From: Microbacterium sp. LWO12-1.2
Lineage (GTDB): Bacteria; Actinomycetota; Actinomycetes; Actinomycetales; Microbacteriaceae
Direction of reading: 5' to 3'
Length of the DNA stretch: 64,000 nt
NCBI RefSeq assembly: GCF_040675875.1
Contig: NZ_JBEGII010000001.1
Span: 2,170,001-2,234,000 of the forward strand
The notes beneath the pieces are model-generated. The model did no database searches, was not told the origin of the DNA, and worked only from the letters and a program-made list of their open reading frames with translations. Shown piece by piece: positions 1 to 64,000 of this stretch. The position numbers were made by a program, and so were the translations under genes. The stretch's first letter is position 1, and each line of letters starts with the position of its first letter.

Positions 1-1109
1 TGGGCGCGCCCATCCTCATCTACCTCGGCGTGCTCCTGGCCCTGGTGACGGGATTCTCGCTGATCGTGGTGCATGCGCCGCGGCGCACCGGGACGATCTC
101 GCGACAGGTCTCGACGGACCTGCTGACGGTCTCCGAGACGTCCAGGGTCACTCTGCGCTTCGCCCTCCGCTCCATCCGCGTCCCCCACGGGCTCTGGCAC
201 GACGTGCTGCCGGATGCGGTGTCCGGCGATTCCAGCGGCGAGTATCCGCCGGAGTCCGGCCAGCTCAGCTATCTGATCACCGGTATCCGGCGCGGCGTCT
301 GGCCGATCGGACCGCTCCTGCTGCGCACGGTCGACCCCTTCGGCCTTGCCCAGAGGGAGCAGGCGTTCGGCGAGCACCGCACCGTGACGGTCGTGCCGGA
401 GGTCATCGCCCTCGCGCCGCTCTCCGTGAAGGTCGGCGCCGCGGGCGGAACGGCCCAGACGTCCTCGAGCCGTCTGGGGCAGGGCAGTGACAACCTCTCG
501 CCCCGGCGCTACATCCCCGGCGACTCGATGCGACGCATCCACTGGCGGGCCACGGCTCACCGCGGGCAGTTGATGGTGCGTCAGGAGGAGGAGGAGTCCA
601 GTCCGGACGCGCTCGTCGTGCTGGATCGCAGCAGCGCCCGCTGGGGCACCCCCGGCGAGGATGCGGACGCCGCCTTCGAAGCGGCCGTCTCCCTCTGCGC
701 CTCGTCGGCGATCCACCTGGCCGACGAGGGCTACGGCGTCGACGTGATCGACAGTGCCGGCCTCTCCCTCGGCACGCTGCGCGGACACGAGGACGACCGC
801 GACGGGCTGCTGGTCGCCTTGGCAATGGTCTCGCCGCGCGGCGAGTCCCGCGATCTGACGACGCTGATCGGTGGCACGCCGCCCGGACCGCTCGTCTACA
901 TCACCGGCCGCATCGACGGGGAGGATGCCGCTCTGCTCCGCCCATCGGGCGCGGCAGCAGCGCTGCTGTTCAGCACGGACCCGCTCGCGGGCGCGAGTGC
1001 CGCGGCGGCGCAGCACGGCTGGACGGTGACGACTCTCGGCGGCGACGTCGCGGAGGCCTGGGAAGACGCCCTGCCCGCGCGGATCGGAGTCGGCGATGTT
1101 CCGCGCTGA
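1..1109 (+). CDS. DUF58 domain-containing protein (5' end outside window)
   Basis: The reading frame is open from the first bases of the window, so the true start lies upstream; a GTG at 30 is only the first in-frame start visible. The visible N-terminus holds a hydrophobic membrane segment (IYLGVLLALVTGF). The DUF58 signature RRYIPGDSMRRIHWRATA follows near bases 505-560, and then a VWA-like stretch (ALVVLDRSSARWG). In this family the gene normally follows a MoxR-type AAA ATPase, probably just upstream, and precedes a transglutaminase-like membrane protein, as here. The product is probably a membrane-anchored partner of a MoxR chaperone; its substrate is unknown. The stop overlaps the next gene by 14 bases, which indicates translational coupling. 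Confidence 0.85.
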   Translation, partial: GAPILIYLGVLLALVTGFSLIVVHAPRRTGTISRQVSTDLLTVSETSRVTLRFALRSIRVPHGLWHDVLPDAVSGDSSGEYPPESGQLSYLITGIRRGVWPIGPLLLRTVDPFGLAQREQAFGEHRTVTVVPEVIALAPLSVKVGAAGGTAQTSSSRLGQGSDNLSPRRYIPGDSMRRIHWRATAHRGQLMVRQEEEESSPDALVVLDRSSARWGTPGEDADAAFEAAVSLCASSAIHLADEGYGVDVIDSAGLSLGTLRGHEDDRDGLLVALAMVSPRGESRDLTTLIGGTPPGPLVYITGRIDGEDAALLRPSGAAAALLFSTDPLAGASAAAAQHGWTVTTLGGDVAEAWEDALPARIGVGDVPR

Positions 1110-3363
1110 GGACGGCCGGACCGGACGCGCGGCACCGGCACGCCCCGCGCCCACCTGGCATCGCGAGCACGAGGACGAGCACGGGGTGCTGGTACCGGCC
1201 GTCCTCGCCGCGGTGGCCGGGCTCGTCGCGATGTGGCCGTACACGTCGGTCATCGAACCGGGAGCCTGGTCGTTCACCGTCGTGGCCGTGATCATCATGG
1301 TCGGCGTCACCGGGGCGCTCATGCGCACCTGGATGCGTCGGCGCAGCGAGTGGATTCGCGACCTGACGACCTTCGCCGTGCAGATCGCGGTCGCCGTCGC
1401 AGTCCTGATCCGGCTCGTCGCCGGCGACTCCGCCGCGCTCGGGATCATCCCGACCTCCACGACGTTCTCCGTGTTCCGCACCCTCGCCGCGGCGGCCTGG
1501 GAGGAGATCGCCTACGGATCGGCCCCTCTCGCGGCGACCGCTGGACTCGCCGCCGTGCTCGGCGCGGGCTTCGCCCTGGTCGCGATCCTGCTCGACCACC
1601 TCGTCTCCCACCGGTCGGCGATCCTCGCGATCGTGCTCACCGGAGTGCTCGGGGCCGTGCCGATGATCGTGACGCTGGGCGACACGAACGTCGTCTGGTT
1701 CGTCCTCCTCGGCATCTTCGCCCTCGTGCTGCTGCGCTTCACCGCACGCCGCCATCCGCTCGCGCCACGCCGATCCTCGACCTCGCTCGCCGCGGGCGTG
1801 GGGGTCGCCGCGCTGGCGGTGACGATCGTGATCGCCCCCGGACTCCCCGTCGCGGCGAGCCTCGCCGGCACCGGAGCAGGCATCACGGTCGACGCTTCCC
1901 TCCGCCTCGGCGACGACCTGCGTCAGCCCAACCCCGTCGAGGTGCTGACGGTCGCGACGAAGAACGATGTCGCGCCCTACCTGCGTCTGACCACGCTGTC
2001 GCAGTTCAACGGCCGGGTGTGGCAGCCCGACCGTGGAGACCTGAACGCGCAGAGCGAGGGTTTCGGCGAGCCGGAGTGGGGCGAGGACATCGTGACGAAG
2101 GACACGACGACCTCGATCCGTGTGCTCCGGATGTCGAGCTCCTGGCTGCCTCTCCCGTACCCTGCGACCGGAGTGCAGGGCCTCGCCGACACCTGGCGGG
2201 TGATGCCGGACAACCGCACGCTCGTGTCGCGCAACGGCGATGCCGTCGGCAATGACTACACCGTCGCATCCACCCGCGTCTCACCGACCCTCGAGCAGAT
2301 CCGCGCGATCGATGCCGCCCCTCCCGTGGTCGACGACGACGAGGACCCGGTCGAGCTGCCGTCCGTCATCGGCGAGCTCGCCGCAGAGGTCACCGAGGAC
2401 GAGACGACGGACTACGACCGCCTCGTGGCCCTGCAGACCTGGTTCCGCAGCTCCTTCATCTACTCGCTGGAGACCCCGGTCGAAGAGGACTTCGACGGCA
2501 CGGGTGCCGACGCCGTCGCCCGGTTCCTCGATGTGCGTTCGGGGTACTGCGTGCACTTCGCCGGAGCATTCGCTCTGATGGCCCAGAGCCTCGACATGCA
2601 GGCGCGGATCGTGGTCGGGTACCTTCCCGGCTCGCTCACCGACGAGAAGCGGGGCGACGAGTCGATCTTCTCGGTGGAGAGCGATCAGCTGCACTCGTGG
2701 CCGGAGGTGCTGTTCCCCGGCGTCGGCTGGATCCCCTTCGAGCCCACCGCCTCGCTCGGCGTTCCGACCGCCTTCGCCGCCGCCGCGACCGCAGGCACGG
2801 GGACGGGCGGCGCATCGACGCCCGCGCCGACGACCGCGCCTCAGGCCGAGCAGACGACCGGCCCCGAGGTCGACCGCGCCGATGCCGGCGACAACAGCTC
2901 GTCCACCGGCACGTTGCGGCGCCTGGACCCGACCCCGGTCGTGCTGACCGTCGTCGGCGCGCTCGTGCTGCTGCTCCTCCCCGCCCTCGTGCGAGGCACC
3001 GAGCGCGGGCTGAGGCTGCGACGCGCACGCCGCGGCGACGCGGGAGCGGCCTGGGCCGAACTGCGCGACACCATGATCGACCTCCGTCTGCCGGTGTCGG
3101 ACGCCGACACCCCCCGCGTGCGCGGATCGGCGCTGGTGCGCGAGTGCGGCGTCGATCCCGTGGAGATGCGCGCCCTGACGGAGGCCGTCGAGCAGGCGAA
3201 CTACGCCCGCCCCGGAGCGGACGCCGAAGACCTCTCCGGTCCGCTGCGCAGCGTGCTGGGTTCGATGCACGCGCACAGCGATCGGTTCGCCAGGACCAAG
3301 GCGCTGCTCGTGCCGCGGTCGCTGTTCGCGACGCGCGACGTCGACGCAGCGACGGTGGTCTGA
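1096..3363 (+). CDS. TgpA-type transglutaminase-like membrane protein
   Basis: The product is 755 residues. The N-terminal third has about six hydrophobic segments (DUF3488/TgpA_N type). An extracytoplasmic transglutaminase core follows with Cys in GYCVHFAGAF (about residue 485) and His in LHSWPEV (about residue 533), the nucleophile and base of the papain-like fold. A Thr/Pro/Ala-rich linker, one more membrane helix (VVLTVVGALVLLLLPALV) and a cytoplasmic DUF4129-like tail complete it. The ATG at 1096 lies inside the end of the DUF58 gene. The DUF58-TgpA pair is conserved in actinobacteria and is thought to act at the cell surface, possibly cross-linking or hydrolysing envelope proteins. The substrate cannot be told from the sequence. 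Confidence 0.88.
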   Translation: MFRAEDGRTGRAAPARPAPTWHREHEDEHGVLVPAVLAAVAGLVAMWPYTSVIEPGAWSFTVVAVIIMVGVTGALMRTWMRRRSEWIRDLTTFAVQIAVAVAVLIRLVAGDSAALGIIPTSTTFSVFRTLAAAAWEEIAYGSAPLAATAGLAAVLGAGFALVAILLDHLVSHRSAILAIVLTGVLGAVPMIVTLGDTNVVWFVLLGIFALVLLRFTARRHPLAPRRSSTSLAAGVGVAALAVTIVIAPGLPVAASLAGTGAGITVDASLRLGDDLRQPNPVEVLTVATKNDVAPYLRLTTLSQFNGRVWQPDRGDLNAQSEGFGEPEWGEDIVTKDTTTSIRVLRMSSSWLPLPYPATGVQGLADTWRVMPDNRTLVSRNGDAVGNDYTVASTRVSPTLEQIRAIDAAPPVVDDDEDPVELPSVIGELAAEVTEDETTDYDRLVALQTWFRSSFIYSLETPVEEDFDGTGADAVARFLDVRSGYCVHFAGAFALMAQSLDMQARIVVGYLPGSLTDEKRGDESIFSVESDQLHSWPEVLFPGVGWIPFEPTASLGVPTAFAAAATAGTGTGGASTPAPTTAPQAEQTTGPEVDRADAGDNSSSTGTLRRLDPTPVVLTVVGALVLLLLPALVRGTERGLRLRRARRGDAGAAWAELRDTMIDLRLPVSDADTPRVRGSALVRECGVDPVEMRALTEAVEQANYARPGADAEDLSGPLRSVLGSMHAHSDRFARTKALLVPRSLFATRDVDAATVV

Positions 3364-3385
3364 CGGCGATCAGAGCGCCGCGCCT

Positions 3386-4279
3386 TCAGGCTCCGGCGTG
3401 CTCCGCGCAGTACACCGCGTCGCAGTTCTCGCACACGACGGACTGCACGCGGCAGCTCAGATCGGGGCAGTTCGCGGTGCGTTTGGTTGCGGTCCCGCAC
3501 CCGACGCATTCTCCGATCACCGCCGCATGGTCGGAGAAATCGACCGATCCGCGCTTGTCGAACACGTAGAGCGACCCGTCCCAATAGCCGTCATCGCCGT
3601 ACTTCTCGCCGTACCGGACGATGCCGCCTTCCAGTTGGTACACCTCGCCGAACCCTCGAGCGGTCATCAGGCTCGACAGCACCTCGCAGCGGATGCCACC
3701 GGTACAGTAGGTCACCACCGGCTTGCCCTTGAGGTCGTCGTACGCACCGGAGTCGAGCAGGCGCACGAAATCACGTGTCGTCTCGGTATCGGGCACGACA
3801 GCTCCGCGGAACCGTCCGATCTGCGCCTCCAGGGAGTTGCGGCCGTCGAAGAACACGACGTCGTCGCCTCGCTCGTCCATCAGCGCGTGCAGGTCCTCGG
3901 GGCTGAGCCTGGTGCCCCCGCCGACCACTCCGTGCTCATCGACGCGGAGCTCGCCCGGTGCACCGAACGACACGATCTCATCGCGCACCTTGACGCTGAG
4001 CTTGGGGAAGTCCAGGCTCCGCCCGTGGGCGTCGACACCGGTCCCTTCGCTCCACTTGATGTCGACATCCGCGAACGGCGTGTAGGAGCGGAACGACCTC
4101 GCCCACTTCTTCAGCGCGGGCAGGTCGCCGCCGAGGGTGCCGTTGACGCCGTCCTTCGAGATGAGGAGACGCCCACGCAGCCCGAGCGCTTCGCCGAGGT
4201 CACGCTGCCAGAGCCGAATGGCCTCCGGATCCGCGAGCGGGGTGAAGGCGTAGAAGAGGACGATCTTGGGTGTTGCCAC
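3386..4279 (-). CDS. trhO: tRNA uridine(34) hydroxylase TrhO (rhodanese-like)
   Basis: A 297-residue protein of the UPF0176/YceA family. TrhO makes the 5-hydroxyuridine precursor at the tRNA wobble position in an oxygen-dependent reaction. Residues 1-95 form the N-terminal acylphosphatase-like domain ([12 protein letters not shown]). The rhodanese domain (about 125-225) carries the active-site loop YCTGGIRCE with the catalytic Cys at about 192. A C-terminal Cys-rich tail (GECVGCG ... NCPDLSCR ... [10 protein letters not shown]) could bind zinc and is typical of the family. The start is a GTG. The gene sits nine bases downstream of the DeoR-type regulator gene and is probably cotranscribed with it. 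Confidence 0.92.
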
Positions 4280-4288
4280 CTAGGGATC

Positions 4289-5032
4289 CTACGTCGAGGA
4301 GAACCCTCGCCACTGCCGAGCAAGCGGCGATGCGTCTTCGGGATCCGTGATGATGCCGGACACCTCGTCGAACCCGACGACGGGGAATCGCGACACGGCG
4401 CCGATCTTCTCCGCGCTGCCGAGCACGTACACGTCGGCGCTCCGTGCGGCGAGCGCTCGCTTGACCACGGCGTCGTCGAGCACACCGGTGCTGAGCCCGT
4501 GGTCCGGGTGGATTCCGGTGACCCCCAGGAAGAACGCGTCCGCGCCGAGGCGTCCGATCGCCTCCAGCGCCAGCGCCCCGCCGGTGACGAGCGAGTGTCT
4601 GCTCAGCTCTCCTCCGACGATCAGCACCCGCGCCGGGGAGCTCTCGGCGACCGCAACGGCCACCGCGGGGCTCGGGGTGATCACGGTGAGAGCGGGGTCG
4701 TCCGGCAGCATCCGCGCCATGGCGAGCGTCGTCGTGCCCGCGTCGAGGATGATCGTCGACCCCGGGCGGATCAGTGCGACGGCCGCCCTCGCCACGCGCT
4801 CCTTGCTGTCGGTCGCGACGGCGCCGCGCTGCGCGACCGGCACGTCGGCGGGCGGCACGGGGAGCGCCCCGCCGTACACCCGCACACAGAGCCCCGCGTC
4901 GGCCAGCTCCCGGAGATCCCGGCGGATGGAGTCCTCCGACACCTCGAGGTCAGCGGCGACGTCTTTCGCGACCACACGGCCGTCCCTCGTGAGGAGTTCG
5001 AGCAGATGATCCTTGCGCTGCGCACCCAGCAT
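4289..5032 (-). CDS. DeoR/GlpR-family transcriptional regulator
   Basis: The 247-residue product has the standard DeoR arrangement. An N-terminal winged helix (residues about 1-57, QRKDHLLELLTRDGRVVAK ... SEDSIRRDLREL) precedes a sugar-phosphate-sensing DeoRC domain with the conserved IILDAGTTT loop and the later FFLGVTGIHPDHG motif. Members usually repress sugar or sugar-alcohol catabolic genes and are released by a phosphorylated sugar. No sugar gene is adjacent: downstream is trhO and upstream, divergent, is a DUF4406 gene. The regulated pathway is therefore not evident. The ATG start is 56 bases from the divergent start. Confidence 0.9.
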   Translation of the reverse strand: MLGAQRKDHLLELLTRDGRVVAKDVAADLEVSEDSIRRDLRELADAGLCVRVYGGALPVPPADVPVAQRGAVATDSKERVARAAVALIRPGSTIILDAGTTTLAMARMLPDDPALTVITPSPAVAVAVAESSPARVLIVGGELSRHSLVTGGALALEAIGRLGADAFFLGVTGIHPDHGLSTGVLDDAVVKRALAARSADVYVLGSAEKIGAVSRFPVVGFDEVSGIITDPEDASPLARQWRGFSST

Positions 5033-5045
5033 TCATGCTTCTTCC

Positions 5046-5088
5046 GATTGTTTCACGTTCTTGCACGGTTAACGCTACAGTCTCTGAC
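5046..5088 (+). promoter_or_regulatory. Divergent promoter region; probable leaderless start for the DUF4406 gene
   Basis: Only 56 bases separate the divergent DeoR-type and DUF4406 starts. A -10-like TACAGT at 5076-5081 lies seven bases before the ATG at 5089, so transcription would begin at or next to the start codon. No Shine-Dalgarno sequence is visible, consistent with a leaderless message. The -35 candidate (TTCACG, 18-base spacer) is weak. Confidence 0.45.
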
Positions 5089-5451
5089 ATGCAGAAGCCA
5101 CTCTTGATCCTGATCGCCGGCCCCTACCGCTCCGGAACCGACGGCGACCCCGCCGCTATCGCCCGCAATCTCGAACGACTCGAGGCCGCGGCAGCACCCA
5201 TCCACCGCCTCGGGCACGTCCCCATGATCGGCGAATGGGTCGCTCTCCCCGTGCTTCGCGGTCTCGACGCCGCCGAAGCCGCAGAAGGAGACGTGATGTA
5301 CGACGTCGCCGCTCGACTGCTGCAGCACTGCGATGGCGTTCTGCGGCTTCCCGGCGCCTCCGCCGGCGCGGACAACGACGTCGCCATCGCCCGCGAGCGC
5401 GGTCTCCCCGTGTACTTCTCGATCGACGAGATCCCCGCGGCGAACGCCTGA
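5089..5451 (+). CDS. DUF4406 domain-containing protein
   Basis: I chose the ATG at 5089 rather than an upstream in-frame start at 5035 because homology-like sequence begins at MQKPLLILIAGPYRSG and a -10-like box lies just before it. The 120-residue product contains the DUF4406 hallmarks: AGPYRSG at the N-terminus, the helix VPMIGEWVALPVL and the C-terminal CDGVLRLPGASAGADNDVAIARERGLPVY. This fold resembles nucleoside 2-deoxyribosyltransferases, so a nucleotide-related ligand is plausible but not shown. It is divergent from the DeoR-type regulator and may be one of its targets. Confidence 0.75.
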   Translation: MQKPLLILIAGPYRSGTDGDPAAIARNLERLEAAAAPIHRLGHVPMIGEWVALPVLRGLDAAEAAEGDVMYDVAARLLQHCDGVLRLPGASAGADNDVAIARERGLPVYFSIDEIPAANA

Positions 5452-5510
5452 CGCGCCTCTTCCCGCGCGGCGGCGACCGCAGTCGGTCACGGGACCCCCG
5501 AACCATCGGA

Positions 5511-5532
5511 TAAGATGAACAGGTTGTTCCCT
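5511..5532 (+). promoter_or_regulatory. Putative -10 element of the tRNA-Ser promoter
   Basis: TAAGAT at 5511-5516 matches the sigma-A -10 consensus in five of six positions and lies 17 bases before the mature tRNA 5' end, leaving a short leader. No convincing -35 element was found. Confidence 0.4.
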
Positions 5533-5620
5533 GGTGACGTGTCCGAGCGGCCGAAGGAGCACGCTTGGAAAGCGTGTGTTGTGCAAGCAACCGCGGGTTC
5601 GAATCCCGCCGTCACCGCCA
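5533..5620 (+). tRNA. tRNA-Ser (anticodon GGA)
   Basis: The acceptor arms GGTGACG (5533-5539) and CGTCACC (5610-5616) pair perfectly and are followed by the discriminator G and an encoded CCA. The anticodon loop TTGGAAA gives anticodon GGA, reading UCC serine codons. A long variable arm follows, as expected for a class II tRNA, and then the T-loop TTCGAAT. Confidence 0.95.
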
Positions 5621-5621
5621 A

Positions 5622-5665
5622 ACACAGAAGAAGGGCCCCGCTCACGCGGGGCCCTTCTTCTGTGT
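5622..5665 (+). terminator. Strong intrinsic terminator after tRNA-Ser
   Basis: A perfect 19-base-pair stem (5622-5640 with 5647-5665) closes a six-base loop. The arm contains the GAAGAAGGGCCCCG segment typical of actinobacterial terminators. It begins two bases after the encoded CCA. Confidence 0.88.
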
Positions 5666-5688
5666 GTCTGGCCGTGTCACCGCAGCCG

Positions 5689-5780
5689 GGTGTTCATAAC
5701 TCCGGAACAATCGACGGATTCCGGACCTGGCGTCCCGATTTCGCCCGATTCGAGACGGTTTCTGCGGAGTTATGAACACC
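5689..5780. repeat. Intergenic palindromic element (family D), 16-bp arms
   Basis: GGTGTTCATAACTCCG at 5689-5704 is repeated in perfect inverted orientation at 5765-5780, enclosing 60 bases that are themselves partly complementary near the arms. It fills the gap between the tRNA terminator and the convergent GNAT gene. It lacks a T tract and is too long-looped for a typical terminator. A partial match to its CATAACTC core occurs near 40338. It could be a non-autonomous mobile or REP-like element. Confidence 0.7.
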
Positions 5781-5810
5781 GCCCCGAACCCGCAGCATCC
5801 CCGAAGAGCC

Positions 5811-6413
5811 TCAGTCCGCGAAGCGCACGCCGAAGCTCTGTCCGCCTGGGGCCGTCGGCAGCGGCTGCATGCCGAGTCGCTCATAGAACGCGGCAGCGCC
5901 GGTGTTGTTCGGGTCCATGCCGAGGTGCAGTCCGGAGACGCCGCGGCGGGTCAGCTCGGCGAAGAGCGTCTCGATCAGGCGACGCCCGAGGCCCTGCCCC
6001 TGTGTCTCGGGCAGCAGATCGATGTGGAGGTGCGCGGGGTACTCCCCTGCGTTCGGCTCCTTGCCCGGACCTCGACCATAGGCGTACGCGAGCATCTTCT
6101 CCTCGCGCGACGCCGGATCGGCAGGCTGCGGGAAGCGCTGGTGGAACGCCGGCCACCACTCGTCGCGGAACCACTGCTCGAACGCGTCGGTGTCGTCGGT
6201 CGCGACGATGTAGCCGATCACGCGCCCGTCGTCGGACTCGACCACCCAGGCCAGATCCGGATGCCGCTGCGCATAGGGCACGGCGAAGAGGTCACCCCAG
6301 AGACGATCGTCTGAGAAGATGCCGGTCGCATCTCCCCCCGCATCCGCCGTCTTCACGCACACCTCGTACAGGGCGTCACGGTCGGCGGGACGGTACGGAC
6401 GGATGCGTGACAC
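5811..6413 (-). CDS. GNAT-family N-acetyltransferase
   Basis: A 200-residue GNAT protein. The acetyl-CoA-binding motif A is visible as LLPETQGQGLGRRLIETLFAEL (Q-x-x-G-x-G/A pattern). Motif B (GMDPNNTGAAAFYERLGMQPL) has the conserved Asn and Tyr. The N-terminal half is longer than in minimal GNATs and includes an aromatic stretch (FRDEWWPAFHQRF) that probably shapes the acceptor pocket. The acceptor is unknown; length and layout resemble uncharacterised actinobacterial acetyltransferases. It lies 30 bases downstream of the PAP2 gene on the same strand and may be cotranscribed. Confidence 0.85.
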   Translation of the reverse strand: MSRIRPYRPADRDALYEVCVKTADAGGDATGIFSDDRLWGDLFAVPYAQRHPDLAWVVESDDGRVIGYIVATDDTDAFEQWFRDEWWPAFHQRFPQPADPASREEKMLAYAYGRGPGKEPNAGEYPAHLHIDLLPETQGQGLGRRLIETLFAELTRRGVSGLHLGMDPNNTGAAAFYERLGMQPLPTAPGGQSFGVRFAD

Positions 6414-6443
6414 AGCGGGCTCCTCGGCAGGGGTCGGAAGCCC

Positions 6444-7073
6444 TCAGCCTAGCGCCGGTTCGACCGTCTCCCGGCGCTGCAGCACCCACGGGAGCAGCCA
6501 CGCGCCGAGCACGAGCACGACCCCCGCACCGACCAGCGCGCCGCCCAGTGTGTCGGTCGCCCAGTGCACCGAGAGCACTGTGCGCGACAGCGCCATCACG
6601 AGGATCCAGAGTGCTCCGGCGATGGCGATCCAGACGCGCGGGAACACCAGCCAGAGGACCAGCGCGATCGTCGCGGCATTGGCGGTGTGGCCTGACGGGA
6701 ACGACCCGAAGTCGCTGATCACCAGCATGTCCTCGGGGCGCGCGCGACCGAAGAGCTGCTTGAGCAGCTGCACTGCTCCGGCGCTCGCGGCGAAGCAGAT
6801 GGCGGCGAACACGGCGGTGCGCCAGCGACGGGCGAGCAGGAACGCGACGATCACGAGCAGCGGCACCACGAAGATCGCGATCCATCCGCCGCCGACCTCG
6901 TTGGTGAGGTGGGCCACCGCGAGCATCCAGTCGGCGCGATTCGCGGCGATCGTGGTGTTCCACCACACGTCGAACCCCGGAGGCTCGGTCAGACCGAAGA
7001 CGACGGCCGCACCGAGGGCGGTGGCCAGCGCCAGGAAACCGGCGCCCCACCAGAGCATCGTCGATCTGTTCAT
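6444..7073 (-). CDS. PAP2-family membrane phosphatase
   Basis: The 209-residue protein has an N-terminal membrane helix (WWGAGFLALATALGAAVVFGL) and several later ones. It carries all three motifs of the lipid phosphatase/phosphotransferase superfamily: KQLFGRARP, FPSGHTANA and SRTVLSVHWATDTLGG. These catalyse dephosphorylation of a lipid phosphate at the outer face of the membrane through a phospho-histidine intermediate. Candidate substrates are undecaprenyl pyrophosphate or phosphatidic acid/PGP; the sequence does not discriminate. It lies between a GNAT gene and an MFS exporter with short spacers. Confidence 0.9.
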   Translation of the reverse strand: MNRSTMLWWGAGFLALATALGAAVVFGLTEPPGFDVWWNTTIAANRADWMLAVAHLTNEVGGGWIAIFVVPLLVIVAFLLARRWRTAVFAAICFAASAGAVQLLKQLFGRARPEDMLVISDFGSFPSGHTANAATIALVLWLVFPRVWIAIAGALWILVMALSRTVLSVHWATDTLGGALVGAGVVLVLGAWLLPWVLQRRETVEPALG

Positions 7074-7104
7074 CGTCCTATTCTGGCGGACGACGCCTGT
7101 GGAC

Positions 7105-8490
7105 TCAGGGAGTGAGCATCCCCACGGTGCGCGGGCGCACGATCAACCAGAGCGACAGGATGCCGATCGCGGCGCAGCCGACCATCACCGAGGCCATGGT
7201 GGTGGCGGTGATCCCGGCATCCTTCGAGATCCAGCCGACCACGGGCGAGATGAGCCCGGCGACACCGAAGTTCGTCGCACCGAGGACGGAGGCCGCGGTT
7301 CCCGCCGCCTTGCCGTGGCGGTCGAGCGCCAGCACCTGCACGTTCGGGAACGTGAATCCGCACGCGGTCATGAACACGAACAGCGGCACGACCGTGCCCC
7401 ACAGTCCGAGGCCCAGCTGGTCCGCGACGACGATCGCGACGGCGGCGATGAGCAGCACCGAGGTCGAGTACGCCATGACCCACTGCGGGCCGAAGCGTGC
7501 GGCCAGACGCGAAGCCGTCTGCACGCCGAGCACGACGCCGAGCGAGTTGACGGCGAACAGCAGACCGTACTGCTGCGCGTCCAGCCCGTGCGTCTGCTGG
7601 AACAGGAACGGCGAGGCCGACAGGTAGGAGAACAGTCCCGAGAACGTCATCCCTCCGATGATGAGCACACCGATGAAGACCCGATCCGAGAGCACGGAGC
7701 GGTAGCGCTGCAGCACCGTCGATCCGCCGCGCTCCTGTCGCCGGGCGACCGGCAGCGTCTCCGGGATGAACAGGATCGTCGAGAGCAGCATCAGCACGCC
7801 GTACGCGGCGAGCACCACGAAGATCCCTCGCCACGGCATGAGGGTGAGCAGCCACGACCCGATCAGCGGCGCCACGACCGGCGCCACCCCCGACACCAGC
7901 GCGAGGCGGGACAGCATGACCACGAGCCGTCGCCCGCCGAACAGGTCGCGCACGATCGCCATCGCCACGACGCCTCCGGCGGCAGCACCCATCCCCATGA
8001 GCACACGGGCGACGCTGAGCAGCTCGAGCGAGGGCGCGAACGCGGCCCCGACGCTGGCGAGTACGTGCACCGCAGTGACGACGATCAGCGGGATGCGGCG
8101 TCCGACCTTGTCGCTGAGCGGTCCGACCACGAGCTGACCGATCGCGAAGCCGATCATCGTTCCGGTCAGGGTGAGCTGGATCGCCGCCGCCGTGGTCTGG
8201 AAGTCCTCCTCCAGCACCGGGAAGGCGGGAAGGTAGAGGTCGATCGTGAACGGTCCGAGCGCTGTGAGCGCACCGAGCAGCAGGATGTAGAGCACCCGAC
8301 GCCGGTTCGGGATCGAGTCGCCGGGGTGCAGCATGATCGGCGCCGTCGCCGGGTTGGATCCGAGAGTGCGGATGGCCCCCGTCGCGGTCGACGTGCGGAT
8401 GCTCCCTGTCGCGGTCGGGATGCTGCCCGTTGGCGCGCGCTCCGGTGAGGGAACCGTCGGCAGGGAGTCGGTGCGGGGGGCGTCGGACAC
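7105..8490 (-). CDS. MFS transporter, Bcr/CflA-type drug exporter
   Basis: I chose the GTG at 8490 because GGAAGGA lies five bases upstream of it; the frame stays open to a TTG at 8541. The product is then about 461 residues. About 50 low-complexity Ser/Thr/Pro residues precede the first membrane helix (VLYILLLGALTALGPFTIDLYLPAFPVLE). The motifs DLYLPAFP and GPLSDKVGRRIPL are those of the 12-helix Bcr/CflA (DHA1) family, which exports bicyclomycin, chloramphenicol and similar compounds by proton antiport. The natural substrate is unknown. The hydrophilic N-terminal extension is unusual for the family. Confidence 0.9.
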   Translation of the reverse strand: MSDAPRTDSLPTVPSPERAPTGSIPTATGSIRTSTATGAIRTLGSNPATAPIMLHPGDSIPNRRRVLYILLLGALTALGPFTIDLYLPAFPVLEEDFQTTAAAIQLTLTGTMIGFAIGQLVVGPLSDKVGRRIPLIVVTAVHVLASVGAAFAPSLELLSVARVLMGMGAAAGGVVAMAIVRDLFGGRRLVVMLSRLALVSGVAPVVAPLIGSWLLTLMPWRGIFVVLAAYGVLMLLSTILFIPETLPVARRQERGGSTVLQRYRSVLSDRVFIGVLIIGGMTFSGLFSYLSASPFLFQQTHGLDAQQYGLLFAVNSLGVVLGVQTASRLAARFGPQWVMAYSTSVLLIAAVAIVVADQLGLGLWGTVVPLFVFMTACGFTFPNVQVLALDRHGKAAGTAASVLGATNFGVAGLISPVVGWISKDAGITATTMASVMVGCAAIGILSLWLIVRPRTVGMLTP

Positions 8491-8590
8491 GGAGGTCCTT
8501 CCGGAATCGGAGGAGAGGTCGAATCGATTCGACCTGGGCAAGCACCCATGTTACCGCCGCGTCGGCATCCGTCACCCCGTTGCGCGGTCG

Positions 8591-8620
8591 AAAAAGCACC
8601 GCGGGGCCCGCCCGCGAGTG
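8591..8620 (-). terminator. Intrinsic terminator downstream of metB
   Basis: Read on the minus strand, a GC-rich stem (8611-8620 with 8597-8605, one bulged base) is followed by CTTTTT. It lies about 40 bases beyond the metB stop and upstream of the exporter gene. Confidence 0.7.
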
Positions 8621-8660
8621 TCTTCTCGACCACGCCACCGGCGGGCCGGTGCGCCCCCGT

Positions 8661-9815
8661 TCAGCGGGAGAGGCGCGCGAGGCCCTGCTCGAGGTCGGCG
8701 ATCAGGTCGGAGACATCCTCGATGCCGACCGACAGCCTCACGATGTTCTCCGGCACGGCGAGCTCGGTGCCGCGCACCGAGGCGTGGGTCATGTCCGGCG
8801 GGTAGCCGATGAGCGACTCGACGCCACCGAGTGACTCCGCGAGCTGGAACAGCTCCGTGGACTCCGCGAACGCACGGGCGGCATCCGCGCCGGCGGAGAG
8901 CCCGAGCGAGAGCATCCCGCCGAATCCACTCATCTGCGATGCCGCGATCTCGTGTCCGGGGTGCGAGGCGAGCCCCGGGTAGAAGACCTGTGCGAACTCC
9001 GGCCGCGCTGCCGCCCACTCCGCGATCGCCTGCGCGTTCTCGGAGTGCTGGCGCATGCGCACCGACAGGGTCTTGATGCCACGGGTGGTGAGCCAGGCGT
9101 CGAGCGGGGCCGACACGGCACCCACCGCGAACTGCTGGAACTTCACCTGATCGTAGAAGCGGTCGTCGCGGAAGACGACGGCGCCGCCGAGCACGTCGGA
9201 GTGCCCGCCGAGGTACTTGGTGGTGGAGTGCACGACCAAGTCGGCACCCAGGGCGAGCGGCTGCTGCAGCGCCGGCGAGGCGAAGGTGTTGTCGACGACC
9301 AGGATGACGCCGGCCGCGTGTGCGACCTCGGCGACGGTCGCGATGTCGACGATCTTGAGCAGCGGGTTGCTGGGCGTCTCGAGCCAGATGATCTTCGTCT
9401 CGGGGCGCAGCGCGGCGCGGATCTCGTCGAGGTCGCCGAGCTCGACGGTGGTCGTCTCGATGCCCCATGCGGCGTACACCTTCGTGAACAGCCGGTAGGT
9501 GCCGCCGTAGACGTCATTGCCGAGCAGCACGTGGTCGCCTGGCTTCAGGATGCCCCGCAGCAGTGCGTCTTCGGCCGACAACCCCGACGCGAACGAGAGA
9601 GCGCTCGCACCCCCCTCGAGGGCGGCCAGCTGTGTCTCGAGCGAGGAACGTGTCGGGTTTCCCGAGCGGTTGTACTCGTACCCCTCGCGGAGCCCTCCGA
9701 TGCCGTCCTGCACGTGCGTGGAGGCCTGGTAGATCGGCGGGATGATCGCGCCGGTCGTCGGGTCGGGGGCTTGGCCCGCGTGGATGGCTCGGGTGGCGAA
9801 AGCGTGCTCGGACAT
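8661..9815 (-). CDS. metB: Cystathionine gamma-synthase (or gamma-lyase)
   Basis: A 384-residue PLP enzyme of the Cys/Met metabolism family, the usual length. The cofactor lysine is in HSTTKYLGGHSD (about residue 200). The phosphate-binding SFASGLSAEDALL and the aspartate in ILVVDNTFASP are present. Cystathionine gamma-synthase condenses an activated homoserine with cysteine on the way to methionine. The neighbour on the same strand is a cystathionine beta-synthase, whose product is cystathionine. A gamma-lyase role, completing reverse transsulfuration from homocysteine to cysteine, is therefore equally possible, since the two activities are hard to separate in this family. Confidence 0.9.
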   Translation of the reverse strand: MSEHAFATRAIHAGQAPDPTTGAIIPPIYQASTHVQDGIGGLREGYEYNRSGNPTRSSLETQLAALEGGASALSFASGLSAEDALLRGILKPGDHVLLGNDVYGGTYRLFTKVYAAWGIETTTVELGDLDEIRAALRPETKIIWLETPSNPLLKIVDIATVAEVAHAAGVILVVDNTFASPALQQPLALGADLVVHSTTKYLGGHSDVLGGAVVFRDDRFYDQVKFQQFAVGAVSAPLDAWLTTRGIKTLSVRMRQHSENAQAIAEWAAARPEFAQVFYPGLASHPGHEIAASQMSGFGGMLSLGLSAGADAARAFAESTELFQLAESLGGVESLIGYPPDMTHASVRGTELAVPENIVRLSVGIEDVSDLIADLEQGLARLSR

Positions 9816-9890
9816 GCCCCCAGCCTACGACCGGCCTCCCCCGGGGGTGGCCCCCTGTTACGTCGCGGGTCCGCTCACGGCGATGCGTCG

Positions 9891-11267
9891 TCAGCGGGAC
9901 AGATACGCGAGGAGGTCCTGGCGGGTGAGCACCGTATGCGGCTTGCCACCCTCGGTCACCAGCAGTGCATCGGCCTCGGCGAGTGCAGCGCGCGCCTGGG
10001 CGATCGAGGCATGGATGCCGATCAGCGGCAACCGCTCACCCGTGTGCGAGCCGACGGCGTCGGTCGGCTTGGCCTCGCCGCGGAACAGCAGATCGAGCAG
10101 CCCCTTCTCGTCGACCGTCCCGACGACCTCCCCCATCATGACCGGAGGCTCGGCGCTGAGCACGACGAGCTGCGACACGTCGAACTCGGTCATCATGCCG
10201 ATGACCTCGAGCACGGTGTCGGTCGGGTGCGCGTGCACCAGGTCGGGGATCCCGTCGCCCTGCCGCGCCGTGCGAGCCGCGACCACATCGGCCACGGTCT
10301 CACCCGCCTCGACATCGCTGAAGCCGTAGGAGCGCATCCATCCGTCGTTGAAGATCTTGCTGAGGTACCCGCGTCCGCCGTCGGGCAGCAGCACCACCAT
10401 GACGGCATCCGCCGGGAGGCCGCGTGCGATACGCAGCGCCCCGACGACCGCCATGCCGCTGGAGCCGCCGACGAGGATGCCCTCCTCGCGCGCCAGGCGA
10501 CGGGTCATCGCGAAGGACTCAGCATCCCCCACTGCCACGATCTCGTGCGGCACGCTCGGGTCGTAGGTGCCCGGCCAGATGTCCTCGCCGACTCCTTCGA
10601 CCAGATACGGACGCCCCGTGCCACCGCTGTAGACGCTGCCCTCGGGGTCGATGCCGATGATGCGCACCCTGTCGTCCGACACCTCTCGCAGGTAGCGCCC
10701 CGTGCCGGTGATCGTGCCGCCGGTGCCGACCCCCGCGACGAAGTGCGTGACGGCGCCGTCGGTGTCGCGCCAGATCTCGGGTCCCGTCGTCTCGTAGTGG
10801 CTGCGGGGGCCGTTCGGATTCTCGTACTGATTCGGCTTGAAAGCGCCGGGAATCTCGCGGGCGAGCCGGTCACTGACGCTGTAGTAGGACTCCGGACTGT
10901 CCGCCGGAACGGATGTGGGTGTCACGACGACCTCCGCGCCGTAGGCCCGCAGCACGTCGTTCTTGTCCTCGGCGACCTTGTCCGGTACCACGAAGACGCA
11001 CTTGTAACCGCGCTGCTGCGCGACGAGCGCGAGACCGACCCCTGTGTTGCCGCTGGTCGGTTCCACGATGGTGCCACCCGGCTTCAGGTGGCCTGCGGCC
11101 TCCGCGGCGTCGATGATGCGCGAGGCGATGCGGTCCTTCGCCGAGCCACCGGGGTTCAGGTACTCCAGCTTCACCAGAACCGTGCACGCGACGCCCTCGG
11201 TGACGCGGTGGAGCTTCACGAGGGGCGTGTTGCCGACGAGGTCGACGATCGAGTCTGCGTACTTCAT
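9891..11267 (-). CDS. cbs: Cystathionine beta-synthase with C-terminal CBS pair
   Basis: The 458-residue protein has an N-terminal fold-type II PLP domain. The cofactor lysine is in NPGGSAKDRIASR (about residue 44), and PTSGNTGVGLALVA and the phosphate-binding GTGGTITGTGRYL follow. Two CBS domains lie at the C-terminus (from about residue 335, IPDLVHAHPTDTVLEVIGMMTEFDVSQLVV). Members condense serine (or O-acetylserine) with homocysteine. The heme-binding N-terminal extension of animal enzymes is absent. The gene lies 75 bases upstream of metB on the same strand, so the two probably form a transsulfuration operon. Confidence 0.93.
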   Translation of the reverse strand: MKYADSIVDLVGNTPLVKLHRVTEGVACTVLVKLEYLNPGGSAKDRIASRIIDAAEAAGHLKPGGTIVEPTSGNTGVGLALVAQQRGYKCVFVVPDKVAEDKNDVLRAYGAEVVVTPTSVPADSPESYYSVSDRLAREIPGAFKPNQYENPNGPRSHYETTGPEIWRDTDGAVTHFVAGVGTGGTITGTGRYLREVSDDRVRIIGIDPEGSVYSGGTGRPYLVEGVGEDIWPGTYDPSVPHEIVAVGDAESFAMTRRLAREEGILVGGSSGMAVVGALRIARGLPADAVMVVLLPDGGRGYLSKIFNDGWMRSYGFSDVEAGETVADVVAARTARQGDGIPDLVHAHPTDTVLEVIGMMTEFDVSQLVVLSAEPPVMMGEVVGTVDEKGLLDLLFRGEAKPTDAVGSHTGERLPLIGIHASIAQARAALAEADALLVTEGGKPHTVLTRQDLLAYLSR

Positions 11268-11286
11268 GGTCTCAGGGTACGTGCGC

Positions 11287-11329
11287 GGATGCCGTGACCG
11301 GGGCTGTGTTGCGCCCGGTCACGGCATCC
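11287..11329. terminator. Bidirectional-looking hairpin between the sugar ABC operon and cbs
   Basis: GGATGCCGTGACCGGG (11287-11302) is perfectly complementary to 11314-11329, giving a 16-bp stem with an 11-base loop. It lies just beyond the end of the sugar transporter operon, in the gap before cbs. No T tract is present, which is usual for actinobacterial terminators. Confidence 0.7.
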
Positions 11330-11362
11330 GTGTGCGAAGGTTCTCCCGCTCCTGCCGAAGCG

Positions 11363-12328
11363 TCAGCCCTTCGTCGATCCGGCCAGCAGGCCGCGGACGA
11401 AGTATCGCTGGAGTGCGAAGAACACGATCAGCGGAACGATGATCGACACGAAGGCACCGGCCGTGAGCAGATACCAGTCGTTGCCTCGGGTACCGGTGAT
11501 CTCGGCCAACAGCTTCGTGATCGGCGCCGCGGCCCCGTCGGCGAAGACGAGGGCGACGAGCAGGTCGTTCCAGACCCAGAGGAACTGGAAGATCGCCACC
11601 GACGCGATCGCGGGCATCGTCAGCGGCAGCACGACACGGAAGAAGATCTGTCCGCGCGATGCCCCATCGACGCGAGCAGCCTCGATGATCTCACCGGGGA
11701 TCTCCGACATGAAGTTGTGCAGAAGGTAGATCGCCAGCGGCAGCGCGAACATCGAGTGTGCGATCCACACCTGCGCGTAGCCTTGCGAGGCGTCGAGCGG
11801 GAGCGTGACCTGCAGTCCGAAGAGGTTGATCCCTCGGGAGAACGAGCTCAGCAACGGCACGAGGGCCATCTGGATGGGCACGATCTGCAGCGCGAACACG
11901 AAGATGAACAGCGCGTTGCGTCCCTTGAAGTCGATCCACGCGAACGCGTAGGCCGCCATCGCGGCGATCATCAACGGGATCACGGTCGCGGGAATCGTGA
12001 TCGCGATCGAGTTGACGAACGACTCGAGGATCGTCAGCTGCGTCGTTCCCGATTGCAGCACATCGACGTAGTTCTCCAGCGTCACCTCAGGATTGGCGAA
12101 GAACTCCCACCATCCGCTGGACTGGATCTGGTCGCGCGGGCGGAACGAAGAGATGAACAGCCCGAGCGTGGGAATCGTCCACAGCACCGCGATCAGGATC
12201 GAACCGACGGATGCCCACGGCCGTGACAGCTTCTTGCGCGCACGCCCTGCGGCGCCGTCAAGGCCCCCGCCGGTCGTGATCGCCCGCGTGCTGGTCGCGC
12301 CGGTCTGAGTCTTCACCGTGTCGCTCAT
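11363..12328 (-). CDS. Carbohydrate ABC transporter permease (MalG/AglG-type)
   Basis: The 321-residue inner-membrane protein has six predicted helices after a basic cytoplasmic tail of about 40 residues. The EAA loop that docks the ATPase reads EIIEAARVDGASRGQIFFRVVLPLTMPAI. The C-terminus (FVRGLLAGSTKG) is typical of CUT1 MalG/AglG proteins. It pairs with the permease immediately upstream through a one-base TGATG stop/start overlap. No ATPase gene is in the operon, so a shared MsiK-type ATPase encoded elsewhere is probably used. The alpha-glucoside-type assignment rests on the look of the whole operon and is tentative. Confidence 0.88.
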   Translation of the reverse strand: MSDTVKTQTGATSTRAITTGGGLDGAAGRARKKLSRPWASVGSILIAVLWTIPTLGLFISSFRPRDQIQSSGWWEFFANPEVTLENYVDVLQSGTTQLTILESFVNSIAITIPATVIPLMIAAMAAYAFAWIDFKGRNALFIFVFALQIVPIQMALVPLLSSFSRGINLFGLQVTLPLDASQGYAQVWIAHSMFALPLAIYLLHNFMSEIPGEIIEAARVDGASRGQIFFRVVLPLTMPAIASVAIFQFLWVWNDLLVALVFADGAAAPITKLLAEITGTRGNDWYLLTAGAFVSIIVPLIVFFALQRYFVRGLLAGSTKG

Positions 12329-13467
12329 CAGCGCACCTCCCGCTGCTTCTTGATCTGTCTCGCGTTGTAGATGACGATCGGCAGCACGAGGATGAACAGG
12401 ATGACCGACAGCGCGGCGCTGCGGCCCGCCTCGAACTTCGAGAACTGCGTGTACATCTCATTGGCGAGAACGGAAGTGCCGTAGTTTCCGGCAGTCATCG
12501 TGCGCACGATGTCGAACACCTTCAGCGAGGCGATCGAGATGGTGGTGAGCACCACGATCAGCGCAGGGCGGATCGAGGGGATCGTGACGGCGATGAAGCG
12601 CTCCCAAGCGTTCGCTCCATCGAGCTCCGCCGCTTCGAGCAGTTCCTGAGGAACGCCCTTGATGGACGCTGAGAGCACGACCATCGCGAAACCGGTCTGG
12701 ACCCAGATCAGCACCACGATCAGGAACAGGTTGTTGAACGGCTCGTTGAGCAGCCATTGCTGCGGCTCGCCGCCGAACCACACCAGGATCTGGTTGAGCA
12801 GACCGATCTGCTTGAACTCCGGCCCGCGGTACTCGTACATGAAACGCCAGATGATGCTGGCGCCGACGAACGAGATCGCCATCGGCATGAAGACGAGGAC
12901 CTTGTAGATCTTCTCTCCGCGTGTGCGATCGATGAACACCGCATAGGCGAGACCGACGATCGTCGACACCGTCGGCACGAGCAGCACCCAGATGATCGAG
13001 TTGACGACCGAGGTGATGCCGTCGGACTGCGTGAAGATCCACAGGTAGTTGGCGAACCCGACGAAGTCCTTTCCGGACGAGCTCAGGAACGACGCATACA
13101 TCGTCTGGATCGACGGCAGGATGAGCCCGACGAGCAGCAGGAGCAGTGCCGGTGCCATGAATGCGACCAGCTGGATCAGGTATCCCACACCGTCGCGGGA
13201 GCGATAGTCGAGTATGAAGAACAGCGCGCCCACGACGACGGCGACTCCCATGGCCCAGTAGTAGGAGCTGAAGAAGAACATCACGGCGAGCGGAATGAGC
13301 AGGCACATCGCCAGCCGCACCCAGGTGTAGATCTTTCCCTTGCGTGGAGCCACATCCACGAGGAGCAGGATGACGGCCACGACCACCGCGAACGCGATGA
13401 CCACGACGACGGCCTGCAGGATCGGCGGGAGCGTACCGACCCATTGGAAGAATACTGTCGCGTTCAC
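12328..13467 (-). CDS. Carbohydrate ABC transporter permease (MalF/AglF-type)
   Basis: The 379-residue membrane protein is longer than a minimal MalF because three extra hydrophobic segments precede the core (residues about 1-85), a feature of actinobacterial AglF-like permeases. The EAA motif reads ELLEAAELDGANAWERFIAVTIPSIRPAL. The start is a GTG preceded by GAAGGGGA. It is separated from the upstream binding-protein gene by 108 bases containing a hairpin, and overlaps the downstream permease by one base. Confidence 0.88.
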   Translation of the reverse strand: MNATVFFQWVGTLPPILQAVVVVIAFAVVVAVILLLVDVAPRKGKIYTWVRLAMCLLIPLAVMFFFSSYYWAMGVAVVVGALFFILDYRSRDGVGYLIQLVAFMAPALLLLLVGLILPSIQTMYASFLSSSGKDFVGFANYLWIFTQSDGITSVVNSIIWVLLVPTVSTIVGLAYAVFIDRTRGEKIYKVLVFMPMAISFVGASIIWRFMYEYRGPEFKQIGLLNQILVWFGGEPQQWLLNEPFNNLFLIVVLIWVQTGFAMVVLSASIKGVPQELLEAAELDGANAWERFIAVTIPSIRPALIVVLTTISIASLKVFDIVRTMTAGNYGTSVLANEMYTQFSKFEAGRSAALSVILFILVLPIVIYNARQIKKQREVR

Positions 13468-13534
13468 GGAATCCCCTTCATGACGCGTTGCGGATCAGCG
13501 GCGCGCACGTCTGTGTGCGCTCCGTGGATAGGAG

Positions 13535-13565
13535 AAGGAGGGCCGCCCCCTCGCGGGGCGGCCCT
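13535..13565 (-). terminator. Intra-operon hairpin after the sugar-binding protein gene
   Basis: A 13-bp GC stem (13535-13547 with 13553-13565) closes a five-base loop directly after the binding-protein stop. Such hairpins between a binding-protein gene and permease genes commonly give partial termination or mRNA stabilisation, so that binding protein exceeds permease. Confidence 0.7.
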
Positions 13566-13575
13566 CCTCATCCGA

Positions 13576-14889
13576 TCAGCTGGCAGGCCAGCCGGTCTCG
13601 ATCTGCGTCAGGACCTCATCGGTCGAGGTTCCGTTGACCCAGGCGACCATGCCCTTCCAGAAGGTTCCGGCGCCGACGGCACCGGGCATCAGGTCGGAGG
13701 CGTCGAAGCGGAACGTCGTCTCCGGGTCCTGCAGGATCTTGATGGTCTCCTGCAGGATCGGGTCCTTGGCGTTCTCCGGGTCGAGCCCGTTGTTCGCCGA
13801 GGTGACGCCGCCGAGGCTGACGCGGCTGTTCGCCCACTCCGGGCTGGACAGGTACGCGAGCACCTTCTGCGTGGCCTCGGAGTCGCTGAACGCACCGACG
13901 ATCTCGCCACCACCCGTGACGGTGGTCTCGCCCGCGGTCTCACCCGGGAGCATGAAGGCCCAGACATCGCCGTCCTCGGCGATGTTCGTGCCCTCGGGGT
14001 AGAAGCCCGAGAGGAACGACGCCTGGTGCGTCAGCGCGCAGTCGCCATTGGCCAGAGCCGGGGCCACGTCGCCGAATGCGGTCGAGTTGATCGAGCGCAC
14101 GTCGCCGAAGCCGGCGTTGACGTAGTCCGGGTTGAGCAGGATCTCGCCGACGGAGTCGAACGCGGTCTTGATCTGCGGGTCGGTGAAGGGGACCTCGTTG
14201 GCGACCCACTGGTCGTAGACCTCGGTGCCCGACTGGCGCAGCACGTAGTCCTCGATCCAGTCCGTTCCCGGCCAGCCGGTAGCGGTGCCGGACTCGAACC
14301 CGGCGCACCACGGCGCGGCTCCGCTCGTGCTCTGGATGGTCGCGGTGAGCGTGTTGAGCTCGTCGAGAGTGGTGGGCACCTCGACGCCCCACTCCGCGAA
14401 CTTCGTCGGGGAGTACCAGATCCACCCCTTGACGTTGGCCATCAGCGGTGCGCCGTAGAAGGTGTCGCCGACGGTGCCGTAGTTCACCCAGTCTTCGGTC
14501 CAGTACTCGTTGGCGTTCTTCTCGACCTCTTCCGGCGCGGGCTTGAGGTACTCGCGGTCTGCGAAGTCCTTGAGCAGGCCGGGCTGCGGGAAGATCGCGA
14601 TGTCCGGCGGGTTCCCACCCTGCGCTCGCGTGCCGAGCTGCGTCTCGAAGTCCTGGCTGCCCTCGTACTTGATGGTGATGCCGTTCTCGTCGGCCCAGTC
14701 CGACCAGGACTCCTGGAGGAGCTTCGCCTCGTCGTCGACGATGGTGCCGTAGATGGTCACAGTGGCGTCTTCACCCCCGCCGCCGTCGCCCGGTGCGGCA
14801 CCGGGAGCACCGCAACCTGCGATCGCGATACCCGCGACCCCCAGCAGAGCGAGCGGCGCGAGCCGCCTGGAACGCTGCGAAAGACCCAT
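13576..14889 (-). CDS. Sugar ABC transporter substrate-binding lipoprotein (AglE-like)
   Basis: I chose the ATG at 14889 because GAAGAGGAG precedes it and a lipoprotein signal follows (LALLGVAGIAIAGC, lipidated Cys about residue 25). The 437-residue product is a CUT1 periplasmic-type binding protein with the expected landmarks QLGTRAQGGNPPDIAIFPQPG, KGWIWYSPTKFAEWGVEVPTTLDEL and the aromatic-rich C-terminal half. The composition resembles alpha-glucoside binding proteins (AglE). The adjacent operators, however, include one of cellobiose-regulator (CebR) type, so the sugar remains open. It is the first gene of the operon. Confidence 0.86.
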   Translation of the reverse strand: MGLSQRSRRLAPLALLGVAGIAIAGCGAPGAAPGDGGGGEDATVTIYGTIVDDEAKLLQESWSDWADENGITIKYEGSQDFETQLGTRAQGGNPPDIAIFPQPGLLKDFADREYLKPAPEEVEKNANEYWTEDWVNYGTVGDTFYGAPLMANVKGWIWYSPTKFAEWGVEVPTTLDELNTLTATIQSTSGAAPWCAGFESGTATGWPGTDWIEDYVLRQSGTEVYDQWVANEVPFTDPQIKTAFDSVGEILLNPDYVNAGFGDVRSINSTAFGDVAPALANGDCALTHQASFLSGFYPEGTNIAEDGDVWAFMLPGETAGETTVTGGGEIVGAFSDSEATQKVLAYLSSPEWANSRVSLGGVTSANNGLDPENAKDPILQETIKILQDPETTFRFDASDLMPGAVGAGTFWKGMVAWVNGTSTDEVLTQIETGWPAS

Positions 14890-14952
14890 GTGAATTCTCC
14901 TCTTCGAGTTCACGGCCCCTACCTCGTCCGACGCCACCCCCGGCGTCGTTCG

Positions 14953-14964
14953 GGAACCGATTCC
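14953..14964. promoter_or_regulatory. LacI-type operator, site 1
   Basis: GGAACCGATTCC is a palindrome with one mismatch and has the central CG typical of LacI-family operators. It lies 64 bases upstream of the sugar-binding protein start. Confidence 0.55.
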
Positions 14965-15050
14965 AGGTAAACCTACTGGCCTTCCACACCCGCGCACAAT
15001 GGGGAAGTATCACAAGCTCGCAACCTTTCGAGGGATGGCTGCTCCGCAAA

Positions 15051-15064
15051 TGGGAGCGCTCCCG
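15051..15064. promoter_or_regulatory. LacI-type operator, site 2 (CebR-like)
   Basis: TGGGAGCGCTCCCG differs in one base from the TGGGAGCGCTCCCA operator known for CebR/CelR, the cellulose-oligosaccharide repressors of actinobacteria. It lies in the divergent region between the binding-protein gene and the LacI gene. Confidence 0.65.
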
Positions 15065-15076
15065 CGTCGATCATGT

Positions 15077-15088
15077 GGAACCGGTTCC
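15077..15088. promoter_or_regulatory. LacI-type operator, site 3
   Basis: GGAACCGGTTCC is a perfect 12-base palindrome, 12 bases beyond site 2 and about 90 bases before the LacI start. It matches site 1 except at one base, so sites 1 and 3 probably bind the same regulator. Confidence 0.65.
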
Positions 15089-15178
15089 TTTCGGAGCCTG
15101 GAACGGCTACCATGACATCCGCGAGCTGCCTTCGGCGCATCGCAGGACGCGCAGGCGTCGCCTGGTCGAGGAGGACCG

Positions 15179-16183
15179 ATGAGCACGATCGCGGACGTCG
15201 CCGCGCGAGCAGGCGTGTCTAAGGCGACAGCGAGCCGCGCGCTCAGCGGACGTGGTTACGTGTCGGAGGAGACGCGCCTTCGGGTCGTGGACGCGGCGGA
15301 CGCACTCGCCTACGTCGCGCACTCCTCTGCGACGAGTCTCGCCACCGGCCGCACGCAGACCGTCGGCATCGTCATGCCGCCCGTCGATCGCTGGTTCTTC
15401 GCCGAGCTGCTCGCCGGCATCCAGGAATCGCTGTTCGCGCTGGACTACGACCTCTCGCTCTACGGCGTCCCCGAGGGGTCCGAGACCAGGGAGCGCCTCT
15501 TCGAGAGCGTCCTCCCCCGCCGACGCTTCGACGGCATCATCGCCGTGGGCATCCAGCCGAGCGCCCGCGAACTCGAACGGCTGCAGAGAACCGGACGCCC
15601 TCTGGTGAGCGTGGGCCCGTACAGCGCTGGTTCCAGCTCGATCTCGATCGATGACACCGCTGCGGCCCGCATCGCGACCGAGCACCTCATCGAACTCGGC
15701 CACAGGGACATCGCCTTCGTCGGGGGCTCGACGGATTCCGGCGAGCTGAGCTTCGGCGACGCGAGACGGCTCGACGGGTACCACGGCGCCCTGCATACGG
15801 CGGGGCTCTCGGCACACGCGAGGGTCGCCGGCGCGACCCCGACCATGCCGGGCGGATACACGGCAGCGGCCGGGCTGCTGGGCGACCGTCGACGACGCCC
15901 GACCGCGATCGTCGGCGTGTGCGATGAAGCCGCAATCGGTGCCGTGATCGCCGCACGACGCCTGGGGATCGCGGTGCCGACCGAGCTCAGCGTGGTCGGC
16001 ATCGACGACCACGAGCATGCCGAGATGTTCGCCCTCACGACGATCGGGCAGTCGCCCCGCGAACAGGGGCACGAGGCGGTGCGACTGCTGACTCTGCGGA
16101 TGAAAGAACCCGATGCAGCACTCGAGCATGTCGCGGCGGCATCCGCTCTCGTGGTGCGCAGCTCCACGGCGCCGCCGCGCTGA
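15179..16183 (+). CDS. LacI-family transcriptional regulator
   Basis: The 334-residue protein begins with the canonical LacI helix-turn-helix and hinge (STIADVAARAGVSKATASRALSGRGYVSEETRLRVVDAADALAY, residues about 2-46). A periplasmic-binding-protein-like effector domain follows (QTVGIVMPPVDRWFFAELLAGIQE ... VVGIDDHEHAEMFALTTIGQS). It is divergent from the sugar ABC operon with three palindromes in between, so it almost certainly represses that operon and perhaps itself, with release by an imported sugar. Confidence 0.93.
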   Translation: MSTIADVAARAGVSKATASRALSGRGYVSEETRLRVVDAADALAYVAHSSATSLATGRTQTVGIVMPPVDRWFFAELLAGIQESLFALDYDLSLYGVPEGSETRERLFESVLPRRRFDGIIAVGIQPSARELERLQRTGRPLVSVGPYSAGSSSISIDDTAAARIATEHLIELGHRDIAFVGGSTDSGELSFGDARRLDGYHGALHTAGLSAHARVAGATPTMPGGYTAAAGLLGDRRRRPTAIVGVCDEAAIGAVIAARRLGIAVPTELSVVGIDDHEHAEMFALTTIGQSPREQGHEAVRLLTLRMKEPDAALEHVAAASALVVRSSTAPPR

Positions 16184-16210
16184 CCGCGAGCATCGGCGCC
16201 GGAGACGCAC

Positions 16211-16238
16211 GAAGGCCCCGGGCGAACCCGGGGCCTTC
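16211..16238. terminator. Shared terminator between convergent lacI and rplL
   Basis: GAAGGCCCCGGG at 16211-16222 pairs perfectly with 16227-16238 around a CGAA tetraloop. It lies between the convergent LacI-type gene and rplJL and could stop transcription from both sides. Confidence 0.8.
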
Positions 16239-16292
16239 GGTGAAGCGATGAGACGCCGGGCCGATGCGTTGGACGCGTCGACCCGGAGACGA

Positions 16293-16670
16293 TTACTTGA
16301 GGGTAACCGTGGCGCCTGCCTCTTCGAGAGCAGCCTTTGCCTTCTCGGCGGCTTCCTTGGTTGCGCCCTCGAGCACAGCCTTCGGAGCACCGTCGACGAC
16401 AGCCTTGGCCTCGCCGAGGCCGAGCGAGGTGAGCTCGCGGACCGTCTTGATGACCTGGATCTTCTTGTCTCCAGCAGCCTCGAGGACGACGTCGAAGGAA
16501 TCCTTCTCCTCGACCTCTTCCGCGGCGCCTCCACCTGCGCCGGCAACGGCGACGGGGGCAGCAGCGGTGACCTCGAACTTCTCCTCGAACGCCTTGACGA
16601 AGTCGTTGAGCTCGACGAGGGTCAGGCCGGCGAACTGCTCGAGCAGCTCCTCAGTGGTGAGCTTAGCCAT
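16293..16670 (-). CDS. rplL: 50S ribosomal protein L7/L12
   Basis: A 125-residue protein with the three expected parts. The N-terminal dimerisation helix pair ([29 protein letters not shown]) is followed by an Ala/Gly/Glu hinge ([22 protein letters not shown]). The C-terminal domain binds translation factors ([51 protein letters not shown]). It forms the stalk of the 50S subunit with L10. It follows rplJ after 48 bases, the conserved rplJL order. No upstream rplK or rplA is present here; those genes lie 13 kb away. Confidence 0.98.
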
Positions 16671-16718
16671 GATGTATCTCCTAGATAGATGGGGTTAGTA
16701 GACGAGATCGCAGGTCGC

Positions 16719-17207
16719 TTACGCGGCTTCTGCGGTCTCCAGCTTTTCGCGAAGAGCATCGATGGTGGCCGCAGCCTTGCCCATCGTCGCCTTCATCATG
16801 CCCGCAGCCTTCGCCAGCAGAACCTCACGGCTCTCGAGCGCGGCGTACTTGTTGACCTCGTCGGCAGAGAGGGCGTTGCCCTCGAAGATGCCGGCCTTGA
16901 TCACGAGAAGCGGGTTGGCCTTGGCGAAGTCACGAAGAGCCTTGGCAGTGGCGACGAAGTCACCGTGCACGAAAGCGACAGCCGACGGACCCTTGAGGTC
17001 GTCATCCAGCGCAGTGATGCCGGCCTTGTTGGCGGCGATCTTGGTCAGCGTGTTCTTCACCACGGCGTACTCAGCGTCCTGACGGATGCTGTTGCGCAGC
17101 TCCTTGAGCTGGGCAACCGTCAGACCGCGGTACTCGGTCAGCAGAACGGCGGACGAGTTCTCGAATGACTTCGTGAGCTCGGCAACCGATGCATCCTTCT
17201 GCGCCAT
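16719..17207 (-). CDS. rplJ: 50S ribosomal protein L10
   Basis: I chose the ATG at 17207 ([11 protein letters not shown]), which has AAGGAG four to ten bases upstream; the frame stays open further back only by chance. The 162-residue protein contains the rRNA-binding N-terminal domain ([28 protein letters not shown] ... [10 protein letters not shown]) and the C-terminal helix that anchors L7/L12 dimers ([12 protein letters not shown]). It starts the rplJL operon and is preceded by a leader with a terminator-like hairpin. Confidence 0.97.
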
Positions 17208-17400
17208 GGTCACTCCTTGGTGTGTACGAGGCGCCCCACGGTGGTGAGGCACCAACCCCGACCGCCTGCAAAAGAAAAAGCTCCGGCGCAAGCGCACGGA
17301 GCTTCAGAAGTTCGTGACACCTGCGCGGGCCCCTGCGATGCAGAGTTTCAATCTCCGTGCACTTGCGCGCACGACGATGACCAGCGGTCTTCGGTTGTGA
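17208..17400 (-). promoter_or_regulatory. rplJL leader with attenuator (L10-leader type)
   Basis: Upstream of rplJ, a hairpin at 17278-17304 (AAGCTCCG/CGGAGCTT arms plus an inner GCGC-AA-GCGC stem) is followed, in the direction of rplJ transcription, by TTTTTCTTTT. This is a textbook intrinsic terminator inside the leader, 71 bases before the start codon. L10 leaders in other bacteria are autoregulated by the L10-L12 complex. The adjacent 17305-17400 segment is non-coding and probably folds into the protein-binding part. I infer attenuation; the exact transcript start is not determined. Confidence 0.7.
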
Positions 17401-17520
17401 CCAGAGTACCCCACCCGCTCCCGTCCCCCAAATCAGCGCGCGCTCCTTCTCATCGCCGAGTGCCGCACTCCCCCGAAGCCCTGCTCCCTCCCCGCCTCCG
17501 CCGAAGCCCATCACTCTCGT

Positions 17521-17560
17521 CGAGACCCATCGGCGCCGACGTGTTCGCTGATGGGTCTCG
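17521..17560. repeat. Intergenic palindrome, family B copy 1
   Basis: CGAGACCCATC (17521-17531) and GATGGGTCTCG (17550-17560) are perfect inverted repeats with an 18-base loop. It lies just beyond the 3' end of the frameshifted DUF559-type gene. A further GGTGGGTCTGG follows at about 17569. The GATGGGTCT core recurs at the other end of that gene (18665-18752). Confidence 0.7.
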
Positions 17561-17581
17561 GCAGGAACGGTGGGTCTGGAG

Positions 17582-18557
17582 TCAGGGGCGGATGCCGAAG
17601 GATGCCAAGCGTGCCCCGAGACGTTCTGCGGAGACGATGTGTGACGATTCCCAGCGCACGATGCGCCAGCCGGTGACACCACGAATCGCGTCCTCCCTCC
17701 GCTTCTCCGCGAGGAGGATCTCGTCCATTGAACGCCCGCCGCGTCTCGTCGTCGAGGTACTTTCCGAGCCCGTCGAACTCGCCGAACACACGCGCTTTCG
17801 GAAACACGAAGTCCGTCCAGTAGTCCTCGCCGTCAGGGCCGACCACGTGAGTCTGCAGTCCGACACCCGTGAAGCCGAGACGGTGCAGTTGCAACCGACT
17901 CACGCTCTCTCCAGGCAGCTGGGCCCTGCCATCGGCGAAAGCGATCACTCGCCGAGCGCGACGGATGCCGCGAGTGGATATACCCGCAGCTCGTTCGAGC
18001 AGCCTGTCGCGCCACGCGGCCGCACGCGCTTCATCCTGATGTTGCTCGTGCACGGCGAAGCGACGCAGCGCCGCATCTGCGCTGGCGACTGCGGCCTCGG
18101 GCGTCATCCGCTGCGCGAGGTCGAGGACGGTGCGCTCCACCGAGGTACAGCGCAGGCCATTCACCTCGACCACGTCGTCGGGCGCGATACGCAATGCATG
18201 TCGGGCGGCGCCCGCTCGAGCTCGGCTATGACTGGTGTCTCCGACGAGCGTGTGCACCACGGCCGGCGCCGAACGATAGAGCGGCAGTCCGTGGATGACA
18301 GCCGCCGACTCGAAGCAGAAGGGTGGTGCCGCGTAGGACGAGTCGTGGTGCACGGCGACGACCGCCAGAAGATGCCGCCCCTCGTTCCAGAGCCCTTGCC
18401 AGGCTGCGGCGTCGACATACCAGCCGCGCCGGATCCGGATCAGCTCGCCGGACGCGACCGCGCCCATCACCTCGCGATCTGTCGATCCGGACTCGCGCAG
18501 CTGCGTCCACGAGCGGAGCATCCGCTTCGCATTCTCGATCGTGATGGCTCTCGGCAT
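17582..18557 (-). pseudogene. AbiEi-like/DUF559-type nuclease gene, frameshifted
   Basis: Translation from the ATG at 18557 gives MPRAITIENAKRMLRSWTQL, a winged-helix AbiEi-like N-terminus (MGAVASGELIRIRRGWYV). A C-terminal PD-(D/E)xK-like nuclease core follows (YWTDFVFPKARVFGEFDGLGKYLDDE). The frame then breaks near 17730. The missing end (GGRSMDEILLAEKRREDAIRGVTGWRIVRWESSHI), which relatives have in frame, continues in another frame to a stop at 17582. Loss of two bases or gain of one in a CG-rich run explains it. Read without the shift, the protein would run on to 17511. It may be a decayed gene or a sequencing error. The catalytic E-x-D-x-K-like part lies before the break. Confidence 0.75.
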
Positions 18558-18664
18558 CCGACCATCCTGACCACACCTGCCGGTAGCTCGCGCGGACAGA
18601 TGTGCGTCCGGTGGGCAACGGATCCGAAACGCGTGTCGTGCAGTAAGAGTGCGCACGCAGCCGC

Positions 18665-18752
18665 CTCGCCCAGACCCACCAGCCGCGCCGGAACCCATCG
18701 TGCGCGACGTCGCCGGCGATGGGCCCGGGCAGGCGTGATGGGTCTGGGCGAG
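18665..18752. repeat. Intergenic palindrome, family B copy 2 (nested)
   Basis: CTCGCCCAGACCCACC (18665-18680) is complementary, with one mismatch, to 18737-18752. Inside lies a second inverted pair, CCCATCG (18694-18700) and CGATGGG (18717-18723). It sits upstream of the frameshifted DUF559-type gene and shares the ATGGGTCT core with copy 1. It occupies most of the 297-base gap before the YqaJ-type gene. Confidence 0.7.
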
Positions 18753-18842
18753 ACGCGGATGCACTCGGCGACACAGCAAGCCGGAGCCGGGCGGGATGCG
18801 GGGAAGGCGGCGTGTGGGGGGAGCGAGGTCCGTGGGCGGAGT

Positions 18843-18854
18843 TAGGCTCGAGGA
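18843..18854 (+). promoter_or_regulatory. Probable leaderless promoter of the YqaJ-type gene
   Basis: TAGGCT at 18843-18848 is a plausible -10 box, six bases before the GTG start at 18855. No Shine-Dalgarno sequence is spaced normally, so initiation at the 5' end of the message is likely. Confidence 0.4.
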
Positions 18855-19550
18855 GTGAATCAGGACCTCGCCGCACGCATCGTCGCGGACTCCCGCGACC
18901 GGGTGGCGTGGCTGCGAGCACGGTCCCGAGGCATCACCGCGACCGACGTCGCCGGACTCACCAGTGAGCGTTCCATCGCACGCGCTGCCGATGCCAAGCT
19001 CGGCGGAGGCCCCCGGTTCGGCGGCAACGCCTACACCGACCACGGTCGGCGCCGCGAGCCCGAGATCGCCGCGTGGGTGGCCGCGACCCATGGCATCCTC
19101 CCCTCATCGGCGCTGTTCCGCGCCGAGGTCGAGCACCGTCACCTCGCCACTCCCGACGGCATCGCTGTCGATGCCGACGGCCGGGTCAAGCTCGCCGAGA
19201 TCAAGACGACGAACAAGGCGTTCCGCGGCATCCCTCGCACCTACCTTCGCCAGATCTGGTGGCAGCAGCACGTGCTCGGCGCCGAGCGCACCCTGTTCGT
19301 CTGGGAGGAGCACGTCGACTTCGCCCCGATCCACGACGAGCCCCGCTGCGTGTGGATCGACCGCGACGACAAGGAGATCGCGAAGCTGGTCGGCCTCGCG
19401 ACCGACCTCATCGACGAGCTCTACCGCCGCACCACCGGGCAGCAGCCGCCGTCCTCGCGGATCGCGGATGCCACAACTGCCGCGGCCGCGAGTCGGCGCG
19501 AGCACCTGCGCGAGCGCGACGCGTTCCGCGCCCTGGCTCTGGCCGACTGA
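18855..19550 (+). CDS. YqaJ-type viral recombinase family nuclease
   Basis: The 231-residue product resembles phage lambda-exonuclease-like YqaJ proteins. The N-terminal ARSRGITATDVAGL is the conserved opening (R-x-x-G-I-T-A-T-D). A PD-(D/E)xK core follows: E71-like GRRREPEIAAW, then LATPDGIAVDADGRVKLAEIKTTNKAF, holding the D and E-x-K catalytic residues, then the YLRQIWWQQHVLGAERTLFVWEEH helix. In phages such nucleases work with a recombinase in strand annealing. Here the gene is alone with host-like composition and no phage neighbours. A domesticated DNA-processing or defence role is possible but unproven. Confidence 0.8.
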   Translation: MNQDLAARIVADSRDRVAWLRARSRGITATDVAGLTSERSIARAADAKLGGGPRFGGNAYTDHGRRREPEIAAWVAATHGILPSSALFRAEVEHRHLATPDGIAVDADGRVKLAEIKTTNKAFRGIPRTYLRQIWWQQHVLGAERTLFVWEEHVDFAPIHDEPRCVWIDRDDKEIAKLVGLATDLIDELYRRTTGQQPPSSRIADATTAAAASRREHLRERDAFRALALAD

Positions 19551-19587
19551 CGCCGAGCGTCTGCGGGCGGGCACCCGCGATAAACCG

Positions 19588-20163
19588 CTACGCAGCGGCG
19601 AACGTGCATGTCGTCGCCCCACCCGCGAGAAGAGCGGCGTACGTCACGGTGATCTTCACCTTGGTCGGCGACCGCCACGTGACACCTCCGGCCGTGACCC
19701 ACGACGTGCCGAAGTAGATGACGTACTGCCCGCCGCCGAGCAGGAACCCCAAGCCACCCAGGAGCCCGTCGAGCACACCCTTGCTCACCGCGGTGGTGTA
19801 CACCCCCGCAGTCGCCGTCCCCGGCGCGACGATCGACCCTCCCGAGCCATCGGCCGCTGCGGTGAGGTACACGTTGAGCGCGGTCGTGGCCGGGTAGCCG
19901 GTCGGCGTGGTGGGCCAGCGCCACTTGATGGTCAACGCGGTTCCGCCGAGGAGCGTGCTCAGAGGGTTCGGACAGGTCAGCCCGCCCGGCAACGGCTCGA
20001 CCGCCGGCGGCAGCAGCGCCAAAGCGGTGACCGTCGCCCCGGCGTACTCGACATCGGTGAAGGCCGCCTCGGTGTCCTGTACGGGCGGTGCCACGACGAG
20101 GCCGAGCAACAGCGCCAACCCGGCAGCACCGGCGAGCATCCGACGCCCCGTACCCCGCGTCAT
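19588..20163 (-). CDS. Exported protein with SipW/TasA-type signal region
   Basis: The 191-residue protein starts with a signal-like segment (RMLAGAAGLALLLGLVVAPPVQ). DTEAAFTDVEYAGATVTAL follows, the A-x-(F/W)-T/N-D-x-E-Y pattern found just after the cleavage site of SipW-dependent exported proteins. The rest is a Thr/Gly/Val-rich beta-type domain (LTIKWRWPTTPTGYPATTALNVYLTAA). It is the last gene of a five-gene minus-strand cluster and overlaps the preceding gene by four bases (ATGA). It is probably a secreted or surface component; no enzymatic motif is visible. Confidence 0.65.
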   Translation of the reverse strand: MTRGTGRRMLAGAAGLALLLGLVVAPPVQDTEAAFTDVEYAGATVTALALLPPAVEPLPGGLTCPNPLSTLLGGTALTIKWRWPTTPTGYPATTALNVYLTAAADGSGGSIVAPGTATAGVYTTAVSKGVLDGLLGGLGFLLGGGQYVIYFGTSWVTAGGVTWRSPTKVKITVTYAALLAGGATTCTFAAA

Positions 20164-20807
20164 CGGGCATCCTCCTTCTCGCGCGGCGCGCGCCGGCGAC
20201 GGTCGAGGAGCAGCACGACACCGGTGGCCACGAGCAGCGCACCGGCACCGAACGCCAACGGCACGATGGGCGAGAGTCCGGTCGTCGCGAGCCCTCCCCC
20301 TGGTCCGACCACCGCCGACTCGCCCGCACCGTGCGCGTGCACGCGGATGTCGGTGGTGCCGCCCTCGTCGTGCGTGCTCAGGGTGATGGCGAGCCGGAGG
20401 TGCGCGACCTCGGTGTCGGCGATCTCGGCGAGCGCGATCTCGGCGCCGTCACGCGGGATGCTCCACGCCGTGCGCAGCGCGGTCGCGCCGCCGGGGCAGC
20501 CGGCGTTCTCCCACTCCCTCATGCAGAGTGTGGCGTCGAGGGTCAGCGGCGCGTCTCCGGCCGCGCTCACCGCGATGCGGACGGTGCCGGGGTCGGGGGC
20601 ATCCGCACTGATCGCGACGTCCCACTGCACCGGCTCGCCCGGCAGCAGGCGGGATGCCGCCTCCCAATCGGCGACCGACACGAGACGGAGCACCTCGCCC
20701 TGGATCACCTGCGTGGTGGGCGCAGCCCATGCTGCGGTCGGCGTGACGAGCCCACTCCCGACGGCGAGCGCGGAGAGCAAGGCGACGGGCCGACTTCTGA
20801 TCATCAT
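20160..20807 (-). CDS. Cell-wall-anchored surface protein with LATTG sorting signal
   Basis: The 215-residue protein has an N-terminal signal peptide (PVALLSALAVGSGLVTPTAAWA). The C-terminal sorting signal is clear: LATTG, then the hydrophobic SPIVPLAFGAGALLVATGVVLLL and a basic tail RRRRAPREKEDAR. LAxTG is the class E sortase recognition motif of actinobacteria, so the protein should be covalently linked to peptidoglycan. No sortase is encoded in this window. It sits between the SipW-type peptidase and the small exported protein with four-base overlaps, so it is translationally coupled to both. It may be the wall anchor of the secreted components. Confidence 0.75.
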   Translation of the reverse strand: MMIRSRPVALLSALAVGSGLVTPTAAWAAPTTQVIQGEVLRLVSVADWEAASRLLPGEPVQWDVAISADAPDPGTVRIAVSAAGDAPLTLDATLCMREWENAGCPGGATALRTAWSIPRDGAEIALAEIADTEVAHLRLAITLSTHDEGGTTDIRVHAHGAGESAVVGPGGGLATTGLSPIVPLAFGAGALLVATGVVLLLDRRRRAPREKEDAR

Positions 20808-21478
20808 GGGCTGTCGTCGCTTCTCCGGTGCCTCTCGGACCGCTCGGACCGTTCAGACCGTTCCGACCGTTCGGCCCGTTCAGCCCGTTCAGCCCGTTCA
20901 GCCCGTTCAGCACGGGGCCAGAACGCCCAGACGACCAGCGCCGTCGCCCCGAGGGTGAGCCCGCCGAGTACGTACGGGTTCCCCATCCCGACGATCACCG
21001 TCGCGATGCCGGGGATCGAGAACAGCACGATGCGCACCGACGTCACGGCGTACGGGAACGGATCGTCATCCGCGTTTGCATCTCCACGCATCGTGATGAT
21101 GCGCTCGTCGGCCGTCGCGCCGGACTCCACGGAGGTGACGCGGTGCGTGATCGGGAGCTCATCCACCCGGTCGACGGTCACGACGTCGCCGATCGCGATG
21201 TCGGCCGCCGGGACGCGCTGCACGACGGCGACCGAACCCGCGGGGATCGTGGGCGACATCGAGCCGGTGCGGAACATGATCAGGGTGATCTGCGCGGTGA
21301 AGGCGAGCACCACCAGCACGATGCAGACCACCCCTCCCACAGCCGCGAGCCAGAGCAGCACATCGGCGATGACCCGCCCCGGGCGACGACGCGGGACAGA
21401 CACAGGAGGCGCGTCGATGGGCGCGTCGGTCGAGGCGGACTGCTCCCGCAGACTCCGTCTCGTCGTCGGCATCGTCAT
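20804..21478 (-). CDS. sipW: SipW-type signal peptidase I
   Basis: I place the start at the ATG at 21478 (MTMPTTRRSLREQ), preceded by GAGGGG; an upstream extension is possible. The 224-residue protein has a membrane anchor (DVLLWLAAVGGVVCIVLVVLAF), the catalytic serine in RTGSMSPTIPAGSVAVVQR and His instead of Lys as partner (ELPITHRVTSV). That is the ER/SipW-type rather than the classical bacterial signal peptidase. A second hydrophobic segment precedes a repetitive C-terminal tail of nine Ala/Ser-Glu-Arg triplets. It should process the neighbouring exported proteins, as SipW does for TasA in Bacillus. Confidence 0.85.
   Translation of the reverse strand: MTMPTTRRSLREQSASTDAPIDAPPVSVPRRRPGRVIADVLLWLAAVGGVVCIVLVVLAFTAQITLIMFRTGSMSPTIPAGSVAVVQRVPAADIAIGDVVTVDRVDELPITHRVTSVESGATADERIITMRGDANADDDPFPYAVTSVRIVLFSIPGIATVIVGMGNPYVLGGLTLGATALVVWAFWPRAERAERAERAERAERSERSERSERSERHRRSDDSP
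20836..20916. repeat. 9-bp tandem repeat encoding an (A/S)ER tail
   Basis: Nine consecutive 9-base units (for example CAGCCCGTT, CGGACCGTT) lie in the 3' end of the signal peptidase gene. The unit length is a multiple of three, so copy-number change would preserve the frame. The encoded tail alternates charge (Glu, Arg) and follows the last membrane segment. Confidence 0.9.
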
Positions 21479-21515
21479 CTCGGTCCCCTCGTCCCGTTCG
21501 TCTGGAGCATCTCGC

Positions 21516-22142
21516 TCATGGGGCAGCCGCCGTACCGAGCACCTGCCACGTGAGCGTGGTGCTGGCACCCTGCACGGTGTTGTCAGCCGCTGCCTGGAGT
21601 GTCACCGCGATGCAGTAGTTCACGGTGGATCCGCCGTCGGCCGACACCGCCTGGGTTGCGGTGCCGTTCGTGGTGAGCGCGGAGACGTCGGGAACCACCG
21701 ATGTCCCCGCGGCATAGCTGGTGGAGTTGCAGGCGGTCGCCGCGGGGATCGTCCGCACCCCGTATCGCAGGTAGACGGCGAGTCCGGTGGTCGCCGGCGT
21801 CACCGCGTTCCACTGCAGGTTCCCCGCCACCGAGGGATTCGCTGTCTTGACGCTGAACAGCGCATACGTCGTCGCTCCTGGAACCATCAACGACGGGGCT
21901 GCGGCGAACGTCAGCGCCGCAGCCGCTCCCGTGGTCGCATGACTGGTGAAGGTCGTTCCGTCAGCCGCACCCACGATGTCGAAGCGCCCGGCGGTGAAGG
22001 TCGCGGATCCGTACTCCGAGTCGTTCCAGGCAGCGAGAGTCGCACTCGCGCCGATGCCGAGCACGAGTCCGCCAGCGAGGAGGGCCCGTATGCGGCGGGA
22101 GCGGTTGCGCTTCGCCTCCCGCACGTGTCGGCGGGTGTTCAT
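21516..22142 (-). CDS. SipW-dependent exported protein (TasA/camelysin-like)
   Basis: The product is 208 residues from the ATG at 22142. The N-terminus has a basic stretch and a hydrophobic core with the SipW-type context (RIRALLAGGLVLGIGASATLAAWNDSEYGSATFTAGRFDIVG). The AAWNDSEY motif immediately follows the predicted cleavage site. The mature part is a Thr/Ala/Val-rich beta-sandwich-like domain with two cysteines (ATACNSTSYAAG, TVNYCIAVTLQ) that could form a disulfide. It is related to the next gene. Homologues in Bacillus (TasA, CalY) form biofilm fibres; a fibre-forming role here is inference. Confidence 0.8.
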   Translation of the reverse strand: MNTRRHVREAKRNRSRRIRALLAGGLVLGIGASATLAAWNDSEYGSATFTAGRFDIVGAADGTTFTSHATTGAAAALTFAAAPSLMVPGATTYALFSVKTANPSVAGNLQWNAVTPATTGLAVYLRYGVRTIPAATACNSTSYAAGTSVVPDVSALTTNGTATQAVSADGGSTVNYCIAVTLQAAADNTVQGASTTLTWQVLGTAAAP

Positions 22143-22149
22143 GGTGGGC

Positions 22150-22779
22150 TCAGTTCGTCGAGGTCGCCGTGAACTTCCACGTCGCCGTCGTGGCGAGGCC
22201 TTGCTCCAGGTTCGCATCGGCGGTCACCGCGAAGCACAGCTGCACTGCAGCTCCTGCCGTCGACACGTCTGCTCCTTCGAGAAGCGCGACGGTCGTCGTG
22301 CCGGTCTGCACGTCGAGCGTGGCTCCCGTCGCGATCGGCGTGCCGGTCGCGGATGCGGCGTTGCACGTCGCGCCCGGTGCGAGCTGATAGATCGCGTACG
22401 AGAGGTGCTCGGAGTTCGAGCTGCCGGCCGCATCCGCGGTGGTCCCATCAGCGACGAGATCAGCGCCGGTGGTCGTCCCCGCAGCGAGACGCACCCAGAA
22501 GCCGGCATAGACGGAATCGCCCGGCGCCATGCTGTCGACCACACCGGTCGGAAGAGTGAAGGCGAGAGTGGCCGCGGTGTCGCCGTCATCCACGTTGTGG
22601 TCGCTGTAGTTCGCGTTGCCGGTGCTCGACCCCTCGAGGTTGAACGTGCCGGCGGTGAACGTGCCCGTTGCGAACTCGGAGTCGTTCCACGCGGCGAGCA
22701 CGGCAGCGACGCCGACTCCGAGAACGAGGCCGCCTGCGAGCACCGCGAGCACCTTGCGCTGATTCTGCTTTGTGACCAT
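22150..22779 (-). CDS. SipW-dependent exported protein (TasA/camelysin-like), first gene of cluster
   Basis: I chose the ATG at 22779, which has GAGGGGG nine bases upstream, over an in-frame TTG six bases further out. The 209-residue protein carries the same signal region as its neighbour (VLAVLAGGLVLGVGVAAVLAAWNDSEFATGTFTAGTFNLEG). Its C-terminal domain has two Cys (GATCNAASATG, AAVQLCFAVTAD). The two proteins are clearly paralogues that have diverged in sequence. Seven bases separate them. It opens a five-gene operon whose third gene is the dedicated peptidase. Confidence 0.8.
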   Translation of the reverse strand: MVTKQNQRKVLAVLAGGLVLGVGVAAVLAAWNDSEFATGTFTAGTFNLEGSSTGNANYSDHNVDDGDTAATLAFTLPTGVVDSMAPGDSVYAGFWVRLAAGTTTGADLVADGTTADAAGSSNSEHLSYAIYQLAPGATCNAASATGTPIATGATLDVQTGTTTVALLEGADVSTAGAAVQLCFAVTADANLEQGLATTATWKFTATSTN

Positions 22780-22958
22780 GGTCAATTCCCCCTCAGGAAT
22801 CCATCGACCGTGCGAAACGCCTGGGAATGGTCGCCCCTCAGAGACCTGCGTGTACAGCCGTACTCAATACTCGCGAGACAAATCCCAGACGACAAGGCGA
22901 TTCCGCGCAGGAAGAGCACTCATTGCGCGCAGGAGATCACAACCTCATCACAGAGATG

Positions 22959-23002
22959 GTTGACGAATATCAACCAGATACGTATGGTTGACGAAGTTCA
23001 AC
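22959..23002 (+). promoter_or_regulatory. Promoter with tandem MarR-type operators
   Basis: A -35 box TTGACG (22960-22965) and -10 box TATGGT (22983-22988) are spaced 17 bases apart. Two near-identical palindromes, GTTGACGAATATCAAC (22959-22974) and GTTGACGAAGTTCAAC (22987-23002), cover the -35 and the -10/start region, 28 bases centre to centre. Binding by the downstream MarR regulator would block RNA polymerase. Confidence 0.75.
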
Positions 23003-23062
23003 TATCTTCCGGGCGCCAGAGCTGTCGCCGCCACACCCTGCGACTCACATGAAAGGTCCCGT

Positions 23063-24772
23063 ATGACCACGGATTCCCCCGTCACGATGACGCATCGCCA
23101 GGTGCTCGAGGCCCTCACCGGGCTCCTGCTCGGCATGTTCGTCTCGATGATCGCCACGACGGTGGTCTCGACCTCGATGCCGGTCATCGTGCATGACCTG
23201 GGCGGCGACCAGGCCGCCTACACCTGGGTCATCACGGCCACCCTGCTCACCACGGCCATCTCGACGCCGATCTGGGGCAAGCTCGCCGACCTGTTCAACC
23301 GCAAGCTGCTGATCCAGCTCGCCATCGTCATCTTCGTCGGGGCCACGGCAGCTGCCGGCTTCGCGCAGGACACGAGCACCCTGATCGCGTTCCGCGCGGT
23401 CCAGGGCATCGGCGGCGGTGGCCTCGCGGCCCTCGGCCAGGTCATCATGGCCGACATCATCAGCCCGCGCGAGCGCGGGCGCTACATGGGCCTCTTCGGC
23501 GCCGTGATGGCCGTCGCCACTGTCGGCGGACCGCTGCTGGGCGGATGGATCACGGATGCTGCGAACTGGCGCTGGAACTTCTTCGTCGCGCTGCCGTTCG
23601 CGATCGCCGCGCTGATCATCCTGCAGAAGACCCTGCACATCAGCACCGAGCGCACCCGCAAGGCCTCGATCGACTACGCCGGGATCGTGCTGCTCTCGAC
23701 CGCCGTATCCCTGCTGCTCATCTGGATCACCAACGCCGGATCGACCTTCGACTGGTGGGGCATCGAGACCATCCTCATGGTCGGTGGCGCGATCGTCGCG
23801 ACGATCGTCTTCATCATCGTCGAGATCAAGGTGCGCGAGCCGCTCATCCCGCTCTCGCTGTTCCGCGGGCGCACCTTCACGCTCTCGGTCATCGCCTCGA
23901 TCTCCATCGGGGTGGCGATGTTCGGCACCTCGGTGTACCTGGCGCAGTACATGCAGCTGTCGCGCGGCGCCTCCCCGACCGAGGCAGGTCTGATGACGCT
24001 GCCGATGATGGCCGGGTTGCTGATCTCCTCGATGGTGGTCGGCCAGCTGGTGACCCGCTTCGGCAAGTGGAAGGGGTACCTAATCCTCGGCTCCGTGCTG
24101 CTGATCGCCGGTTCCGCGCTGCTGTCGACCCTGCACTACGACACCGACTTCGTGCTCGTCTCGCTGTACATGTTCCTCACCGGCGCCGGCGTCGGCATGA
24201 CGATGCAGAACCTGGTGCTCATCGTGCAGAACGTGGCGAGGCCGAGCGAGATGGGCGTCGCGAGCTCGGGAGTCACCTTCTTCCGCAGCCTCGGCGGCAC
24301 CATCGGCGTCTCGGCCATGGGCGCCGTGCTGGCGAACTCGCTCACGTCGCTGTTCGCGGACGGCAAGGAGCGCATCGGGGCGGCGATCGCCGAGCTCGGC
24401 GCCAAGGGAGCGGATGTCGCCGCGCAGCTCTCCAGCGGCACGATCCCCGAGGTCCGGCTGCTTCCTGAGCCCGTGCGGTCGATCATCGAGGACTTCTACG
24501 CCCAGGCGATCTCGCACGCGTTCCTGATCGGCATCCCGCTCGCGGTGATCAGTCTGGTCGCGATCCTGTTCCTGCCGAACCGTCCGCTCACGACCATGAC
24601 CACGAGCGAGCGGGCCCGGGCCGATGCGGCGAAGGCCGAATCCGGCACGAGCACTGGAGAGCCCGGCGGCACGGTCGACGAGGCGGCCGATATCGCGATC
24701 GCCGACGCCACTGCTCTCTCCGGGGCACCGACCGGAACGATCACGACGGCTCCGAGCGATGACCGCCGCTGA
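23063..24772 (+). CDS. MFS drug exporter, DHA2 (EmrB/QacA) family
   Basis: I chose the ATG at 23063, which has GAAAGG upstream; the frame is open further back by chance. The 569-residue protein has about 14 helices. Helix 1 begins at LLLGMFVSMIATTVVSTSMPVIVHDLGG, and the family motifs WVITATLLTTAISTPIWGKLADLFNRK (motif A) and GGGGLAALGQVIMADIISPRERGRYMG follow. An acidic, Ala/Thr-rich tail of about 45 residues ends the protein. It exports unknown toxic compounds by proton antiport. It overlaps the MarR gene by 14 bases, and tandem operators precede it. Confidence 0.92.
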   Translation: MTTDSPVTMTHRQVLEALTGLLLGMFVSMIATTVVSTSMPVIVHDLGGDQAAYTWVITATLLTTAISTPIWGKLADLFNRKLLIQLAIVIFVGATAAAGFAQDTSTLIAFRAVQGIGGGGLAALGQVIMADIISPRERGRYMGLFGAVMAVATVGGPLLGGWITDAANWRWNFFVALPFAIAALIILQKTLHISTERTRKASIDYAGIVLLSTAVSLLLIWITNAGSTFDWWGIETILMVGGAIVATIVFIIVEIKVREPLIPLSLFRGRTFTLSVIASISIGVAMFGTSVYLAQYMQLSRGASPTEAGLMTLPMMAGLLISSMVVGQLVTRFGKWKGYLILGSVLLIAGSALLSTLHYDTDFVLVSLYMFLTGAGVGMTMQNLVLIVQNVARPSEMGVASSGVTFFRSLGGTIGVSAMGAVLANSLTSLFADGKERIGAAIAELGAKGADVAAQLSSGTIPEVRLLPEPVRSIIEDFYAQAISHAFLIGIPLAVISLVAILFLPNRPLTTMTTSERARADAAKAESGTSTGEPGGTVDEAADIAIADATALSGAPTGTITTAPSDDRR

Positions 24773-25232
24773 GCACACCACCGACTCCCCCGAGGCGCGG
24801 GCCGCTGCGGTCCGCGCCCTCGAGGCGGAGTTCGGTGAGCTGATCACCCACTTCCGCAGGCTCATCATGGAGAACGCCAACCGCGTGAGCCCCGGCATGC
24901 TCCCCGGCGCCTACAAGGCACTCACCACGATCGCACGATGCGAGCAGGTGACGGCCTCAGCGCTGGCCGAGCGGATGCTGATGGACAAAGGACAGGTGAG
25001 CCGCACGGTCCGCGAGCTGGAAGAACTCGCGCTCATCGAGAGATCACCCGACCCGAGCGACGGCCGCTCGTCACTGCTGCGACTGACCCCGCTCGGCACC
25101 GACCGGCTCGCCGCGGCTCGCGCCCCCCAGGAGGGGATGCTGATGAGCACTCTCCACGACTGGAGCCTCACCGACATCGGCAACCTCACCCGCTTGCTGC
25201 ACGCTCTCGCGTCCGGCGTGACGCCCGAGTAG
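24759..25232 (+). CDS. MarR-family transcriptional regulator
   Basis: The 157-residue protein starts at the ATG at 24759 inside the end of the exporter gene, giving translational coupling. The winged helix is visible (ALTTIARCEQVTASALAERMLMDKGQVSRTVRELEELALIERSPDPSDGRSSLLRLTPLG), including the D-x-R-S/D wing. It should bind the GTTGA-N6-TCAAC operators upstream of the exporter and release them on binding a drug-like ligand. Confidence 0.92.
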   Translation: MTAAEHTTDSPEARAAAVRALEAEFGELITHFRRLIMENANRVSPGMLPGAYKALTTIARCEQVTASALAERMLMDKGQVSRTVRELEELALIERSPDPSDGRSSLLRLTPLGTDRLAAARAPQEGMLMSTLHDWSLTDIGNLTRLLHALASGVTPE

Positions 25233-25237
25233 CGGGG

Positions 25238-26116
25238 CTAGGGGCGCAGGATCCTGCGCGCCTCCGCGGCCACCTCGGCGGCGATGGTGTCGAGCAGGGC
25301 GGAGCGCAGGTTCCACTGCTGCCAGTACAGCGCGGTCCGCACCGACGGGCCTCCGAGTCGCACGAGACCGGCGGAGCCCTGCGGGAACGGCAGCATCCCC
25401 CATCCGAGCCCGAGCTCGACCGCGAGCGCATAGTCGTGCGATGCCGGAACGTAGTGGCGCGGCACCTCCTGATGAGCCACGCCCCGCTCGCGCAGCCATT
25501 CGTGCTGCAACGTGTCGCGCCGGTCGAAGTCGACGAAGGGCGCCTGTGCCAGGGCATCGGCGGTCGCCCCGTGCGGGAACCAACGGTCGGCGAAGGCGGG
25601 TGCAGCGACCGCTTCGTACTCGAGCACGCCGAGCGGGGTGACCGAGCATCCGGCGACCGCCACGCTCTCGCTCGTCACGGCCGCCATCACGGTGCCCGAC
25701 TCGAGCAGCCGCGCGGTGAAGTTCTGATCGTCGCGGTGCAGGTCGAAGTCGATATCGTGCTGGGCCGACAGCCGTGCGAGCGGGGCGAGGAACCATGTCG
25801 CCATCGAATCGGCGTTCACGGCCAGCGGCACGGTGATGCGCCGAGCGCCGTTCTCGTCGTCGAGCCCGACGCCTGCGAGAGCATCGTGCTCCAGGAGCGC
25901 GATCTGGCGGGCCAGTCGCACGACGGCTTCTCCCGCCTCCGTCAGCCTCGCCGGCTTGCTGCGCACGATGAGGATGCGGCCGAGCTGCTGCTCGAGCGTC
26001 TTGAGCCGCTGACTCACCGCCGAAGGGGTGATGCGCAGCAGGCGGGAGGCCGCGTCGAGCGTGCCTTCGTCAGCGACCGCCGCGACGGTGGCTGCCAGTT
26101 CCGGATCGATCCTCAC
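25238..26116 (-). CDS. lysG: LysR-family regulator, ArgP/LysG type
   Basis: The 292-residue protein has a LysR helix-turn-helix (ELAATVAAVADEGTLDAASRLLRITPSAVSQRLKTLEQQLG, residues about 5-46) and the ArgP-like effector domain. Length and the divergent arrangement with a LysE-family exporter match the LysG-LysE pair of Corynebacterium glutamicum. There LysG activates lysE when basic amino acids accumulate. The start is 70 bases from the divergent lysE start, so both promoters lie in that interval. Confidence 0.85.
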   Translation of the reverse strand: MRIDPELAATVAAVADEGTLDAASRLLRITPSAVSQRLKTLEQQLGRILIVRSKPARLTEAGEAVVRLARQIALLEHDALAGVGLDDENGARRITVPLAVNADSMATWFLAPLARLSAQHDIDFDLHRDDQNFTARLLESGTVMAAVTSESVAVAGCSVTPLGVLEYEAVAAPAFADRWFPHGATADALAQAPFVDFDRRDTLQHEWLRERGVAHQEVPRHYVPASHDYALAVELGLGWGMLPFPQGSAGLVRLGGPSVRTALYWQQWNLRSALLDTIAAEVAAEARRILRP

Positions 26117-26174
26117 ATCAGCGATGCTAATGGTTCTGTAGAAATCCTCGCTGGTGTTGATGATTGCCTCTTTC

Positions 26175-26186
26175 TACTCTGGAGAC
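26175..26186 (+). promoter_or_regulatory. Probable leaderless promoter of lysE
   Basis: TACTCT (26175-26180) lies six bases before the ATG at 26187. The GGAG directly before the ATG is too close to act as a normal ribosome-binding site, so the message is probably leaderless. Confidence 0.4.
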
Positions 26187-26849
26187 ATGCTCTCGGTTCT
26201 CGCAGGCCTCGGCCTGGGCCTCTCGCTCATCGTCGCCATCGGCGCACAGAATGTCTTCGTGCTCCGACAGGGCATCCGTCGAGAGCACGTGCTCGCGGTC
26301 GTCATCATCTGCGCGGTGTCCGACGCGCTGCTGATCATCGCCGGCGTCGCCGGGCTCGGGTACGTGATCTCCACCGCCCCCTGGCTCGTGGTCCTCGCGC
26401 GCTGGGCGGGCGCCGTATTCCTGCTGGTCTACGGCGTGCTGGCCGCCCGTCGCGCGTGGACAGGAACCGGCGAGGCTCTGCAGGTCGAGAACGAGGAGGA
26501 GCCTGCCACGCAGGCCCCTGGCAGCACACTCACCCGGACGCGCACGCGCACTCCCCTGGCCCCGGTGATCCTCACGGTTCTGGCCCTCACGTGGCTCAAC
26601 CCGCACGTGTATCTCGACACAGTGCTGATGCTCGGCTCGATCGCCGCGACGCACGGTGAGGACCGCTGGCTGTTTGCTGCAGGAGCGGTGGCCGCGAGCA
26701 TCCTGTGGTTCACCGCGCTCGGATTCGGTGCGCGCTACCTGGGTCGCTGGCTACGGACGCCGCTGTCGTGGCGCATCCTCGACGCGGTGATCGCGGTCGT
26801 GATGATCGCGATCGCCGTGAGCCTGGTGCTGCCTGTCCTGGCCGCGTGA
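26187..26849 (+). CDS. lysE: LysE/ArgO-family basic amino-acid exporter
   Basis: I chose the ATG at 26187 (MLSVLAGLGLGLSLIVAIGAQNVFVLRQG), the conserved family start; an upstream ATG at 26154 would add residues not expected. The 220-residue membrane protein has six hydrophobic segments and the LysE motifs GAQNVFVLRQGIRREH and ALTWLNPHVYLDT. An acidic loop (QVENEEEPATQAPG) lies in the middle. It exports lysine or arginine to prevent their accumulation and is presumably activated by the divergent LysG-like regulator. Confidence 0.9.
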   Translation: MLSVLAGLGLGLSLIVAIGAQNVFVLRQGIRREHVLAVVIICAVSDALLIIAGVAGLGYVISTAPWLVVLARWAGAVFLLVYGVLAARRAWTGTGEALQVENEEEPATQAPGSTLTRTRTRTPLAPVILTVLALTWLNPHVYLDTVLMLGSIAATHGEDRWLFAAGAVAASILWFTALGFGARYLGRWLRTPLSWRILDAVIAVVMIAIAVSLVLPVLAA

Positions 26850-26855
26850 ACGCGC

Positions 26856-27209
26856 TCAGCCGTCGATCTGCGCCATGCGCGCCTGCACCAGTGCCTCGAT
26901 GGCGCCCTCGGGCAGAGGATGCTCCGGCTGGAACCGGATCGTGCCCTTGTCGAGACCGATCCCCGGGTGGTCCGCCAGGATACCGGCGACCGCCGCGACC
27001 GCCGCGGGGCTGAACGGGTAGACCCCGATGTGCTTCTGGGCACGCATCACCGAGAGCAACGGCTTGCCCCGGTAGACCAGGGCCGGCATGCCGTACCCCT
27101 TGCCCTGTTCCGCCTCGGGCGCCAGAGCGCTCGCGAGGGCGTACACACGCTGGATGCTGTCACGATCCGCCGGTGCGAGCTCGGCCACGTACTCGTCGAT
27201 GGTGCCCAT
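26856..27209 (-). CDS. DUF1801 domain-containing protein
   Basis: A 117-residue protein from the ATG at 27209. It shows the DUF1801/YdhG pattern: TIDEYVAELAPADRDSIQRVYALA, GYGMPALVYRGKPLLSVMRAQKHIGVYPFSP, and the C-terminal DKGTIRFQPEHPLPEGAIEALVQARM. The family has a steroidogenic-lipid-transfer-like small fold; one Bacillus member (YdhG/Fra) acts as a frataxin-like iron chaperone. The function here is not established. It ends six bases from the convergent lysE stop. Confidence 0.82.
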   Translation of the reverse strand: MGTIDEYVAELAPADRDSIQRVYALASALAPEAEQGKGYGMPALVYRGKPLLSVMRAQKHIGVYPFSPAAVAAVAGILADHPGIGLDKGTIRFQPEHPLPEGAIEALVQARMAQIDG

Positions 27210-27258
27210 CCCGGCATCCTGCCACCTCGGCCGGATGCCGTGCCACCGAGGGCGCGGT

Positions 27259-28041
27259 CTAGATCCCGTCGAGGGGGCGGAGGAGGCGAGTGAGGAAGCG
27301 CTGCGTGCGCTCGTGCTGCGGCGCCGTGAAGACCTGCTCCGGCGTCCCCTGCTCGACCACCACACCGCCGTCCATGAACAGCACGTGGTCGGCGGCCTCG
27401 CGGGCGAAGCTCAACTCGTGCGTGACGACCGCCATGGTCCAACCCTCGTCGGCCAGCTCCTTGATGACGACGAGCACGTCGCCCACGAGCTCGGGGTCGA
27501 GCGCGCTGGTCGGCTCGTCGAACAGCAGCAGGTCCGGCTTCAGCGCGAGCGCACGGACGATGCCGACGCGCTGCTGCTGGCCGCCGGAGAGCTGGTGCGG
27601 ACGAGCATCCGCCTTGTCGCTCAAGCCGACGCGTTCGAGCAACGCCAGCGCCTCGGCGACGACCTCGTCCTTCGGGCGGCGCTGCACGCGCCACGGCCCC
27701 TCGATCACGTTCTCGAGCACGGTGAAGTGCGGGAAGAGGTTGTGATGCTGGAACACCATCGCCGAGCGGTCGCGCAGGGCGAAGCGGTCCGTCTGCGACG
27801 GACGGGTCGCGAAATCGATCTCCGGGCCGCCGTCGACCGAGATCCGGCCGGCATCCGGCGTCTCCAGCCCGTTGAGCGAACGGAGCACGGTGGTCTTCCC
27901 CGAACCGCTGGGACCGATGAGCACGACGACCTCGCCGCGATGCAGCGTCAGATCGATGCCGCGCAGCACCTCGTTCGAGCCGAAGCTCTTGTACAGTCCG
28001 CGAGCGGTGAGCAGGGGTTCTGCGGGGCTAGTTCGCGACAC
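27259..28041 (-). CDS. Polar amino-acid ABC transporter ATP-binding protein
   Basis: The 260-residue ATPase has Walker [10 protein letters not shown], the Q-loop [13 protein letters not shown], signature [15 protein letters not shown], Walker [13 protein letters not shown] and the H-loop [16 protein letters not shown]. It is of the GlnQ/TcyC type (PAAT family). It overlaps the permease gene upstream by 14 bases and forms with it and the binding protein a complete importer. Operon makeup resembles cystine importers (TcyABC), but other polar amino acids are not excluded. Confidence 0.92.
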
Positions 28042-28690
28042 GGCTGTCCAGCCTCCTCTCCAAGAAGCTCTGGCCGGTCGACAGCACCAGGCAGAACACC
28101 CAGTACACCAGCGCCGCCGTCAGGTAGACGACCATGAACTGATAGGTGGATGCCGCGATCTGCTGCGACACCTTGAACAGCTCGGTCACCAGGATCAGCG
28201 ACGCCAACGAGGTGTCCTTGACGAGCGAGATGAACGTGTTCGACAGGGGCGGCACCGAGACGCGCGCAGCCTGGGGCAGGATGACGCGGGTCAACGTGCG
28301 GGTGCGGCCCATCCCGACCGTGTACGCGGCCTCCCACTGCCCCTGCGGGACCGAGATGATCGCGGCGCGGATGACCTCAGCCGCATATCCACCGACGTTC
28401 AGCGAGAACGCGATGATCGCGCACGGCCACGGGTCGATCGTGACCCCGATGGACGGGAGCCCGTAGAAGATCACGAACAGCTGCACCAGCAGCGGCGTAC
28501 CGCGGATGATCGAGATGTAGACGCGCGCGATGCCGGACACGATGGACCGCGTCGAGATGCGCATGAGCGCGACCCCGAGCGCGATCAGGAGGCCCAGCGC
28601 GAACGAGCTCAGCGCCAGCGGGATGGTGCCGATCAGCCCACCGAAGGCGATCGGTCCGATCGAGGCGAGGAAGAGCTCCCAGGGCGACAT
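28028..28690 (-). CDS. Polar amino-acid ABC transporter permease
   Basis: The 220-residue protein has five hydrophobic segments and the HisMQ-type EAA loop ([51 protein letters not shown]). The ...[16 protein letters not shown]... stretch is typical of amino-acid permeases in cystine-type systems. It starts three bases downstream of the binding-protein stop. A single permease gene implies a homodimeric channel. Confidence 0.9.
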
Positions 28691-28693
28691 CGG

Positions 28694-29512
28694 CTACTCG
28701 GTGACGTCAGCGCCGAAGTACTTCTCGCTGATCTCGGCCAGGGTGCCGTCCGCGCGCAGCTCCTCGAGAGCGCCATCGACGGCGTCGACCAGGCTCTGCT
28801 TGTCCTTGGTGAACACGAAAGCCTGCTTGCCGGCATCCTCGGTCTCAGCGGCGATCTTCAGGCCCGTCGGGCCATCCGTCTTCTCGTAGTCGAGGAAGGT
28901 GAGCTTGTCGTTGATGGTCGCATCGACACGGCCCTGGCGGAGCAGCGTGACAGCCTGCGCCCATCCCTCGACGCCCTGGACCTTCGCACCGGACTCCTCG
29001 GCGAGGTCGTTCCAGTTGCTGGTCAGCGACTGCGCCGTGGTCTTGCCGTCGAGGTCGGCGAACGAGGTGATCGAGTCGTCATCGTCCGCGACCACGATCA
29101 CGCCGGGCGACACGGTGTACGGGGCGCTGAAGAGGTACGCGGCTTCACGCTCGTCGTTGATGGTGACCTGGTTCGCGATCACGTCGAAGCGGCCGGCGTC
29201 GAGGCCCGCGAAGATCGCGTCCCACTGCGTCTCCTCGAACTTCACCTCGAGGTCGAGTTTGTCAGCGACCGCCTGGATGATCTCGACGTCGAACCCGGTC
29301 AGCTCGCCGCTGCCGCCGTCGTCGTGGAAGCTGAACGGGCGGTAGGTGCCCTCGGTCGCGACCGTGAGCGTGCCGTCGGTGACGAGGCCGAAGTCGGACG
29401 ACGCGGAGCTGTCGCTGCCGCCCGTCGACTCGGGGGCGCTGGTGCCGCTGCAGGCGGTGAGAGCCGCGGCGGTGAGGACGAGAGCCGTGACGGCGATGAA
29501 GCGACGAGACAT
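28694..29512 (-). CDS. Amino-acid (cystine-type) ABC transporter substrate-binding lipoprotein
   Basis: The ATG at 29512 has AGGAGG eight bases upstream and starts a lipoprotein signal (FIAVTALVLTAAALTACSG, Cys about residue 20). The 272-residue product is a family-3 solute-binding protein: GTYRPFSFHDDGGSGELTGFDVEIIQAVADKLDLEVKF, then FDVIANQVTINDEREAAYLFS and the C-terminal LRADGTLAEISEKYFGAD. NQVTINDER resembles cystine-binding TcyA/FliY proteins. It is the first gene of the operon. Confidence 0.87.
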   Translation of the reverse strand: MSRRFIAVTALVLTAAALTACSGTSAPESTGGSDSSASSDFGLVTDGTLTVATEGTYRPFSFHDDGGSGELTGFDVEIIQAVADKLDLEVKFEETQWDAIFAGLDAGRFDVIANQVTINDEREAAYLFSAPYTVSPGVIVVADDDDSITSFADLDGKTTAQSLTSNWNDLAEESGAKVQGVEGWAQAVTLLRQGRVDATINDKLTFLDYEKTDGPTGLKIAAETEDAGKQAFVFTKDKQSLVDAVDGALEELRADGTLAEISEKYFGADVTE

Positions 29513-29653
29513 GGGCGGACCCTCCTGGGGTGCAGTGTGCGCGAGTGCTGTGGCGCGCGGTGTCAAAGGAACTCATTCACAGTATGCGTGCCCGGCCGCG
29601 ACCGCGCATCGCATGACGCCGAGTTTCAGCATCCCCTCCACCGTGAATGCAGA

Positions 29654-29681
29654 AATGCCCCCGGGCGGACCCGGGGGCATT
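29654..29681 (-). terminator. Terminator of the rplKA operon
   Basis: AATGCCCCCGGG (29654-29665) pairs perfectly with 29670-29681 around a CGGA loop, 54 bases beyond the rplA stop. It separates ribosomal genes from the amino-acid ABC operon on the same strand. Confidence 0.8.
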
Positions 29682-29734
29682 CCTCTGCGACTGGGTCGCT
29701 GCCCTTCGACAGGCTCAGGAACCGCGTCGAAGCG

Positions 29735-30424
29735 TCAGATGGCGTTGACGTCCAGCGGGATGCCGGGGCCGAACGTGGTCGACACCGCACCCTTCTGGAT
29801 GTAGCGGCCCTTGGAGCTCGACGGCTTGAGGCGGACGATCTCCTCGAGAGCGGCGTCGATGTTCTCGTTCAGCTGCTCGGTGGTGAAGGAGGCCTTGCCC
29901 ACGACGAAGTGCACGTTGGCGTGCTTGTCGACGCGGAACTCGATCTTTCCGCCCTTGATCTCCTCGACGGCCTTGGCCGTGTTCGGGGTCACGGTACCGG
30001 TCTTCGGGTTCGGCATCAGGCCACGCGGACCCAGGACCTTTCCGAGACGACCGACCTGGCCCATGAGCTCAGGGGTGGAGACGGCCGCGTCGAACGCGGT
30101 CCAGCCTGCGGCGACCTTCTCGATGAGCTCGGCGCCGCCGACCTCATCTGCACCTGCGGCGATCGCTGCCTCGGCCGCGGGGCCGGTGGCGAACACGATG
30201 ACGCGGGCGGTCTTGCCGGTTCCGTGGGGCAGGATGACGGTGCCGCGCACCATCTGGTCTGCCTTGCGGGGATCGACGGCGAGCTTCAGCGCGACCTCGA
30301 CGGTCGAGTCGAACTTCGCCGAGCCGGTCTCCTTCGCCAGGGCGACAGCCTCAGCGGGAGTGTAGAAACGGTCTGCCTCGATCTTCTCGACGGCAGCCTT
30401 GTAAGCCTTGGACTTCGTAGCCAT
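29735..30424 (-). CDS. rplA: 50S ribosomal protein L1
   Basis: The start is the ATG at 30424 ([31 protein letters not shown]); the frame is open far upstream but that part is a shadow of rplK. The 229-residue protein has the L1 landmarks [23 protein letters not shown], the signature [22 protein letters not shown] and [22 protein letters not shown]. It binds 23S rRNA at the L1 stalk and, in many bacteria, represses its own operon. It follows rplK after 11 bases. Confidence 0.98.
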
Positions 30425-30435
30425 GATTATTCTCC

Positions 30436-30867
30436 TCAGCCCTCGACCGTGATGCCCATGGAACGGGCGGTGCCGGCGATGATCTTCGAGGCGGCCTCGA
30501 GGTCGTTCGCGTTCAGGTCGGCCTGCTTGGTCTCGGCGATCTGACGGACCTGGTCCTTGGTGATCTTCGCGACCTTGACCGTGTGCGGGGTCGCAGAGCC
30601 CTTGGCCACGCCTGCGGCCTTCTTGATGAGCTCCGCCGCCGGCGGGGTCTTCAGGACGAAGGTGAAGCTGCGGTCCTCGTAGACGGTGATCTCGACGGGG
30701 ATGACGTTGCCGCGCTGCGACTCGGTCGCGGCGTTGTACGCCTTGCAGAACTCCATGATGTTGACGCCATGCTGACCGAGCGCGGGGCCGATCGGCGGCG
30801 CCGGGTTGGCTGCACCGGCGTTGATCTGAAGCTTGATCAGGCCGGTCACCTTCTTCTTCGGTGCCAT
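30436..30867 (-). CDS. rplK: 50S ribosomal protein L11
   Basis: The ATG at 30867 ([45 protein letters not shown]) is the conserved L11 start. The 143-residue protein has the N-terminal domain that contacts elongation factors and RelA-type enzymes, and the C-terminal rRNA-binding domain ([43 protein letters not shown]). It begins the rplKA operon. Confidence 0.98.
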
Positions 30868-31056
30868 TCTCTTTCCTTTCATCGAATCGGATGCCGGAGC
30901 ATCCGCTTCTCCCACAGATCCGGCATCTCCGGACCGTGGTCGTCTGTGCGCGCGCCGAAGCGGCACACAAACCACGTAAGTCTACCTGATCCCGGCCCAC
31001 CCGGCGACCCCGCCCAGACCCGGGTGCCCCTGCCATCCCCAGGCCCACGGCACAGA
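30868..31056 (-). promoter_or_regulatory. rplK upstream region
   Basis: This is the rplK-proximal part of the 325-base gap between nusG and rplK. A -10-like TAGACT (minus strand, 30979-30984) would give a leader of about 100 bases containing GC-rich potential stems. No -35 is convincing and no open reading frame is credible. The nusG-proximal part holds a palindrome and the nusG terminator, listed separately. Confidence 0.35.
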
Positions 31057-31125
31057 TGCACGATCGATGGACGGATGCACACCCGAACGAGCGGATGCGC
31101 CGTGCATCCGTCCCCTGATCGTGCA
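31057..31125. repeat. Intergenic palindrome, family C copy 1
   Basis: Two nested inverted pairs are present. TGCACGATC (31057-31065) pairs with GATCGTGCA (31117-31125), and ACGGATGCAC (31071-31080) pairs with GTGCATCCGT (31102-31111). The 69-base element has the same architecture and core as a copy at 63097-63167. Confidence 0.75.
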
Positions 31126-31145
31126 GGTGTACCCGCCCCCACACG

Positions 31146-31181
31146 CGAGAACGGCCGCCCCGGAAGGGACGGCCGTTCTCG
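31146..31181 (-). terminator. Terminator downstream of nusG
   Basis: CGAGAACGGCCG (31146-31157) and its perfect complement (31170-31181) form a 12-bp stem starting 12 bases beyond the nusG stop. It separates secE-nusG from rplKA, so the ribosomal genes need their own promoter. Confidence 0.8.
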
Positions 31182-31192
31182 TGAAGTGGGTG

Positions 31193-32236
31193 TCAGATCA
31201 TCTTGGTGACCTGGTCGAACGAGAGCTCGACCGGGGTCTCGCGCTCGAACAGGGAGACGAGCACGGTGAGCTTGCCGCTCTCCGGCTTGATCTCGCTGAT
31301 CGAACCGGGCAGACCCGCGAACGAGCCTTCCTTGATCGTGATGGTCTCGCCGACCTCGAAGTCGACCTCGGCCGGGAGCGGACGGGCCACGGCCACGCCA
31401 CCCTTCGATGCGATGTTCTTCGCGGTGGGGAGGTCCTTGACCTCGACGAGGGACTTCAGCATGTTGAAGGCCTCTTCGAAACGCAGCGGCGTCGGGTTGT
31501 GGGCGTTGCCCACGAAGCCGGTGACACCGGGGGTGTGACGCACGACCGACCAGGTGTCTTCCGTGAGCTCCATGCGCACGAGCACGTAGCCCGGGATGCG
31601 CACACGGGTGACCATCTTGCGCTGGCCGTTCTTGATCTCGACGACGTCCTCCATCGGGACCTCGATCTGGTAGATCTCGTCCTCGACCTCGAGCGTCGAC
31701 TTGCGCTGCTCGATGTTCGCCTTGACCTTGCGCTCGAAACCGGCGTAGGAGTGGATGACGTACCACTTGCCCGGGAGCATGCGGAGGTCCATGCGGAAGG
31801 CCTCGTACGGGTCCTCCTCCGCGTCCTCGTCGTCCTCATCGGAGGAGTCCTCGTCGGCCTGCTCGTCATCGGCACCGAGGTCGGGACCGTCGTAGGGGGT
31901 GACCTCGTCGGCCGCAGCGGCCTCCTGGTCAGCCGTCTCTTCGGCCACAGCGTCGTTCAGGACCTCAGCGGCTGCCTCAGACTCGGCCGCTTCGTCCAGG
32001 TTGAGAGCGTCGTTCACGATCGCGTCCGCCTCCGGGTCTTCGACGACGATGTCGCCATCGGTGTCAGTGTCTTCTTCTTCGCCGTCCACATCCTCGATGT
32101 GCAGGGCGACGTGCTCTGCCGCGGTGACCGAGAGTTCCTCTGCGGCGAGGACGTTGCCCTCCTGGGCCTCGTCTTCCTCGCTGGACTGCTCAGCCGCGGT
32201 CGCCCAGTCGGCGTCGTCGGAATATCGTTCAGACAC
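31193..32236 (-). CDS. nusG: Transcription termination/antitermination protein NusG with acidic N-terminal extension
   Basis: The 347-residue protein is about twice the length of E. coli NusG. The last 180 residues are conventional: the NGN domain starts at [22 protein letters not shown], and the KOW domain contains [49 protein letters not shown]. The first 165 or so residues are strongly acidic and low in complexity ([39 protein letters not shown]). Acidic extensions are known in actinobacterial NusG, though this one is long. It follows secE after 42 bases. NusG binds RNA polymerase and couples it to Rho or the ribosome. Confidence 0.97.
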
Positions 32237-32278
32237 GTTTCTTCTTCTCCATAGCTGCGGCGCGAGCCGCGGGCATCA

Positions 32279-32551
32279 TCAGCCGGGGATTCCGAAAACC
32301 CAGTGCGTCACGAATGCGAACAGAGTGTCCAAGCCGTAGACGATGCCCATCACGATCAGAACGAAGACGAGCACCACCCCGGTGAACTTGAACAGCTCCT
32401 TGCGAGTCGGGGTGACGACCTTGCGGAGCTCGGAGATGACCTGGCGGATGAACAGGGCGATGCCCCCGAAGAACCGGGAGAAGGGGTTGCCCTTCTTCTC
32501 GCGGGTGGCGCCAGCCGCGACGACCTCGCCGCGCGGTTCGTCCTGATCCAT
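32279..32551 (-). CDS. secE: Preprotein translocase subunit SecE
   Basis: The 90-residue protein has a variable acidic/basic N-terminus (MDQDEPRGEVVAAGA) and the conserved amphipathic helix (FFGGIALFIRQVISELRKVVTPTRKELFKFTGVV). A single C-terminal membrane segment follows (VLVFVLIVMGIVYGLDTLF). It clamps SecY in the translocon. The order tRNA-Trp, secE, nusG is conserved in actinobacteria and they are probably cotranscribed. Confidence 0.96.
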   Translation of the reverse strand: MDQDEPRGEVVAAGATREKKGNPFSRFFGGIALFIRQVISELRKVVTPTRKELFKFTGVVLVFVLIVMGIVYGLDTLFAFVTHWVFGIPG

Positions 32552-32591
32552 CCTGAATGTACCTTTCGTGTGTCAGCGTTGCGCTGACGCG

Positions 32592-32664
<73 letters not shown>

Positions 32665-32859
32665 AGAGACCGTGTGGACTCGGGGGTGTCCTCTCCACTC
32701 TGCCACCGATTCCAGGATCGAGGACCCCAGGCATGGCGAAAGAATGCAGAAAACAACTGCCACATCAGTGTACGGCATCCGTCCGCTGCTGCCGAACCGA
32801 AGGCGCACGCGCGTGTTGTTGTTAGGCTCGGCGAGCGGATGCATCAGGAGGGAGCGCCG

Positions 32860-34683
32860 GTGAGCGCTGAAGTACAGCAGTTCCAGGTGGATCTGCGCGG
32901 GGTCGTCGATCTGCTCAGCAGGCACATCTACTCCAGCCCGCGGGTGTACCTGCGGGAACTCCTGCAGAACGCGCGCGACGCCATCACCGCCCGACGCGAG
33001 GTCGACGGCGGGGGCGGACGCATCCGGATCACGCCGCTGACCGCCGAGAACGGCGAGTTCGTGCTGCGCGACGACGGCGTCGGGCTCACCGCCTCCGAGG
33101 TGGCAGATCTCCTCGCCACCGTGGGCCGCAGCTCCAAGCGCGACATCTTCGATCTGCCCCGCAGCGACTACCTCGGCCAGTTCGGCATCGGGCTGCTGAG
33201 CTGCTTCATGGTCGCCGACACCATCGTCATCCGCTCCCGCAGCGCCCGCGGCGGTGCCTCGGTCGAGTGGACGGGCAGCTCCGACGGCACCTTCCAGGTG
33301 TCCGAGATCGACGAAGAGCTGCCGATCGGCACCAGCGTGCACCTGGTTCCCCGCTTCGACGCCGACGAGCTGCTCCGCCCCGCCGCAGTGCACGAGCTCG
33401 CGAAGACCTTCGGCGAGTTCCTGCCGGTGCGCGTCACGATCGACGCCCCCGGCGATGACATCGAGGTCACCCGCACCCCTCCGTTCCTCGACGTCGCGGA
33501 CGACATCGACGCCGCGGTGGGCTATGGCCGCACCCTGCTCGGCGCCGGGCCGCTCGACGTCATCGAGCTCAGTGAGCCAGCCACCGGCACCCGAGGCCTG
33601 GCGTACGTGCTCCCCTACGCGCCGCCGCCCGGCGCACGGCAGGCGACCCGCATGTACCTCGGACGGATGCTGCTCTCGGAGCGCGTCGACGACGTGCTGC
33701 CGGACTGGGCGTTCTTCGTGCGCGCCGTGGTCGACTCGACCGGACTCGCCCCGACCGCCAGCAGGGAGTCCCTGGTCGAGGACGCAGCGCTGGAGCGGGT
33801 GCGCGAGCAGCTCGGCGCCGGGATCCGCCGCTGGGTGCTCGAGCTGGGCCTGCGCGAACCGCACCGCCTGGCGCAGTTCGTGGCCATCCACGAGGTGGGG
33901 CTCAAGTCGCTCGTGCGCCACGACCCGGAGCTCGCGCAGTTCATCACACGCTGGCTGACCCTCGAGACCACGCACGGCACGATCCGCATCGGCGACCTCG
34001 TCGAACGCTACCCGCACGTGCGCTACGCCGCATCGGTCGACGAGTTCCGCCAGGTGGCGGGCATCTCGCCGTCGTCCGAAGTGCTCGTCAACGGCGGCTA
34101 CCTGTTCGACGCCGACCTGGTGCGGATGCTGCCCGAGCTGTACCCGAACGTCACGATCGAGCAGGTCGACGTCACCGGAGAGCTCGACCGCCTCGACCCT
34201 CCCCCTCTCGACGACCGCGACGCCGCCGTCGCCCTCGAGGCCCGTGCCGGCGCGGTGCTCGCCACCGCCGACTGCTCGGTCGTGGTGCGGTCGATCGACC
34301 GGCCGGAGCTTTCGGCGCTCTACGTCGCCGACCCCGAGGTGCTGCGCGCGATCGACCGCACGCGCACCAAGGGCATCACCGGCGCACTCTGGGGCGGTGT
34401 GCTCGACAAGATCGACCAGAGCCGCTCGCTCGGCCGTGACGACGACCTGCGCGCGCGACTGTGCCTGAACTGGAGCAACCGCGTCGTGCGGGCGCTCGTG
34501 CGGGTGCAGGACGACGCCGTGTTCGCCCGCACGCTGCAGCTGCTGTACATCCAGGCCCTGCTCGCGGGGCACCATCCGCTCACCGACGCCGACCGCGGGC
34601 TGATGACCACCGCGCTCAGCGATCTCGTCTCGCTCTCGGCCGGCCTCGAAGGGGACACCATCCCGTTCGACGAGGCCCGCTGA
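32860..34683 (+). CDS. Divergent HSP90-family chaperone ATPase
   Basis: I chose the GTG at 32860, which has AGGAGGGAG upstream; an in-frame ATG at 32839 is the alternative. The 607-residue protein has the GHKL ATPase motifs in HSP90 order: ELLQNARDA (Glu33, Asn37, Asp40), RDDGVGLT (about 70-77) and LGQFGIGLLSCFMVAD (about 105-120). The mid-domain catalytic region includes SRESLVEDAALERVREQLG. It is shorter in the middle and C-terminal parts than, and quite unlike, HtpG; it is not the housekeeping HtpG type. It ends ...TIPFDEAR without an EEVD tail. A TPR-protein gene follows after 35 bases, suggesting a two-gene unit. Confidence 0.85.
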   Translation: MSAEVQQFQVDLRGVVDLLSRHIYSSPRVYLRELLQNARDAITARREVDGGGGRIRITPLTAENGEFVLRDDGVGLTASEVADLLATVGRSSKRDIFDLPRSDYLGQFGIGLLSCFMVADTIVIRSRSARGGASVEWTGSSDGTFQVSEIDEELPIGTSVHLVPRFDADELLRPAAVHELAKTFGEFLPVRVTIDAPGDDIEVTRTPPFLDVADDIDAAVGYGRTLLGAGPLDVIELSEPATGTRGLAYVLPYAPPPGARQATRMYLGRMLLSERVDDVLPDWAFFVRAVVDSTGLAPTASRESLVEDAALERVREQLGAGIRRWVLELGLREPHRLAQFVAIHEVGLKSLVRHDPELAQFITRWLTLETTHGTIRIGDLVERYPHVRYAASVDEFRQVAGISPSSEVLVNGGYLFDADLVRMLPELYPNVTIEQVDVTGELDRLDPPPLDDRDAAVALEARAGAVLATADCSVVVRSIDRPELSALYVADPEVLRAIDRTRTKGITGALWGGVLDKIDQSRSLGRDDDLRARLCLNWSNRVVRALVRVQDDAVFARTLQLLYIQALLAGHHPLTDADRGLMTTALSDLVSLSAGLEGDTIPFDEAR

Positions 34684-34718
34684 GCCACCACGTACCGACC
34701 CATCGAAGGGACCCGTCC

Positions 34719-37517
34719 ATGGCACGTCCGAAGAAGCGCTTCCAGCAGCTGCTCGAGGAGATCGACCGCACCCCGTGGGGTCCTGCGGAGCAGGCCCTCG
34801 TCAGCGAGGCCGTCGCCCTGGCGCAGGAGATCGGCGACGAGCGTCTCGAGTACGAGGCACGCATGCGGCAGACCGCGTCGGCGAACATGAACGGCGCGAC
34901 CGACGTCATGCTGAACTCGTTCGCATGGTGTCTCGCACATCACGACGCCGACCCGCAGCGCTTCCCGAGCGACCTCGACTACGGCGGCGCCGACCTGATG
35001 TGGCAGTTCAAGTGGATGGCCTCATCGCTGCGCTCCTCCCCCGCGTTCTCGCAGGAGCAGATCGTCGCGGTGCTCGACGACATGGAAACCCACTACCGCA
35101 CCGCCGGTCTCGGCCTCAGCGGTGTGCTGACGGCCCGATTCGAGGACGCCTGGGATGCCGGACGGATCGCGGATGCCGAGGCGCTGCGCGTACAGCTCGA
35201 GGCCACTCCCCGCGACGAGCACAGCCACTGCGACGCGTGCGGCCGCAGCCAGTTCGCGGGCTTCTTCGCCGAGACGGACCGGGATGCCGACGCCATCCGC
35301 CTGGTCGAGGAGATGATCGAGGGCGGCTTCTCCTGCGGTGAGGAACCGGAGCACGCCCTGTCGCGCGTGCTGATCCCCTATCTCCGCGCCGGCCGCGGCG
35401 AAGAGGCGAAGACCGCGCACCTGCGCAGCTACCGCCTCGCCAAGGACAATCCGGACAACCTGCGCATCGTCGCCAACAACATCGTGTTCGCGGCGCTGAC
35501 CGGCAACGAGGCGCGTGCGCTGGCGCTGGTCGAGCGGCACATCTCCTGGCTCGCGCATGACGGGCTCAACGTCGACGCGCACTTCGCCGCGCTGGCGGCC
35601 TTCGCGTTCGCCCTCGACCGCGTCACGGCGGCGGGCCACGGCGACACCCCGGTGCGCGGAGCGGACGCACCCGCCCTCGAGCCGTTCTTCGGCGCGCACG
35701 ACGGCGCCTGGACGGCGCAGGAACTCGCGGCGACGGCCTGGGCCACCGCCGAGCGCATCGGTGCGCAATTCGACCAGCGCGACGGCACCGACGGCCACGC
35801 ACAGGCCCTCGGGCGCATGCGGGCGCTGGCCTCCGAGCAGTACGACGTGCCGATCCGCTCCGACGCCTTCGTGGCGGCACCCGCGGCGGCGACCCCGGTC
35901 GACGCCGACGGCTGGTTCGACAGAGCGATGGAACTCGCACAGTACGGCGCCGAGCACGAGACGCTCGAAGCCCTGCCCCGCGCGAGCGGCGTCGCGGACC
36001 CGTACAAGCGGGCGCAGCTGCTGTCGATGCGCATCGGCATCCTGGTCGCGCTCGACCGCGCCGCGGAGGCGGCTGAGCTGCTTCCCGAGCGCGTGGCCGC
36101 GTTGCGTGAGGCCGGCAAGGACACGCAGGCTGCCCTCGAGGAGCGTCTGGGCCTCGCCACCTTCGGCCTCAACACCCCGGAGACCACGGCGGACCTCGAG
36201 GATGCCCTCGCCGACGCCGCGTCGCTGCCCGCCTGGTCGCGCGGCGACCTCGCGATCAGCCGTGCGTCGCTGCATCTGCAGTCCGATGAGGCGGATGCCG
36301 CGCTGGACATGGCGGAGCACGCAGCACGCGCCTTCGCGGAGGCCGAGGACACACGCCTGTCGAACACGACCACGCTCGTCGCGATCCACGCCGTGTTGAG
36401 CAAGGGCGACATCGAATCGGCCGCATCCCTGCTCGATCGCTTCCTGGCGCAGGACGATCTCAGCATCGGCCACCGCGCCCAGGCCCTGCAGACGCGCGCC
36501 CGCGTGCGCGGCGGCTCCGATGCCTATGTGGACGGCGCGACGGATGCCGATGAGGCATGCCGTCTGCTCGCCGGCCTCGGCGCCACCCAGGCCCTCGCCG
36601 CAGCCCACCTGCTCGCCGGCGCACTCTGGGAGGACGCCGGTCAGCCGGAGAAGTCCCTCGCGCGGTATCGGGTGACCTCACGACTGGTCGCGCAGGAGGG
36701 CGGCGACATCGCCGGAGCCAACTTCCGTCTGGCGCGCGCCATGCTCGCCGTGGGCGACGCCGAAGAGGCCGCGGAGCTGTTCGGCACGGTGCTCGAGCAG
36801 GAGGAGCAGGCCGAGGTGCCCGCCGCGTCCCGCGCCATGACGGCGTCGATGCTGGCACGCGCCCTGACCGGTGCGGGCGAGTACGGCCAGGCCGTCGGCG
36901 CATTCGGCTACGCGGCGACGCTCTACGGCGAGGCCGAGGAGCACGCCGACCAGGCGATCTCGATGACCGAGCAGGCCAAGATCCTCGCCCGGTTCGACGA
37001 GAACGACGACGCCCTCGCGCTGCTGGAGTCGGCGGCCGAGATCGTGCGCCGTGCGCCCGACGCCGTCGGCGCGCACGTCGAGGTGCTGCACAACCTCGGC
37101 CAGGTGTACGGCGGACGACAGGACGAGCGCGCGTTCGCCCTGTTCGACGAGGTCACCGCGCTCGCGCAGCAGCATGAGGCGCAGTGGCTGCTCGCCGACG
37201 TCACCGACTCCCGGGGTCGGGCGCTCGCCGAGATCGGCCGCATCGACGAAGCGGTCGCCGCCGCACTGACCGCTGCCGACGCGTTCGCAGAGATCGGCGA
37301 CAGCGGAGCAGCCGGCGGGTCGGAGCTGTTCGCCGCCCGTCTGCTCGCCGGCAACGAGCGTGCGGGTGACGCGGTGGCCGTGTACCGCAGCGCGCTCGAG
37401 CACGGTGCCGAGCACCCTCCCCTGCGCCAGGTCGCGGGGCTGGAGCTCGGCGACACGCTCGAGGCGCTCGGTCGTCACGGCGAGGCCGCGGAGGTGCGCG
37501 CGCTCATCGAGAGCTGA
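34719..37517 (+). CDS. Large tetratricopeptide-repeat protein paired with HSP90
   Basis: I chose the ATG at 34719 (MARPKKRFQQLLEEIDRTPWG) because it falls after the HSP90 stop with a GAAGGGA ribosome-binding site. The 932-residue protein is almost entirely helical and Ala/Glu-rich, with many degenerate 34-residue repeats (for example FDRAMELAQYGAEHETLEALPRASG, ALALLESAAEIVRRAPDAVGAHVEVLHNLGQVYGGRQ, ALTAADAFAEIGDSGAAGG). A Cys/His cluster (HSHCDACG, about residue 167) could bind a metal. It has no enzymatic motif or signal peptide. A role as co-chaperone or client adaptor for the adjacent HSP90 is inferred only from gene order and the known TPR-HSP90 link in eukaryotes. Confidence 0.8.
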   Translation: MARPKKRFQQLLEEIDRTPWGPAEQALVSEAVALAQEIGDERLEYEARMRQTASANMNGATDVMLNSFAWCLAHHDADPQRFPSDLDYGGADLMWQFKWMASSLRSSPAFSQEQIVAVLDDMETHYRTAGLGLSGVLTARFEDAWDAGRIADAEALRVQLEATPRDEHSHCDACGRSQFAGFFAETDRDADAIRLVEEMIEGGFSCGEEPEHALSRVLIPYLRAGRGEEAKTAHLRSYRLAKDNPDNLRIVANNIVFAALTGNEARALALVERHISWLAHDGLNVDAHFAALAAFAFALDRVTAAGHGDTPVRGADAPALEPFFGAHDGAWTAQELAATAWATAERIGAQFDQRDGTDGHAQALGRMRALASEQYDVPIRSDAFVAAPAAATPVDADGWFDRAMELAQYGAEHETLEALPRASGVADPYKRAQLLSMRIGILVALDRAAEAAELLPERVAALREAGKDTQAALEERLGLATFGLNTPETTADLEDALADAASLPAWSRGDLAISRASLHLQSDEADAALDMAEHAARAFAEAEDTRLSNTTTLVAIHAVLSKGDIESAASLLDRFLAQDDLSIGHRAQALQTRARVRGGSDAYVDGATDADEACRLLAGLGATQALAAAHLLAGALWEDAGQPEKSLARYRVTSRLVAQEGGDIAGANFRLARAMLAVGDAEEAAELFGTVLEQEEQAEVPAASRAMTASMLARALTGAGEYGQAVGAFGYAATLYGEAEEHADQAISMTEQAKILARFDENDDALALLESAAEIVRRAPDAVGAHVEVLHNLGQVYGGRQDERAFALFDEVTALAQQHEAQWLLADVTDSRGRALAEIGRIDEAVAAALTAADAFAEIGDSGAAGGSELFAARLLAGNERAGDAVAVYRSALEHGAEHPPLRQVAGLELGDTLEALGRHGEAAEVRALIES

Positions 37518-37553
37518 GCGCGCGCCGGCAGCGGGCTCAGAACAGCGGCGGGC

Positions 37554-39278
37554 TCAGAACAGCTGGCGCCAGTTCGCTCGGGCGAGATCGAGCAGCTCGT
37601 CGCCGCGACCCGACATGACCGTGCGGATGGCGTAGAGCGCGAAGCCCTTCACCTGCGCGGCCTCGATCGCCGGCGGCATCGACAGCTCCTGCCGCTCGGT
37701 GACGACGTCGAGCAGGGCGGGGCCGTCATGGGCGAGGACTTCGCGGACGGCATCCGGCAGGTCCTCGCTGCGTTCGACGCGCCGCGCGAAGATGCCCATG
37801 GCCTCGGCGATCGCGGCGAAGCTCGGGTTCTTCAGGTCGGTGCCGTACGTCACGAAACCGGCGGCCTTCATCTCCAGCTCGACGAAGTTCAAAGAGGAGT
37901 TGTTCACCACGATCGTCTTGACCGGCAGATCGTTCTGCGTCAGGGTGATGAGCTCGCCGAGCATCATCGCGAGCCCTCCGTCGCCGGCCAGAGCGACCAC
38001 CTGGCGGTCCGGATGCGCGACCTGCGCCCCGATGCCGTGCAGCAGTGCGTTCGCCATCGAGCCGTGGTTGAACGAGCCGACCAGGCGCCGGTGCTCGCTC
38101 ATCTTCAGGTACCGTGCCGCCCAGACGGTGGGCGAGCCGACATCGGCCGTGAAGATCGCGTCATCCGCCGCCTGCTCGTTGAGCAGCCGCGCGAGGTACT
38201 GCGGGTGGATCGGGCGCCCGGCCTTGGTCGGCACCGCGAGGTCGTCGAGCTTCGCCCTGGTCTTGCGGTAGTGGGCGGTGGAGTCGTCGAGGTGCGAACG
38301 GTCCTGCCTCTCGGCCAGACGCGGCAGCAGTGCCTCTGCGGTGGCGCGGACGTCGCCGACCAACCCCAGATCCAGTGGATGCCGCTTGCCGAGCTGAGAG
38401 CCACGGATGTCGACCTGGATCGTCGTGGCGTGCTCGGGGTAGAACTGCTCGTAGGGGAAGTCGCTGCCCAGCACGAGCAGCGCGTCCGCGGCCTCCATCG
38501 CGCGGTATCCCGAGGCGAAGCCGAGCAGCCCCGTCATCCCCACGTCGAAGGGGTTGTCGTACTCGATGAACTCCTTGCCGCGGAGTGCATGCACGATCGG
38601 TGCGCCCAGTCGGTCGGCCAACGCGATGACCTCGTCATGCGCTCCTTCGACTCCGGCGCCCGCGAGGATCGTGACCTTCTTGGCCGCGTTCAGCAGCGTC
38701 GCCGCCTGCTCGAGCTCGGGGCCGCTCGGCACGATCACCGGACGGGCGCGCTCGATCACCACGGCGCGGTCGTCGGCGATCTCGGCCAGTGCCACGTCGC
38801 CGGGGATCACGAGCACAGCGACGCCGCGCTGCTCGATCGCGGCGCGCATTGCGATCTCCAGCAGCCTCGGCATCTGCTTCGGGTCTGCGACGTACTCCAC
38901 GTAGACGCTGCACTCGCGGAACAGCTCCTGCGGGTGCGTCTCCTGGAAGTATCCGGTGCCGATCTCCGTGGTCGGGATGTGCGCGGCGATCGCGAGCACC
39001 GGCACGCGTGAGCGGTTCGCGTCGTAGAGGCCGTTGATCAGATGCAGGTTGCCCGGTCCGCAGGAGCCTGCGACGACCGCGAGCTCGCCGGTGGTGGCGG
39101 CATCCGCTGCGGCAGCGAAGGCCGCGGCCTCCTCGTGCCGCACATGGACCCAGCGGATCGTGCCGTCCTTGCGGAGGGCATCCGTGAATCCGTTGAGCGA
39201 ATCACCGGGAAGGCCGTAGACACGGTCGATCCCGTTGGCGTGCAGAGTCTTGACGATGTTCTCAGCGACATTGGCCAT
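37554..39278 (-). CDS. poxB: Pyruvate dehydrogenase (quinone) / pyruvate oxidase
   Basis: The 574-residue length matches E. coli PoxB (572). Thiamin-diphosphate enzyme landmarks are present: ENIVKTLHANGIDRVYGLPGDSLNGFTDAL, the catalytic glutamate region HVRHEEAAAFAAAADA, and the ThDP/Mg motif GDGGLAMMLGELITLTQNDLPVKTIVVNNSSL. A C-terminal segment that would bind membrane follows (ALYAIRTVMSGRGDELLDLARANWRQLF). It converts pyruvate to acetate and CO2, passing electrons through FAD to quinone. It stands alone, convergent with the TPR gene. Confidence 0.93.
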   Translation of the reverse strand: MANVAENIVKTLHANGIDRVYGLPGDSLNGFTDALRKDGTIRWVHVRHEEAAAFAAAADAATTGELAVVAGSCGPGNLHLINGLYDANRSRVPVLAIAAHIPTTEIGTGYFQETHPQELFRECSVYVEYVADPKQMPRLLEIAMRAAIEQRGVAVLVIPGDVALAEIADDRAVVIERARPVIVPSGPELEQAATLLNAAKKVTILAGAGVEGAHDEVIALADRLGAPIVHALRGKEFIEYDNPFDVGMTGLLGFASGYRAMEAADALLVLGSDFPYEQFYPEHATTIQVDIRGSQLGKRHPLDLGLVGDVRATAEALLPRLAERQDRSHLDDSTAHYRKTRAKLDDLAVPTKAGRPIHPQYLARLLNEQAADDAIFTADVGSPTVWAARYLKMSEHRRLVGSFNHGSMANALLHGIGAQVAHPDRQVVALAGDGGLAMMLGELITLTQNDLPVKTIVVNNSSLNFVELEMKAAGFVTYGTDLKNPSFAAIAEAMGIFARRVERSEDLPDAVREVLAHDGPALLDVVTERQELSMPPAIEAAQVKGFALYAIRTVMSGRGDELLDLARANWRQLF

Positions 39279-39332
39279 GCTTCGACCCTACGCCCGGCCG
39301 GGTCGCAGGGCTCCGCGGCGACCCATGCTCGG

Positions 39333-39392
39333 GTGAGGGGTCACGACACGCCCTGGGCTGCAGCGGGCGCACGGCGTGTTCTGACCCCTCAC
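39333..39392. repeat. Intergenic palindrome, family A copy 1
   Basis: GTGAGGGGTCACGACACGCC (39333-39352) is complementary, with one mismatch, to 39373-39392; the loop is 20 bases. Its right arm ends two bases from the stop codon of the AbiEi/DUF559-type gene. Two further copies lie beyond the other end of that gene. Confidence 0.85.
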
Positions 39393-39393
39393 G

Positions 39394-40281
39394 TCACGCG
39401 GCGGCGATCAGACGGCGGATGCGACGCACCAGCGCGACCGGATCGTCGAAGTCGCGCCTCGTCACGGTGGTGTAGCGGTAGCCGAGGGACTCCAGCTCAG
39501 CCCGCCGGATCTGATCGCGGCTCCACTGGTCGGGGTCCCGGTGGTGGTCGCCGTCGTACTCGATGATCAGTCCGAGGTCGCGGTAGAGCATGTCGACACG
39601 GGCGACGAACCGGGGCCCATTCCAGATCTCGACATTGCACTCCGGAGCAGGCAGTCCGGCATCGATGAGGATCAGGCGCAGCATCGACTCCCGTGGCGAT
39701 TCGGCGCGCTCGTCGGCGAGCTCCAGCGACCGCTCTCGCGCGCGCGAACCACGTCCGCCTCTGAACCGCTCGTGCAAGTCCGTGAGCTCGGCGAGAGATA
39801 CCAGCGGTCGCCGCCGGCTGATGAGCGCATCCGTCAGCGCGAGCAGGCGCGGCGGGGTCACGGCGCGTGAGACGTCGATCCACGTACGAGCCGGCGATAG
39901 CACGGCCACGCCATTCACGAACCGGATGTCGCCGTCGTCGATCGCGAGACGGTGGCCGACCATACCGGCACGTCGCACCCTTGTCTCATGCTGCGGGACA
40001 CCGATGCGTGGTGCCGCCCAGGCATCCGCTTCGATGACACCCGGCAGCGGAAGCCTCCACACGGCAGCGGCCGTGGTGCCGCAGATGAAGGCATGAGCAG
40101 GTACCGCGTCGAACAGCAGCCGTACTCGCTCCGCATCTGTCAGAGCTTCGCGGGACCGCGTCCCGTGGAAGGGACTGCTCAGATCCTTCGCGCGCAGGCG
40201 CTGGGGGGCGACGCCGTGCACGAACGCCTCCGAGACCGTGAAGGCGACAGGGAGTTGGGAGGGAAGCGGGGCTGGACGCAT
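39394..40281 (-). CDS. AbiEi-like / DUF559-type endonuclease-fold protein
   Basis: I chose the ATG at 40281 (MRPAPLPSQLPVAFTVSEAFVHGVAPQRLRAKDLSSPFHG). The 295-residue protein has an N-terminal winged-helix AbiEi-like domain and a C-terminal Vsr/DUF559 nuclease-like domain. The latter is visible as ESMLRLILIDAGLPAPECNVEI, ARVDMLYRDLGLIIEYDGDHHRDPDQWSRDQIRRAELESLGYRYTTVTRRDF. The D, E-Y-D-G-D-x-H and following basic residues fit a PD-(D/E)xK-type active site. It is annotated in relatives as a type IV toxin-antitoxin antitoxin, but no AbiEii toxin is adjacent. Three copies of one palindrome flank it. Confidence 0.82.
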   Translation of the reverse strand: MRPAPLPSQLPVAFTVSEAFVHGVAPQRLRAKDLSSPFHGTRSREALTDAERVRLLFDAVPAHAFICGTTAAAVWRLPLPGVIEADAWAAPRIGVPQHETRVRRAGMVGHRLAIDDGDIRFVNGVAVLSPARTWIDVSRAVTPPRLLALTDALISRRRPLVSLAELTDLHERFRGGRGSRARERSLELADERAESPRESMLRLILIDAGLPAPECNVEIWNGPRFVARVDMLYRDLGLIIEYDGDHHRDPDQWSRDQIRRAELESLGYRYTTVTRRDFDDPVALVRRIRRLIAAA

Positions 40282-40371
40282 CCGCCGATCGTGGCCGCAC
40301 CCGCATCCGCTGCCTGACCCGTTCCCCAGCACCCGTGCATAACTCGCCGTGACGCCCGCCTGGGCAGACCA

Positions 40372-40433
40372 GGTGAGGGGTCAAGACACGCCGCAGCCGG
40401 GCTCGTGCGTGCGGCGTGTCTTGACTCCTCACC
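40372..40433. repeat. Intergenic palindrome, family A copy 2
   Basis: The arms are 23 bases (40372-40394 and 40411-40433) with one mismatch and a 16-base loop; the shared core is GTGAGGGGTCAAGACACGCC. It lies 90 bases upstream of the AbiEi/DUF559 start, in a 360-base gap that holds this copy, copy 3 and the gabD-side terminator and no credible gene. Confidence 0.85.
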
Positions 40434-40476
40434 TCAACCCGGTCACGGGGCGCGAAGGCGCGCGCCCCGGCACGTC

Positions 40477-40536
40477 GTGAGGGGTCAGGACACGCCGCAG
40501 GTCCGCGTCCGCAGAGGGCGTGTCTTGACCCCTCAC
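40477..40536. repeat. Intergenic palindrome, family A copy 3
   Basis: GTGAGGGGTCAGGACACGCC (40477-40496) and its complement (40517-40536, one mismatch) enclose a 20-base loop. It is in direct tandem with copy 2, 43 bases apart, separated by a GC-rich CGCGCGCCCC stretch. Confidence 0.85.
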
Positions 40537-40565
40537 CGAGGCGAAGGCCCGACCGGGTACGCGAA

Positions 40566-40596
40566 AGCGCCGCCTCCCCGGTCGGGAGGCGGCGCT
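40566..40596 (-). terminator. Terminator of the putrescine/GABA operon
   Basis: AGCGCCGCCTCCC (40566-40578) pairs perfectly with 40584-40596 around a five-base loop, 45 bases beyond the last aldehyde dehydrogenase stop. Confidence 0.8.
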
Positions 40597-40641
40597 GGTG
40601 CCCCTCGATGCGCGGGTGAGCGCGTGAAGGGGCGCGAAGGC

Positions 40642-42006
40642 TCAGCCGATGCGGATGAGCTTGCGGTTCACGAACTCGTCGGCGGCCAGGTGGCCGAGCT
40701 CGCGCGAGGTGCCGCTGCGCTTCACGCCGCCGAAGGGCAGCTCCGGGCTGTCGGCCAGCACGAGGTTGACGTAGACCATGCCCGCCTCGATCTTGTCGGC
40801 CACGCGCTCGGCCTGCTCGGCATCCGTCGTGAAGACGTAGGAGCCGAGGCCGAACGACGTGTCGTTCGCGAGGGCGACGGCCGCATCCTCATCCGCGACG
40901 CGGTACACGACGGCTGCGGGGCCGAAGAGCTCCTCGTGGTAGACGTTCATCTCGGGCGTGACGTCGGCGAGCACGGTGGGTGCGAAGAACGCACCGTCAC
41001 GGGTGCCGCCGGTGAGCAGCGTCGCGCCCTGATCGACGGCCTGGTCGATCTGCTTCTGCAGGTTCTCGGCCGCGGTCTCCGAGGCCACCGGTCCGAGCAC
41101 GGTGTCGTCGAGGGTGGGGTCGGTCGCCTGCACGGATGCCATCGCCGCCGTGAACTTCTCGACGAAGGAGTCGTAGAGACCGTCGACGATGATGAACCGC
41201 TTGGCGCCGTTGCAGGCCTGGCCGTTGTTATCCAGACGTGCGTCGACACCGGCCTGGACCGTGGCGTCGAGATCGTCCGTGGAGAGCACGATGAACGGGT
41301 CGGAGCCGCCGAGCTCGAGCGCGACCTTCTTGAGGTGACGACCGGCGATCTCGGCGACCGCCGCTCCCGCACGCTCGGAACCGGTGAGCGAGACGCCCTG
41401 CACGCGGGGGTCGGCGATCATCGTGGCGATCTGCTCGTTGGTCGCCAGCACGTTCTGGTAGGCGCCCTTCGGGAATCCGGCATCGTGGTAGATCGCTTCG
41501 AGGGCAGTCGACGACTCGGGGCACTGCGGGGCCGGCTTCAGCAGGATCGTGTTACCGACGATGAGGTTCGGGGCTGCGAAACGCACGATCTGGTAGGCCG
41601 GGAAGTTCCACGGCATGATGCCGACGAGCGGGCCCAGCGACGAACGGCGGATGATCGCCGTGCCGTCTCCGAGGATCGCGATCGGCTGGTCGGCCATGAT
41701 GGCCTCCGCCTGGTCGGCGTAGTACTCGGCGATGTCGGCGGCGAAGTCAACCTCCCCCAGGGCCGCCTCGCGCGGCTTGCCCATCTCACGCACGAATACG
41801 TCGGCGAGAGCCTCACGGCGCTCGCGGTGCAGCTCGGCGGCGCGACGCAGGAGCGCAGCACGCTCAGCCACGGTCGACGAGCGGGACCACTCGCGGTGCG
41901 CCTCGTCGGCGGCCGCGACGGCCTCCTCGATCTGCGCATCCGTGAAGGTGTCGAAGGACGCCAGCGTCTCTCCGGTGGCGGGGTTGATGACGGCGTAGTC
42001 GGTCAT
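40642..42006 (-). CDS. NAD(P)-dependent succinate-semialdehyde / aminobutyraldehyde dehydrogenase
   Basis: The 454-residue aldehyde dehydrogenase has the catalytic Cys in NNGQACNGAKRF, the general base Glu in VALELGGSDPF and the cofactor-binding GVSLTGSERAG. It belongs to the shorter Sad/GabD2-like branch (start INPATGETLASFDTFTDAQIEEAV). With a second aldehyde dehydrogenase 23 bases upstream, one enzyme probably oxidises 4-aminobutanal from putrescine to GABA, and the other succinate semialdehyde to succinate. Which does which cannot be decided from sequence. It is the last gene of the cluster. Confidence 0.88.
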   Translation of the reverse strand: MTDYAVINPATGETLASFDTFTDAQIEEAVAAADEAHREWSRSSTVAERAALLRRAAELHRERREALADVFVREMGKPREAALGEVDFAADIAEYYADQAEAIMADQPIAILGDGTAIIRRSSLGPLVGIMPWNFPAYQIVRFAAPNLIVGNTILLKPAPQCPESSTALEAIYHDAGFPKGAYQNVLATNEQIATMIADPRVQGVSLTGSERAGAAVAEIAGRHLKKVALELGGSDPFIVLSTDDLDATVQAGVDARLDNNGQACNGAKRFIIVDGLYDSFVEKFTAAMASVQATDPTLDDTVLGPVASETAAENLQKQIDQAVDQGATLLTGGTRDGAFFAPTVLADVTPEMNVYHEELFGPAAVVYRVADEDAAVALANDTSFGLGSYVFTTDAEQAERVADKIEAGMVYVNLVLADSPELPFGGVKRSGTSRELGHLAADEFVNRKLIRIG

Positions 42007-42029
42007 GTCTCGTCCTCTCTGCAGGCCGG

Positions 42030-43505
42030 TCAGGAGACCGGGATCAGCGTGTACTTGGTGGACAGGTACTCGTGGATGCCTTCGAAGCCGCCCTCGCGGC
42101 CGACGCCGGACTGCTTGACGCCGCCGAAGGGAGCGGCCGCGTTCGACACCACGCCCACGTTGAGACCCATCATGCCGGTCTCGAGCGCGTCGATCATGCG
42201 CTGGCCGCGCTGCAGGCTCTCCGTGAACACGTACGACACCAGGCCGTACTCGGTGTCGTTGGCCAGGCGCACGGCCTCTTCCTCGGTCTCGAAGGTCGCG
42301 ATCGCGAGCACCGGTCCGAAGATCTCCTCACGCAGGATCGCGCTGCCGGCGACCACGTCGGTGAGCACGGTCGGCTCGTAGAAGCTGCCGACGCCGTCGA
42401 GCGCCTTTCCTCCGGCGAGCAGCGTGGCGCCCCGGCCCACGGCCTCGTCGACGAGCTCCCCGGCCTTGGCCACGGCGTCGTCGTCGATCAGCGGTCCGAT
42501 CGCCACACCATCCTCGGTGCCGCGACCGATCTTCATGGCGTCGACGCGCTCGGTGATGCGCTTGGCGAACTCGCCCGCGATGTCCTTGTGCACGATGAAG
42601 CGGTTGGCCGCCGTGCACGCCTGCCCGATGTTGCGGAACTTCGCGGCCAGCGCCCCCTCCACTGCCTTGTCGAGATCGGCGTCGTCGAACACCACGAACG
42701 GCGCGTTGCCGCCGAGCTCCATCGACACGCGCAGCACGCCCTCGGCGGCCTGCGCGATGAGCTTGCGGCCCACCTCGGTCGAGCCGGTGAAGGAGAGCTT
42801 GCGCAGACGCGGGTCGGCGATGATCGGAGCCGACAGCGCGCTCGATCGCGAGGTCTGCACGACGTTCACGACGCCGGCCGGAAGACCCGCCTCCTCCAGC
42901 AGCGACACGAAGAACATGGTCGTGAGCGGCGTGAGGGCCGGGGGCTTGATCACCACGGTGCATCCGGCTGCCAGAGCGGGCGCGATCTTGCGCGTGGCCA
43001 TCGCGAACGGGAAGTTCCACGGGGTGACGAAGAACGACGGTCCGACCGGACGCTGCGACACGACCATGTGGCCAGTGCCTTCAGGGTTGAGCCCGTAGCG
43101 GCCGTTGATGCGCACGGCCTCCTCGCTGAACCAGCGGAGGAACTCGCCGCCGTAGCCGACCTCGCCGCGCGCCTCGGCGAGCGGCTTGCCCATCTCCAGC
43201 GTCATCAGCAGCGCCAGATCCTCCTTGCGCGCCTGCACCAGGTCGAACGCACGGCGCAGGATGTCGCTGCGCGTGCGCGGCGCCGTGGCCGCCCACGCGT
43301 CCTGTGCGGCCACCGCGGCATCGAGCGCACGGATGCCGTCGCCCGGTGTCGCGTCGGCGATCGTGCGGATGACCTCACCGGTCGCCGGATCCTTCACATC
43401 GAAGGTGCCGCCGGTCTCGCCATCCGTCCACTCTCCGCCGATGAAGAGGCCGGTGGGGATGCTGTCGAGCAGCGCCTGCTCGGCCGGTGCGATCTGAGTG
43501 CTCAT
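42030..43505 (-). CDS. gabD: Succinate-semialdehyde dehydrogenase
   Basis: The 491-residue protein matches GabD length and sequence style (SIPTGLFIGGEWTDGETGGTFDVKDPATGEVIRTIADAT). The catalytic Cys is in FRNIGQACTAANRFIVHKDI, the Glu in SMELGGNAPFVVFDDADLDKAVEGALAAKFRN, and the nucleotide site is in LSFTGSTEVGRKLI. It completes GABA degradation by forming succinate. It follows the APC permease after 27 bases in a minus-strand cluster. Confidence 0.9.
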   Translation of the reverse strand: MSTQIAPAEQALLDSIPTGLFIGGEWTDGETGGTFDVKDPATGEVIRTIADATPGDGIRALDAAVAAQDAWAATAPRTRSDILRRAFDLVQARKEDLALLMTLEMGKPLAEARGEVGYGGEFLRWFSEEAVRINGRYGLNPEGTGHMVVSQRPVGPSFFVTPWNFPFAMATRKIAPALAAGCTVVIKPPALTPLTTMFFVSLLEEAGLPAGVVNVVQTSRSSALSAPIIADPRLRKLSFTGSTEVGRKLIAQAAEGVLRVSMELGGNAPFVVFDDADLDKAVEGALAAKFRNIGQACTAANRFIVHKDIAGEFAKRITERVDAMKIGRGTEDGVAIGPLIDDDAVAKAGELVDEAVGRGATLLAGGKALDGVGSFYEPTVLTDVVAGSAILREEIFGPVLAIATFETEEEAVRLANDTEYGLVSYVFTESLQRGQRMIDALETGMMGLNVGVVSNAAAPFGGVKQSGVGREGGFEGIHEYLSTKYTLIPVS

Positions 43506-43532
43506 GGATTCTCTTTCTGTGGGGAGTGTGGG

Positions 43533-45074
43533 TCAGCGGCGACGCAGGCTCGGCGGAGCATCCATGCCGAGCGTCTGGCCGCGGAAGAAGGCGGGCCGCT
43601 TGATGGCGTTCCAGATCATCACCGCGATACCGACCACGATGATGACCATGCCGAGGATGAACACGATCCCTACGCCGCCGATCTGCGATCCGGATCCGTA
43701 CCCCGGGTCCATCGAGTCGATGAGGGTCGTGAAGAACAGCACCGCGAGGATGGCGCCTCCCACCAGCGGGAACAGGAACGTGAAGAAGAAGTTGCGCGTC
43801 GAGTCGAACCACTGCTTGCGGAAGTACCAGACGCAGGCGAACGCGGTGATCCCGTAGTAGAAGCAGATCATCATGCCGAGCGTGAGGATCGTGTCCCACA
43901 GGGTGTCTTCGCTGACCACGCGCATGACGGCGTAGAAGGCGGAGGCGACGATGGCGGACACGATGGTCGCGAAGCCCGGGGTGAAGAACCGGGGGCTGAC
44001 CTTGGCGAACGACTTCGGGAGTGCGCCGTAGTGGCCCATCGCCAGTAGCGTGCGGGCCGGTCCCACGAAGGTGGACTGCAGCGACGACGCGGAGCTGGTG
44101 AGCACGGCGAGCGAGACGAGGAACGCGAGTGGTCCGAGGATCGGACCGGACAGGTGGAAGAACACGTTCTCCTGGATGTCCTCGTTGCCGAGGCCCAGAG
44201 CCCCCGTGCCGACGCCCGCGAACATGATCATCGCGACCGCGAGGAGCAGGTACAGCGAGACGATCGTGAGAACGGTCGCCGTGGCAGCACGTCCCGGCGT
44301 CTTCTCGGGATCCTTCGTCTCCTCGTTCATGGTCAGGGTGACGTCCCAGCCCCAGAAGATGAAGATCGAGAGCGAGAGTCCGGCAGCGACGGCGCTGAAG
44401 GACGAGATCGCGAACGGGTTGAACCAGTTCAGGTCGAACGGCTGGTAGTCGAATCCGTTTCCGTTGACGGCCTGCGTGATCGCGGCGACCGCGAAGAACA
44501 CCAGGACGAGGATCTGGAAGCTGACCAGCCAGTACTGCAGCTTCTGCGTCGTCTGCATGTCGCGGTAGGAGACCCAGGTGGCACCGAGCATGAACAACAG
44601 GCACACGGCGATGTTGATGAACGTGTTGCTCGCGAGATCTGCGATATCGGGGTTCCCCGTGATCTGCGAGATCAGCAAGAAGAGGAACTCGACCGCGATG
44701 CCGGCGAGATTGGAGAGGACGAGGATCGTCGCGACGACGAGGCCCCATCCGGCCATCCACCCGATCCACGGACCGAATGCCCGGGTCGCCCAGGTGAAGG
44801 AGGTGCCGGAGTCCGGCATGCGGTTGTTGAGCTCGCGGTACCCGAAGGCGACGAGCAGCATCGGGATGAAGCCCACCAGGATGATGGCGGGGATCTGCGG
44901 ACCCACCGTCGAGGCGGTCGGTCCGACCGCCGCGGTGAACGTGTACGCCGGGGCGATACACGAGATGCCGATCACGATCGCGCCGATCAGGCCGACCGTT
45001 CCGGCGCTCAGACCCTTGCTGGAAATGCCTGTGGTCACGGGGTCGGGCTCCGTTGCCCTGTTCGTGCTGCTCAT
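43533..45074 (-). CDS. APC-family amino-acid/amine permease (GABA or putrescine importer)
   Basis: I chose the ATG at 45074, which overlaps the UspA stop by one base; the longer open frame upstream is a shadow. The 513-residue protein has about 12 hydrophobic segments and an APC consensus start (LSAGTVGLIGAIVIGISCIAPAYTFTAAVGPT). The ...SGTSFTWATRAFGPWIGWMAGWG motif is present. Position between amine-oxidising and semialdehyde-oxidising genes implies import of putrescine, GABA or a related amine. Confidence 0.88.
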   Translation of the reverse strand: MSSTNRATEPDPVTTGISSKGLSAGTVGLIGAIVIGISCIAPAYTFTAAVGPTASTVGPQIPAIILVGFIPMLLVAFGYRELNNRMPDSGTSFTWATRAFGPWIGWMAGWGLVVATILVLSNLAGIAVEFLFLLISQITGNPDIADLASNTFINIAVCLLFMLGATWVSYRDMQTTQKLQYWLVSFQILVLVFFAVAAITQAVNGNGFDYQPFDLNWFNPFAISSFSAVAAGLSLSIFIFWGWDVTLTMNEETKDPEKTPGRAATATVLTIVSLYLLLAVAMIMFAGVGTGALGLGNEDIQENVFFHLSGPILGPLAFLVSLAVLTSSASSLQSTFVGPARTLLAMGHYGALPKSFAKVSPRFFTPGFATIVSAIVASAFYAVMRVVSEDTLWDTILTLGMMICFYYGITAFACVWYFRKQWFDSTRNFFFTFLFPLVGGAILAVLFFTTLIDSMDPGYGSGSQIGGVGIVFILGMVIIVVGIAVMIWNAIKRPAFFRGQTLGMDAPPSLRRR

Positions 45075-45961
45075 CAGCGGACTCCTGCTTCGGCGCGGGT
45101 GCGCGGGACGACGATCATCGGAACGGGCAGTTCGTGCAGCATCTTCGCTGCCGTGGAGCCCAGGAACAGCCGGCGCGGCTGCGCGAGGCGGCTGGAGCCG
45201 ACAAGGATGACCTCGCCGGGGAGCCAGGAGAGGTTCGAGACGGCATCCTCGACGGTGTCGCCCGGTGCTTCTTCGATCACTGCACCCAGGTCGTGGGGCA
45301 ACAGCTCCTTGGCGACCGCCAGCACCTCGTGTGCGTGCGTGGTGCCGGCAAGTCGGATGGCGCCGGTGTCGAGCCCCGGAGGCACATCGAACGGCACCAG
45401 CGAGACGAGCCGCAGTCCGACACCGCTCTCCGCTGCGATCGATGCCGCCTCGTCGAGCAGGTTCTCGGCGCCGGGACGGGTGCCGACGGCGACCGTGACC
45501 CGCGGGATGACGTGGTCGTCCTGCCCCGCCGTACCCGCGGGCGCGAGGGCGACTGGAATGGTCGACGAGTGCAGCAGCTCGGAGGCCACGCTGCCCAGAC
45601 GGTGACGGCCGAACAGGCCGCCGCCGGCCGCACCCACGACGATCAGGCGGGCGCCGAACTCCTCGCCGGCGGCGATGAGCCCCTCGGCGAACGACTCCGC
45701 GATGCGCACGTGTCCGGTGCGCGTGATCTCCTGCGGCAGGCGGACGATCGCGTCTTCGAGCCACTTCTTCGCCTGTGCGCGGATGTGCTCCTCGTAGGCG
45801 CGCTCCGGCGGAACGACCGCGGGGCTGCGTGTGCCCTCGGCCGGGAGCACCAGGACGAGGTGCAGCCTCGCCCCCGTGCTGCGGGCGAGCCGGGCACCGA
45901 GCGCTGCGGCATCCGCACCCGAGTCCGTCGCGGTGTAGCCGACGACGATGGCCCCGGACAT
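45074..45961 (-). CDS. Universal stress protein with two UspA domains
   Basis: The 295-residue protein contains two UspA repeats. The first opens IVVGYTATDSGADAAALGARLARSTGARLHLVLVLP and ends with the ATP-site-like VVGAAGGGLFGRHRLGSVASELLHSSTIPVALAP. The second opens TVAVGTRPGAENLLDEAASIAAESG and ends VGSSRLAQPRRLFLGSTAAKMLHELPVPMIVVP. Both G-(2)x-G-(9)x-G(S/T) type loops suggest nucleotide binding. It overlaps both neighbours by one base, so it is an integral part of the amine operon, perhaps sensing energy state. Confidence 0.88.
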   Translation of the reverse strand: MSGAIVVGYTATDSGADAAALGARLARSTGARLHLVLVLPAEGTRSPAVVPPERAYEEHIRAQAKKWLEDAIVRLPQEITRTGHVRIAESFAEGLIAAGEEFGARLIVVGAAGGGLFGRHRLGSVASELLHSSTIPVALAPAGTAGQDDHVIPRVTVAVGTRPGAENLLDEAASIAAESGVGLRLVSLVPFDVPPGLDTGAIRLAGTTHAHEVLAVAKELLPHDLGAVIEEAPGDTVEDAVSNLSWLPGEVILVGSSRLAQPRRLFLGSTAAKMLHELPVPMIVVPRTRAEAGVR

Positions 45962-47364
45962 CAGTTGCTCTCAGCCGGTTCGCCGGCGGAACGGCTCGAG
46001 TCCACGATCTGCGAGGCGACCAGGCGCCCCATCCGGATCGCGCCGTCGACGTGCTGGTAGCCGGCGCCCGCCATGTCGCTGCAGGCGAAGCTGATGGGCC
46101 CGACCGGAGTACGCAGGTCGGCGCCGTAGCGGTGCAGACCGCCCATGTCGAAGCTCGCCGCGTACGCGCCGCGGGTCCATTCTTCGCTGCCCCAGTCGCT
46201 CTCGTAGTAGACGACCGGGTTCTTGGCCTCGGGGCCGTAATAATGCGACAGCGACTCGAGGATGCGCTCCTTGCGCTCCTCGGCCGAGAGCTCGAAGACG
46301 CCGTCCGCGTTGCGGTCGGAGACGAAGCCCACCAGGGTGCCGCGCTCGTCGCCGTGGTTGGTGTTGTCGTAGGCCTCGTGCGAGAGCTCGTAGGGGCTGA
46401 AGGCGGTGCCGCTCAGGCCCTGCTCACGCCAGAACGGCCGGTCGTAGACGGCGTGCACCTTGATCACGAAGCCCATCGACAGGTGCTGGTGCAGCTGGTG
46501 CTGACGGCGCGGCAGCGGCGGCACGAACGAGATGCGGTCGTACAGCACCGGGGCGTGCGCGAGGATGGCGAATCGGGCGCTGATGGTGTGGTCGTCGGTC
46601 GTGGCCCGCACGAACTGGGCCCCCGCGCCTGTCGAAGAGTCGCCCCACTCGAGCGTGCGCACCGGCTGGTTCAGGAACACGTCGTCACCGAGGCGCTCGG
46701 CGAGCAGGATCGGCACCTGCTGGAGTCCGCCGACGACGCGCTTGTCGAGGATGAAGTCCGCGTCGACCAGGTGAGAGTAGGAGCCGGCCGATGCGGCCAT
46801 CAGCAGCGACTGCAGCAGCGAGAACGCGTGCGTCGGCTTGGTGAGCATCGCGGATCCGGTGGCGAAGGCGAGGTTGCGCACGGCTTCGTCGTCGTCGGTC
46901 TGGGCCCGCAGCCAGGCGTCCCAGGTGACGGAGTCCCACTCTGCTGCGTTCGGGTGCTCCCACGGCTTGTCCGGGTCGATCTCGGCGACCATCGCGTCGA
47001 GCCGCTCGGTGATCTCGGCGATGACCTTCTCGGTCTCGGCCGATACCGGGAACATCTCCCCCGTGAACCGGTGACTCTGGCCGTCGGGTCCGACGTAGAC
47101 GCTGTCGCCCTCGCGGTAACGGCTGTAGGTCTCCAGGCCGAGCTCGGCGACTGTGTCGATCAACGCATCCTGATCGGGCGAGACCCACTGTCCGCCGATC
47201 TCGAGCATGGCGCCGTCGATGACGTCGGTCCACAGACGTCCTCCCACCCGGTCCCTCGCCTCGAGGACGGCGACCGAGAGGCCGGCCTTCCGCAGGTCGT
47301 TCGCTGCCGTGAGCCCTGCGGCTCCGGCGCCGACGATGAGCACGTCGCGTGTGATCTCAGCCAT
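45961..47364 (-). CDS. puo: Flavin monoamine oxidase, putrescine oxidase type
   Basis: I chose the ATG at 47364 (MAEITRDVLIVGAGAAGLTAANDL) with AAGGAG six bases upstream. The 467-residue enzyme has the FAD dinucleotide-binding fold (VLIVGAGAAGLTAANDLRKAGLSVAVLEARDRVGGRLWT), the substrate-channel GGQWVSPDQDALI and the C-terminal FAD motif GPISFACSDMAGAGYQHVDGAIRMGRLVA. It resembles putrescine oxidases of Rhodococcus and Kocuria, which turn putrescine into 4-aminobutanal and hydrogen peroxide. The next steps are encoded by the flanking dehydrogenases and GABA transaminase. Confidence 0.87.
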   Translation of the reverse strand: MAEITRDVLIVGAGAAGLTAANDLRKAGLSVAVLEARDRVGGRLWTDVIDGAMLEIGGQWVSPDQDALIDTVAELGLETYSRYREGDSVYVGPDGQSHRFTGEMFPVSAETEKVIAEITERLDAMVAEIDPDKPWEHPNAAEWDSVTWDAWLRAQTDDDEAVRNLAFATGSAMLTKPTHAFSLLQSLLMAASAGSYSHLVDADFILDKRVVGGLQQVPILLAERLGDDVFLNQPVRTLEWGDSSTGAGAQFVRATTDDHTISARFAILAHAPVLYDRISFVPPLPRRQHQLHQHLSMGFVIKVHAVYDRPFWREQGLSGTAFSPYELSHEAYDNTNHGDERGTLVGFVSDRNADGVFELSAEERKERILESLSHYYGPEAKNPVVYYESDWGSEEWTRGAYAASFDMGGLHRYGADLRTPVGPISFACSDMAGAGYQHVDGAIRMGRLVASQIVDSSRSAGEPAESN

Positions 47365-47389
47365 CTGCAACTCCTTCGTTGGGAAAATG

Positions 47390-47430
47390 CCGGTCGCGAC
47401 CCGAAATCCCCCGATTGGGGTCGCGACCGG
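47390..47430 (-). terminator. Hairpin between gabT and the amine oxidase gene
   Basis: CCGGTCGCGACCC (47390-47402) pairs perfectly with 47418-47430, with an inner AATC/GATT pairing. It lies in the 109-base gap after gabT and may terminate part of the transcripts, giving gabT higher expression than the rest. Confidence 0.65.
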
Positions 47431-47473
47431 ACGTGGGGTGGAGGCCGCGCGGGAGCGCGACCTCATGCTGGTC

Positions 47474-48835
47474 CTACGCCGCGGCGAGCGCCGCAGCGAC
47501 GACGTCGATTCCTTCGTTGAGGAGATCGTCGCCGATCGCGAGCGGGGGAAGGAAGCGGATGACGTTGCCGTAGGTACCGCAGGTGAGGACGATGACGCCC
47601 TGGGCGATGCACGCCTTCGCGACGGCCGCGGTGAGCGCGGCGTCGGGAGCGTTGGTCTCCGGGTCGACGAACTCGGCCGCGATCATCGCGCCGTGACCGC
47701 GGACGTCGCCGACGCGCGGGTCGTTCTGCTGGATCGCGGTGAGACGCTCGGTGAGGATCACGCCGATCTCGCGGGCGCGCTCGATCACTCCGTCGTTCTC
47801 GAAGACGTCGATCGCGGCGAGCGCCGCAGCGCAGGCGATCGGGTTGCCGCCGTACGTGCCGCCGAGACCGCCGGCGTGCGAGGCGTCCATGATCTCGGAG
47901 CGACCGGTGACGGCGGCGAGCGGAAGTCCGCCGGCGATGCCCTTGGCCGTGGTGATCAGGTCGGGCTCGATGCCGAAGATCTCGCTCGCGAACATGTGGC
48001 CGGTGCGGGCGAAGCCGGTCTGCACCTCGTCAGCGATGAAGACGACGCCGTTCGCGCGGCACCACTCGACGATCGCGGGCAGGAAGCCGTCGGCCGGGAC
48101 GATGAAGCCGCCCTCGCCCTGGATCGGCTCGATGATCACGGCGGCCAGGTTGTCGGCGCCGATCTGCTTCTCGAGCTGAAGGATGACGCGTGCTGCGGCT
48201 TCGCCACCGTCGAGTCCGTCGCGGAACGGGTACGACATCGGGGCGCGGTACACCTCGGGAGCGAAGGGGCCGAATCCGCTCTTGTACGGCATGGACTTGG
48301 CGGTCAGCGCCATGGTCAGGTTCGTGCGACCGTGGTAGCCGTGGTCGAAGGCGACGACGGCCTGGCGACCGGTGTACTTGCGGGCGATCTTGATCGCGTT
48401 CTCGACCGCCTCCGCACCGGAGTTGAACAGCGCGCTCTTCTTCGCGAAGTCACCGGGGGTGACGCGGTTCAGTGCCTCGGCGACCTCGATGTACGACTCG
48501 TAGGGCGAGATCATGAAGCAGGTGTGCGTGAACTGAGCGGCCTGCGCGGCGACAGCAGCGGCGACCTTCGGGTGCGCGTTGCCCACCGTGGTCACGGCGA
48601 TGCCGGATCCGAGGTCGATGAGCGAGTTCCCGTCCGCGTCGACGACGACGCCGCCACCCGCGGCCACGGTCGCGACGGGCACGGTGTGACCGACTCCGGC
48701 GGCGACGGCATCCGCTTTGCGCGCCAGGATCTCGGCCGAGCGAGGCCCGGGGAGTTCAGTGACCAGACGACGCTCCTGAGGGAGCTCGGGTCCGCCGAGG
48801 GGAACTGCAACAGCTGCGGTGTCGAGGAGTGCCAT
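47474..48835 (-). CDS. gabT: 4-aminobutyrate aminotransferase
   Basis: The start is the ATG at 48835 (MALLDTAAVAVPLGGPELPQERRL). The 453-residue class III PLP aminotransferase has FNSGAEAVENAIKIARKYTGRQAVVAFDHGYHGRT, VIIEPIQGEGGF, FIADEVQTGFARTGHMFA and the cofactor lysine in LITTAKGIAGGLPLAA. It converts GABA plus 2-oxoglutarate to succinate semialdehyde plus glutamate. It is the first gene of the minus-strand cluster and is divergent from the PucR regulator. Confidence 0.93.
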   Translation of the reverse strand: MALLDTAAVAVPLGGPELPQERRLVTELPGPRSAEILARKADAVAAGVGHTVPVATVAAGGGVVVDADGNSLIDLGSGIAVTTVGNAHPKVAAAVAAQAAQFTHTCFMISPYESYIEVAEALNRVTPGDFAKKSALFNSGAEAVENAIKIARKYTGRQAVVAFDHGYHGRTNLTMALTAKSMPYKSGFGPFAPEVYRAPMSYPFRDGLDGGEAAARVILQLEKQIGADNLAAVIIEPIQGEGGFIVPADGFLPAIVEWCRANGVVFIADEVQTGFARTGHMFASEIFGIEPDLITTAKGIAGGLPLAAVTGRSEIMDASHAGGLGGTYGGNPIACAAALAAIDVFENDGVIERAREIGVILTERLTAIQQNDPRVGDVRGHGAMIAAEFVDPETNAPDAALTAAVAKACIAQGVIVLTCGTYGNVIRFLPPLAIGDDLLNEGIDVVAAALAAA

Positions 48836-48879
48836 GCCGCGAGCGTACGGCGGCCTCTGGATCTGTCGCATTCGCCGCC

Positions 48880-48918
48880 TTGTACAATCTGGATATTCGT
48901 ATGTACACCTTGTACATA
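48880..48918. promoter_or_regulatory. TGTACA-type operators between gabT and pucR
   Basis: TTGTACAA (48880-48887) and the 19-base palindrome TATGTACACCTTGTACATA (48900-48918) provide three TGTACA half-sites in the 103-base divergent region. They are the likely binding sites of the adjacent PucR-family protein and could control both directions. Confidence 0.6.
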
Positions 48919-48938
48919 CACCGAGGCCGGGAGGACGC

Positions 48939-50447
48939 ATGGCCACCCCCGAGCAGCCGACCCTGCGAGCTCTGCTGTACCGCCGCGACCTGGGGCTGCG
49001 GCTGGTGTCCCCTGCCGACTCCCTCTCGTCCGATGCGCTCGATCGCCCCCTGCGCTGGGTGCACAGTTCCGACCTCGCCGATCCCACACCGTTCCTGGCG
49101 GAGGACCTCGTGCTCCTCACCACGGGCACCCAGTTCGACGACGCAGGAACGGCCGATCTCTACGTCAGTCGCCTGATCGACCGGGGAGTCCTCGGGCTCG
49201 GCTTCGGCACCGAGGTGCATCGCGCCGGCATCCCCGAGGATCTCCTCGCCGCCTGCGTCGCGCACGGCCTGCCCCTGTTCGAGGTCCCGTACCGCACGCC
49301 GTTCATCGCCGTGGCCCGCGCCCACTCCGAGGCGATCGCCGCACAGGCCTATGCGCGGCGATCGTGGGCGCTCGATACGCAGCGCGGCCTCGCCCTCGCC
49401 GCTCTCCGTCCGCGCGGTCTCGACGCGACACTGGACGAGCTCGGGCGCCGCCTCGATGCCTGGGTCGGGATGTTCGACGCCGCCGGCTCGCTGGTCCTCG
49501 CCCATCCCCGCGATGCGATCGAGCGGGACGCACTCGACCGACTCGGCGAGCGGGTGCTGGAGATCCTCACCCGCGGGCTCGAGGCGGGGCAGTCCCTCAC
49601 GATCGACGACCACACCTTCATGCTGTTCACGATCGGACGCGGCGGGCACCTGCGCGGAGTGATCGCGCTCGCGATCGATGCGCTCGATCAGGAGGCGCGC
49701 TCCGTCGTGACCTCGGTCATCGCGATGGCCGGGCTCGCGATGGAGCAGAGCGAGCAGCTCGCCCGCAGCCGCCGACGTCTGCACACGCAGCTGCTGTCCT
49801 CACTGCTCGACGACGATCCGGCACTGGCTCGCCGGGTGCTCGGTAGCCTCCCCGCGACACCTGTCGTCGTGGCCGTCGCGGCCGACGCTCCCGCCGGATC
49901 ACTCACCGACTGGTGGGAGCGTCAGAGGTCAGAACACGGCACCGCCTTCTTCCTCGCCGAGTCCGACGACGGCCTCACCATCTGCTTGTCGGCGAGCGAC
50001 GAAGCGCTGCTCGACGAGGTGGCGACGCGCTTCGCCATCCGGATCGGCATCTCCGAGCCGGAGGGGTTCGACGCCTTCTCGCGCGCACACGCGCAGGCCC
50101 TCACCGTGCTGCGTCAGCACGGGACGCCCGGCGCCGAACGGTATGCCGACACGATCGGCGCCAGCATCCTCTCCGCCCTCGCGACGGACGAGGCGCGGCT
50201 GGTGGCCGAGTCGCGCCTGGCTCCCCTGCGCGAGCACGATGCCCGCACCGGAGCCGAACTCGAATGGTCGCTGCGATGCTGGCTGGAGCACGACGCCCGC
50301 GCAGAATCCGCCGCTGCGGTGCTCGGTGTGCATCGCCACACGCTCCGCGCGCGGATCGCGCAGGCCGGTGCCCTGCTGGGCACCGACCTGTCGACGTTCC
50401 CGGCCCGCGCGGAGCTGTGGACGCTGCTGCAGACGGCCAGGGAATGA
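48939..50447 (+). CDS. PucR-family transcriptional regulator
   Basis: I chose the ATG at 48939 (MATPEQPTLRALLYRRDLGLRL) with GGGAGG upstream. The 502-residue protein has an N-terminal purine-catabolism PucR-like domain (LRWVHSSDLADPTPFLAEDLVLLTTGTQ) and a GGDEF-like middle region. A C-terminal PucR helix-turn-helix follows (ELEWSLRCWLEHDARAESAAAVLGVHRHTLRARIAQAGALLGTDL). Members activate nitrogen-compound catabolism. Its divergence from gabT, with TGTACA operators between, makes it the probable activator of the putrescine/GABA cluster. Confidence 0.9.
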   Translation: MATPEQPTLRALLYRRDLGLRLVSPADSLSSDALDRPLRWVHSSDLADPTPFLAEDLVLLTTGTQFDDAGTADLYVSRLIDRGVLGLGFGTEVHRAGIPEDLLAACVAHGLPLFEVPYRTPFIAVARAHSEAIAAQAYARRSWALDTQRGLALAALRPRGLDATLDELGRRLDAWVGMFDAAGSLVLAHPRDAIERDALDRLGERVLEILTRGLEAGQSLTIDDHTFMLFTIGRGGHLRGVIALAIDALDQEARSVVTSVIAMAGLAMEQSEQLARSRRRLHTQLLSSLLDDDPALARRVLGSLPATPVVVAVAADAPAGSLTDWWERQRSEHGTAFFLAESDDGLTICLSASDEALLDEVATRFAIRIGISEPEGFDAFSRAHAQALTVLRQHGTPGAERYADTIGASILSALATDEARLVAESRLAPLREHDARTGAELEWSLRCWLEHDARAESAAAVLGVHRHTLRARIAQAGALLGTDLSTFPARAELWTLLQTARE

Positions 50448-50456
50448 CCGTCGTCG

Positions 50457-51323
50457 TCAGTCGGAGGCGTTCTCACCGAGATTCTCGGACACCACCTCGA
50501 GCACATGGGCCCGCGCCTGAACCGCGTCTTCTCCCCGCTCCGTCGTGACGGCGGCTGCGAACACCTCGGCGAAGACCAGGAACGCGACGCGGGACGCATG
50601 CTGCAGCTCATCCCGGAAACTCACGCCGGTCGGGGCGATGACGAGAGACACCGACGCCACCTCCGTCAGCGCCGAGGTCGCGAACGACGTCAACGCGATC
50701 ACCGTGGCCCCGCCGCGCGCGGCGGCGGTGGCGACCCGCAGGCTCGCTTCATTCGCCCCGGATCCGCTCACGATCAGGCAGACGTCGTCCGTGGTGAGAT
50801 GACGCGCCGCGATCTGCTGGGCGATCGCGTCGGCGATGAACTCCGCCGACCGCCCTGCGGCTGTGAGCCGCATCGCGAGATCGTTCGCGATCGGCGACGA
50901 CAGTCCGTTCGCGAGCACGAGCACGCGACGAGCGGACGCTGAGATCCGCACGGCTTCGGCGACGGCGTCCGCATCGAGGAGGCTCGCGAGGGCGGGGAGA
51001 GATGAGGCCACCCTGTCGATCTCGCTGCGCATCCTCCCGAGCACACTGGGGCCATGATCGACCCCCGTCTCCCCCTGGCCGCTGCCCAGTTCCGCCGCGA
51101 GCGCGACGCGCAACTGCGGATATCCCCGATAGCCGAAGCTCTGGCAGGCGCGCACGACGGTGGCCCGGCCGACACCGGCGCGTTCGGCGAGTTCCTGCGC
51201 CGTCCACTCCACGACTGCGTCGGCGGATTCGACGATCAGCTCGGCCACACGCCGCTCCGCGGGCTGCAAGGTGTTGAGCACCGCGGCGATGCGCACGGTG
51301 GGCGGGGCGCTAGGCGAGAACAC
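50457..51323 (-). CDS. MurR/RpiR-family transcriptional regulator
   Basis: I chose the GTG at 51323 (VFSPSAPPTVRIAAVLNTLQPAERRVAELI), which has GGAGGGAG nine bases upstream and overlaps the end of the permease gene. The 288-residue protein has an RpiR helix-turn-helix (WTAQELAERAGVGRATVVRACQSFGYRGYPQLRVALA) and a SIS sugar-phosphate domain (RRVLVLANGLSSPIANDLAMRLTAAGR ... DVCLIVSGSGANEASLRVATAAARGG). It is the last gene of the phn-type operon and probably controls it in response to a phosphorylated ligand. Confidence 0.9.
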   Translation of the reverse strand: MFSPSAPPTVRIAAVLNTLQPAERRVAELIVESADAVVEWTAQELAERAGVGRATVVRACQSFGYRGYPQLRVALAAELGSGQGETGVDHGPSVLGRMRSEIDRVASSLPALASLLDADAVAEAVRISASARRVLVLANGLSSPIANDLAMRLTAAGRSAEFIADAIAQQIAARHLTTDDVCLIVSGSGANEASLRVATAAARGGATVIALTSFATSALTEVASVSLVIAPTGVSFRDELQHASRVAFLVFAEVFAAAVTTERGEDAVQARAHVLEVVSENLGENASD

Positions 51324-52125
51324 GGGCGGGGACTCCCTCCATGATCCGACGGCGGACAGCGCCGGAGACCGCATCGATCAGCATGGTCACCACGACGACG
51401 ACGATGAGCAGGACACCCACCGTCGACCACTCACGGTACTGGGTGTAGGAGGTGAGCATGTCACCGATTCCGCCGACGCCGATCAGTCCGAGCACCGCCG
51501 AGGAGCGCACGTTGATCTCGAAGCGATAGAGCCAGAACGACCAGAACGCCGGCTCGACCTGAGGCCACACGCCCCAACGGAGCACCTGGAGCGTGCCACC
51601 ACCGGCTGCGGTGGCCGCTTCGATCGGCCCGCGCGGCACGGCTTCCACCGCTTCGTATCCCCATTTGCCCAGAGTGCCGATGCCGTTGACGGCAAGCGCG
51701 AGGGCTCCGGTGAAGGGCGTGAGCCCGGTGACGGAGAGGATCACGATCGCGATGATGATCTCGGGAACGGCACGGATCAGTGAGAACAGCCCACGCAGCA
51801 GGGCACGCAGCCAGGCCGGCCCGAAGCCGCGGGCGGCGAGCAGGCTCAGGGGTGTGGCGAGCAGGATGCCGAGGATCGTGCCGACCCAGGCCATCTGCAC
51901 ACTGCGCCACGTCTGCCACAGCGCCTCCGGCAGCTTCTCCCAGTTCGGATCGGCGAACATGAGGAACGTGTATCGGATGACCTCGGCAGGCAGGTCGGCG
52001 AGGCGGGTCCAGTCGATCGCGATCGACCAGAACGCGAGCACGACGATGCCCGTGACGATGCACCATCCCGCGATCGCCCACGGTCGTCGGGGACGAACCG
52101 GGATCGCCGTGAGCGCCGCAGTCAT
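51310..52125 (-). CDS. phnE: Phosphonate-type ABC transporter permease (second PhnE)
   Basis: The 271-residue membrane protein starts at the ATG at 52125, overlapping the first permease stop as ATGA. It shows the PhnE pattern: a long N-terminal helix, the EAA-like loop (YEAVEAVPRGPIEAATAAGGGTLQVLRWGVWPQVEPAFWSFWLYRFEINVRSSAVLGLIGVGGIGD) and a final helix. Two permease genes imply a heterodimeric channel. Confidence 0.88.
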   Translation of the reverse strand: MTAALTAIPVRPRRPWAIAGWCIVTGIVVLAFWSIAIDWTRLADLPAEVIRYTFLMFADPNWEKLPEALWQTWRSVQMAWVGTILGILLATPLSLLAARGFGPAWLRALLRGLFSLIRAVPEIIIAIVILSVTGLTPFTGALALAVNGIGTLGKWGYEAVEAVPRGPIEAATAAGGGTLQVLRWGVWPQVEPAFWSFWLYRFEINVRSSAVLGLIGVGGIGDMLTSYTQYREWSTVGVLLIVVVVVTMLIDAVSGAVRRRIMEGVPARVLA

Positions 52126-52934
52126 ACGAGCCTCCGTCGGATCGCGTCGGAGACGAGGTCGATCACGATGACGACGATGAGGATCTCCAGGATGATGAGC
52201 GAGAGCTGGTCGTAGCGGTAGAACGTGCGGACCGCATCGATGAGCAGCCCCATGCCACCCGCCCCGACGAGACCGAGCACGGTCGAGGCCCGCACGTTGA
52301 GCTCGAATACGTACAGGGTCTGGTTGGCGAATGCGGGCCAGGCGTCGGGCAGGGCGATCGTGCGGTTGATCTGGGCCTGGGTCGCACCGACCGCACGTCC
52401 CGCTTCGAGGGGGCCACGGTCGTTGGTGTCGATCGCCTCGGACACGAGCTTGACGATGATGCCGACGTTGAAGAGCAGCAGTGCCAGGATCCCGGGGAGC
52501 GCACCGACGCCCACCATCGCCACGAGGATGGCCGCATAGAGGAGGTCGGGGACGCTGCGGATCACGTTGAGGGCGCCACGCAGCGCGATCCGCGCCGGGG
52601 CGTTCGGATTTGTCGCACGGGCAGCCCAGAAGCTCAGCGGCAGCGAGACCGCAGCGCCGATGGCGGTCGCGATCACCGCCATCTGGAGCGTCTCGATGAG
52701 CGGAGGGATCGTCCGGGGGAAGAAGCTCCACTCGGGCAGGAGCAGCTTGACGATCTTGTCCGCCCCGTTCTGCCAGTTGCGGGCGATCGCGGAGAGGTCG
52801 ACGCCGATCCCGATCCCCGGCAGGCACGTCACGACCGTGACGAGGAGGAGCACCACGACGATGAGGGGGCCTCTCCATGCTCCGGGCGGTCGCGCCGGGA
52901 TGTCGAGGGCGGACGCCTGTTCCACCGCGCTCAC
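52122..52934 (-). CDS. phnE: Phosphonate-type ABC transporter permease (first PhnE)
   Basis: I chose the GTG at 52934, which overlaps the phnC stop in a four-base GTGA. The 270-residue permease has the PhnE loop [61 protein letters not shown]. Its sequence differs clearly from the second permease, so the two are not a recent duplication. All genes of this operon are linked by overlaps of one to four bases or gaps of one. Confidence 0.88.
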
Positions 52935-53755
52935 GCGTCCAACCGGTCTTCCGGGGTGAGCGAGCGCCCGTAGATGCTCTCGAAGTCCGCATCGGTCGCG
53001 CTCGTGGCCGGTCCGTCGTAGACGATCTGGCCGGCGCGCATGCCGATCATCCGCGCACCGTACTCGCGGGCGAGGTCGAGGAGGTGCAGGTTGACGACGA
53101 CCGTGATGCCCAGATCGCGGTTGATCCGACGCAGGTCGTTCATCACACCATGCGCCGTGGGCGGGTCGAGGCTGGCCACCGGTTCGTCGGCGAGGACGAT
53201 GCGGGGCTCCTGCGCGAGAGCGCGCGCGATCGCGACGCGTTGCTGCTGACCGCCCGACAACTCGGAGGCACGGGAATGGAGTTTCGGAAGGATGCCGACG
53301 CGGTCGAGCGCCCGATAGGCGAGCTGCTTGTCGGCCTCCGGATACGCCCCGACGAGCGTGCGCCACAGGGGCGTGTGCGCGAGGCGTCCGACGAGCACGT
53401 TCTGGAGCACGCTCGCCCGACCCGCGAGGTTGAACCCTTGGAACACCATTCCGATGTCACCGCGGAGACGGCGGAGTGTGCGCGGCGACGCGCCGCTCAC
53501 CCGGTGCTCGCCGACGTCGAGCGTGCCGCGCGTGACCGGCACGAGGCCGTTGATCGTGCGGATGAGAGTGGACTTCCCCGAGCCGGAGAGCCCGACCACG
53601 GCGACCATCTCGCCCGCTGCGATCTCGAGCGACACGCGATCGAGACCGAGGGTGCCGTTGGGATAGCGCACCGTCACCTCGTCGAGGCGGATGGACCACG
53701 GCGTGGACGCCGCAGCCGAAGCTGCGACGTCCACGTTCTGGAGCTGGTCGGACAA
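52931..53755 (-). CDS. phnC: Phosphonate-type ABC transporter ATP-binding protein
   Basis: The 274-residue ATPase has Walker [18 protein letters not shown], signature [34 protein letters not shown] and the PhnC-typical [34 protein letters not shown] end. It is followed by two permease genes and preceded by the binding protein, giving a complete PhnDCEE importer. Confidence 0.9.
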
Positions 53756-53756
53756 T

Positions 53757-54746
53757 TTACTGGAGCCCCAGAGCCTGTGCGGCGCGGGCGACGACGTCGA
53801 GCGAGTCGGGGTCGGCGGGGGCGAGCTTGGTGATCGAGTAGATGCTGGTGAGGATCTCGGAGCCCTCTGGCGTGTTCGAGAAGTCCTCGAGCGCCTTCGT
53901 GATCCGGTCCTGCAGCTCCGGCGAGAGGTCGGCCGAGAGCGCGACGCCGTCGTTGGGGATCTCCTCGGTCAGCGCGAAGACCACGACCTTCTCACCGACG
54001 TCGGGGGTGTCCTTCTGCACGATGGTCCGGGCGTCCCAGAAGCTGAAGCCGACTTCGGCGTCCCCGTTGTAGACCGCGAGCACGGAGGCGTCGTTCGCCG
54101 TCACCGGGATCTGCTGGATGTCGGTGTCGGTGTCGAGACCCGCCTCCTGCAGCGCGAGGACCGGGTAGATGTAGCCGGCCGGAGAGCCCGGTCCGAGCAG
54201 GGCGACCTTGGCGCCCTTGACCTTGTCGATGCTGTCGAGGCCGGCAGGACCCGACATCGCGTCGGCGCCGTTGCAGAACAGCATCCCGTCCCGCTCGACC
54301 GGCTGGTCGTCGCAGTACTTGTCGGGGTTGTTCGTCATGAACTGCGCCGGGTAGGTGATGTTGCCGTTGCGCTCGGTCTGGAGCACGACCGAGGCGTCGT
54401 ACATGTCGTTCGCCTGCCACAGCTGCAGCGAAGGCAGGAAGCCGACCTGCGCCTGGCCCGCCCCCATCGCCTCGACGGCGGCCTGGTAGTCCTTCGAGAC
54501 CACTCCGGTGACCTCGATGCCGAGTTCCTCGGTGAGGTAGTCGGTGAGAGGCGCGGCGGTGTCCACGAGCCCGTCCTGGTCCTGCGACGGGACGAGAGCG
54601 AGCACGATCGAGTCGGGGTCGGCCGCTGGAGCGGCAGAGTCCTCCGGTGCGGCAGTGGCACCGGAGCAACCCGCGAGCACAACGGTCAGCAGGGCGCCGA
54701 CGGCGAGGGCGCCCGCTGCGGAGGAGCGGAGGGGGGAGATACGCAT
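53757..54746 (-). CDS. phnD: Phosphate/phosphite/phosphonate ABC transporter binding lipoprotein
   Basis: I chose the ATG at 54746, which is five bases after AAGGA; an ATG at 54752 is too close. The 329-residue lipoprotein has a signal with lipobox ([12 protein letters not shown]). The PhnD-family fold is clear: [64 protein letters not shown]. PhnD-like proteins bind phosphonates, phosphite or methylphosphonate; four cysteines outside the lipobox are unusual. No C-P lyase or phosphonatase genes are visible here. Confidence 0.88.
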
Positions 54747-54803
54747 GTTCATCCTTCTGGGGTGAGAGGGGTGGGAGGAAAGGGTGGGATGGGAGGGTGG
54801 GCG

Positions 54804-55442
54804 TCAGCCGCGCAGCCACGCCTCGAGCTGGGGAACCAGCGTCGAGAACTCGGCTGCGCGGAAGGTGGGGGTCGCGTCCGGGTCGGGGAACCCGCCGATC
54901 AGGGCGGTCGCGTGGCCGCGAGCGTGCGCGGGAGCGAGGTCGTTGCGCCAGATGTCGCCGATGCTCAGCACCCGGGCGTGCGTGGGCAGATCGTCGAGCA
55001 CGGCATCGAGTCCCCGCGGCTTGCGGGCGTCGGTGACGATGCGGTCGAACACGCCGCTGAGCCCGAGAACGTCGAGCGCCTCGGTGATCCGGATGGCGGG
55101 AGCGTTGGTGACGAGGAGTCGCTCGGCCTGGGCGCCCTCCAGGAACGCGACGAGGCCGTCAGGCACCGAGATGGGGGCGTCGGCGGTGGCGAGCTGAGAA
55201 CGGCTGGCGAGATATGCGGCGCTGAGGAGACGGGAGTCCGCGCCTCTCTTCACCGCTGCGCGCCGCACCGCGTCGTAGCCGTCGCGGGCTTCGCCGCCGT
55301 GGGAGGCCAACTGGAGGCGGATGTCGTCGACGAAGTCGCCGTCATCATCGAGTGCGGCAGCGACGTGCTGGGCGTACGCGAGGACAGGCCCTTCGCCGAG
55401 CGCGATCGTGCCGTCGAAGTCGAAGAGGAGGATGGAGTTCAC
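54804..55442 (-). CDS. HAD-superfamily hydrolase
   Basis: The 212-residue protein has motif I DFDGTIALGEG, motif II LLVTNAP, a lysine/arginine in DARKPRGL and motif IV GDIWRNDLAPA. The helical cap (residues about 15-90) is of the C1 type found in phosphatases and phosphonatases. It is the promoter-proximal gene of the phn operon, 57 bases upstream of phnD. It may dephosphorylate the imported compound or a product of it. The substrate is unknown. Confidence 0.83.
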   Translation of the reverse strand: MNSILLFDFDGTIALGEGPVLAYAQHVAAALDDDGDFVDDIRLQLASHGGEARDGYDAVRRAAVKRGADSRLLSAAYLASRSQLATADAPISVPDGLVAFLEGAQAERLLVTNAPAIRITEALDVLGLSGVFDRIVTDARKPRGLDAVLDDLPTHARVLSIGDIWRNDLAPAHARGHATALIGGFPDPDATPTFRAAEFSTLVPQLEAWLRG

Positions 55443-55465
55443 GAGATTCTTTCTGTGGGGACGCT

Positions 55466-55560
55466 CCGTCCAGCATGAGCAACGATCGTGGACGGAAAGC
55501 CCCTGCCGCGTGAACGCCGCGTGAACAATCCGTCCACCCGACTGCCGTATGGTGAGCGCC
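55466..55560. promoter_or_regulatory. Divergent promoter region of the HAD/phn operon and unknown gene
   Basis: The 118-base divergent gap contains three copies of a 7-base element: CCGTCCA (55466-55472), its inverse TGGACGG (55489-55495) and CCGTCCA again (55530-55536). A -10-like TATGGT (55548-55553) lies seven bases before the GTG at 55561. The elements could be RpiR or other repressor sites. Confidence 0.4.
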
Positions 55561-56214
55561 GTGTCCGAACTCGATCACCTCACTCGCGCCGCCTCCCTCG
55601 CCGCCGAAGACACGGCCGCAGGCGTGCGTGCAGCCCTCGATCAGATCCCCTGGCTCGAGGCCGCGATCCACGGCGATCGCGCCGCCGGCCGCTTCGAGGC
55701 GTGGGGTCAGTCGACGATCATCGACGAGCACACCGGCACGCCCCTCCTCTCGCGCGCGCTCTTCGACGACCTGCACCGGAGGGCGGGCATCGACGCGGAC
55801 TGGCCGATCGGCAACGCCGGACTCCTGCACTGCTACGGATACCTGCTGTCAACGGCGATGACGCCGTACGGCCTCAAGCGGGACCGTTGGATCGGCGCCG
55901 CTCTGGCATCGGCCTGCGGTCTCCCGGCGGACGCGTTCCACCCGTGGCACGAGGAATCGACGCTGCTGGCAAGAGCCACCAGGGCCGCGACAGCCGTTCG
56001 CGCCTCACCGGGCGTCGAGGCGACCCGCACATTCGGTGGGCGTGAGGCGCACGTCGCCCTCGCCTCCGCGCGGGGTCCGAGCGCTCTCGCGTTCTCGATC
56101 GCCCCGCGCGCCGCGACACCGGCGCTGCTGATCACGATGTTCCCGGTCACCGAGAGCGCCACGCCGCTCGCCGACTTCACGGCCGCGGAGCAGCCGCCCT
56201 GGAACGCCGTCTAG
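55561..56214 (+). CDS. Protein of unknown function, divergent from the phn-type operon
   Basis: I do not recognise this 217-residue protein. I placed the start at the GTG at 55561 (VSELDHLTRAASLAAEDT) because a -10-like box lies seven bases upstream; an ATG at 55549 is the alternative. It is soluble, without signal peptide, and contains a Trp/His-rich central part (WPIGNAGLLHCYGYLLSTAMTPYGLKRDRWI, FHPWHEEST) and a beta-rich C-terminus (LAFSIAPRAATPALLITMFPVTE). Its divergent placement next to an importer, HAD hydrolase and RpiR suggests a job in the same pathway. Its stop overlaps the convergent riboflavin kinase stop by four bases. Confidence 0.6.
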   Translation: MSELDHLTRAASLAAEDTAAGVRAALDQIPWLEAAIHGDRAAGRFEAWGQSTIIDEHTGTPLLSRALFDDLHRRAGIDADWPIGNAGLLHCYGYLLSTAMTPYGLKRDRWIGAALASACGLPADAFHPWHEESTLLARATRAATAVRASPGVEATRTFGGREAHVALASARGPSALAFSIAPRAATPALLITMFPVTESATPLADFTAAEQPPWNAV

Positions 56215-56615
56215 ACGCGCGCGGCGTCCTCGGCCAACAGTGCCGCGGACAGGGCGACATCCTCGATCGTCTGCGCGATCAGCGCTTCGACGCCGTCGAA
56301 GCGGAGCGTCGGGCGGAGGTGAGCGATGAGCTGCACGACCAGCCGGCGGCCGTACAGGTCGCCGGCCGCGTCATGGAGGTGCACCTCGACGCGTCGCTCA
56401 CGGCGCCCCGGGAAGGTGGGGTTGGCCCCGATACTGACACTGGCAGCGCATCGCCGAGGGTCGTCGCCGACGCGCACCCATGCGGCATAGATGCCGTCGA
56501 CAGGCGGGACCCCGGAGTCGAGGGCGAGGTTCGCCGTCGGGAACCCCAGTTCGCGCCCGCGCCCGTCGCCGCGGACGACCACGCCCTGGAGCACGTCGAA
56601 TGCCGCTGCGGTCAC
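56211..56615 (-). CDS. rcaA: Stand-alone riboflavin kinase (RcaA-like)
   Basis: The 134-residue protein is only the flavokinase domain: VVVRGDGRGRELGFPTANLAL (flavin/ATP loop), DGIYAAWVRVG, ASVSIGANPTFPGRRERRVEVHLHD (G-x-N-P-T-F motif) and IAHLRPTLRFDGVEALIAQTIEDV. The FAD-synthetase half of bifunctional RibF is absent, so the product makes FMN, not FAD. It overlaps the flavin reductase gene by four bases. In Microbacterium maritypicum the riboflavin-degradation set contains a riboflavin kinase (RcaA) with a flavin reductase (RcaB), ribokinase (RcaD) and riboflavin hydrolase/lyase (RcaE); the same four functions occur here within 4 kb. Confidence 0.88.
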   Translation of the reverse strand: MTAAAFDVLQGVVVRGDGRGRELGFPTANLALDSGVPPVDGIYAAWVRVGDDPRRCAASVSIGANPTFPGRRERRVEVHLHDAAGDLYGRRLVVQLIAHLRPTLRFDGVEALIAQTIEDVALSAALLAEDAARV

Positions 56616-57121
56616 TCGATCTCGGATGCCGCGATCGAACGGTAGCGGCTCTGCTGGAACACCAGCGGCTCGACGTCATCGAACACCGTGATGTCGGCGA
56701 TCTCGTAGAGCGCCACCTCGTGGTCGCCGCCGTCGAAGGTACTGTGCAGGCGGCAGGTGAGCCACAGGGCGGCATCCTGCACGAGCACGGCGCCCTGCTC
56801 GCTCCGATGCCAGCCGTGGGTGCCGAACCGGTCGTCCTCCCGCGAGGAGAGGAGCCGGCTGAGCGGCTCGTGATGCGCAGCGAGCACGCTCATACCGAGC
56901 TCAGGCACGGCGCGCAGCACCGGCCAGGTCTTCGAGGTGCGCGCAGCGCTGATCGCCACGAGCGCGGGCTCGAGCGAGATGGAGGTGAACGAGTTGACGG
57001 CCATCCCCACCGCTCGACCGTCGACCTCGGCGGCGAGGGCGACGACACCGGTCGGGTACACCGAGAAAGCACGGCGGAGGGCACGATCCCTGGGCAGGGT
57101 CTCAGTCGCGGCAGTCGTCAT
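56612..57121 (-). CDS. rcaB: NAD(P)H:flavin reductase (RcaB-like)
   Basis: The 169-residue protein is of the flavin-reductase-like domain family (HpaC/ActVB type): LRRAFSVYPTGVVALAAEVDGRAVGMAVNSFTSISLEPALVAISAARTSKTWPVL, then LGMSVLAAHHEPLSRLLSS and C-terminal ALYEIADITVFDDVEPLVFQQSRYR. It reduces FMN with NAD(P)H and passes it to an oxygen-using partner, here most likely the LLM-type enzyme encoded 1.6 kb away. It starts the minus-strand reductase-kinase operon, whose promoter carries two PadR-like palindromes. Confidence 0.87.
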   Translation of the reverse strand: MTTAATETLPRDRALRRAFSVYPTGVVALAAEVDGRAVGMAVNSFTSISLEPALVAISAARTSKTWPVLRAVPELGMSVLAAHHEPLSRLLSSREDDRFGTHGWHRSEQGAVLVQDAALWLTCRLHSTFDGGDHEVALYEIADITVFDDVEPLVFQQSRYRSIAASEIE

Positions 57122-57137
57122 TTCTGCGTCCTTTCGG

Positions 57138-57188
57138 TAGTCAACTTTGACTAGTTCTGATCATAGGCAACTTTGACCATGCAAACAA
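57138..57188 (-). promoter_or_regulatory. Promoter and PadR-type operators of the reductase-kinase operon
   Basis: On the minus strand a -35 TTGTTT (57183-57188) and a -10 TATGAT (57160-57165) are 17 bases apart. A related palindrome GGCAACTTTGACC (57166-57178) fills the spacer. The perfect palindrome TAGTCAACTTTGACTA (57138-57153) lies just downstream of the -10. The same palindrome precedes the importer operon at 62996. Confidence 0.75.
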
Positions 57189-57212
57189 CCACGACTTCCG
57201 CGCCCCAGCCGT

Positions 57213-57224
57213 TAGCATGAGGGC
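57213..57224 (+). promoter_or_regulatory. Probable leaderless start of the PadR gene
   Basis: TAGCAT (57213-57218) is a -10-like box six bases before the ATG at 57225. No Shine-Dalgarno sequence is well placed. Confidence 0.35.
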
Positions 57225-57818
57225 ATGTCGACCACCCGCCTCGTCGTCCTCGGCGCCGTGAAGCAGTTCCAGCCCGTGCACGGGTACTTCCTCCGCCGAG
57301 AGCTGATGACCTGGCACGTCGACGAGTGGGCGCACATCCAGCCCGGCTCGATCTACAACGCCCTTCGCGCGCTCGAGGTCGACGGCTACATCACCGAGAG
57401 CGGCACAGAGACCGAGGGCAAGCGCCCGGCGCGCACGACCTACAGCATCACTCCGGCCGGCGAGGTGGAGCTGCAGCGGATGCTGCGCGAGAACCTCTGG
57501 AACGTCGCCGCCTTCGACACCCAGGCCATCATGACGGTCGCCTCGTTCATGTTCGTGCTGAGCCGTCAGGAGGTGATCGCCGGCCTCGAGCACCGCCTCA
57601 TCAAGAGCGACGCGATCATCACGCAGAACGGCTTCGACGTGCAGGACACGCTGCGCTCCGAGACGACGCCCAAGTACGTCAGGGAGATCTTCGACCTCTC
57701 CACCGCACGCCTCACGGCCGAGAAGCAGTGGCTGCTCGACCTGCTCGGGCGCCTGCGCGACGGCGAGTACGTGTTCGCCGGCGAGGCGGTCGCGGACACT
57801 GCCGCGCCGGCCGAGTAG
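57225..57818 (+). CDS. PadR-family transcriptional regulator
   Basis: The 197-residue protein has the PadR winged helix (TTRLVVLGAVKQFQPVHGYFLRRELMTWHVDEWAHIQPGSIYNALRALEVDGYITESGTETEGKRPARTTYSITPAGE, residues about 2-80). A C-terminal helical dimerisation domain follows, ending in the long helix around LTAEKQWLLDLLGRLRDGEY. It sits between the reductase-kinase operon and the ribokinase end of the importer operon. It is the only regulator nearby and the best candidate to bind TAGTCAA-N2-TTGACTA in front of both. Its ligand may be riboflavin, FMN or lumichrome (inference). Confidence 0.9.
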   Translation: MSTTRLVVLGAVKQFQPVHGYFLRRELMTWHVDEWAHIQPGSIYNALRALEVDGYITESGTETEGKRPARTTYSITPAGEVELQRMLRENLWNVAAFDTQAIMTVASFMFVLSRQEVIAGLEHRLIKSDAIITQNGFDVQDTLRSETTPKYVREIFDLSTARLTAEKQWLLDLLGRLRDGEYVFAGEAVADTAAPAE

Positions 57819-57840
57819 GCACCGGCCCTGAGCGCGCAGG

Positions 57841-58725
57841 TCAGCGCGTCGCGACGAGATCTGCGCTCGCGGCGGCGCTGAGCGCCGCGGTGTTGGCGCC
57901 ACGGTGCTGCGCCACGATCGCACCTGCAGCGCAGGCACGTTCGAGCGCATCGGCGATGTCGTCCCCGGCGGCGAGCGCCGCCGCGAGCGCGCCGCAGAAG
58001 GCATCACCGGCGCCGGTCGTGTCGACGGGGTCGATGCGGAACGCGGGGACGTGCAGCGGCTCGGCGCCAATGCGGTGCAAGGTCACTCCCCCGGCTCCGC
58101 AGGTCAGCACGATCTGCGCGGCGCCGGCTGCGTGCAGGCGTTCGACACCGCCCAGCTCGGCGCACTCCGTCTCGTTCACGATGAGGATGTCGACGTCGGG
58201 AAGCAGGTCCAGCGCGGCGGTCGCGGCCGGAGCCGCGTTCAGCAGTGTGAGCGCACCCGCCTGTCGCGCGGCGCACAAGGCTGCGGCGACACTGGGCACC
58301 GGCACCTCCAGCTGTGCCAGCACGACCGCGGCGCCCGCAACGCCGTCGACGGCATCACGGACGCCGAGCTCGGCGTTCGCTCCAGCGGCGACGATGATGC
58401 TGTTGTCACCGTCGTCCAGGGCCAGCACGTGCGCGACGCCCGTGGGCGCGGTGTCGGTGCGGCGCAGCGCCCCGGCGACTCCGGCATCCGTCAGCGTGCG
58501 CTGCAGCTCGTCGCCCGCCTCATCCTGACCGACCACGGCGCAGAACCGGGTGGGAGCGCCACTGCGTGCGGCGGCGACGGCCTGGTTGAGACCCTTGCCG
58601 CCGGCGAAGCGGCCACCCGCACGCCCGAGCAGGGTCTCGCCGACGTGGGGAGGGCGCGACACCTCGACGACGAGGTCGAGGTTCGCGCTCCCCACCACGG
58701 CGACGCCCGTGAGGGTGTCAGACAC
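57841..58725 (-). CDS. rcaD: Ribokinase (RcaD-like)
   Basis: The 294-residue PfkB-family sugar kinase has GSANLDLVVEVSRPPHVGETLLG, the substrate-binding GGRFAGGKGLNQAVAAARSGA and the catalytic/anion-hole DTTGAGDAFCGALAAALAAG. Length and motifs fit ribokinase. It overlaps the end of the LLM-enzyme gene by eight bases, so ribose kinase is translationally coupled to that enzyme and not to any ribose importer. That fits salvage of ribose released when riboflavin is cleaved. Confidence 0.88.
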   Translation of the reverse strand: MSDTLTGVAVVGSANLDLVVEVSRPPHVGETLLGRAGGRFAGGKGLNQAVAAARSGAPTRFCAVVGQDEAGDELQRTLTDAGVAGALRRTDTAPTGVAHVLALDDGDNSIIVAAGANAELGVRDAVDGVAGAAVVLAQLEVPVPSVAAALCAARQAGALTLLNAAPAATAALDLLPDVDILIVNETECAELGGVERLHAAGAAQIVLTCGAGGVTLHRIGAEPLHVPAFRIDPVDTTGAGDAFCGALAAALAAGDDIADALERACAAGAIVAQHRGANTAALSAAASADLVATR

Positions 58726-60097
58726 GCGACATCGTCCGGCGATACTGCGATCCGGTGTGCGTGTCGGCCAGCGCCGGGGTCGGCGTGCCCATCAGCCGCT
58801 CGCGCAGGCTCTGCGGCTCGGCCGGCGGGTCGACGATGGCCCCACGCTGCTTGAGGATCGGCAGCACGTGCTCGATGAAATCGACCGTGGATGCCGGCGG
58901 GATGACGGGGGCGAACAGGAATCCGTCGAGGTCGGCGCCATCGGCGAGCTCGATCATCCGGTCCGCCACCTGCTCGGGAGTGCCGACGATCGGCCGAGCG
59001 CCGACACCGTGCGCGTGCCAGTCGCCGAGCACGTCGCCGACCGTCTTGTCGGCGAAACGGCCCACCTGCGTCTGCGACAGCTCGGTGCTCAGCTCGGCCA
59101 TCGGCGTGCTCGGCGCGTACGCCGACAGGTCGAGGCCGGTGAACCAGGCGTACGAGGCGACCGTGACGTCGGGGTTCTGCGCGTCGGCGACCTCGGCGTA
59201 CTTGCGCTGCGCCTCCTCCTCCGTGCTGCCCACGATCGCGGCGAACGCCGACATGATCTTGACGTCGCTCGCTGCGCGGCCGTTCTTCACGGCCTCTTCA
59301 CGGATCGCGGTCGAGTGCGCACGCAGCTGCTCGACCGAGCCGCTGCCCACGAAGATCGCCTCGCCGTGCTTGCCACCGAACTCGCGCCCGGCGGGAGAGG
59401 CTCCTGCTTGGAAGAGCACAGGGGTGCCCTGCGGCGAGCGCGAGGTGTTGCCGTAGCCGTGGGAGCGGAAGTACGGGCCGTCGTGGGCGATGCGGTGCAC
59501 CTTGGACGGGTCCGCGAAGCGTCCGGACTTGTCCCGCTCGAGTGCCCCCTCCTCCCAGGCCTGCTCCCACAGCTTGTAGACGACCTGCATGAAGTCGTCG
59601 GCCATGAGATAGCGCTCGTCGTGACCGACCATCGGGACGCCGAAACCCTGCACCGCGGTGTCGGCCGTGCCCGTGGTCACGACGTTCCAGCCGATGCGTC
59701 CACCGGAGAGGATGTCGAGGGTCGCCATCCGACGCGCGAACGCATAGGGCGGCTCGAGCAGGGTCGATCCGGTCGCGACCAGTCCGAGGCGGCTGGTCTC
59801 GGGGATCAGCGCGCCGAGGATGATCGCCGGGTCGAGGCGCGGCAGGTCCAGCCCCTCGACCGAGCAGATGTCCGGCCGTTCGCCGGCGACGTCGGCCCAG
59901 CCCCAGGCATCCGCGAGGAAGAGGAAGTCGAAACCGGCATCCTCGACCATCCGGGCGGTATCGCGCCAGTACTCGAACTTGTCGAAGAGGTACCGCTTGT
60001 TGTCGGGGTGACGCCAGGTCGCGGTGCCGGAGTCGTTCGCCTGGGCGTTCTCGAAGAGGCCGAGACGCAGCTGCTTGACGCTGTTCTGATCGGTCAT
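58718..60097 (-). CDS. rcaE: LLM-class flavin-dependent enzyme, riboflavin lyase/hydrolase (RcaE-like)
   Basis: The start is the ATG at 60097 (MTDQNSVKQLRLGLFENAQAND) with GGAAGG upstream. The 459-residue protein is a bacterial-luciferase-fold monooxygenase of the NtaA/SnaA/DszA branch: RMVEDAGFDFLFLADAWGW, GLVATGSTLLEPPYAFARRMATLDILSGGRIGWNVVT, GTPVLFQAGASPAGREFGGKHGEAIFVG, and PIVGTPEQVADRMIEL. Enzymes of this branch use reduced FMN from a partner reductase. With riboflavin kinase, reductase and ribokinase nearby, this is best read as the enzyme that cleaves the ribityl chain to give lumichrome and ribose. Other substrates are not formally excluded. Confidence 0.85.
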   Translation of the reverse strand: MTDQNSVKQLRLGLFENAQANDSGTATWRHPDNKRYLFDKFEYWRDTARMVEDAGFDFLFLADAWGWADVAGERPDICSVEGLDLPRLDPAIILGALIPETSRLGLVATGSTLLEPPYAFARRMATLDILSGGRIGWNVVTTGTADTAVQGFGVPMVGHDERYLMADDFMQVVYKLWEQAWEEGALERDKSGRFADPSKVHRIAHDGPYFRSHGYGNTSRSPQGTPVLFQAGASPAGREFGGKHGEAIFVGSGSVEQLRAHSTAIREEAVKNGRAASDVKIMSAFAAIVGSTEEEAQRKYAEVADAQNPDVTVASYAWFTGLDLSAYAPSTPMAELSTELSQTQVGRFADKTVGDVLGDWHAHGVGARPIVGTPEQVADRMIELADGADLDGFLFAPVIPPASTVDFIEHVLPILKQRGAIVDPPAEPQSLRERLMGTPTPALADTHTGSQYRRTMSRV

Positions 60098-60161
60098 GTG
60101 CGGTGCCTTCCTTGTGGGTGGTTCGTGTCGTTCTCCCCTGGCGCTGGGCACGCCGGAGGAA

Positions 60162-60190
60162 CCCGGGGCGGGCGGGGGTCCCGCCCCGGG
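60162..60190 (-). terminator. Hairpin between the importer permease and LLM-enzyme genes
   Basis: CCCGGGGCGGG (60162-60172) pairs perfectly with 60180-60190 around a seven-base loop, in the 107-base gap between the permease stop and the LLM-enzyme start. It may cause partial termination or mark separate processing. Confidence 0.6.
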
Positions 60191-60204
60191 ATGAGGATGC
60201 TGCG

Positions 60205-61056
60205 TCAGCCCTTCGCCGTGACCTCGCCGTCGCTCCACCACAGCACGCGCTTGCGCACGATCGCGAGGAGGATGATGAGGAGCACGCCGAGCAGGCACAG
60301 CAGGGCGATGCTGGCCCACGTGACGGGGAGATTGGCCTGTGCGGCCGACGTCGTCACGAGCGAGCCGAGACCGGCCTGCTGTCCGGCCGCCACGAACTCC
60401 GCGACCGCGGCGCCGACGACGGCCAGGGGCAGCGCGATCCGCAACCCGGCGAAGACGTAGGGCATGCTGCCGGGGAAGCGCAGCTCGCGGAAGATCTCCC
60501 AGCGCGAGGCATGCAGCGTCTTGAAGACGTCGAGTGCACGCTGGTCGACGTCACGGAGCCCGGCCAGCGAGTTGACCAGCATCGGGAAGAACACCACGAG
60601 ACCGGTGACGATGAACTTCGGCACCATGCCGAAGCCGAACGCCACGACGAGCGCAGGGGCGATCGCGACGATCGGCGTCACCATCACGATGATGACCAGC
60701 GGCATCACCGCACGCTCGATGATCTGGAACTCGGCCATCACCACCGCGAGCACGAAGCCCGCGAGGATGCCGGCGGAGGCGCCGACCACGACCTCGAGCA
60801 GTGTGACCAGGAAGTTCGACCAGTACATGCCGGCGTCGTCGACGAGGCTGCCGCCGATCGCCTCCAGCGTCGGGAGCACGTACGGGTTGGTCCAGGCCAC
60901 CACCTGCCACAGTGTCGCGGCGATCACGAAGGTGATCAGCGTCGGAACCCAGGAACCCCAGCGCAGCCACGGCGGGATCCCGCCGCGTCGTGCACCCGCA
61001 CGCAGTCGCGCGGTGGCGAGCGTCGCGGTCGTATCGCGGATCGTCATCTCAGACAT
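60205..61056 (-). CDS. ABC transporter permease (SsuC/TauC/ThiX type), candidate flavin importer
   Basis: The 283-residue protein has six hydrophobic segments and the NitT/TauT-type loop (VNSLAGLRDVDQRALDVFKTLHASRWEIFRELRFPGSMPYVFAGLRIALPLAVVGAAVAEFVAA). The family transports taurine, sulfonates, nitrate, thiamine precursors and, in some bacteria, riboflavin. It overlaps the ATPase gene by eight bases. Operon position with the riboflavin-degradation enzymes suggests flavin import. Confidence 0.87.
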   Translation of the reverse strand: MSEMTIRDTTATLATARLRAGARRGGIPPWLRWGSWVPTLITFVIAATLWQVVAWTNPYVLPTLEAIGGSLVDDAGMYWSNFLVTLLEVVVGASAGILAGFVLAVVMAEFQIIERAVMPLVIIVMVTPIVAIAPALVVAFGFGMVPKFIVTGLVVFFPMLVNSLAGLRDVDQRALDVFKTLHASRWEIFRELRFPGSMPYVFAGLRIALPLAVVGAAVAEFVAAGQQAGLGSLVTTSAAQANLPVTWASIALLCLLGVLLIILLAIVRKRVLWWSDGEVTAKG

Positions 61057-61846
61057 GGGCCTTCTCCGTCTGCGCGCGCAGAGTGGTGCGCACGACTGCT
61101 TCCAGTTCGCGGAACTCGTCGGTCGCGTACGCCTCTTCGGTGCGCGGTCGCGGCAGGTTCACATCGATCACCGCGGCGATGCGCCCGGGGTGGGCGGCCA
61201 TCACGACGATGCGGTCGGAGAGCATGATCGCCTCCGGCACCGAGTGGGTGACGAACATGACCGCCTTGCGGTTCGACTGCCAGAACTCCAGCAGCGCGAT
61301 CCGCTGCAGGTCGCGGTTCATCTCGTCGAGCGCCGAGAACGGCTCGTCCATGAGCATGATGGCCGGGTCGAACACGAACGCCCTGGCGATCGCCGCGCGC
61401 TGCTGCATGCCGCCGGACAGCTGCCCCGGATACTTCTTCATCGCCTGACCGAGGCCGAAGGTCGACAGCAGTTCCTGGGGGTCGCGCAGGGCACGATCCC
61501 CGTTCGCCTTGCGGTTCAGCCGCACCGGCAGCTCGACGTTCTCCTGCACGGTCTTCCACGGCAGGAGGGCGGGAGACTGCGGCACCAGGCCGATCTTCTT
61601 GTCCCTCGACGCCGCAGCGACGCTCTCGCCGTCGATCGTCACGCTGCCGGAATCGGCGTCGATGAGACCTGCGACGACCTTGAGCAGCGTCGACTTGCCG
61701 CATCCGCTGGGACCGATCACCGACACGAACTCGCCCATGCCGATGGTCAGGCTCACGTCGTCGAGCACGGTCACCCGCGCGCCATCGACGCCGAACGTCT
61801 TGGTGACGCCTCGGACCTCGACGCCTGCACCCTGTGCGGACGACAT
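61049..61846 (-). CDS. ABC transporter ATP-binding protein (SsuB/TauB type)
   Basis: I chose the ATG at 61846, which overlaps the binding-protein stop by one base (TGATG). The 265-residue ATPase has Walker A GPSGCGKSTLL, the Q-loop LVPQSPALLPWKTV, signature QLSGGMQQRAAIARAF, Walker B IMLMDEPFSALDEMNRDLQR and the H-loop FVTHSVPEAIMLSDRI. The FSALDEMNR form is characteristic of the nitrate/sulfonate/taurine family. Confidence 0.9.
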   Translation of the reverse strand: MSSAQGAGVEVRGVTKTFGVDGARVTVLDDVSLTIGMGEFVSVIGPSGCGKSTLLKVVAGLIDADSGSVTIDGESVAAASRDKKIGLVPQSPALLPWKTVQENVELPVRLNRKANGDRALRDPQELLSTFGLGQAMKKYPGQLSGGMQQRAAIARAFVFDPAIMLMDEPFSALDEMNRDLQRIALLEFWQSNRKAVMFVTHSVPEAIMLSDRIVVMAAHPGRIAAVIDVNLPRPRTEEAYATDEFRELEAVVRTTLRAQTEKAHV

Positions 61847-62946
61847 CACTTCGCCGGCCAGATCAGCGCGTCGCCGTCGTAGAGGTCGGCGACCAGGCCG
61901 GCATCCATCATGTCCTCGATCGCGGGCAGGTCCTTGACGTCGCCGTACTTCTCGACGAGCGCGTACTCGGGCTCCCACATCGCGGCGTTCTGCACGCCCG
62001 GGTTGCCGCCGGCGCTCTCGCGGACCCAGGCGGACTCCACCTCCCACGTGCGGGCGAGCTGGTCGCGCGGGAAGGCCGCACCCTGGTTGTTGTCCTCCGC
62101 GAGCTGCGCGAGCTTGTCGATGCAGGCGTCGGACTCGTCGAGGCAGTACTGCAGCGCCTTGAGGCTCGCCCGCATGAAGTCGGCAGCGACCTCGCGGTGC
62201 TCGTCGAGGAAGCGGGAGTTGACCTCCATCACGTTGTACGTGCCCTCCACGCCGAGGTCGGCGGGGAGGAACTCGCTGAACGGCAGGTCCTGCGCCTTGA
62301 GCGACTGCGGCTGGTTGGAGGCGTAGCCGACGATCGCGTCGACCTGCTCGCGCACGACCACGGTCGGGTCGTAGTTCGTCATCTTCACCATCTCGACCTT
62401 CGAGACGTCGACGCCTGCCTCGTCCAGCATGGCGGAGGCGATCGGGGTGAGATTGATGAAGTAGCCCAGCGATCCGCCCTCGAGGTCCTTCAGGCTCTTC
62501 AGCTTCTCGTTGCCGAAGATCGAGAACGGCGGGGTGGTGCCGTAGGTGGCGACCGCGGTGAGGTTCTTGCTGTTCGCCGCCGCGAGCATCACATCGGATG
62601 CCGATCCCAGCGCGGTGAACTGCGCCTGACCAGAGGCCACGAGCTGCTGCCCGTTGGCGCCGGAGGCGTTGATCTCGACGTCGAGGCAGAGCTCGTCGAA
62701 GTAGCCCAGTTCCTCGGCGAGGAACACGTCGAGCTGTCCGGCGCTGGCCGAGTAGCCGTAGCCGGAGATGTAGGTGATCTTGCCGGCATCCTTGTTGCGC
62801 TGGCAGGTGTCGGATGCTGCATCCGTGGGGGCGGTATCGCTGCCGGCTGGTTGCGCGGAGCAGGCTCCGAGCGTCAGCGTGGCGGCGAGAACGCACGTCA
62901 GGGTGGCAGTGATGCGGAATCGGGTTTCCGCAGAGGAAGTAGCCAT
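61846..62946 (-). CDS. ABC transporter substrate-binding lipoprotein, candidate flavin-binding protein
   Basis: I chose the ATG at 62946, with GAAGGGA upstream. The 366-residue protein has a lipoprotein signal (TATLTCVLAATLTLGACSA). The NMT1/ThiY-like fold is visible: AGQLDVFLAEELGYFDELCLDVEINASGANGQQLVASGQAQFTALGSASDVMLAAANSKNLTAVATYG, then DLEGGSLGYFINLTPIASAMLDEAGVD. Riboflavin-binding RibY proteins belong to this fold class. It opens the importer-LLM-ribokinase operon and has a PadR-type operator at its promoter. The ligand assignment is inference from context. Confidence 0.83.
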   Translation of the reverse strand: MATSSAETRFRITATLTCVLAATLTLGACSAQPAGSDTAPTDAASDTCQRNKDAGKITYISGYGYSASAGQLDVFLAEELGYFDELCLDVEINASGANGQQLVASGQAQFTALGSASDVMLAAANSKNLTAVATYGTTPPFSIFGNEKLKSLKDLEGGSLGYFINLTPIASAMLDEAGVDVSKVEMVKMTNYDPTVVVREQVDAIVGYASNQPQSLKAQDLPFSEFLPADLGVEGTYNVMEVNSRFLDEHREVAADFMRASLKALQYCLDESDACIDKLAQLAEDNNQGAAFPRDQLARTWEVESAWVRESAGGNPGVQNAAMWEPEYALVEKYGDVKDLPAIEDMMDAGLVADLYDGDALIWPAK

Positions 62947-62991
62947 GGGGGTCCCTTCTCGGCCGTTCATCATTGATGGCTCGTTGAAAGT

Positions 62992-63019
62992 AACATAGTC
63001 AAGATTGACTAAGCAACAA
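62992..63019 (-). promoter_or_regulatory. Promoter and PadR-type operator of the importer operon
   Basis: On the minus strand a -35 TTGTTG (63014-63019) and -10 TATGTT (62992-62997) are spaced 16 bases. The perfect palindrome TAGTCAAGATTGACTA (62996-63011) occupies the spacer, so a bound repressor would exclude RNA polymerase. It is identical to the operator at 57138 apart from the central bases. Confidence 0.78.
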
Positions 63020-63096
63020 CAAACTACTTTTTGACGGTCGGCGGATGTCGGGGGGCCGGAATCCGCGGATGCCGCACGGTTGCGGCCCGAGCCCAC

Positions 63097-63167
63097 ATGC
63101 ACGACCCCGGCACGGATGCACGACCGGCTTGCCTCTTTGGGCGTGCATCCGTGATCGAATCGTGCAT
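63097..63167. repeat. Intergenic palindrome, family C copy 2
   Basis: ACGGATGCACG (63112-63122) pairs with CGTGCATCCGT (63142-63152), and the outer ATGCACGA (63097-63104) pairs with TCGTGCAT (63160-63167). The 71-base element matches the layout and core sequence of copy 1 at 31057-31125. Confidence 0.75.
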
Positions 63168-63224
63168 CCGGGCGCAGGAAGAGTCGACCAGCACCGGGGA
63201 GGCGGCCGGCCGACGCGACGTGAG

Positions 63225-64000
63225 TCAGGCGCGCGGCGCGTGCGCCTCCAGGAACTCGTAGACATCGGTCGTGTCGACCCCGGGGAACGCACCGGTCGGC
63301 AGGGTCGCGAGCAGCGTGCGCGGGGTCTTCACATTCGGCCAGGAGTGCTCGCGCCAGCGCTCCTCGAGCTCGGCGGGCGCACGGCGGCAGCACACCTCGA
63401 CCGAGTGCTTCGAGACGCCGCGGTGGGGGGTGTCGCGACCCACGAACCACTTCGTGTCGTCGAAGCGCACCCCCACGCTCAGTGAATGCAGCCCCTCGCT
63501 CGACGCCTCCACGCGCGCGGTGCACCAGTACGTGCCGTTGCCGGTGTCGGTGTACTGGTAGTACGGGTTGAAGCGGTCGTCTTCATCGAACACGACACGA
63601 CTGGTCCACTTGCGGCAGCACATCTGCCCCTCGATCGCGCCGAGGCGGTCGGTCGGGAAGTTCACGTCGTCGTTCTCGTAGGCCTTCGTGATCGTGCCCG
63701 ACTCGTGCACCTTGAGGAAGTGCACCGGGATGTCGAGGTGCCTGGTGGCGAGATTTGTGAACCGATGCGCCGCGGTCTCGTATGACACGGAATAGGCGTC
63801 GCGCAGGTCCTCGATCGAGATCGCGCGCCGCGCCTTGGCCTCCTTCAACGCAGGGACGACATGCGCCTCGGGGATCAGCAGCGCCCCGGTGAGGTAGTTG
63901 GTCTCGACCCGCTGGCGCAGGAACTCCGCATAGCTGCGCGGTTCGGAGTGGCCGAGCATGCGGCTCGACAGCGCCTGCAGCACCGCAGTGCGCGCATCAC
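63225..64000 (-). CDS. RamB/ScfR-type regulator (short-chain fatty acyl regulator family), 5' end outside window
   Basis: The frame is open to the window edge, so only the C-terminal part is visible. Features include the ImmA/IrrE-like segment (RSYAEFLRQRVETNYLTGALLIPEAHVVPALKEAKARRAISIEDLRDAYSVSYETAAHRFTNLATRHLDIPVHFLKVHESGTITKAYENDDVNFPTD) and a C-terminal Cys-containing ligand domain (GQMCCRKWTSRVVF, SVEVCCRRAPAELEERW). RamB-type proteins have an XRE helix-turn-helix at the missing N-terminus and control acetate, propionate or glyoxylate-cycle genes in response to acyl-CoA status. The targets are not visible here. Confidence 0.8.
   Translation of the reverse strand, partial: DARTAVLQALSSRMLGHSEPRSYAEFLRQRVETNYLTGALLIPEAHVVPALKEAKARRAISIEDLRDAYSVSYETAAHRFTNLATRHLDIPVHFLKVHESGTITKAYENDDVNFPTDRLGAIEGQMCCRKWTSRVVFDEDDRFNPYYQYTDTGNGTYWCTARVEASSEGLHSLSVGVRFDDTKWFVGRDTPHRGVSKHSVEVCCRRAPAELEERWREHSWPNVKTPRTLLATLPTGAFPGVDTTDVYEFLEAHAPRA

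Follow-up and report, generated by a model that had tools for sequence, protein, structure and literature searches.

A complete riboflavin-catabolism (rca) locus in Microbacterium sp. LWO12-1.2 with a predicted riboflavin importer and PadR control

The degradation of riboflavin by Microbacterium maritypicum is reportedly encoded by the rca riboflavin-catabolic cluster, described by Xu in 2016, in which RcaA, RcaB and RcaD presumably denote the kinase, the reductase and the ribokinase. Sulfonate-type ssu loci combine a NitT/TauT importer with an LLM monooxygenase and a flavin reductase; the division of labour is as in rca, but the substrate is different, and rca loci are set apart by ribokinase, riboflavin kinase and PadR. 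In the excerpts compared, five rca genes are described, RcaE being a riboflavin monooxygenase that depends on FMN and liberates ribose, and lumichrome an insoluble product; 'transporter' and 'ABC' have no occurrence in the main text as excerpted, and the putative transport genes lumOPQR belong to the lumichrome cluster (PMC12746152). Two riboflavin carriers are relevant here, according to excerpts of their descriptions. RibXY comprises a permease and an NMT1-type binding protein (of the COG0600/COG0715 kind), and its orthologues carry an FMN riboswitch (PMC4418817). RibM of Streptomyces davawensis, a riboflavin/roseoflavin transporter likewise located downstream of an FMN riboswitch, is a PnuC-family facilitator consisting of a single membrane protein without ABC parts (PMC3239331). 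In the accounts compared, as far as their excerpts go, published riboflavin breakdown is treated at the enzyme level, and the entry of the vitamin and the switching of the genes are not covered. 'ABC transporter' is absent from the listed literature matches on riboflavin degradation, and none of the listed matches joins PadR to riboflavin or lumichrome in its title or the start of its abstract.

In this study, we analysed a 64-kb stretch of the Microbacterium sp. LWO12-1.2 genome (the window). Its minus strand carries at 56211–62946, as judged by Pfam and homology, a riboflavin kinase, a flavin reductase, a ribokinase, an RcaE-type monooxygenase and a THI5/ThiY-type ABC importer. The features of the locus, in window positions, are the following.

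56211–56615, minus: stand-alone riboflavin kinase (RcaA-type), 134 aa, without the FAD synthetase part (PF01687, 118 bits)
56612–57121, minus: flavin reductase (RcaB-type; PF01613, 117 bits)
57138–57153: palindrome TAGTCAA-NN-TTGACTA, exact, between the flavin reductase and padR
57164–57179: weaker third copy of the palindrome, nearer padR (two mismatches, within whole-genome chance)
57225–57818, plus: divergent PadR-family regulator (PF03551, 51.6 bits, cut-off 27)
57841–58725, minus: ribokinase-like PfkB kinase (RcaD-type; PF00294, 166 bits)
58718–60097, minus: RcaE-type riboflavin monooxygenase, 459 aa (Bac_luciferase, 150 bits; PDB 5w48)
60162–60190, minus: strong G+C hairpin in the permease–RcaE spacer (11-bp stem in the fold)
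60205–61056, minus: importer permease (PF00528, BPD_transp_1, 97 bits)
61049–61846, minus: importer ATPase (PF00005, ABC_tran, 121 bits)
61846–62946, minus: importer substrate-binding lipoprotein (SBP), NMT1/THI5 family, 366 aa (NMT1, 116.5 bits)
62996–63011: palindrome TAGTCAA-NN-TTGACTA, exact, upstream of the importer operon; proposed PadR operator

At four junctions (SBP/ATPase, ATPase/permease, RcaE/ribokinase and reductase/kinase) the stop codon of one gene overlaps the start codon of the next, which suggests two operons, SBP–ATPase–permease–RcaE–ribokinase (62946–57841) and reductase–kinase (57121–56211). An earlier note on this DNA had named these seven genes and placed the three-gene importer at the head of the rcaE-rcaD operon, and both the grouping of the four enzymes and the leading position of the importer hold; its inventory overlooked the palindrome ahead of both operons and the padR gene, possibly RcaC as judged by position. 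With padR included, the order kinase–reductase–PadR–ribokinase–RcaE fits the rca letters A-B-C-D-E. The SBP starts with the ATG at 62946 and has the lipobox-like LGAC at residues 26–29 (by eye), and the best NCBIfam models for the ATPase are SaoA/NtrCD, with scores under their cut-offs. The ribokinase-like gene product, 79% identical to the M. maritypicum MF109 copy, scores 229 bits with TIGR02152 (ribokinase), under the cut-off of 300. The genome contains two Flavokinase genes, the second of which lies inside a 358-aa frame. The permease–RcaE spacer (107 bases; folding energy of −49.3 kcal/mol for the entire spacer) has similar hairpins in most Microbacterium loci and none in Devosia or Salinibacterium (by eye); the hairpin is a possible transcript-stability element.

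On sequence comparison the LLM enzyme is identified as RcaE. It matches the 'Riboflavin Lyase' of PDB entry 5w48 with E = 1.3e-219, 733 bits and 70.2% identity over 449 aligned columns, against 305 bits for the next solved family, and is 96% identical to the M. maritypicum MF109 protein; a low identity to RcaE with a closer match to another monooxygenase, which the earlier note had considered, was looked for and not found. The linear order of steps in that note does not agree with the published activity as excerpted (PMC12746152). Because RcaE is described there as FMN-dependent and as releasing ribose, the most likely role of the kinase is to provide FMN as cofactor; the molecule cleaved would be riboflavin itself, and the ribokinase would then be needed. 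Lumichrome as the presumed dead-end product agrees with the published Microbacterium result.

The best 80 of 96 RcaE relatives were taken, of which 32 (L048–L060, L062–L065 and L067–L081; 34–43% identity) were set aside before counting as other LLM enzymes and 48 were counted as RcaE-orthologue records, from 47 genomes at most, since one MAG contributes two contigs, L024 and L066. The full rca set recurs in the same order and on the same strands in 44 of the 48 records and in none of the 32 set-aside loci; this recurrence shows that the arrangement is not a matter of chance. L024 (SBP to RcaE) and L066 (RcaE to kinase) are cut contigs that resemble the halves of one locus. The two true exceptions are the Streptomyces locus L047, discussed below, and L045 from a Planktomarina MAG (RcaE 57% identical), in which the 2.2 kb preceding rcaE hold tpi-like and HAD-like genes (by eye) but no importer, and whose contig ends on the downstream side. 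PadR was matched in 45 of the 48 records and riboflavin kinase in 46, the contigs of the other two ending before the place of the kinase, and 16 of the 44 complete loci have no ribokinase within the examined stretch. Among the set-aside loci, the three importer genes all find weak matches in L067 (29–42%), and L058 and L065 have weak reductase matches (38–40%).

The importer, regarded in the earlier note as an addition of this locus, occupies the same place beside the same enzymes in M. maritypicum MF109 (L003; SBP, ATPase and permease 93, 92 and 94% identical) and in Devosia riboflavina IFO13584 (L038; 69, 73 and 77%). In 249 genomes of the Microbacteriaceae, RcaE (E ≤ 1e-150; 833–896 bits) was found in 12 and an rca-type SBP (600–709 bits, the next SBP scoring 295) in the same 12; across 246 genomes of the phylum, such matches occur solely in the genome of the window (next best 222 bits for SBP and 370 for RcaE). 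The distance matrices of SBP and RcaE correlate with r = 0.96 (0.87–0.97 for the ATPase, permease, reductase, kinase and PadR), and the mean identities of the importer (73–78%) and of RcaE (76%) indicate about equal conservation. These sequence patterns suggest that the importer and the PadR switch are regular parts of the rca gene set. The entire set is also carried by a Maritalea plasmid typed as mobilizable; this and its occurrence in two phyla point to a mobile trait.

The only two exact copies of the palindrome in the 4.1-Mb genome are both at the rca locus. With up to two mismatches, four sites were counted genome-wide against four for a reversed control pattern, so only the exact copies and their conservation carry weight. 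This conservation is pronounced: with up to three mismatches, the palindrome lies upstream of the SBP gene in 44 of 44 loci and upstream of the reductase gene in 43, and with up to two mismatches, 82 sites fall in these two upstream regions and none elsewhere in the 883,101 bases of the 44 loci. Among 2,000 random windows of 250 bases, six had three mismatches and 28 had four, and a three-mismatch site in a single locus is weak evidence; a further 54 had zero to two mismatches, which is explicable only by overlap with true sites. On the Maritalea plasmid the palindrome precedes the SBP gene with one mismatch, and none within three mismatches precedes the reductase gene. L047 and L180, which have no PadR match, also have no palindrome. 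A promoter scan gave no sigma-70-like candidate close to either exact palindrome of the window.

The ligand of the importer is not fixed by its fold or Pfam class. The SBP has the NMT1/THI5 domain and fold, and its nearest structures are ThiY, a thiamin-binding protein and Thi5, sulfonate and nitrate binders ranking lower; identity to the ThiY/thiamin-binding proteins (PDB 3ix1 and 4nmy), whose ligand is a thiamin precursor or thiamin, is 18–24%. It is likened to RibXY by domain type, and riboflavin is the inferred cargo in both; as far as the RibXY account is excerpted, the rca importer differs in having its own ATPase gene, a degradative partner and a PadR palindrome in place of the FMN riboswitch (PMC4418817). 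The single FMN riboswitch of the genome lies upstream of a ribD-like gene (by eye), and none was found within the window or in the rca loci L003, L038 and L044; in the phylum sample, a profile search of 20 regions with FMN riboswitches gave no SBP relative at E ≤ 0.01. Riboflavin synthesis seems to be encoded in the genome of the window, and the importer would therefore be unnecessary for supply. RibM has no counterpart in the window; elsewhere in the genome, a PnuC-family gene (C1:3132653-3133252, 42% identity) could be a further flavin transporter.

The importer-for-PnuC swap in Streptomyces is, by analogy, the best evidence for a riboflavin cargo. L047 contains ribokinase, RcaE, reductase and riboflavin kinase genes together with a PnuC-family gene (PF04973, 147 bits), and importer, PadR and palindrome are all absent; the Streptomyces plasmid NZ_CP108854 carries the same set, including the PnuC-family gene. 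Although the NCBIfam models label the L047 gene product a nicotinamide riboside transporter, at 41.7 bits and thus slightly under the cut-off of 42.45, we read it as a probable riboflavin carrier because in all 14 genomes examined its chromosomal relatives (42–51% identity) have an FMN riboswitch approximately 0.75–2 kb upstream and on the same strand, as RibM is described to have. This count depends on the flank: 1.5 kb gave two of ten loci, and longer flanks gave the other eight and two more genomes. Two Streptomyces loci underlie the swap, and in one of them, L180, the ribokinase match is split into two pieces that lie in different frames. No RcaE at E ≤ 1e-150 was found in 392 genomes of one genus, probably Streptomyces, which makes this form of rca rare.

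Taken together, it is very likely that the locus is a complete rca locus that imports and cuts riboflavin and is riboflavin-inducible, import and PadR control being predicted from context and the enzyme steps taken from published homologues; the riboflavin role of the importer appears well supported by genomic context. PadR would occupy the palindromes and repress both operons as long as no flavin releases it. Riboflavin would be brought inside by the importer with its THI5/ThiY-type binding protein, and there the stand-alone kinase would convert part of it to FMN and the flavin reductase would reduce FMN to FMNH2. With FMNH2 and O2, RcaE would then convert riboflavin to lumichrome and ribose, which the ribokinase would pass to central metabolism.

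Whether ribose feeding is the purpose of this machinery is a separate matter. The same proteins might instead serve to produce a lumichrome signal, a doubtful but conceivable purpose that is compatible with import and cleavage of riboflavin. A signal purpose has been proposed on the grounds that colocalization of RcaE with genes for lumichrome degradation was found in no strain (PMC12746152, as excerpted), and the ribokinase missing from the examined stretch of 16 complete loci points the same way; against it, the ribokinase gene overlaps rcaE here and, in most Microbacterium loci, either overlaps it or comes shortly after it, and ribose supports the growth of M. maritypicum according to the same excerpts. 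A dedicated importer fits both purposes and decides neither. It is improbable that the cargo is another flavin (FMN, FAD, a riboflavin analogue or lumichrome): the near-constant riboflavin kinase points to entry of the unphosphorylated vitamin, relatives of RibM, described in excerpt as a riboflavin/roseoflavin carrier (PMC3239331), replace the importer in the two Streptomyces loci, and lumichrome is the insoluble product (PMC12746152, as excerpted). A co-inherited neighbour with an unrelated substrate (ribose, a thiamin precursor or a sulfonate) is suggested by the frequent pairing of NitT/TauT importers with LLM monooxygenases in ssu-type loci, by related SBPs that adjoin other LLM enzymes and by the importer-less L045, but is rendered highly improbable by the co-occurrence of SBP and RcaE in the same 12 of 249 genomes, their common palindrome and parallel divergence, the RibM-like gene where Streptomyces loci lack the importer, and a fold nearer to ThiY/thiamin binders than to SsuA or TauA.

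Beyond riboflavin import through the rca locus, a second SBP class (185–295 bits) gave 23 matches in 20 of the 249 family genomes. Its loci contain further LLM monooxygenases, among them annotated RutA-like and NtaA-type enzymes, together with a RutB-like isochorismatase and in some cases a flavin reductase; two include a riboflavin kinase, one of which is shown fused to an MFS transporter. By analogy, the SBP may tentatively be placed in a broader clade of flavin importers with catabolic roles, the second class then belonging to an undescribed flavin degradation that opens the uracil-like ring oxidatively, in the manner of RutA on uracil; this is a rather unlikely reading, and no Rut-like flavin route appears among the listed literature matches by title and start of abstract. 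The SBP relatives L136 and L137 from two distant genomes, next to a ribF-like gene, were given little weight as a flavin link: the stretch is the housekeeping nusA-infB-truB-ribF-pnp region (by eye), the importer lies on the strand opposite ribF, and an unrelated gene separates permease and SBP. The SBP relatives beside Rut-like enzymes are a more novel lead than the rca locus.

The rca importer, PadR and the palindrome would add transport and control to the five-gene picture in the excerpts of PMC12746152, and the RibM-like swap suggests a function for importers whose family annotation goes no further than nitrate/sulfonate-type. Through the conservation of these three elements, both the entry of riboflavin and the switching of the genes become directly testable in Microbacterium.

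The genes for riboflavin breakdown in the window overlap at four gene junctions and are arranged, together with the palindrome TAGTCAA-NN-TTGACTA, as follows.

within 56211-62946, minus strand: first run, comprising the importer's binding protein (SBP), ATPase and permease, an LLM monooxygenase and a ribokinase
between both runs, plus strand: PadR regulator
within 56211-62946, minus strand: second run, comprising flavin reductase and riboflavin kinase
62996-63011: palindrome
57138-57153: palindrome
57164-57179: weaker copy of the palindrome

The gene set described in the earlier note is a real observation, and the reading given there is mostly right, although the novelty is less than was claimed. 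The assignment of the LLM enzyme was checked against other characterised monooxygenases: its top match is PDB entry 5w48, 'Riboflavin Lyase' (733 bits; 70.2% identity over 449 columns), whereas the next family, dimethyl-sulfide monooxygenase, scores 305 bits, and it shares 96% identity with the protein of M. maritypicum MF109. Judged by sequence, the enzyme is RcaE, the riboflavin monooxygenase of the riboflavin-catabolic (rca) gene set. PhnD/PhnC/PhnE-like phosphonate-type ABC genes lie downstream of the locus (51310-54752; names read by eye), separated from it by a gene that is HAD-like according to Pfam (54804-55442). A strong hairpin occupies the permease-RcaE gap (60162-60190), as in most Microbacterium loci; it was not seen in the Devosia and Salinibacterium loci.

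Across genomes, rca loci regularly include the importer. Loci were fetched from named genomes with RcaE as the query, and among the best 80 of 96 relatives 48 records (L002-L047, L061 and L066; 57-96% identity) were treated as RcaE orthologues; the other 32 (34-43% identity) were set aside. The full set of SBP, ATPase, permease, RcaE, PadR, reductase and kinase is present in 44 of the 48 records, with gene order and strands as in the window, while the ribokinase is less constant (28 of these 44 complete loci, within the stretch examined). L024 covers SBP to RcaE and L066 covers RcaE to kinase; both are cut contigs of the same MAG and look like the halves of one further rca locus, leaving two real exceptions, L047 (Streptomyces) and L045 (Planktomarina MAG). 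The latter holds the most distant orthologue (57% identity), with tpi-like and HAD-like genes upstream of rcaE in the importer's place, and its contig stops just past rcaE. The importer had been presented as an addition in the window; however, M. maritypicum MF109 (L003) and Devosia riboflavina IFO13584 (L038), species of the published work, both have it, so it is not peculiar to this genome. Neither 'transporter' nor 'ABC' appears as a word in the main text of PMC12746152, though earlier primary literature may still mention the importer; the 'transport-related' genes lumOPQR of that paper belong to the lumichrome cluster, not to rca. The range given for the rca cluster in PMC12934955, Actinomycetota and Devosia, is extended by the present records to Pelagibacterium (L043), Maritalea (L179) and the Planktomarina MAG (L045; RcaE only). 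The Maritalea record, the M. myrionectae plasmid NZ_CP021331.1, is typed mobilizable and carries the whole rca set. A gene annotated as fructose-6-phosphate aldolase comes after the locus on this plasmid, and an RcaE locus is also found in a genome titled marine actinobacterium (L030).

Importer and enzyme also occur together and diverge in parallel. Among 249 genomes of the window's family, some of which coincide with the named loci so that the two sets are not independent, RcaE (profile A2, E <= 1e-150) is present in 12 (833-896 bits), and rca-type SBPs (profile A1, 600-709 bits) are confined to the same 12, the next SBP scoring 295 bits. In a phylum sample of 246 genomes, that of the window was the only one with matches at the rca level; the next best scores were 222 bits for SBP and 370 bits for RcaE. 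Over the 44 loci, pairwise distances correlate with those of RcaE at 0.961 (SBP), 0.945 (ATPase), 0.932 (permease), 0.958 (reductase), 0.965 (PadR) and 0.867 (kinase), each unmatched by any of 999 permutations.

Riboflavin as the cargo is supported most strongly by loci from Streptomyces. In L047 (Streptomyces sp. SID8352) the order ribokinase-RcaE-reductase-kinase is followed by a PnuC-family gene (PF04973, 147 bits; NCBIfam PnuC, 41.7 bits, slightly below the cut-off of 42.45). The same five genes in identical order are found on plasmid NZ_CP108854 of Streptomyces sp. NBC_00841, where the ribokinase match is in two pieces in different frames. Of 61 genomes of one genus, 58 have a relative of this PnuC-family gene, and in all 14 genomes examined by upstream DNA or coordinates (G023, G107, two further and ten others) the relative is preceded on the same strand by an FMN riboswitch. 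In S. davawensis, ribM, the gene for a riboflavin/roseoflavin facilitator, lies within ribBMAH under an FMN riboswitch (PMC3239331). Taken together, these observations suggest that a riboflavin-type transporter replaces the absent ABC importer in Streptomyces. RibXY, a validated riboflavin importer (PMC4418817), is of the same transporter class as the window importer but has an FMN riboswitch, which the latter lacks; partly for this reason, the window importer is not assigned to RibXY.

Control of the locus probably involves PadR, which would bind the palindrome. Of the 44 loci, 20, 10, 8 and 6 have 0, 1, 2 and 3 mismatches, respectively, in the best match before SBP, and 19, 17, 5, 2 and 1 have 0, 1, 2, 3 and 6 in the best match before the reductase. 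With up to two mismatches it occurs at 82 sites in these upstream regions and nowhere else in the 883,101 bases of the 44 loci, and its only exact copies in the window's own genome are those at 62996-63011 and 57138-57153. It is conserved across two phyla, including Devosia; on the Maritalea plasmid it precedes SBP (one mismatch), with none within three mismatches before the reductase, and L047 and L180, the locus on plasmid NZ_CP108854, have neither a PadR match nor the palindrome. The genome's FMN riboswitch lies outside the rca locus, before a ribD-like gene, and vitamin supply and breakdown thus appear to be controlled separately.

More distant SBP relatives (185-295 bits; 23 matches in 20 of the 249 family genomes) define a second class of locus, examined in 20 fetched loci (L147-L166) and L135, leaving out the matches in genomes G447 and G379. 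Beside the SBP relative, two further LLM genes are found in 16 of the 20 loci, a flavin reductase match in nine, a third, RcaE-like LLM in four (L153, L157-L159; 276-295 bits) and a riboflavin kinase match in two (L164 and L165). In L165 an MFS (DHA2-type) transporter is fused to a riboflavin kinase domain (1844-3601, minus strand; MFS_1 187 bits, Flavokinase 95 bits). Family scans, made for examples only (L161, with the locus at 3609-10774, L165 and L158), revealed an NtaA-type LLM in all three, a RutA-like LLM in L165 (236 bits; cut-off 498) and a RutB-like isochorismatase in L161 (RutB 67 bits, cut-off 378; biuret amidohydrolase 57 bits, cut-off 370). The substrate is possibly a flavin, which would make these loci a possible second flavin-degrading route. 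By eye, a small protein of ~140-175 amino acids, with no Pfam match in L161, is apparently common to L135, L158, L161 and L165. One of the 12 RcaE genomes (G439) carries a second-class locus elsewhere (L160). In L136 and L137, also read by eye, a related importer is inserted next to ribF among translation genes, a chorismate-mutase/VOC-like gene separating permease from SBP.

RcaE is FMN-dependent and converts riboflavin to ribose and lumichrome (PMC12746152). The role of the locus kinase is therefore most likely to supply the FMN cofactor rather than the substrate for cleavage; the window's genome holds a second Flavokinase gene, with a longer frame. We predict that the importer brings in riboflavin and that the locus is induced through PadR. 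A Microbacterium strain grown in riboflavin medium made much lumichrome, and its enzyme was suggested to be inducible (PMC5399262). The rca locus of the window is thus of a known type, the transport and control of which are now predicted in a testable form.
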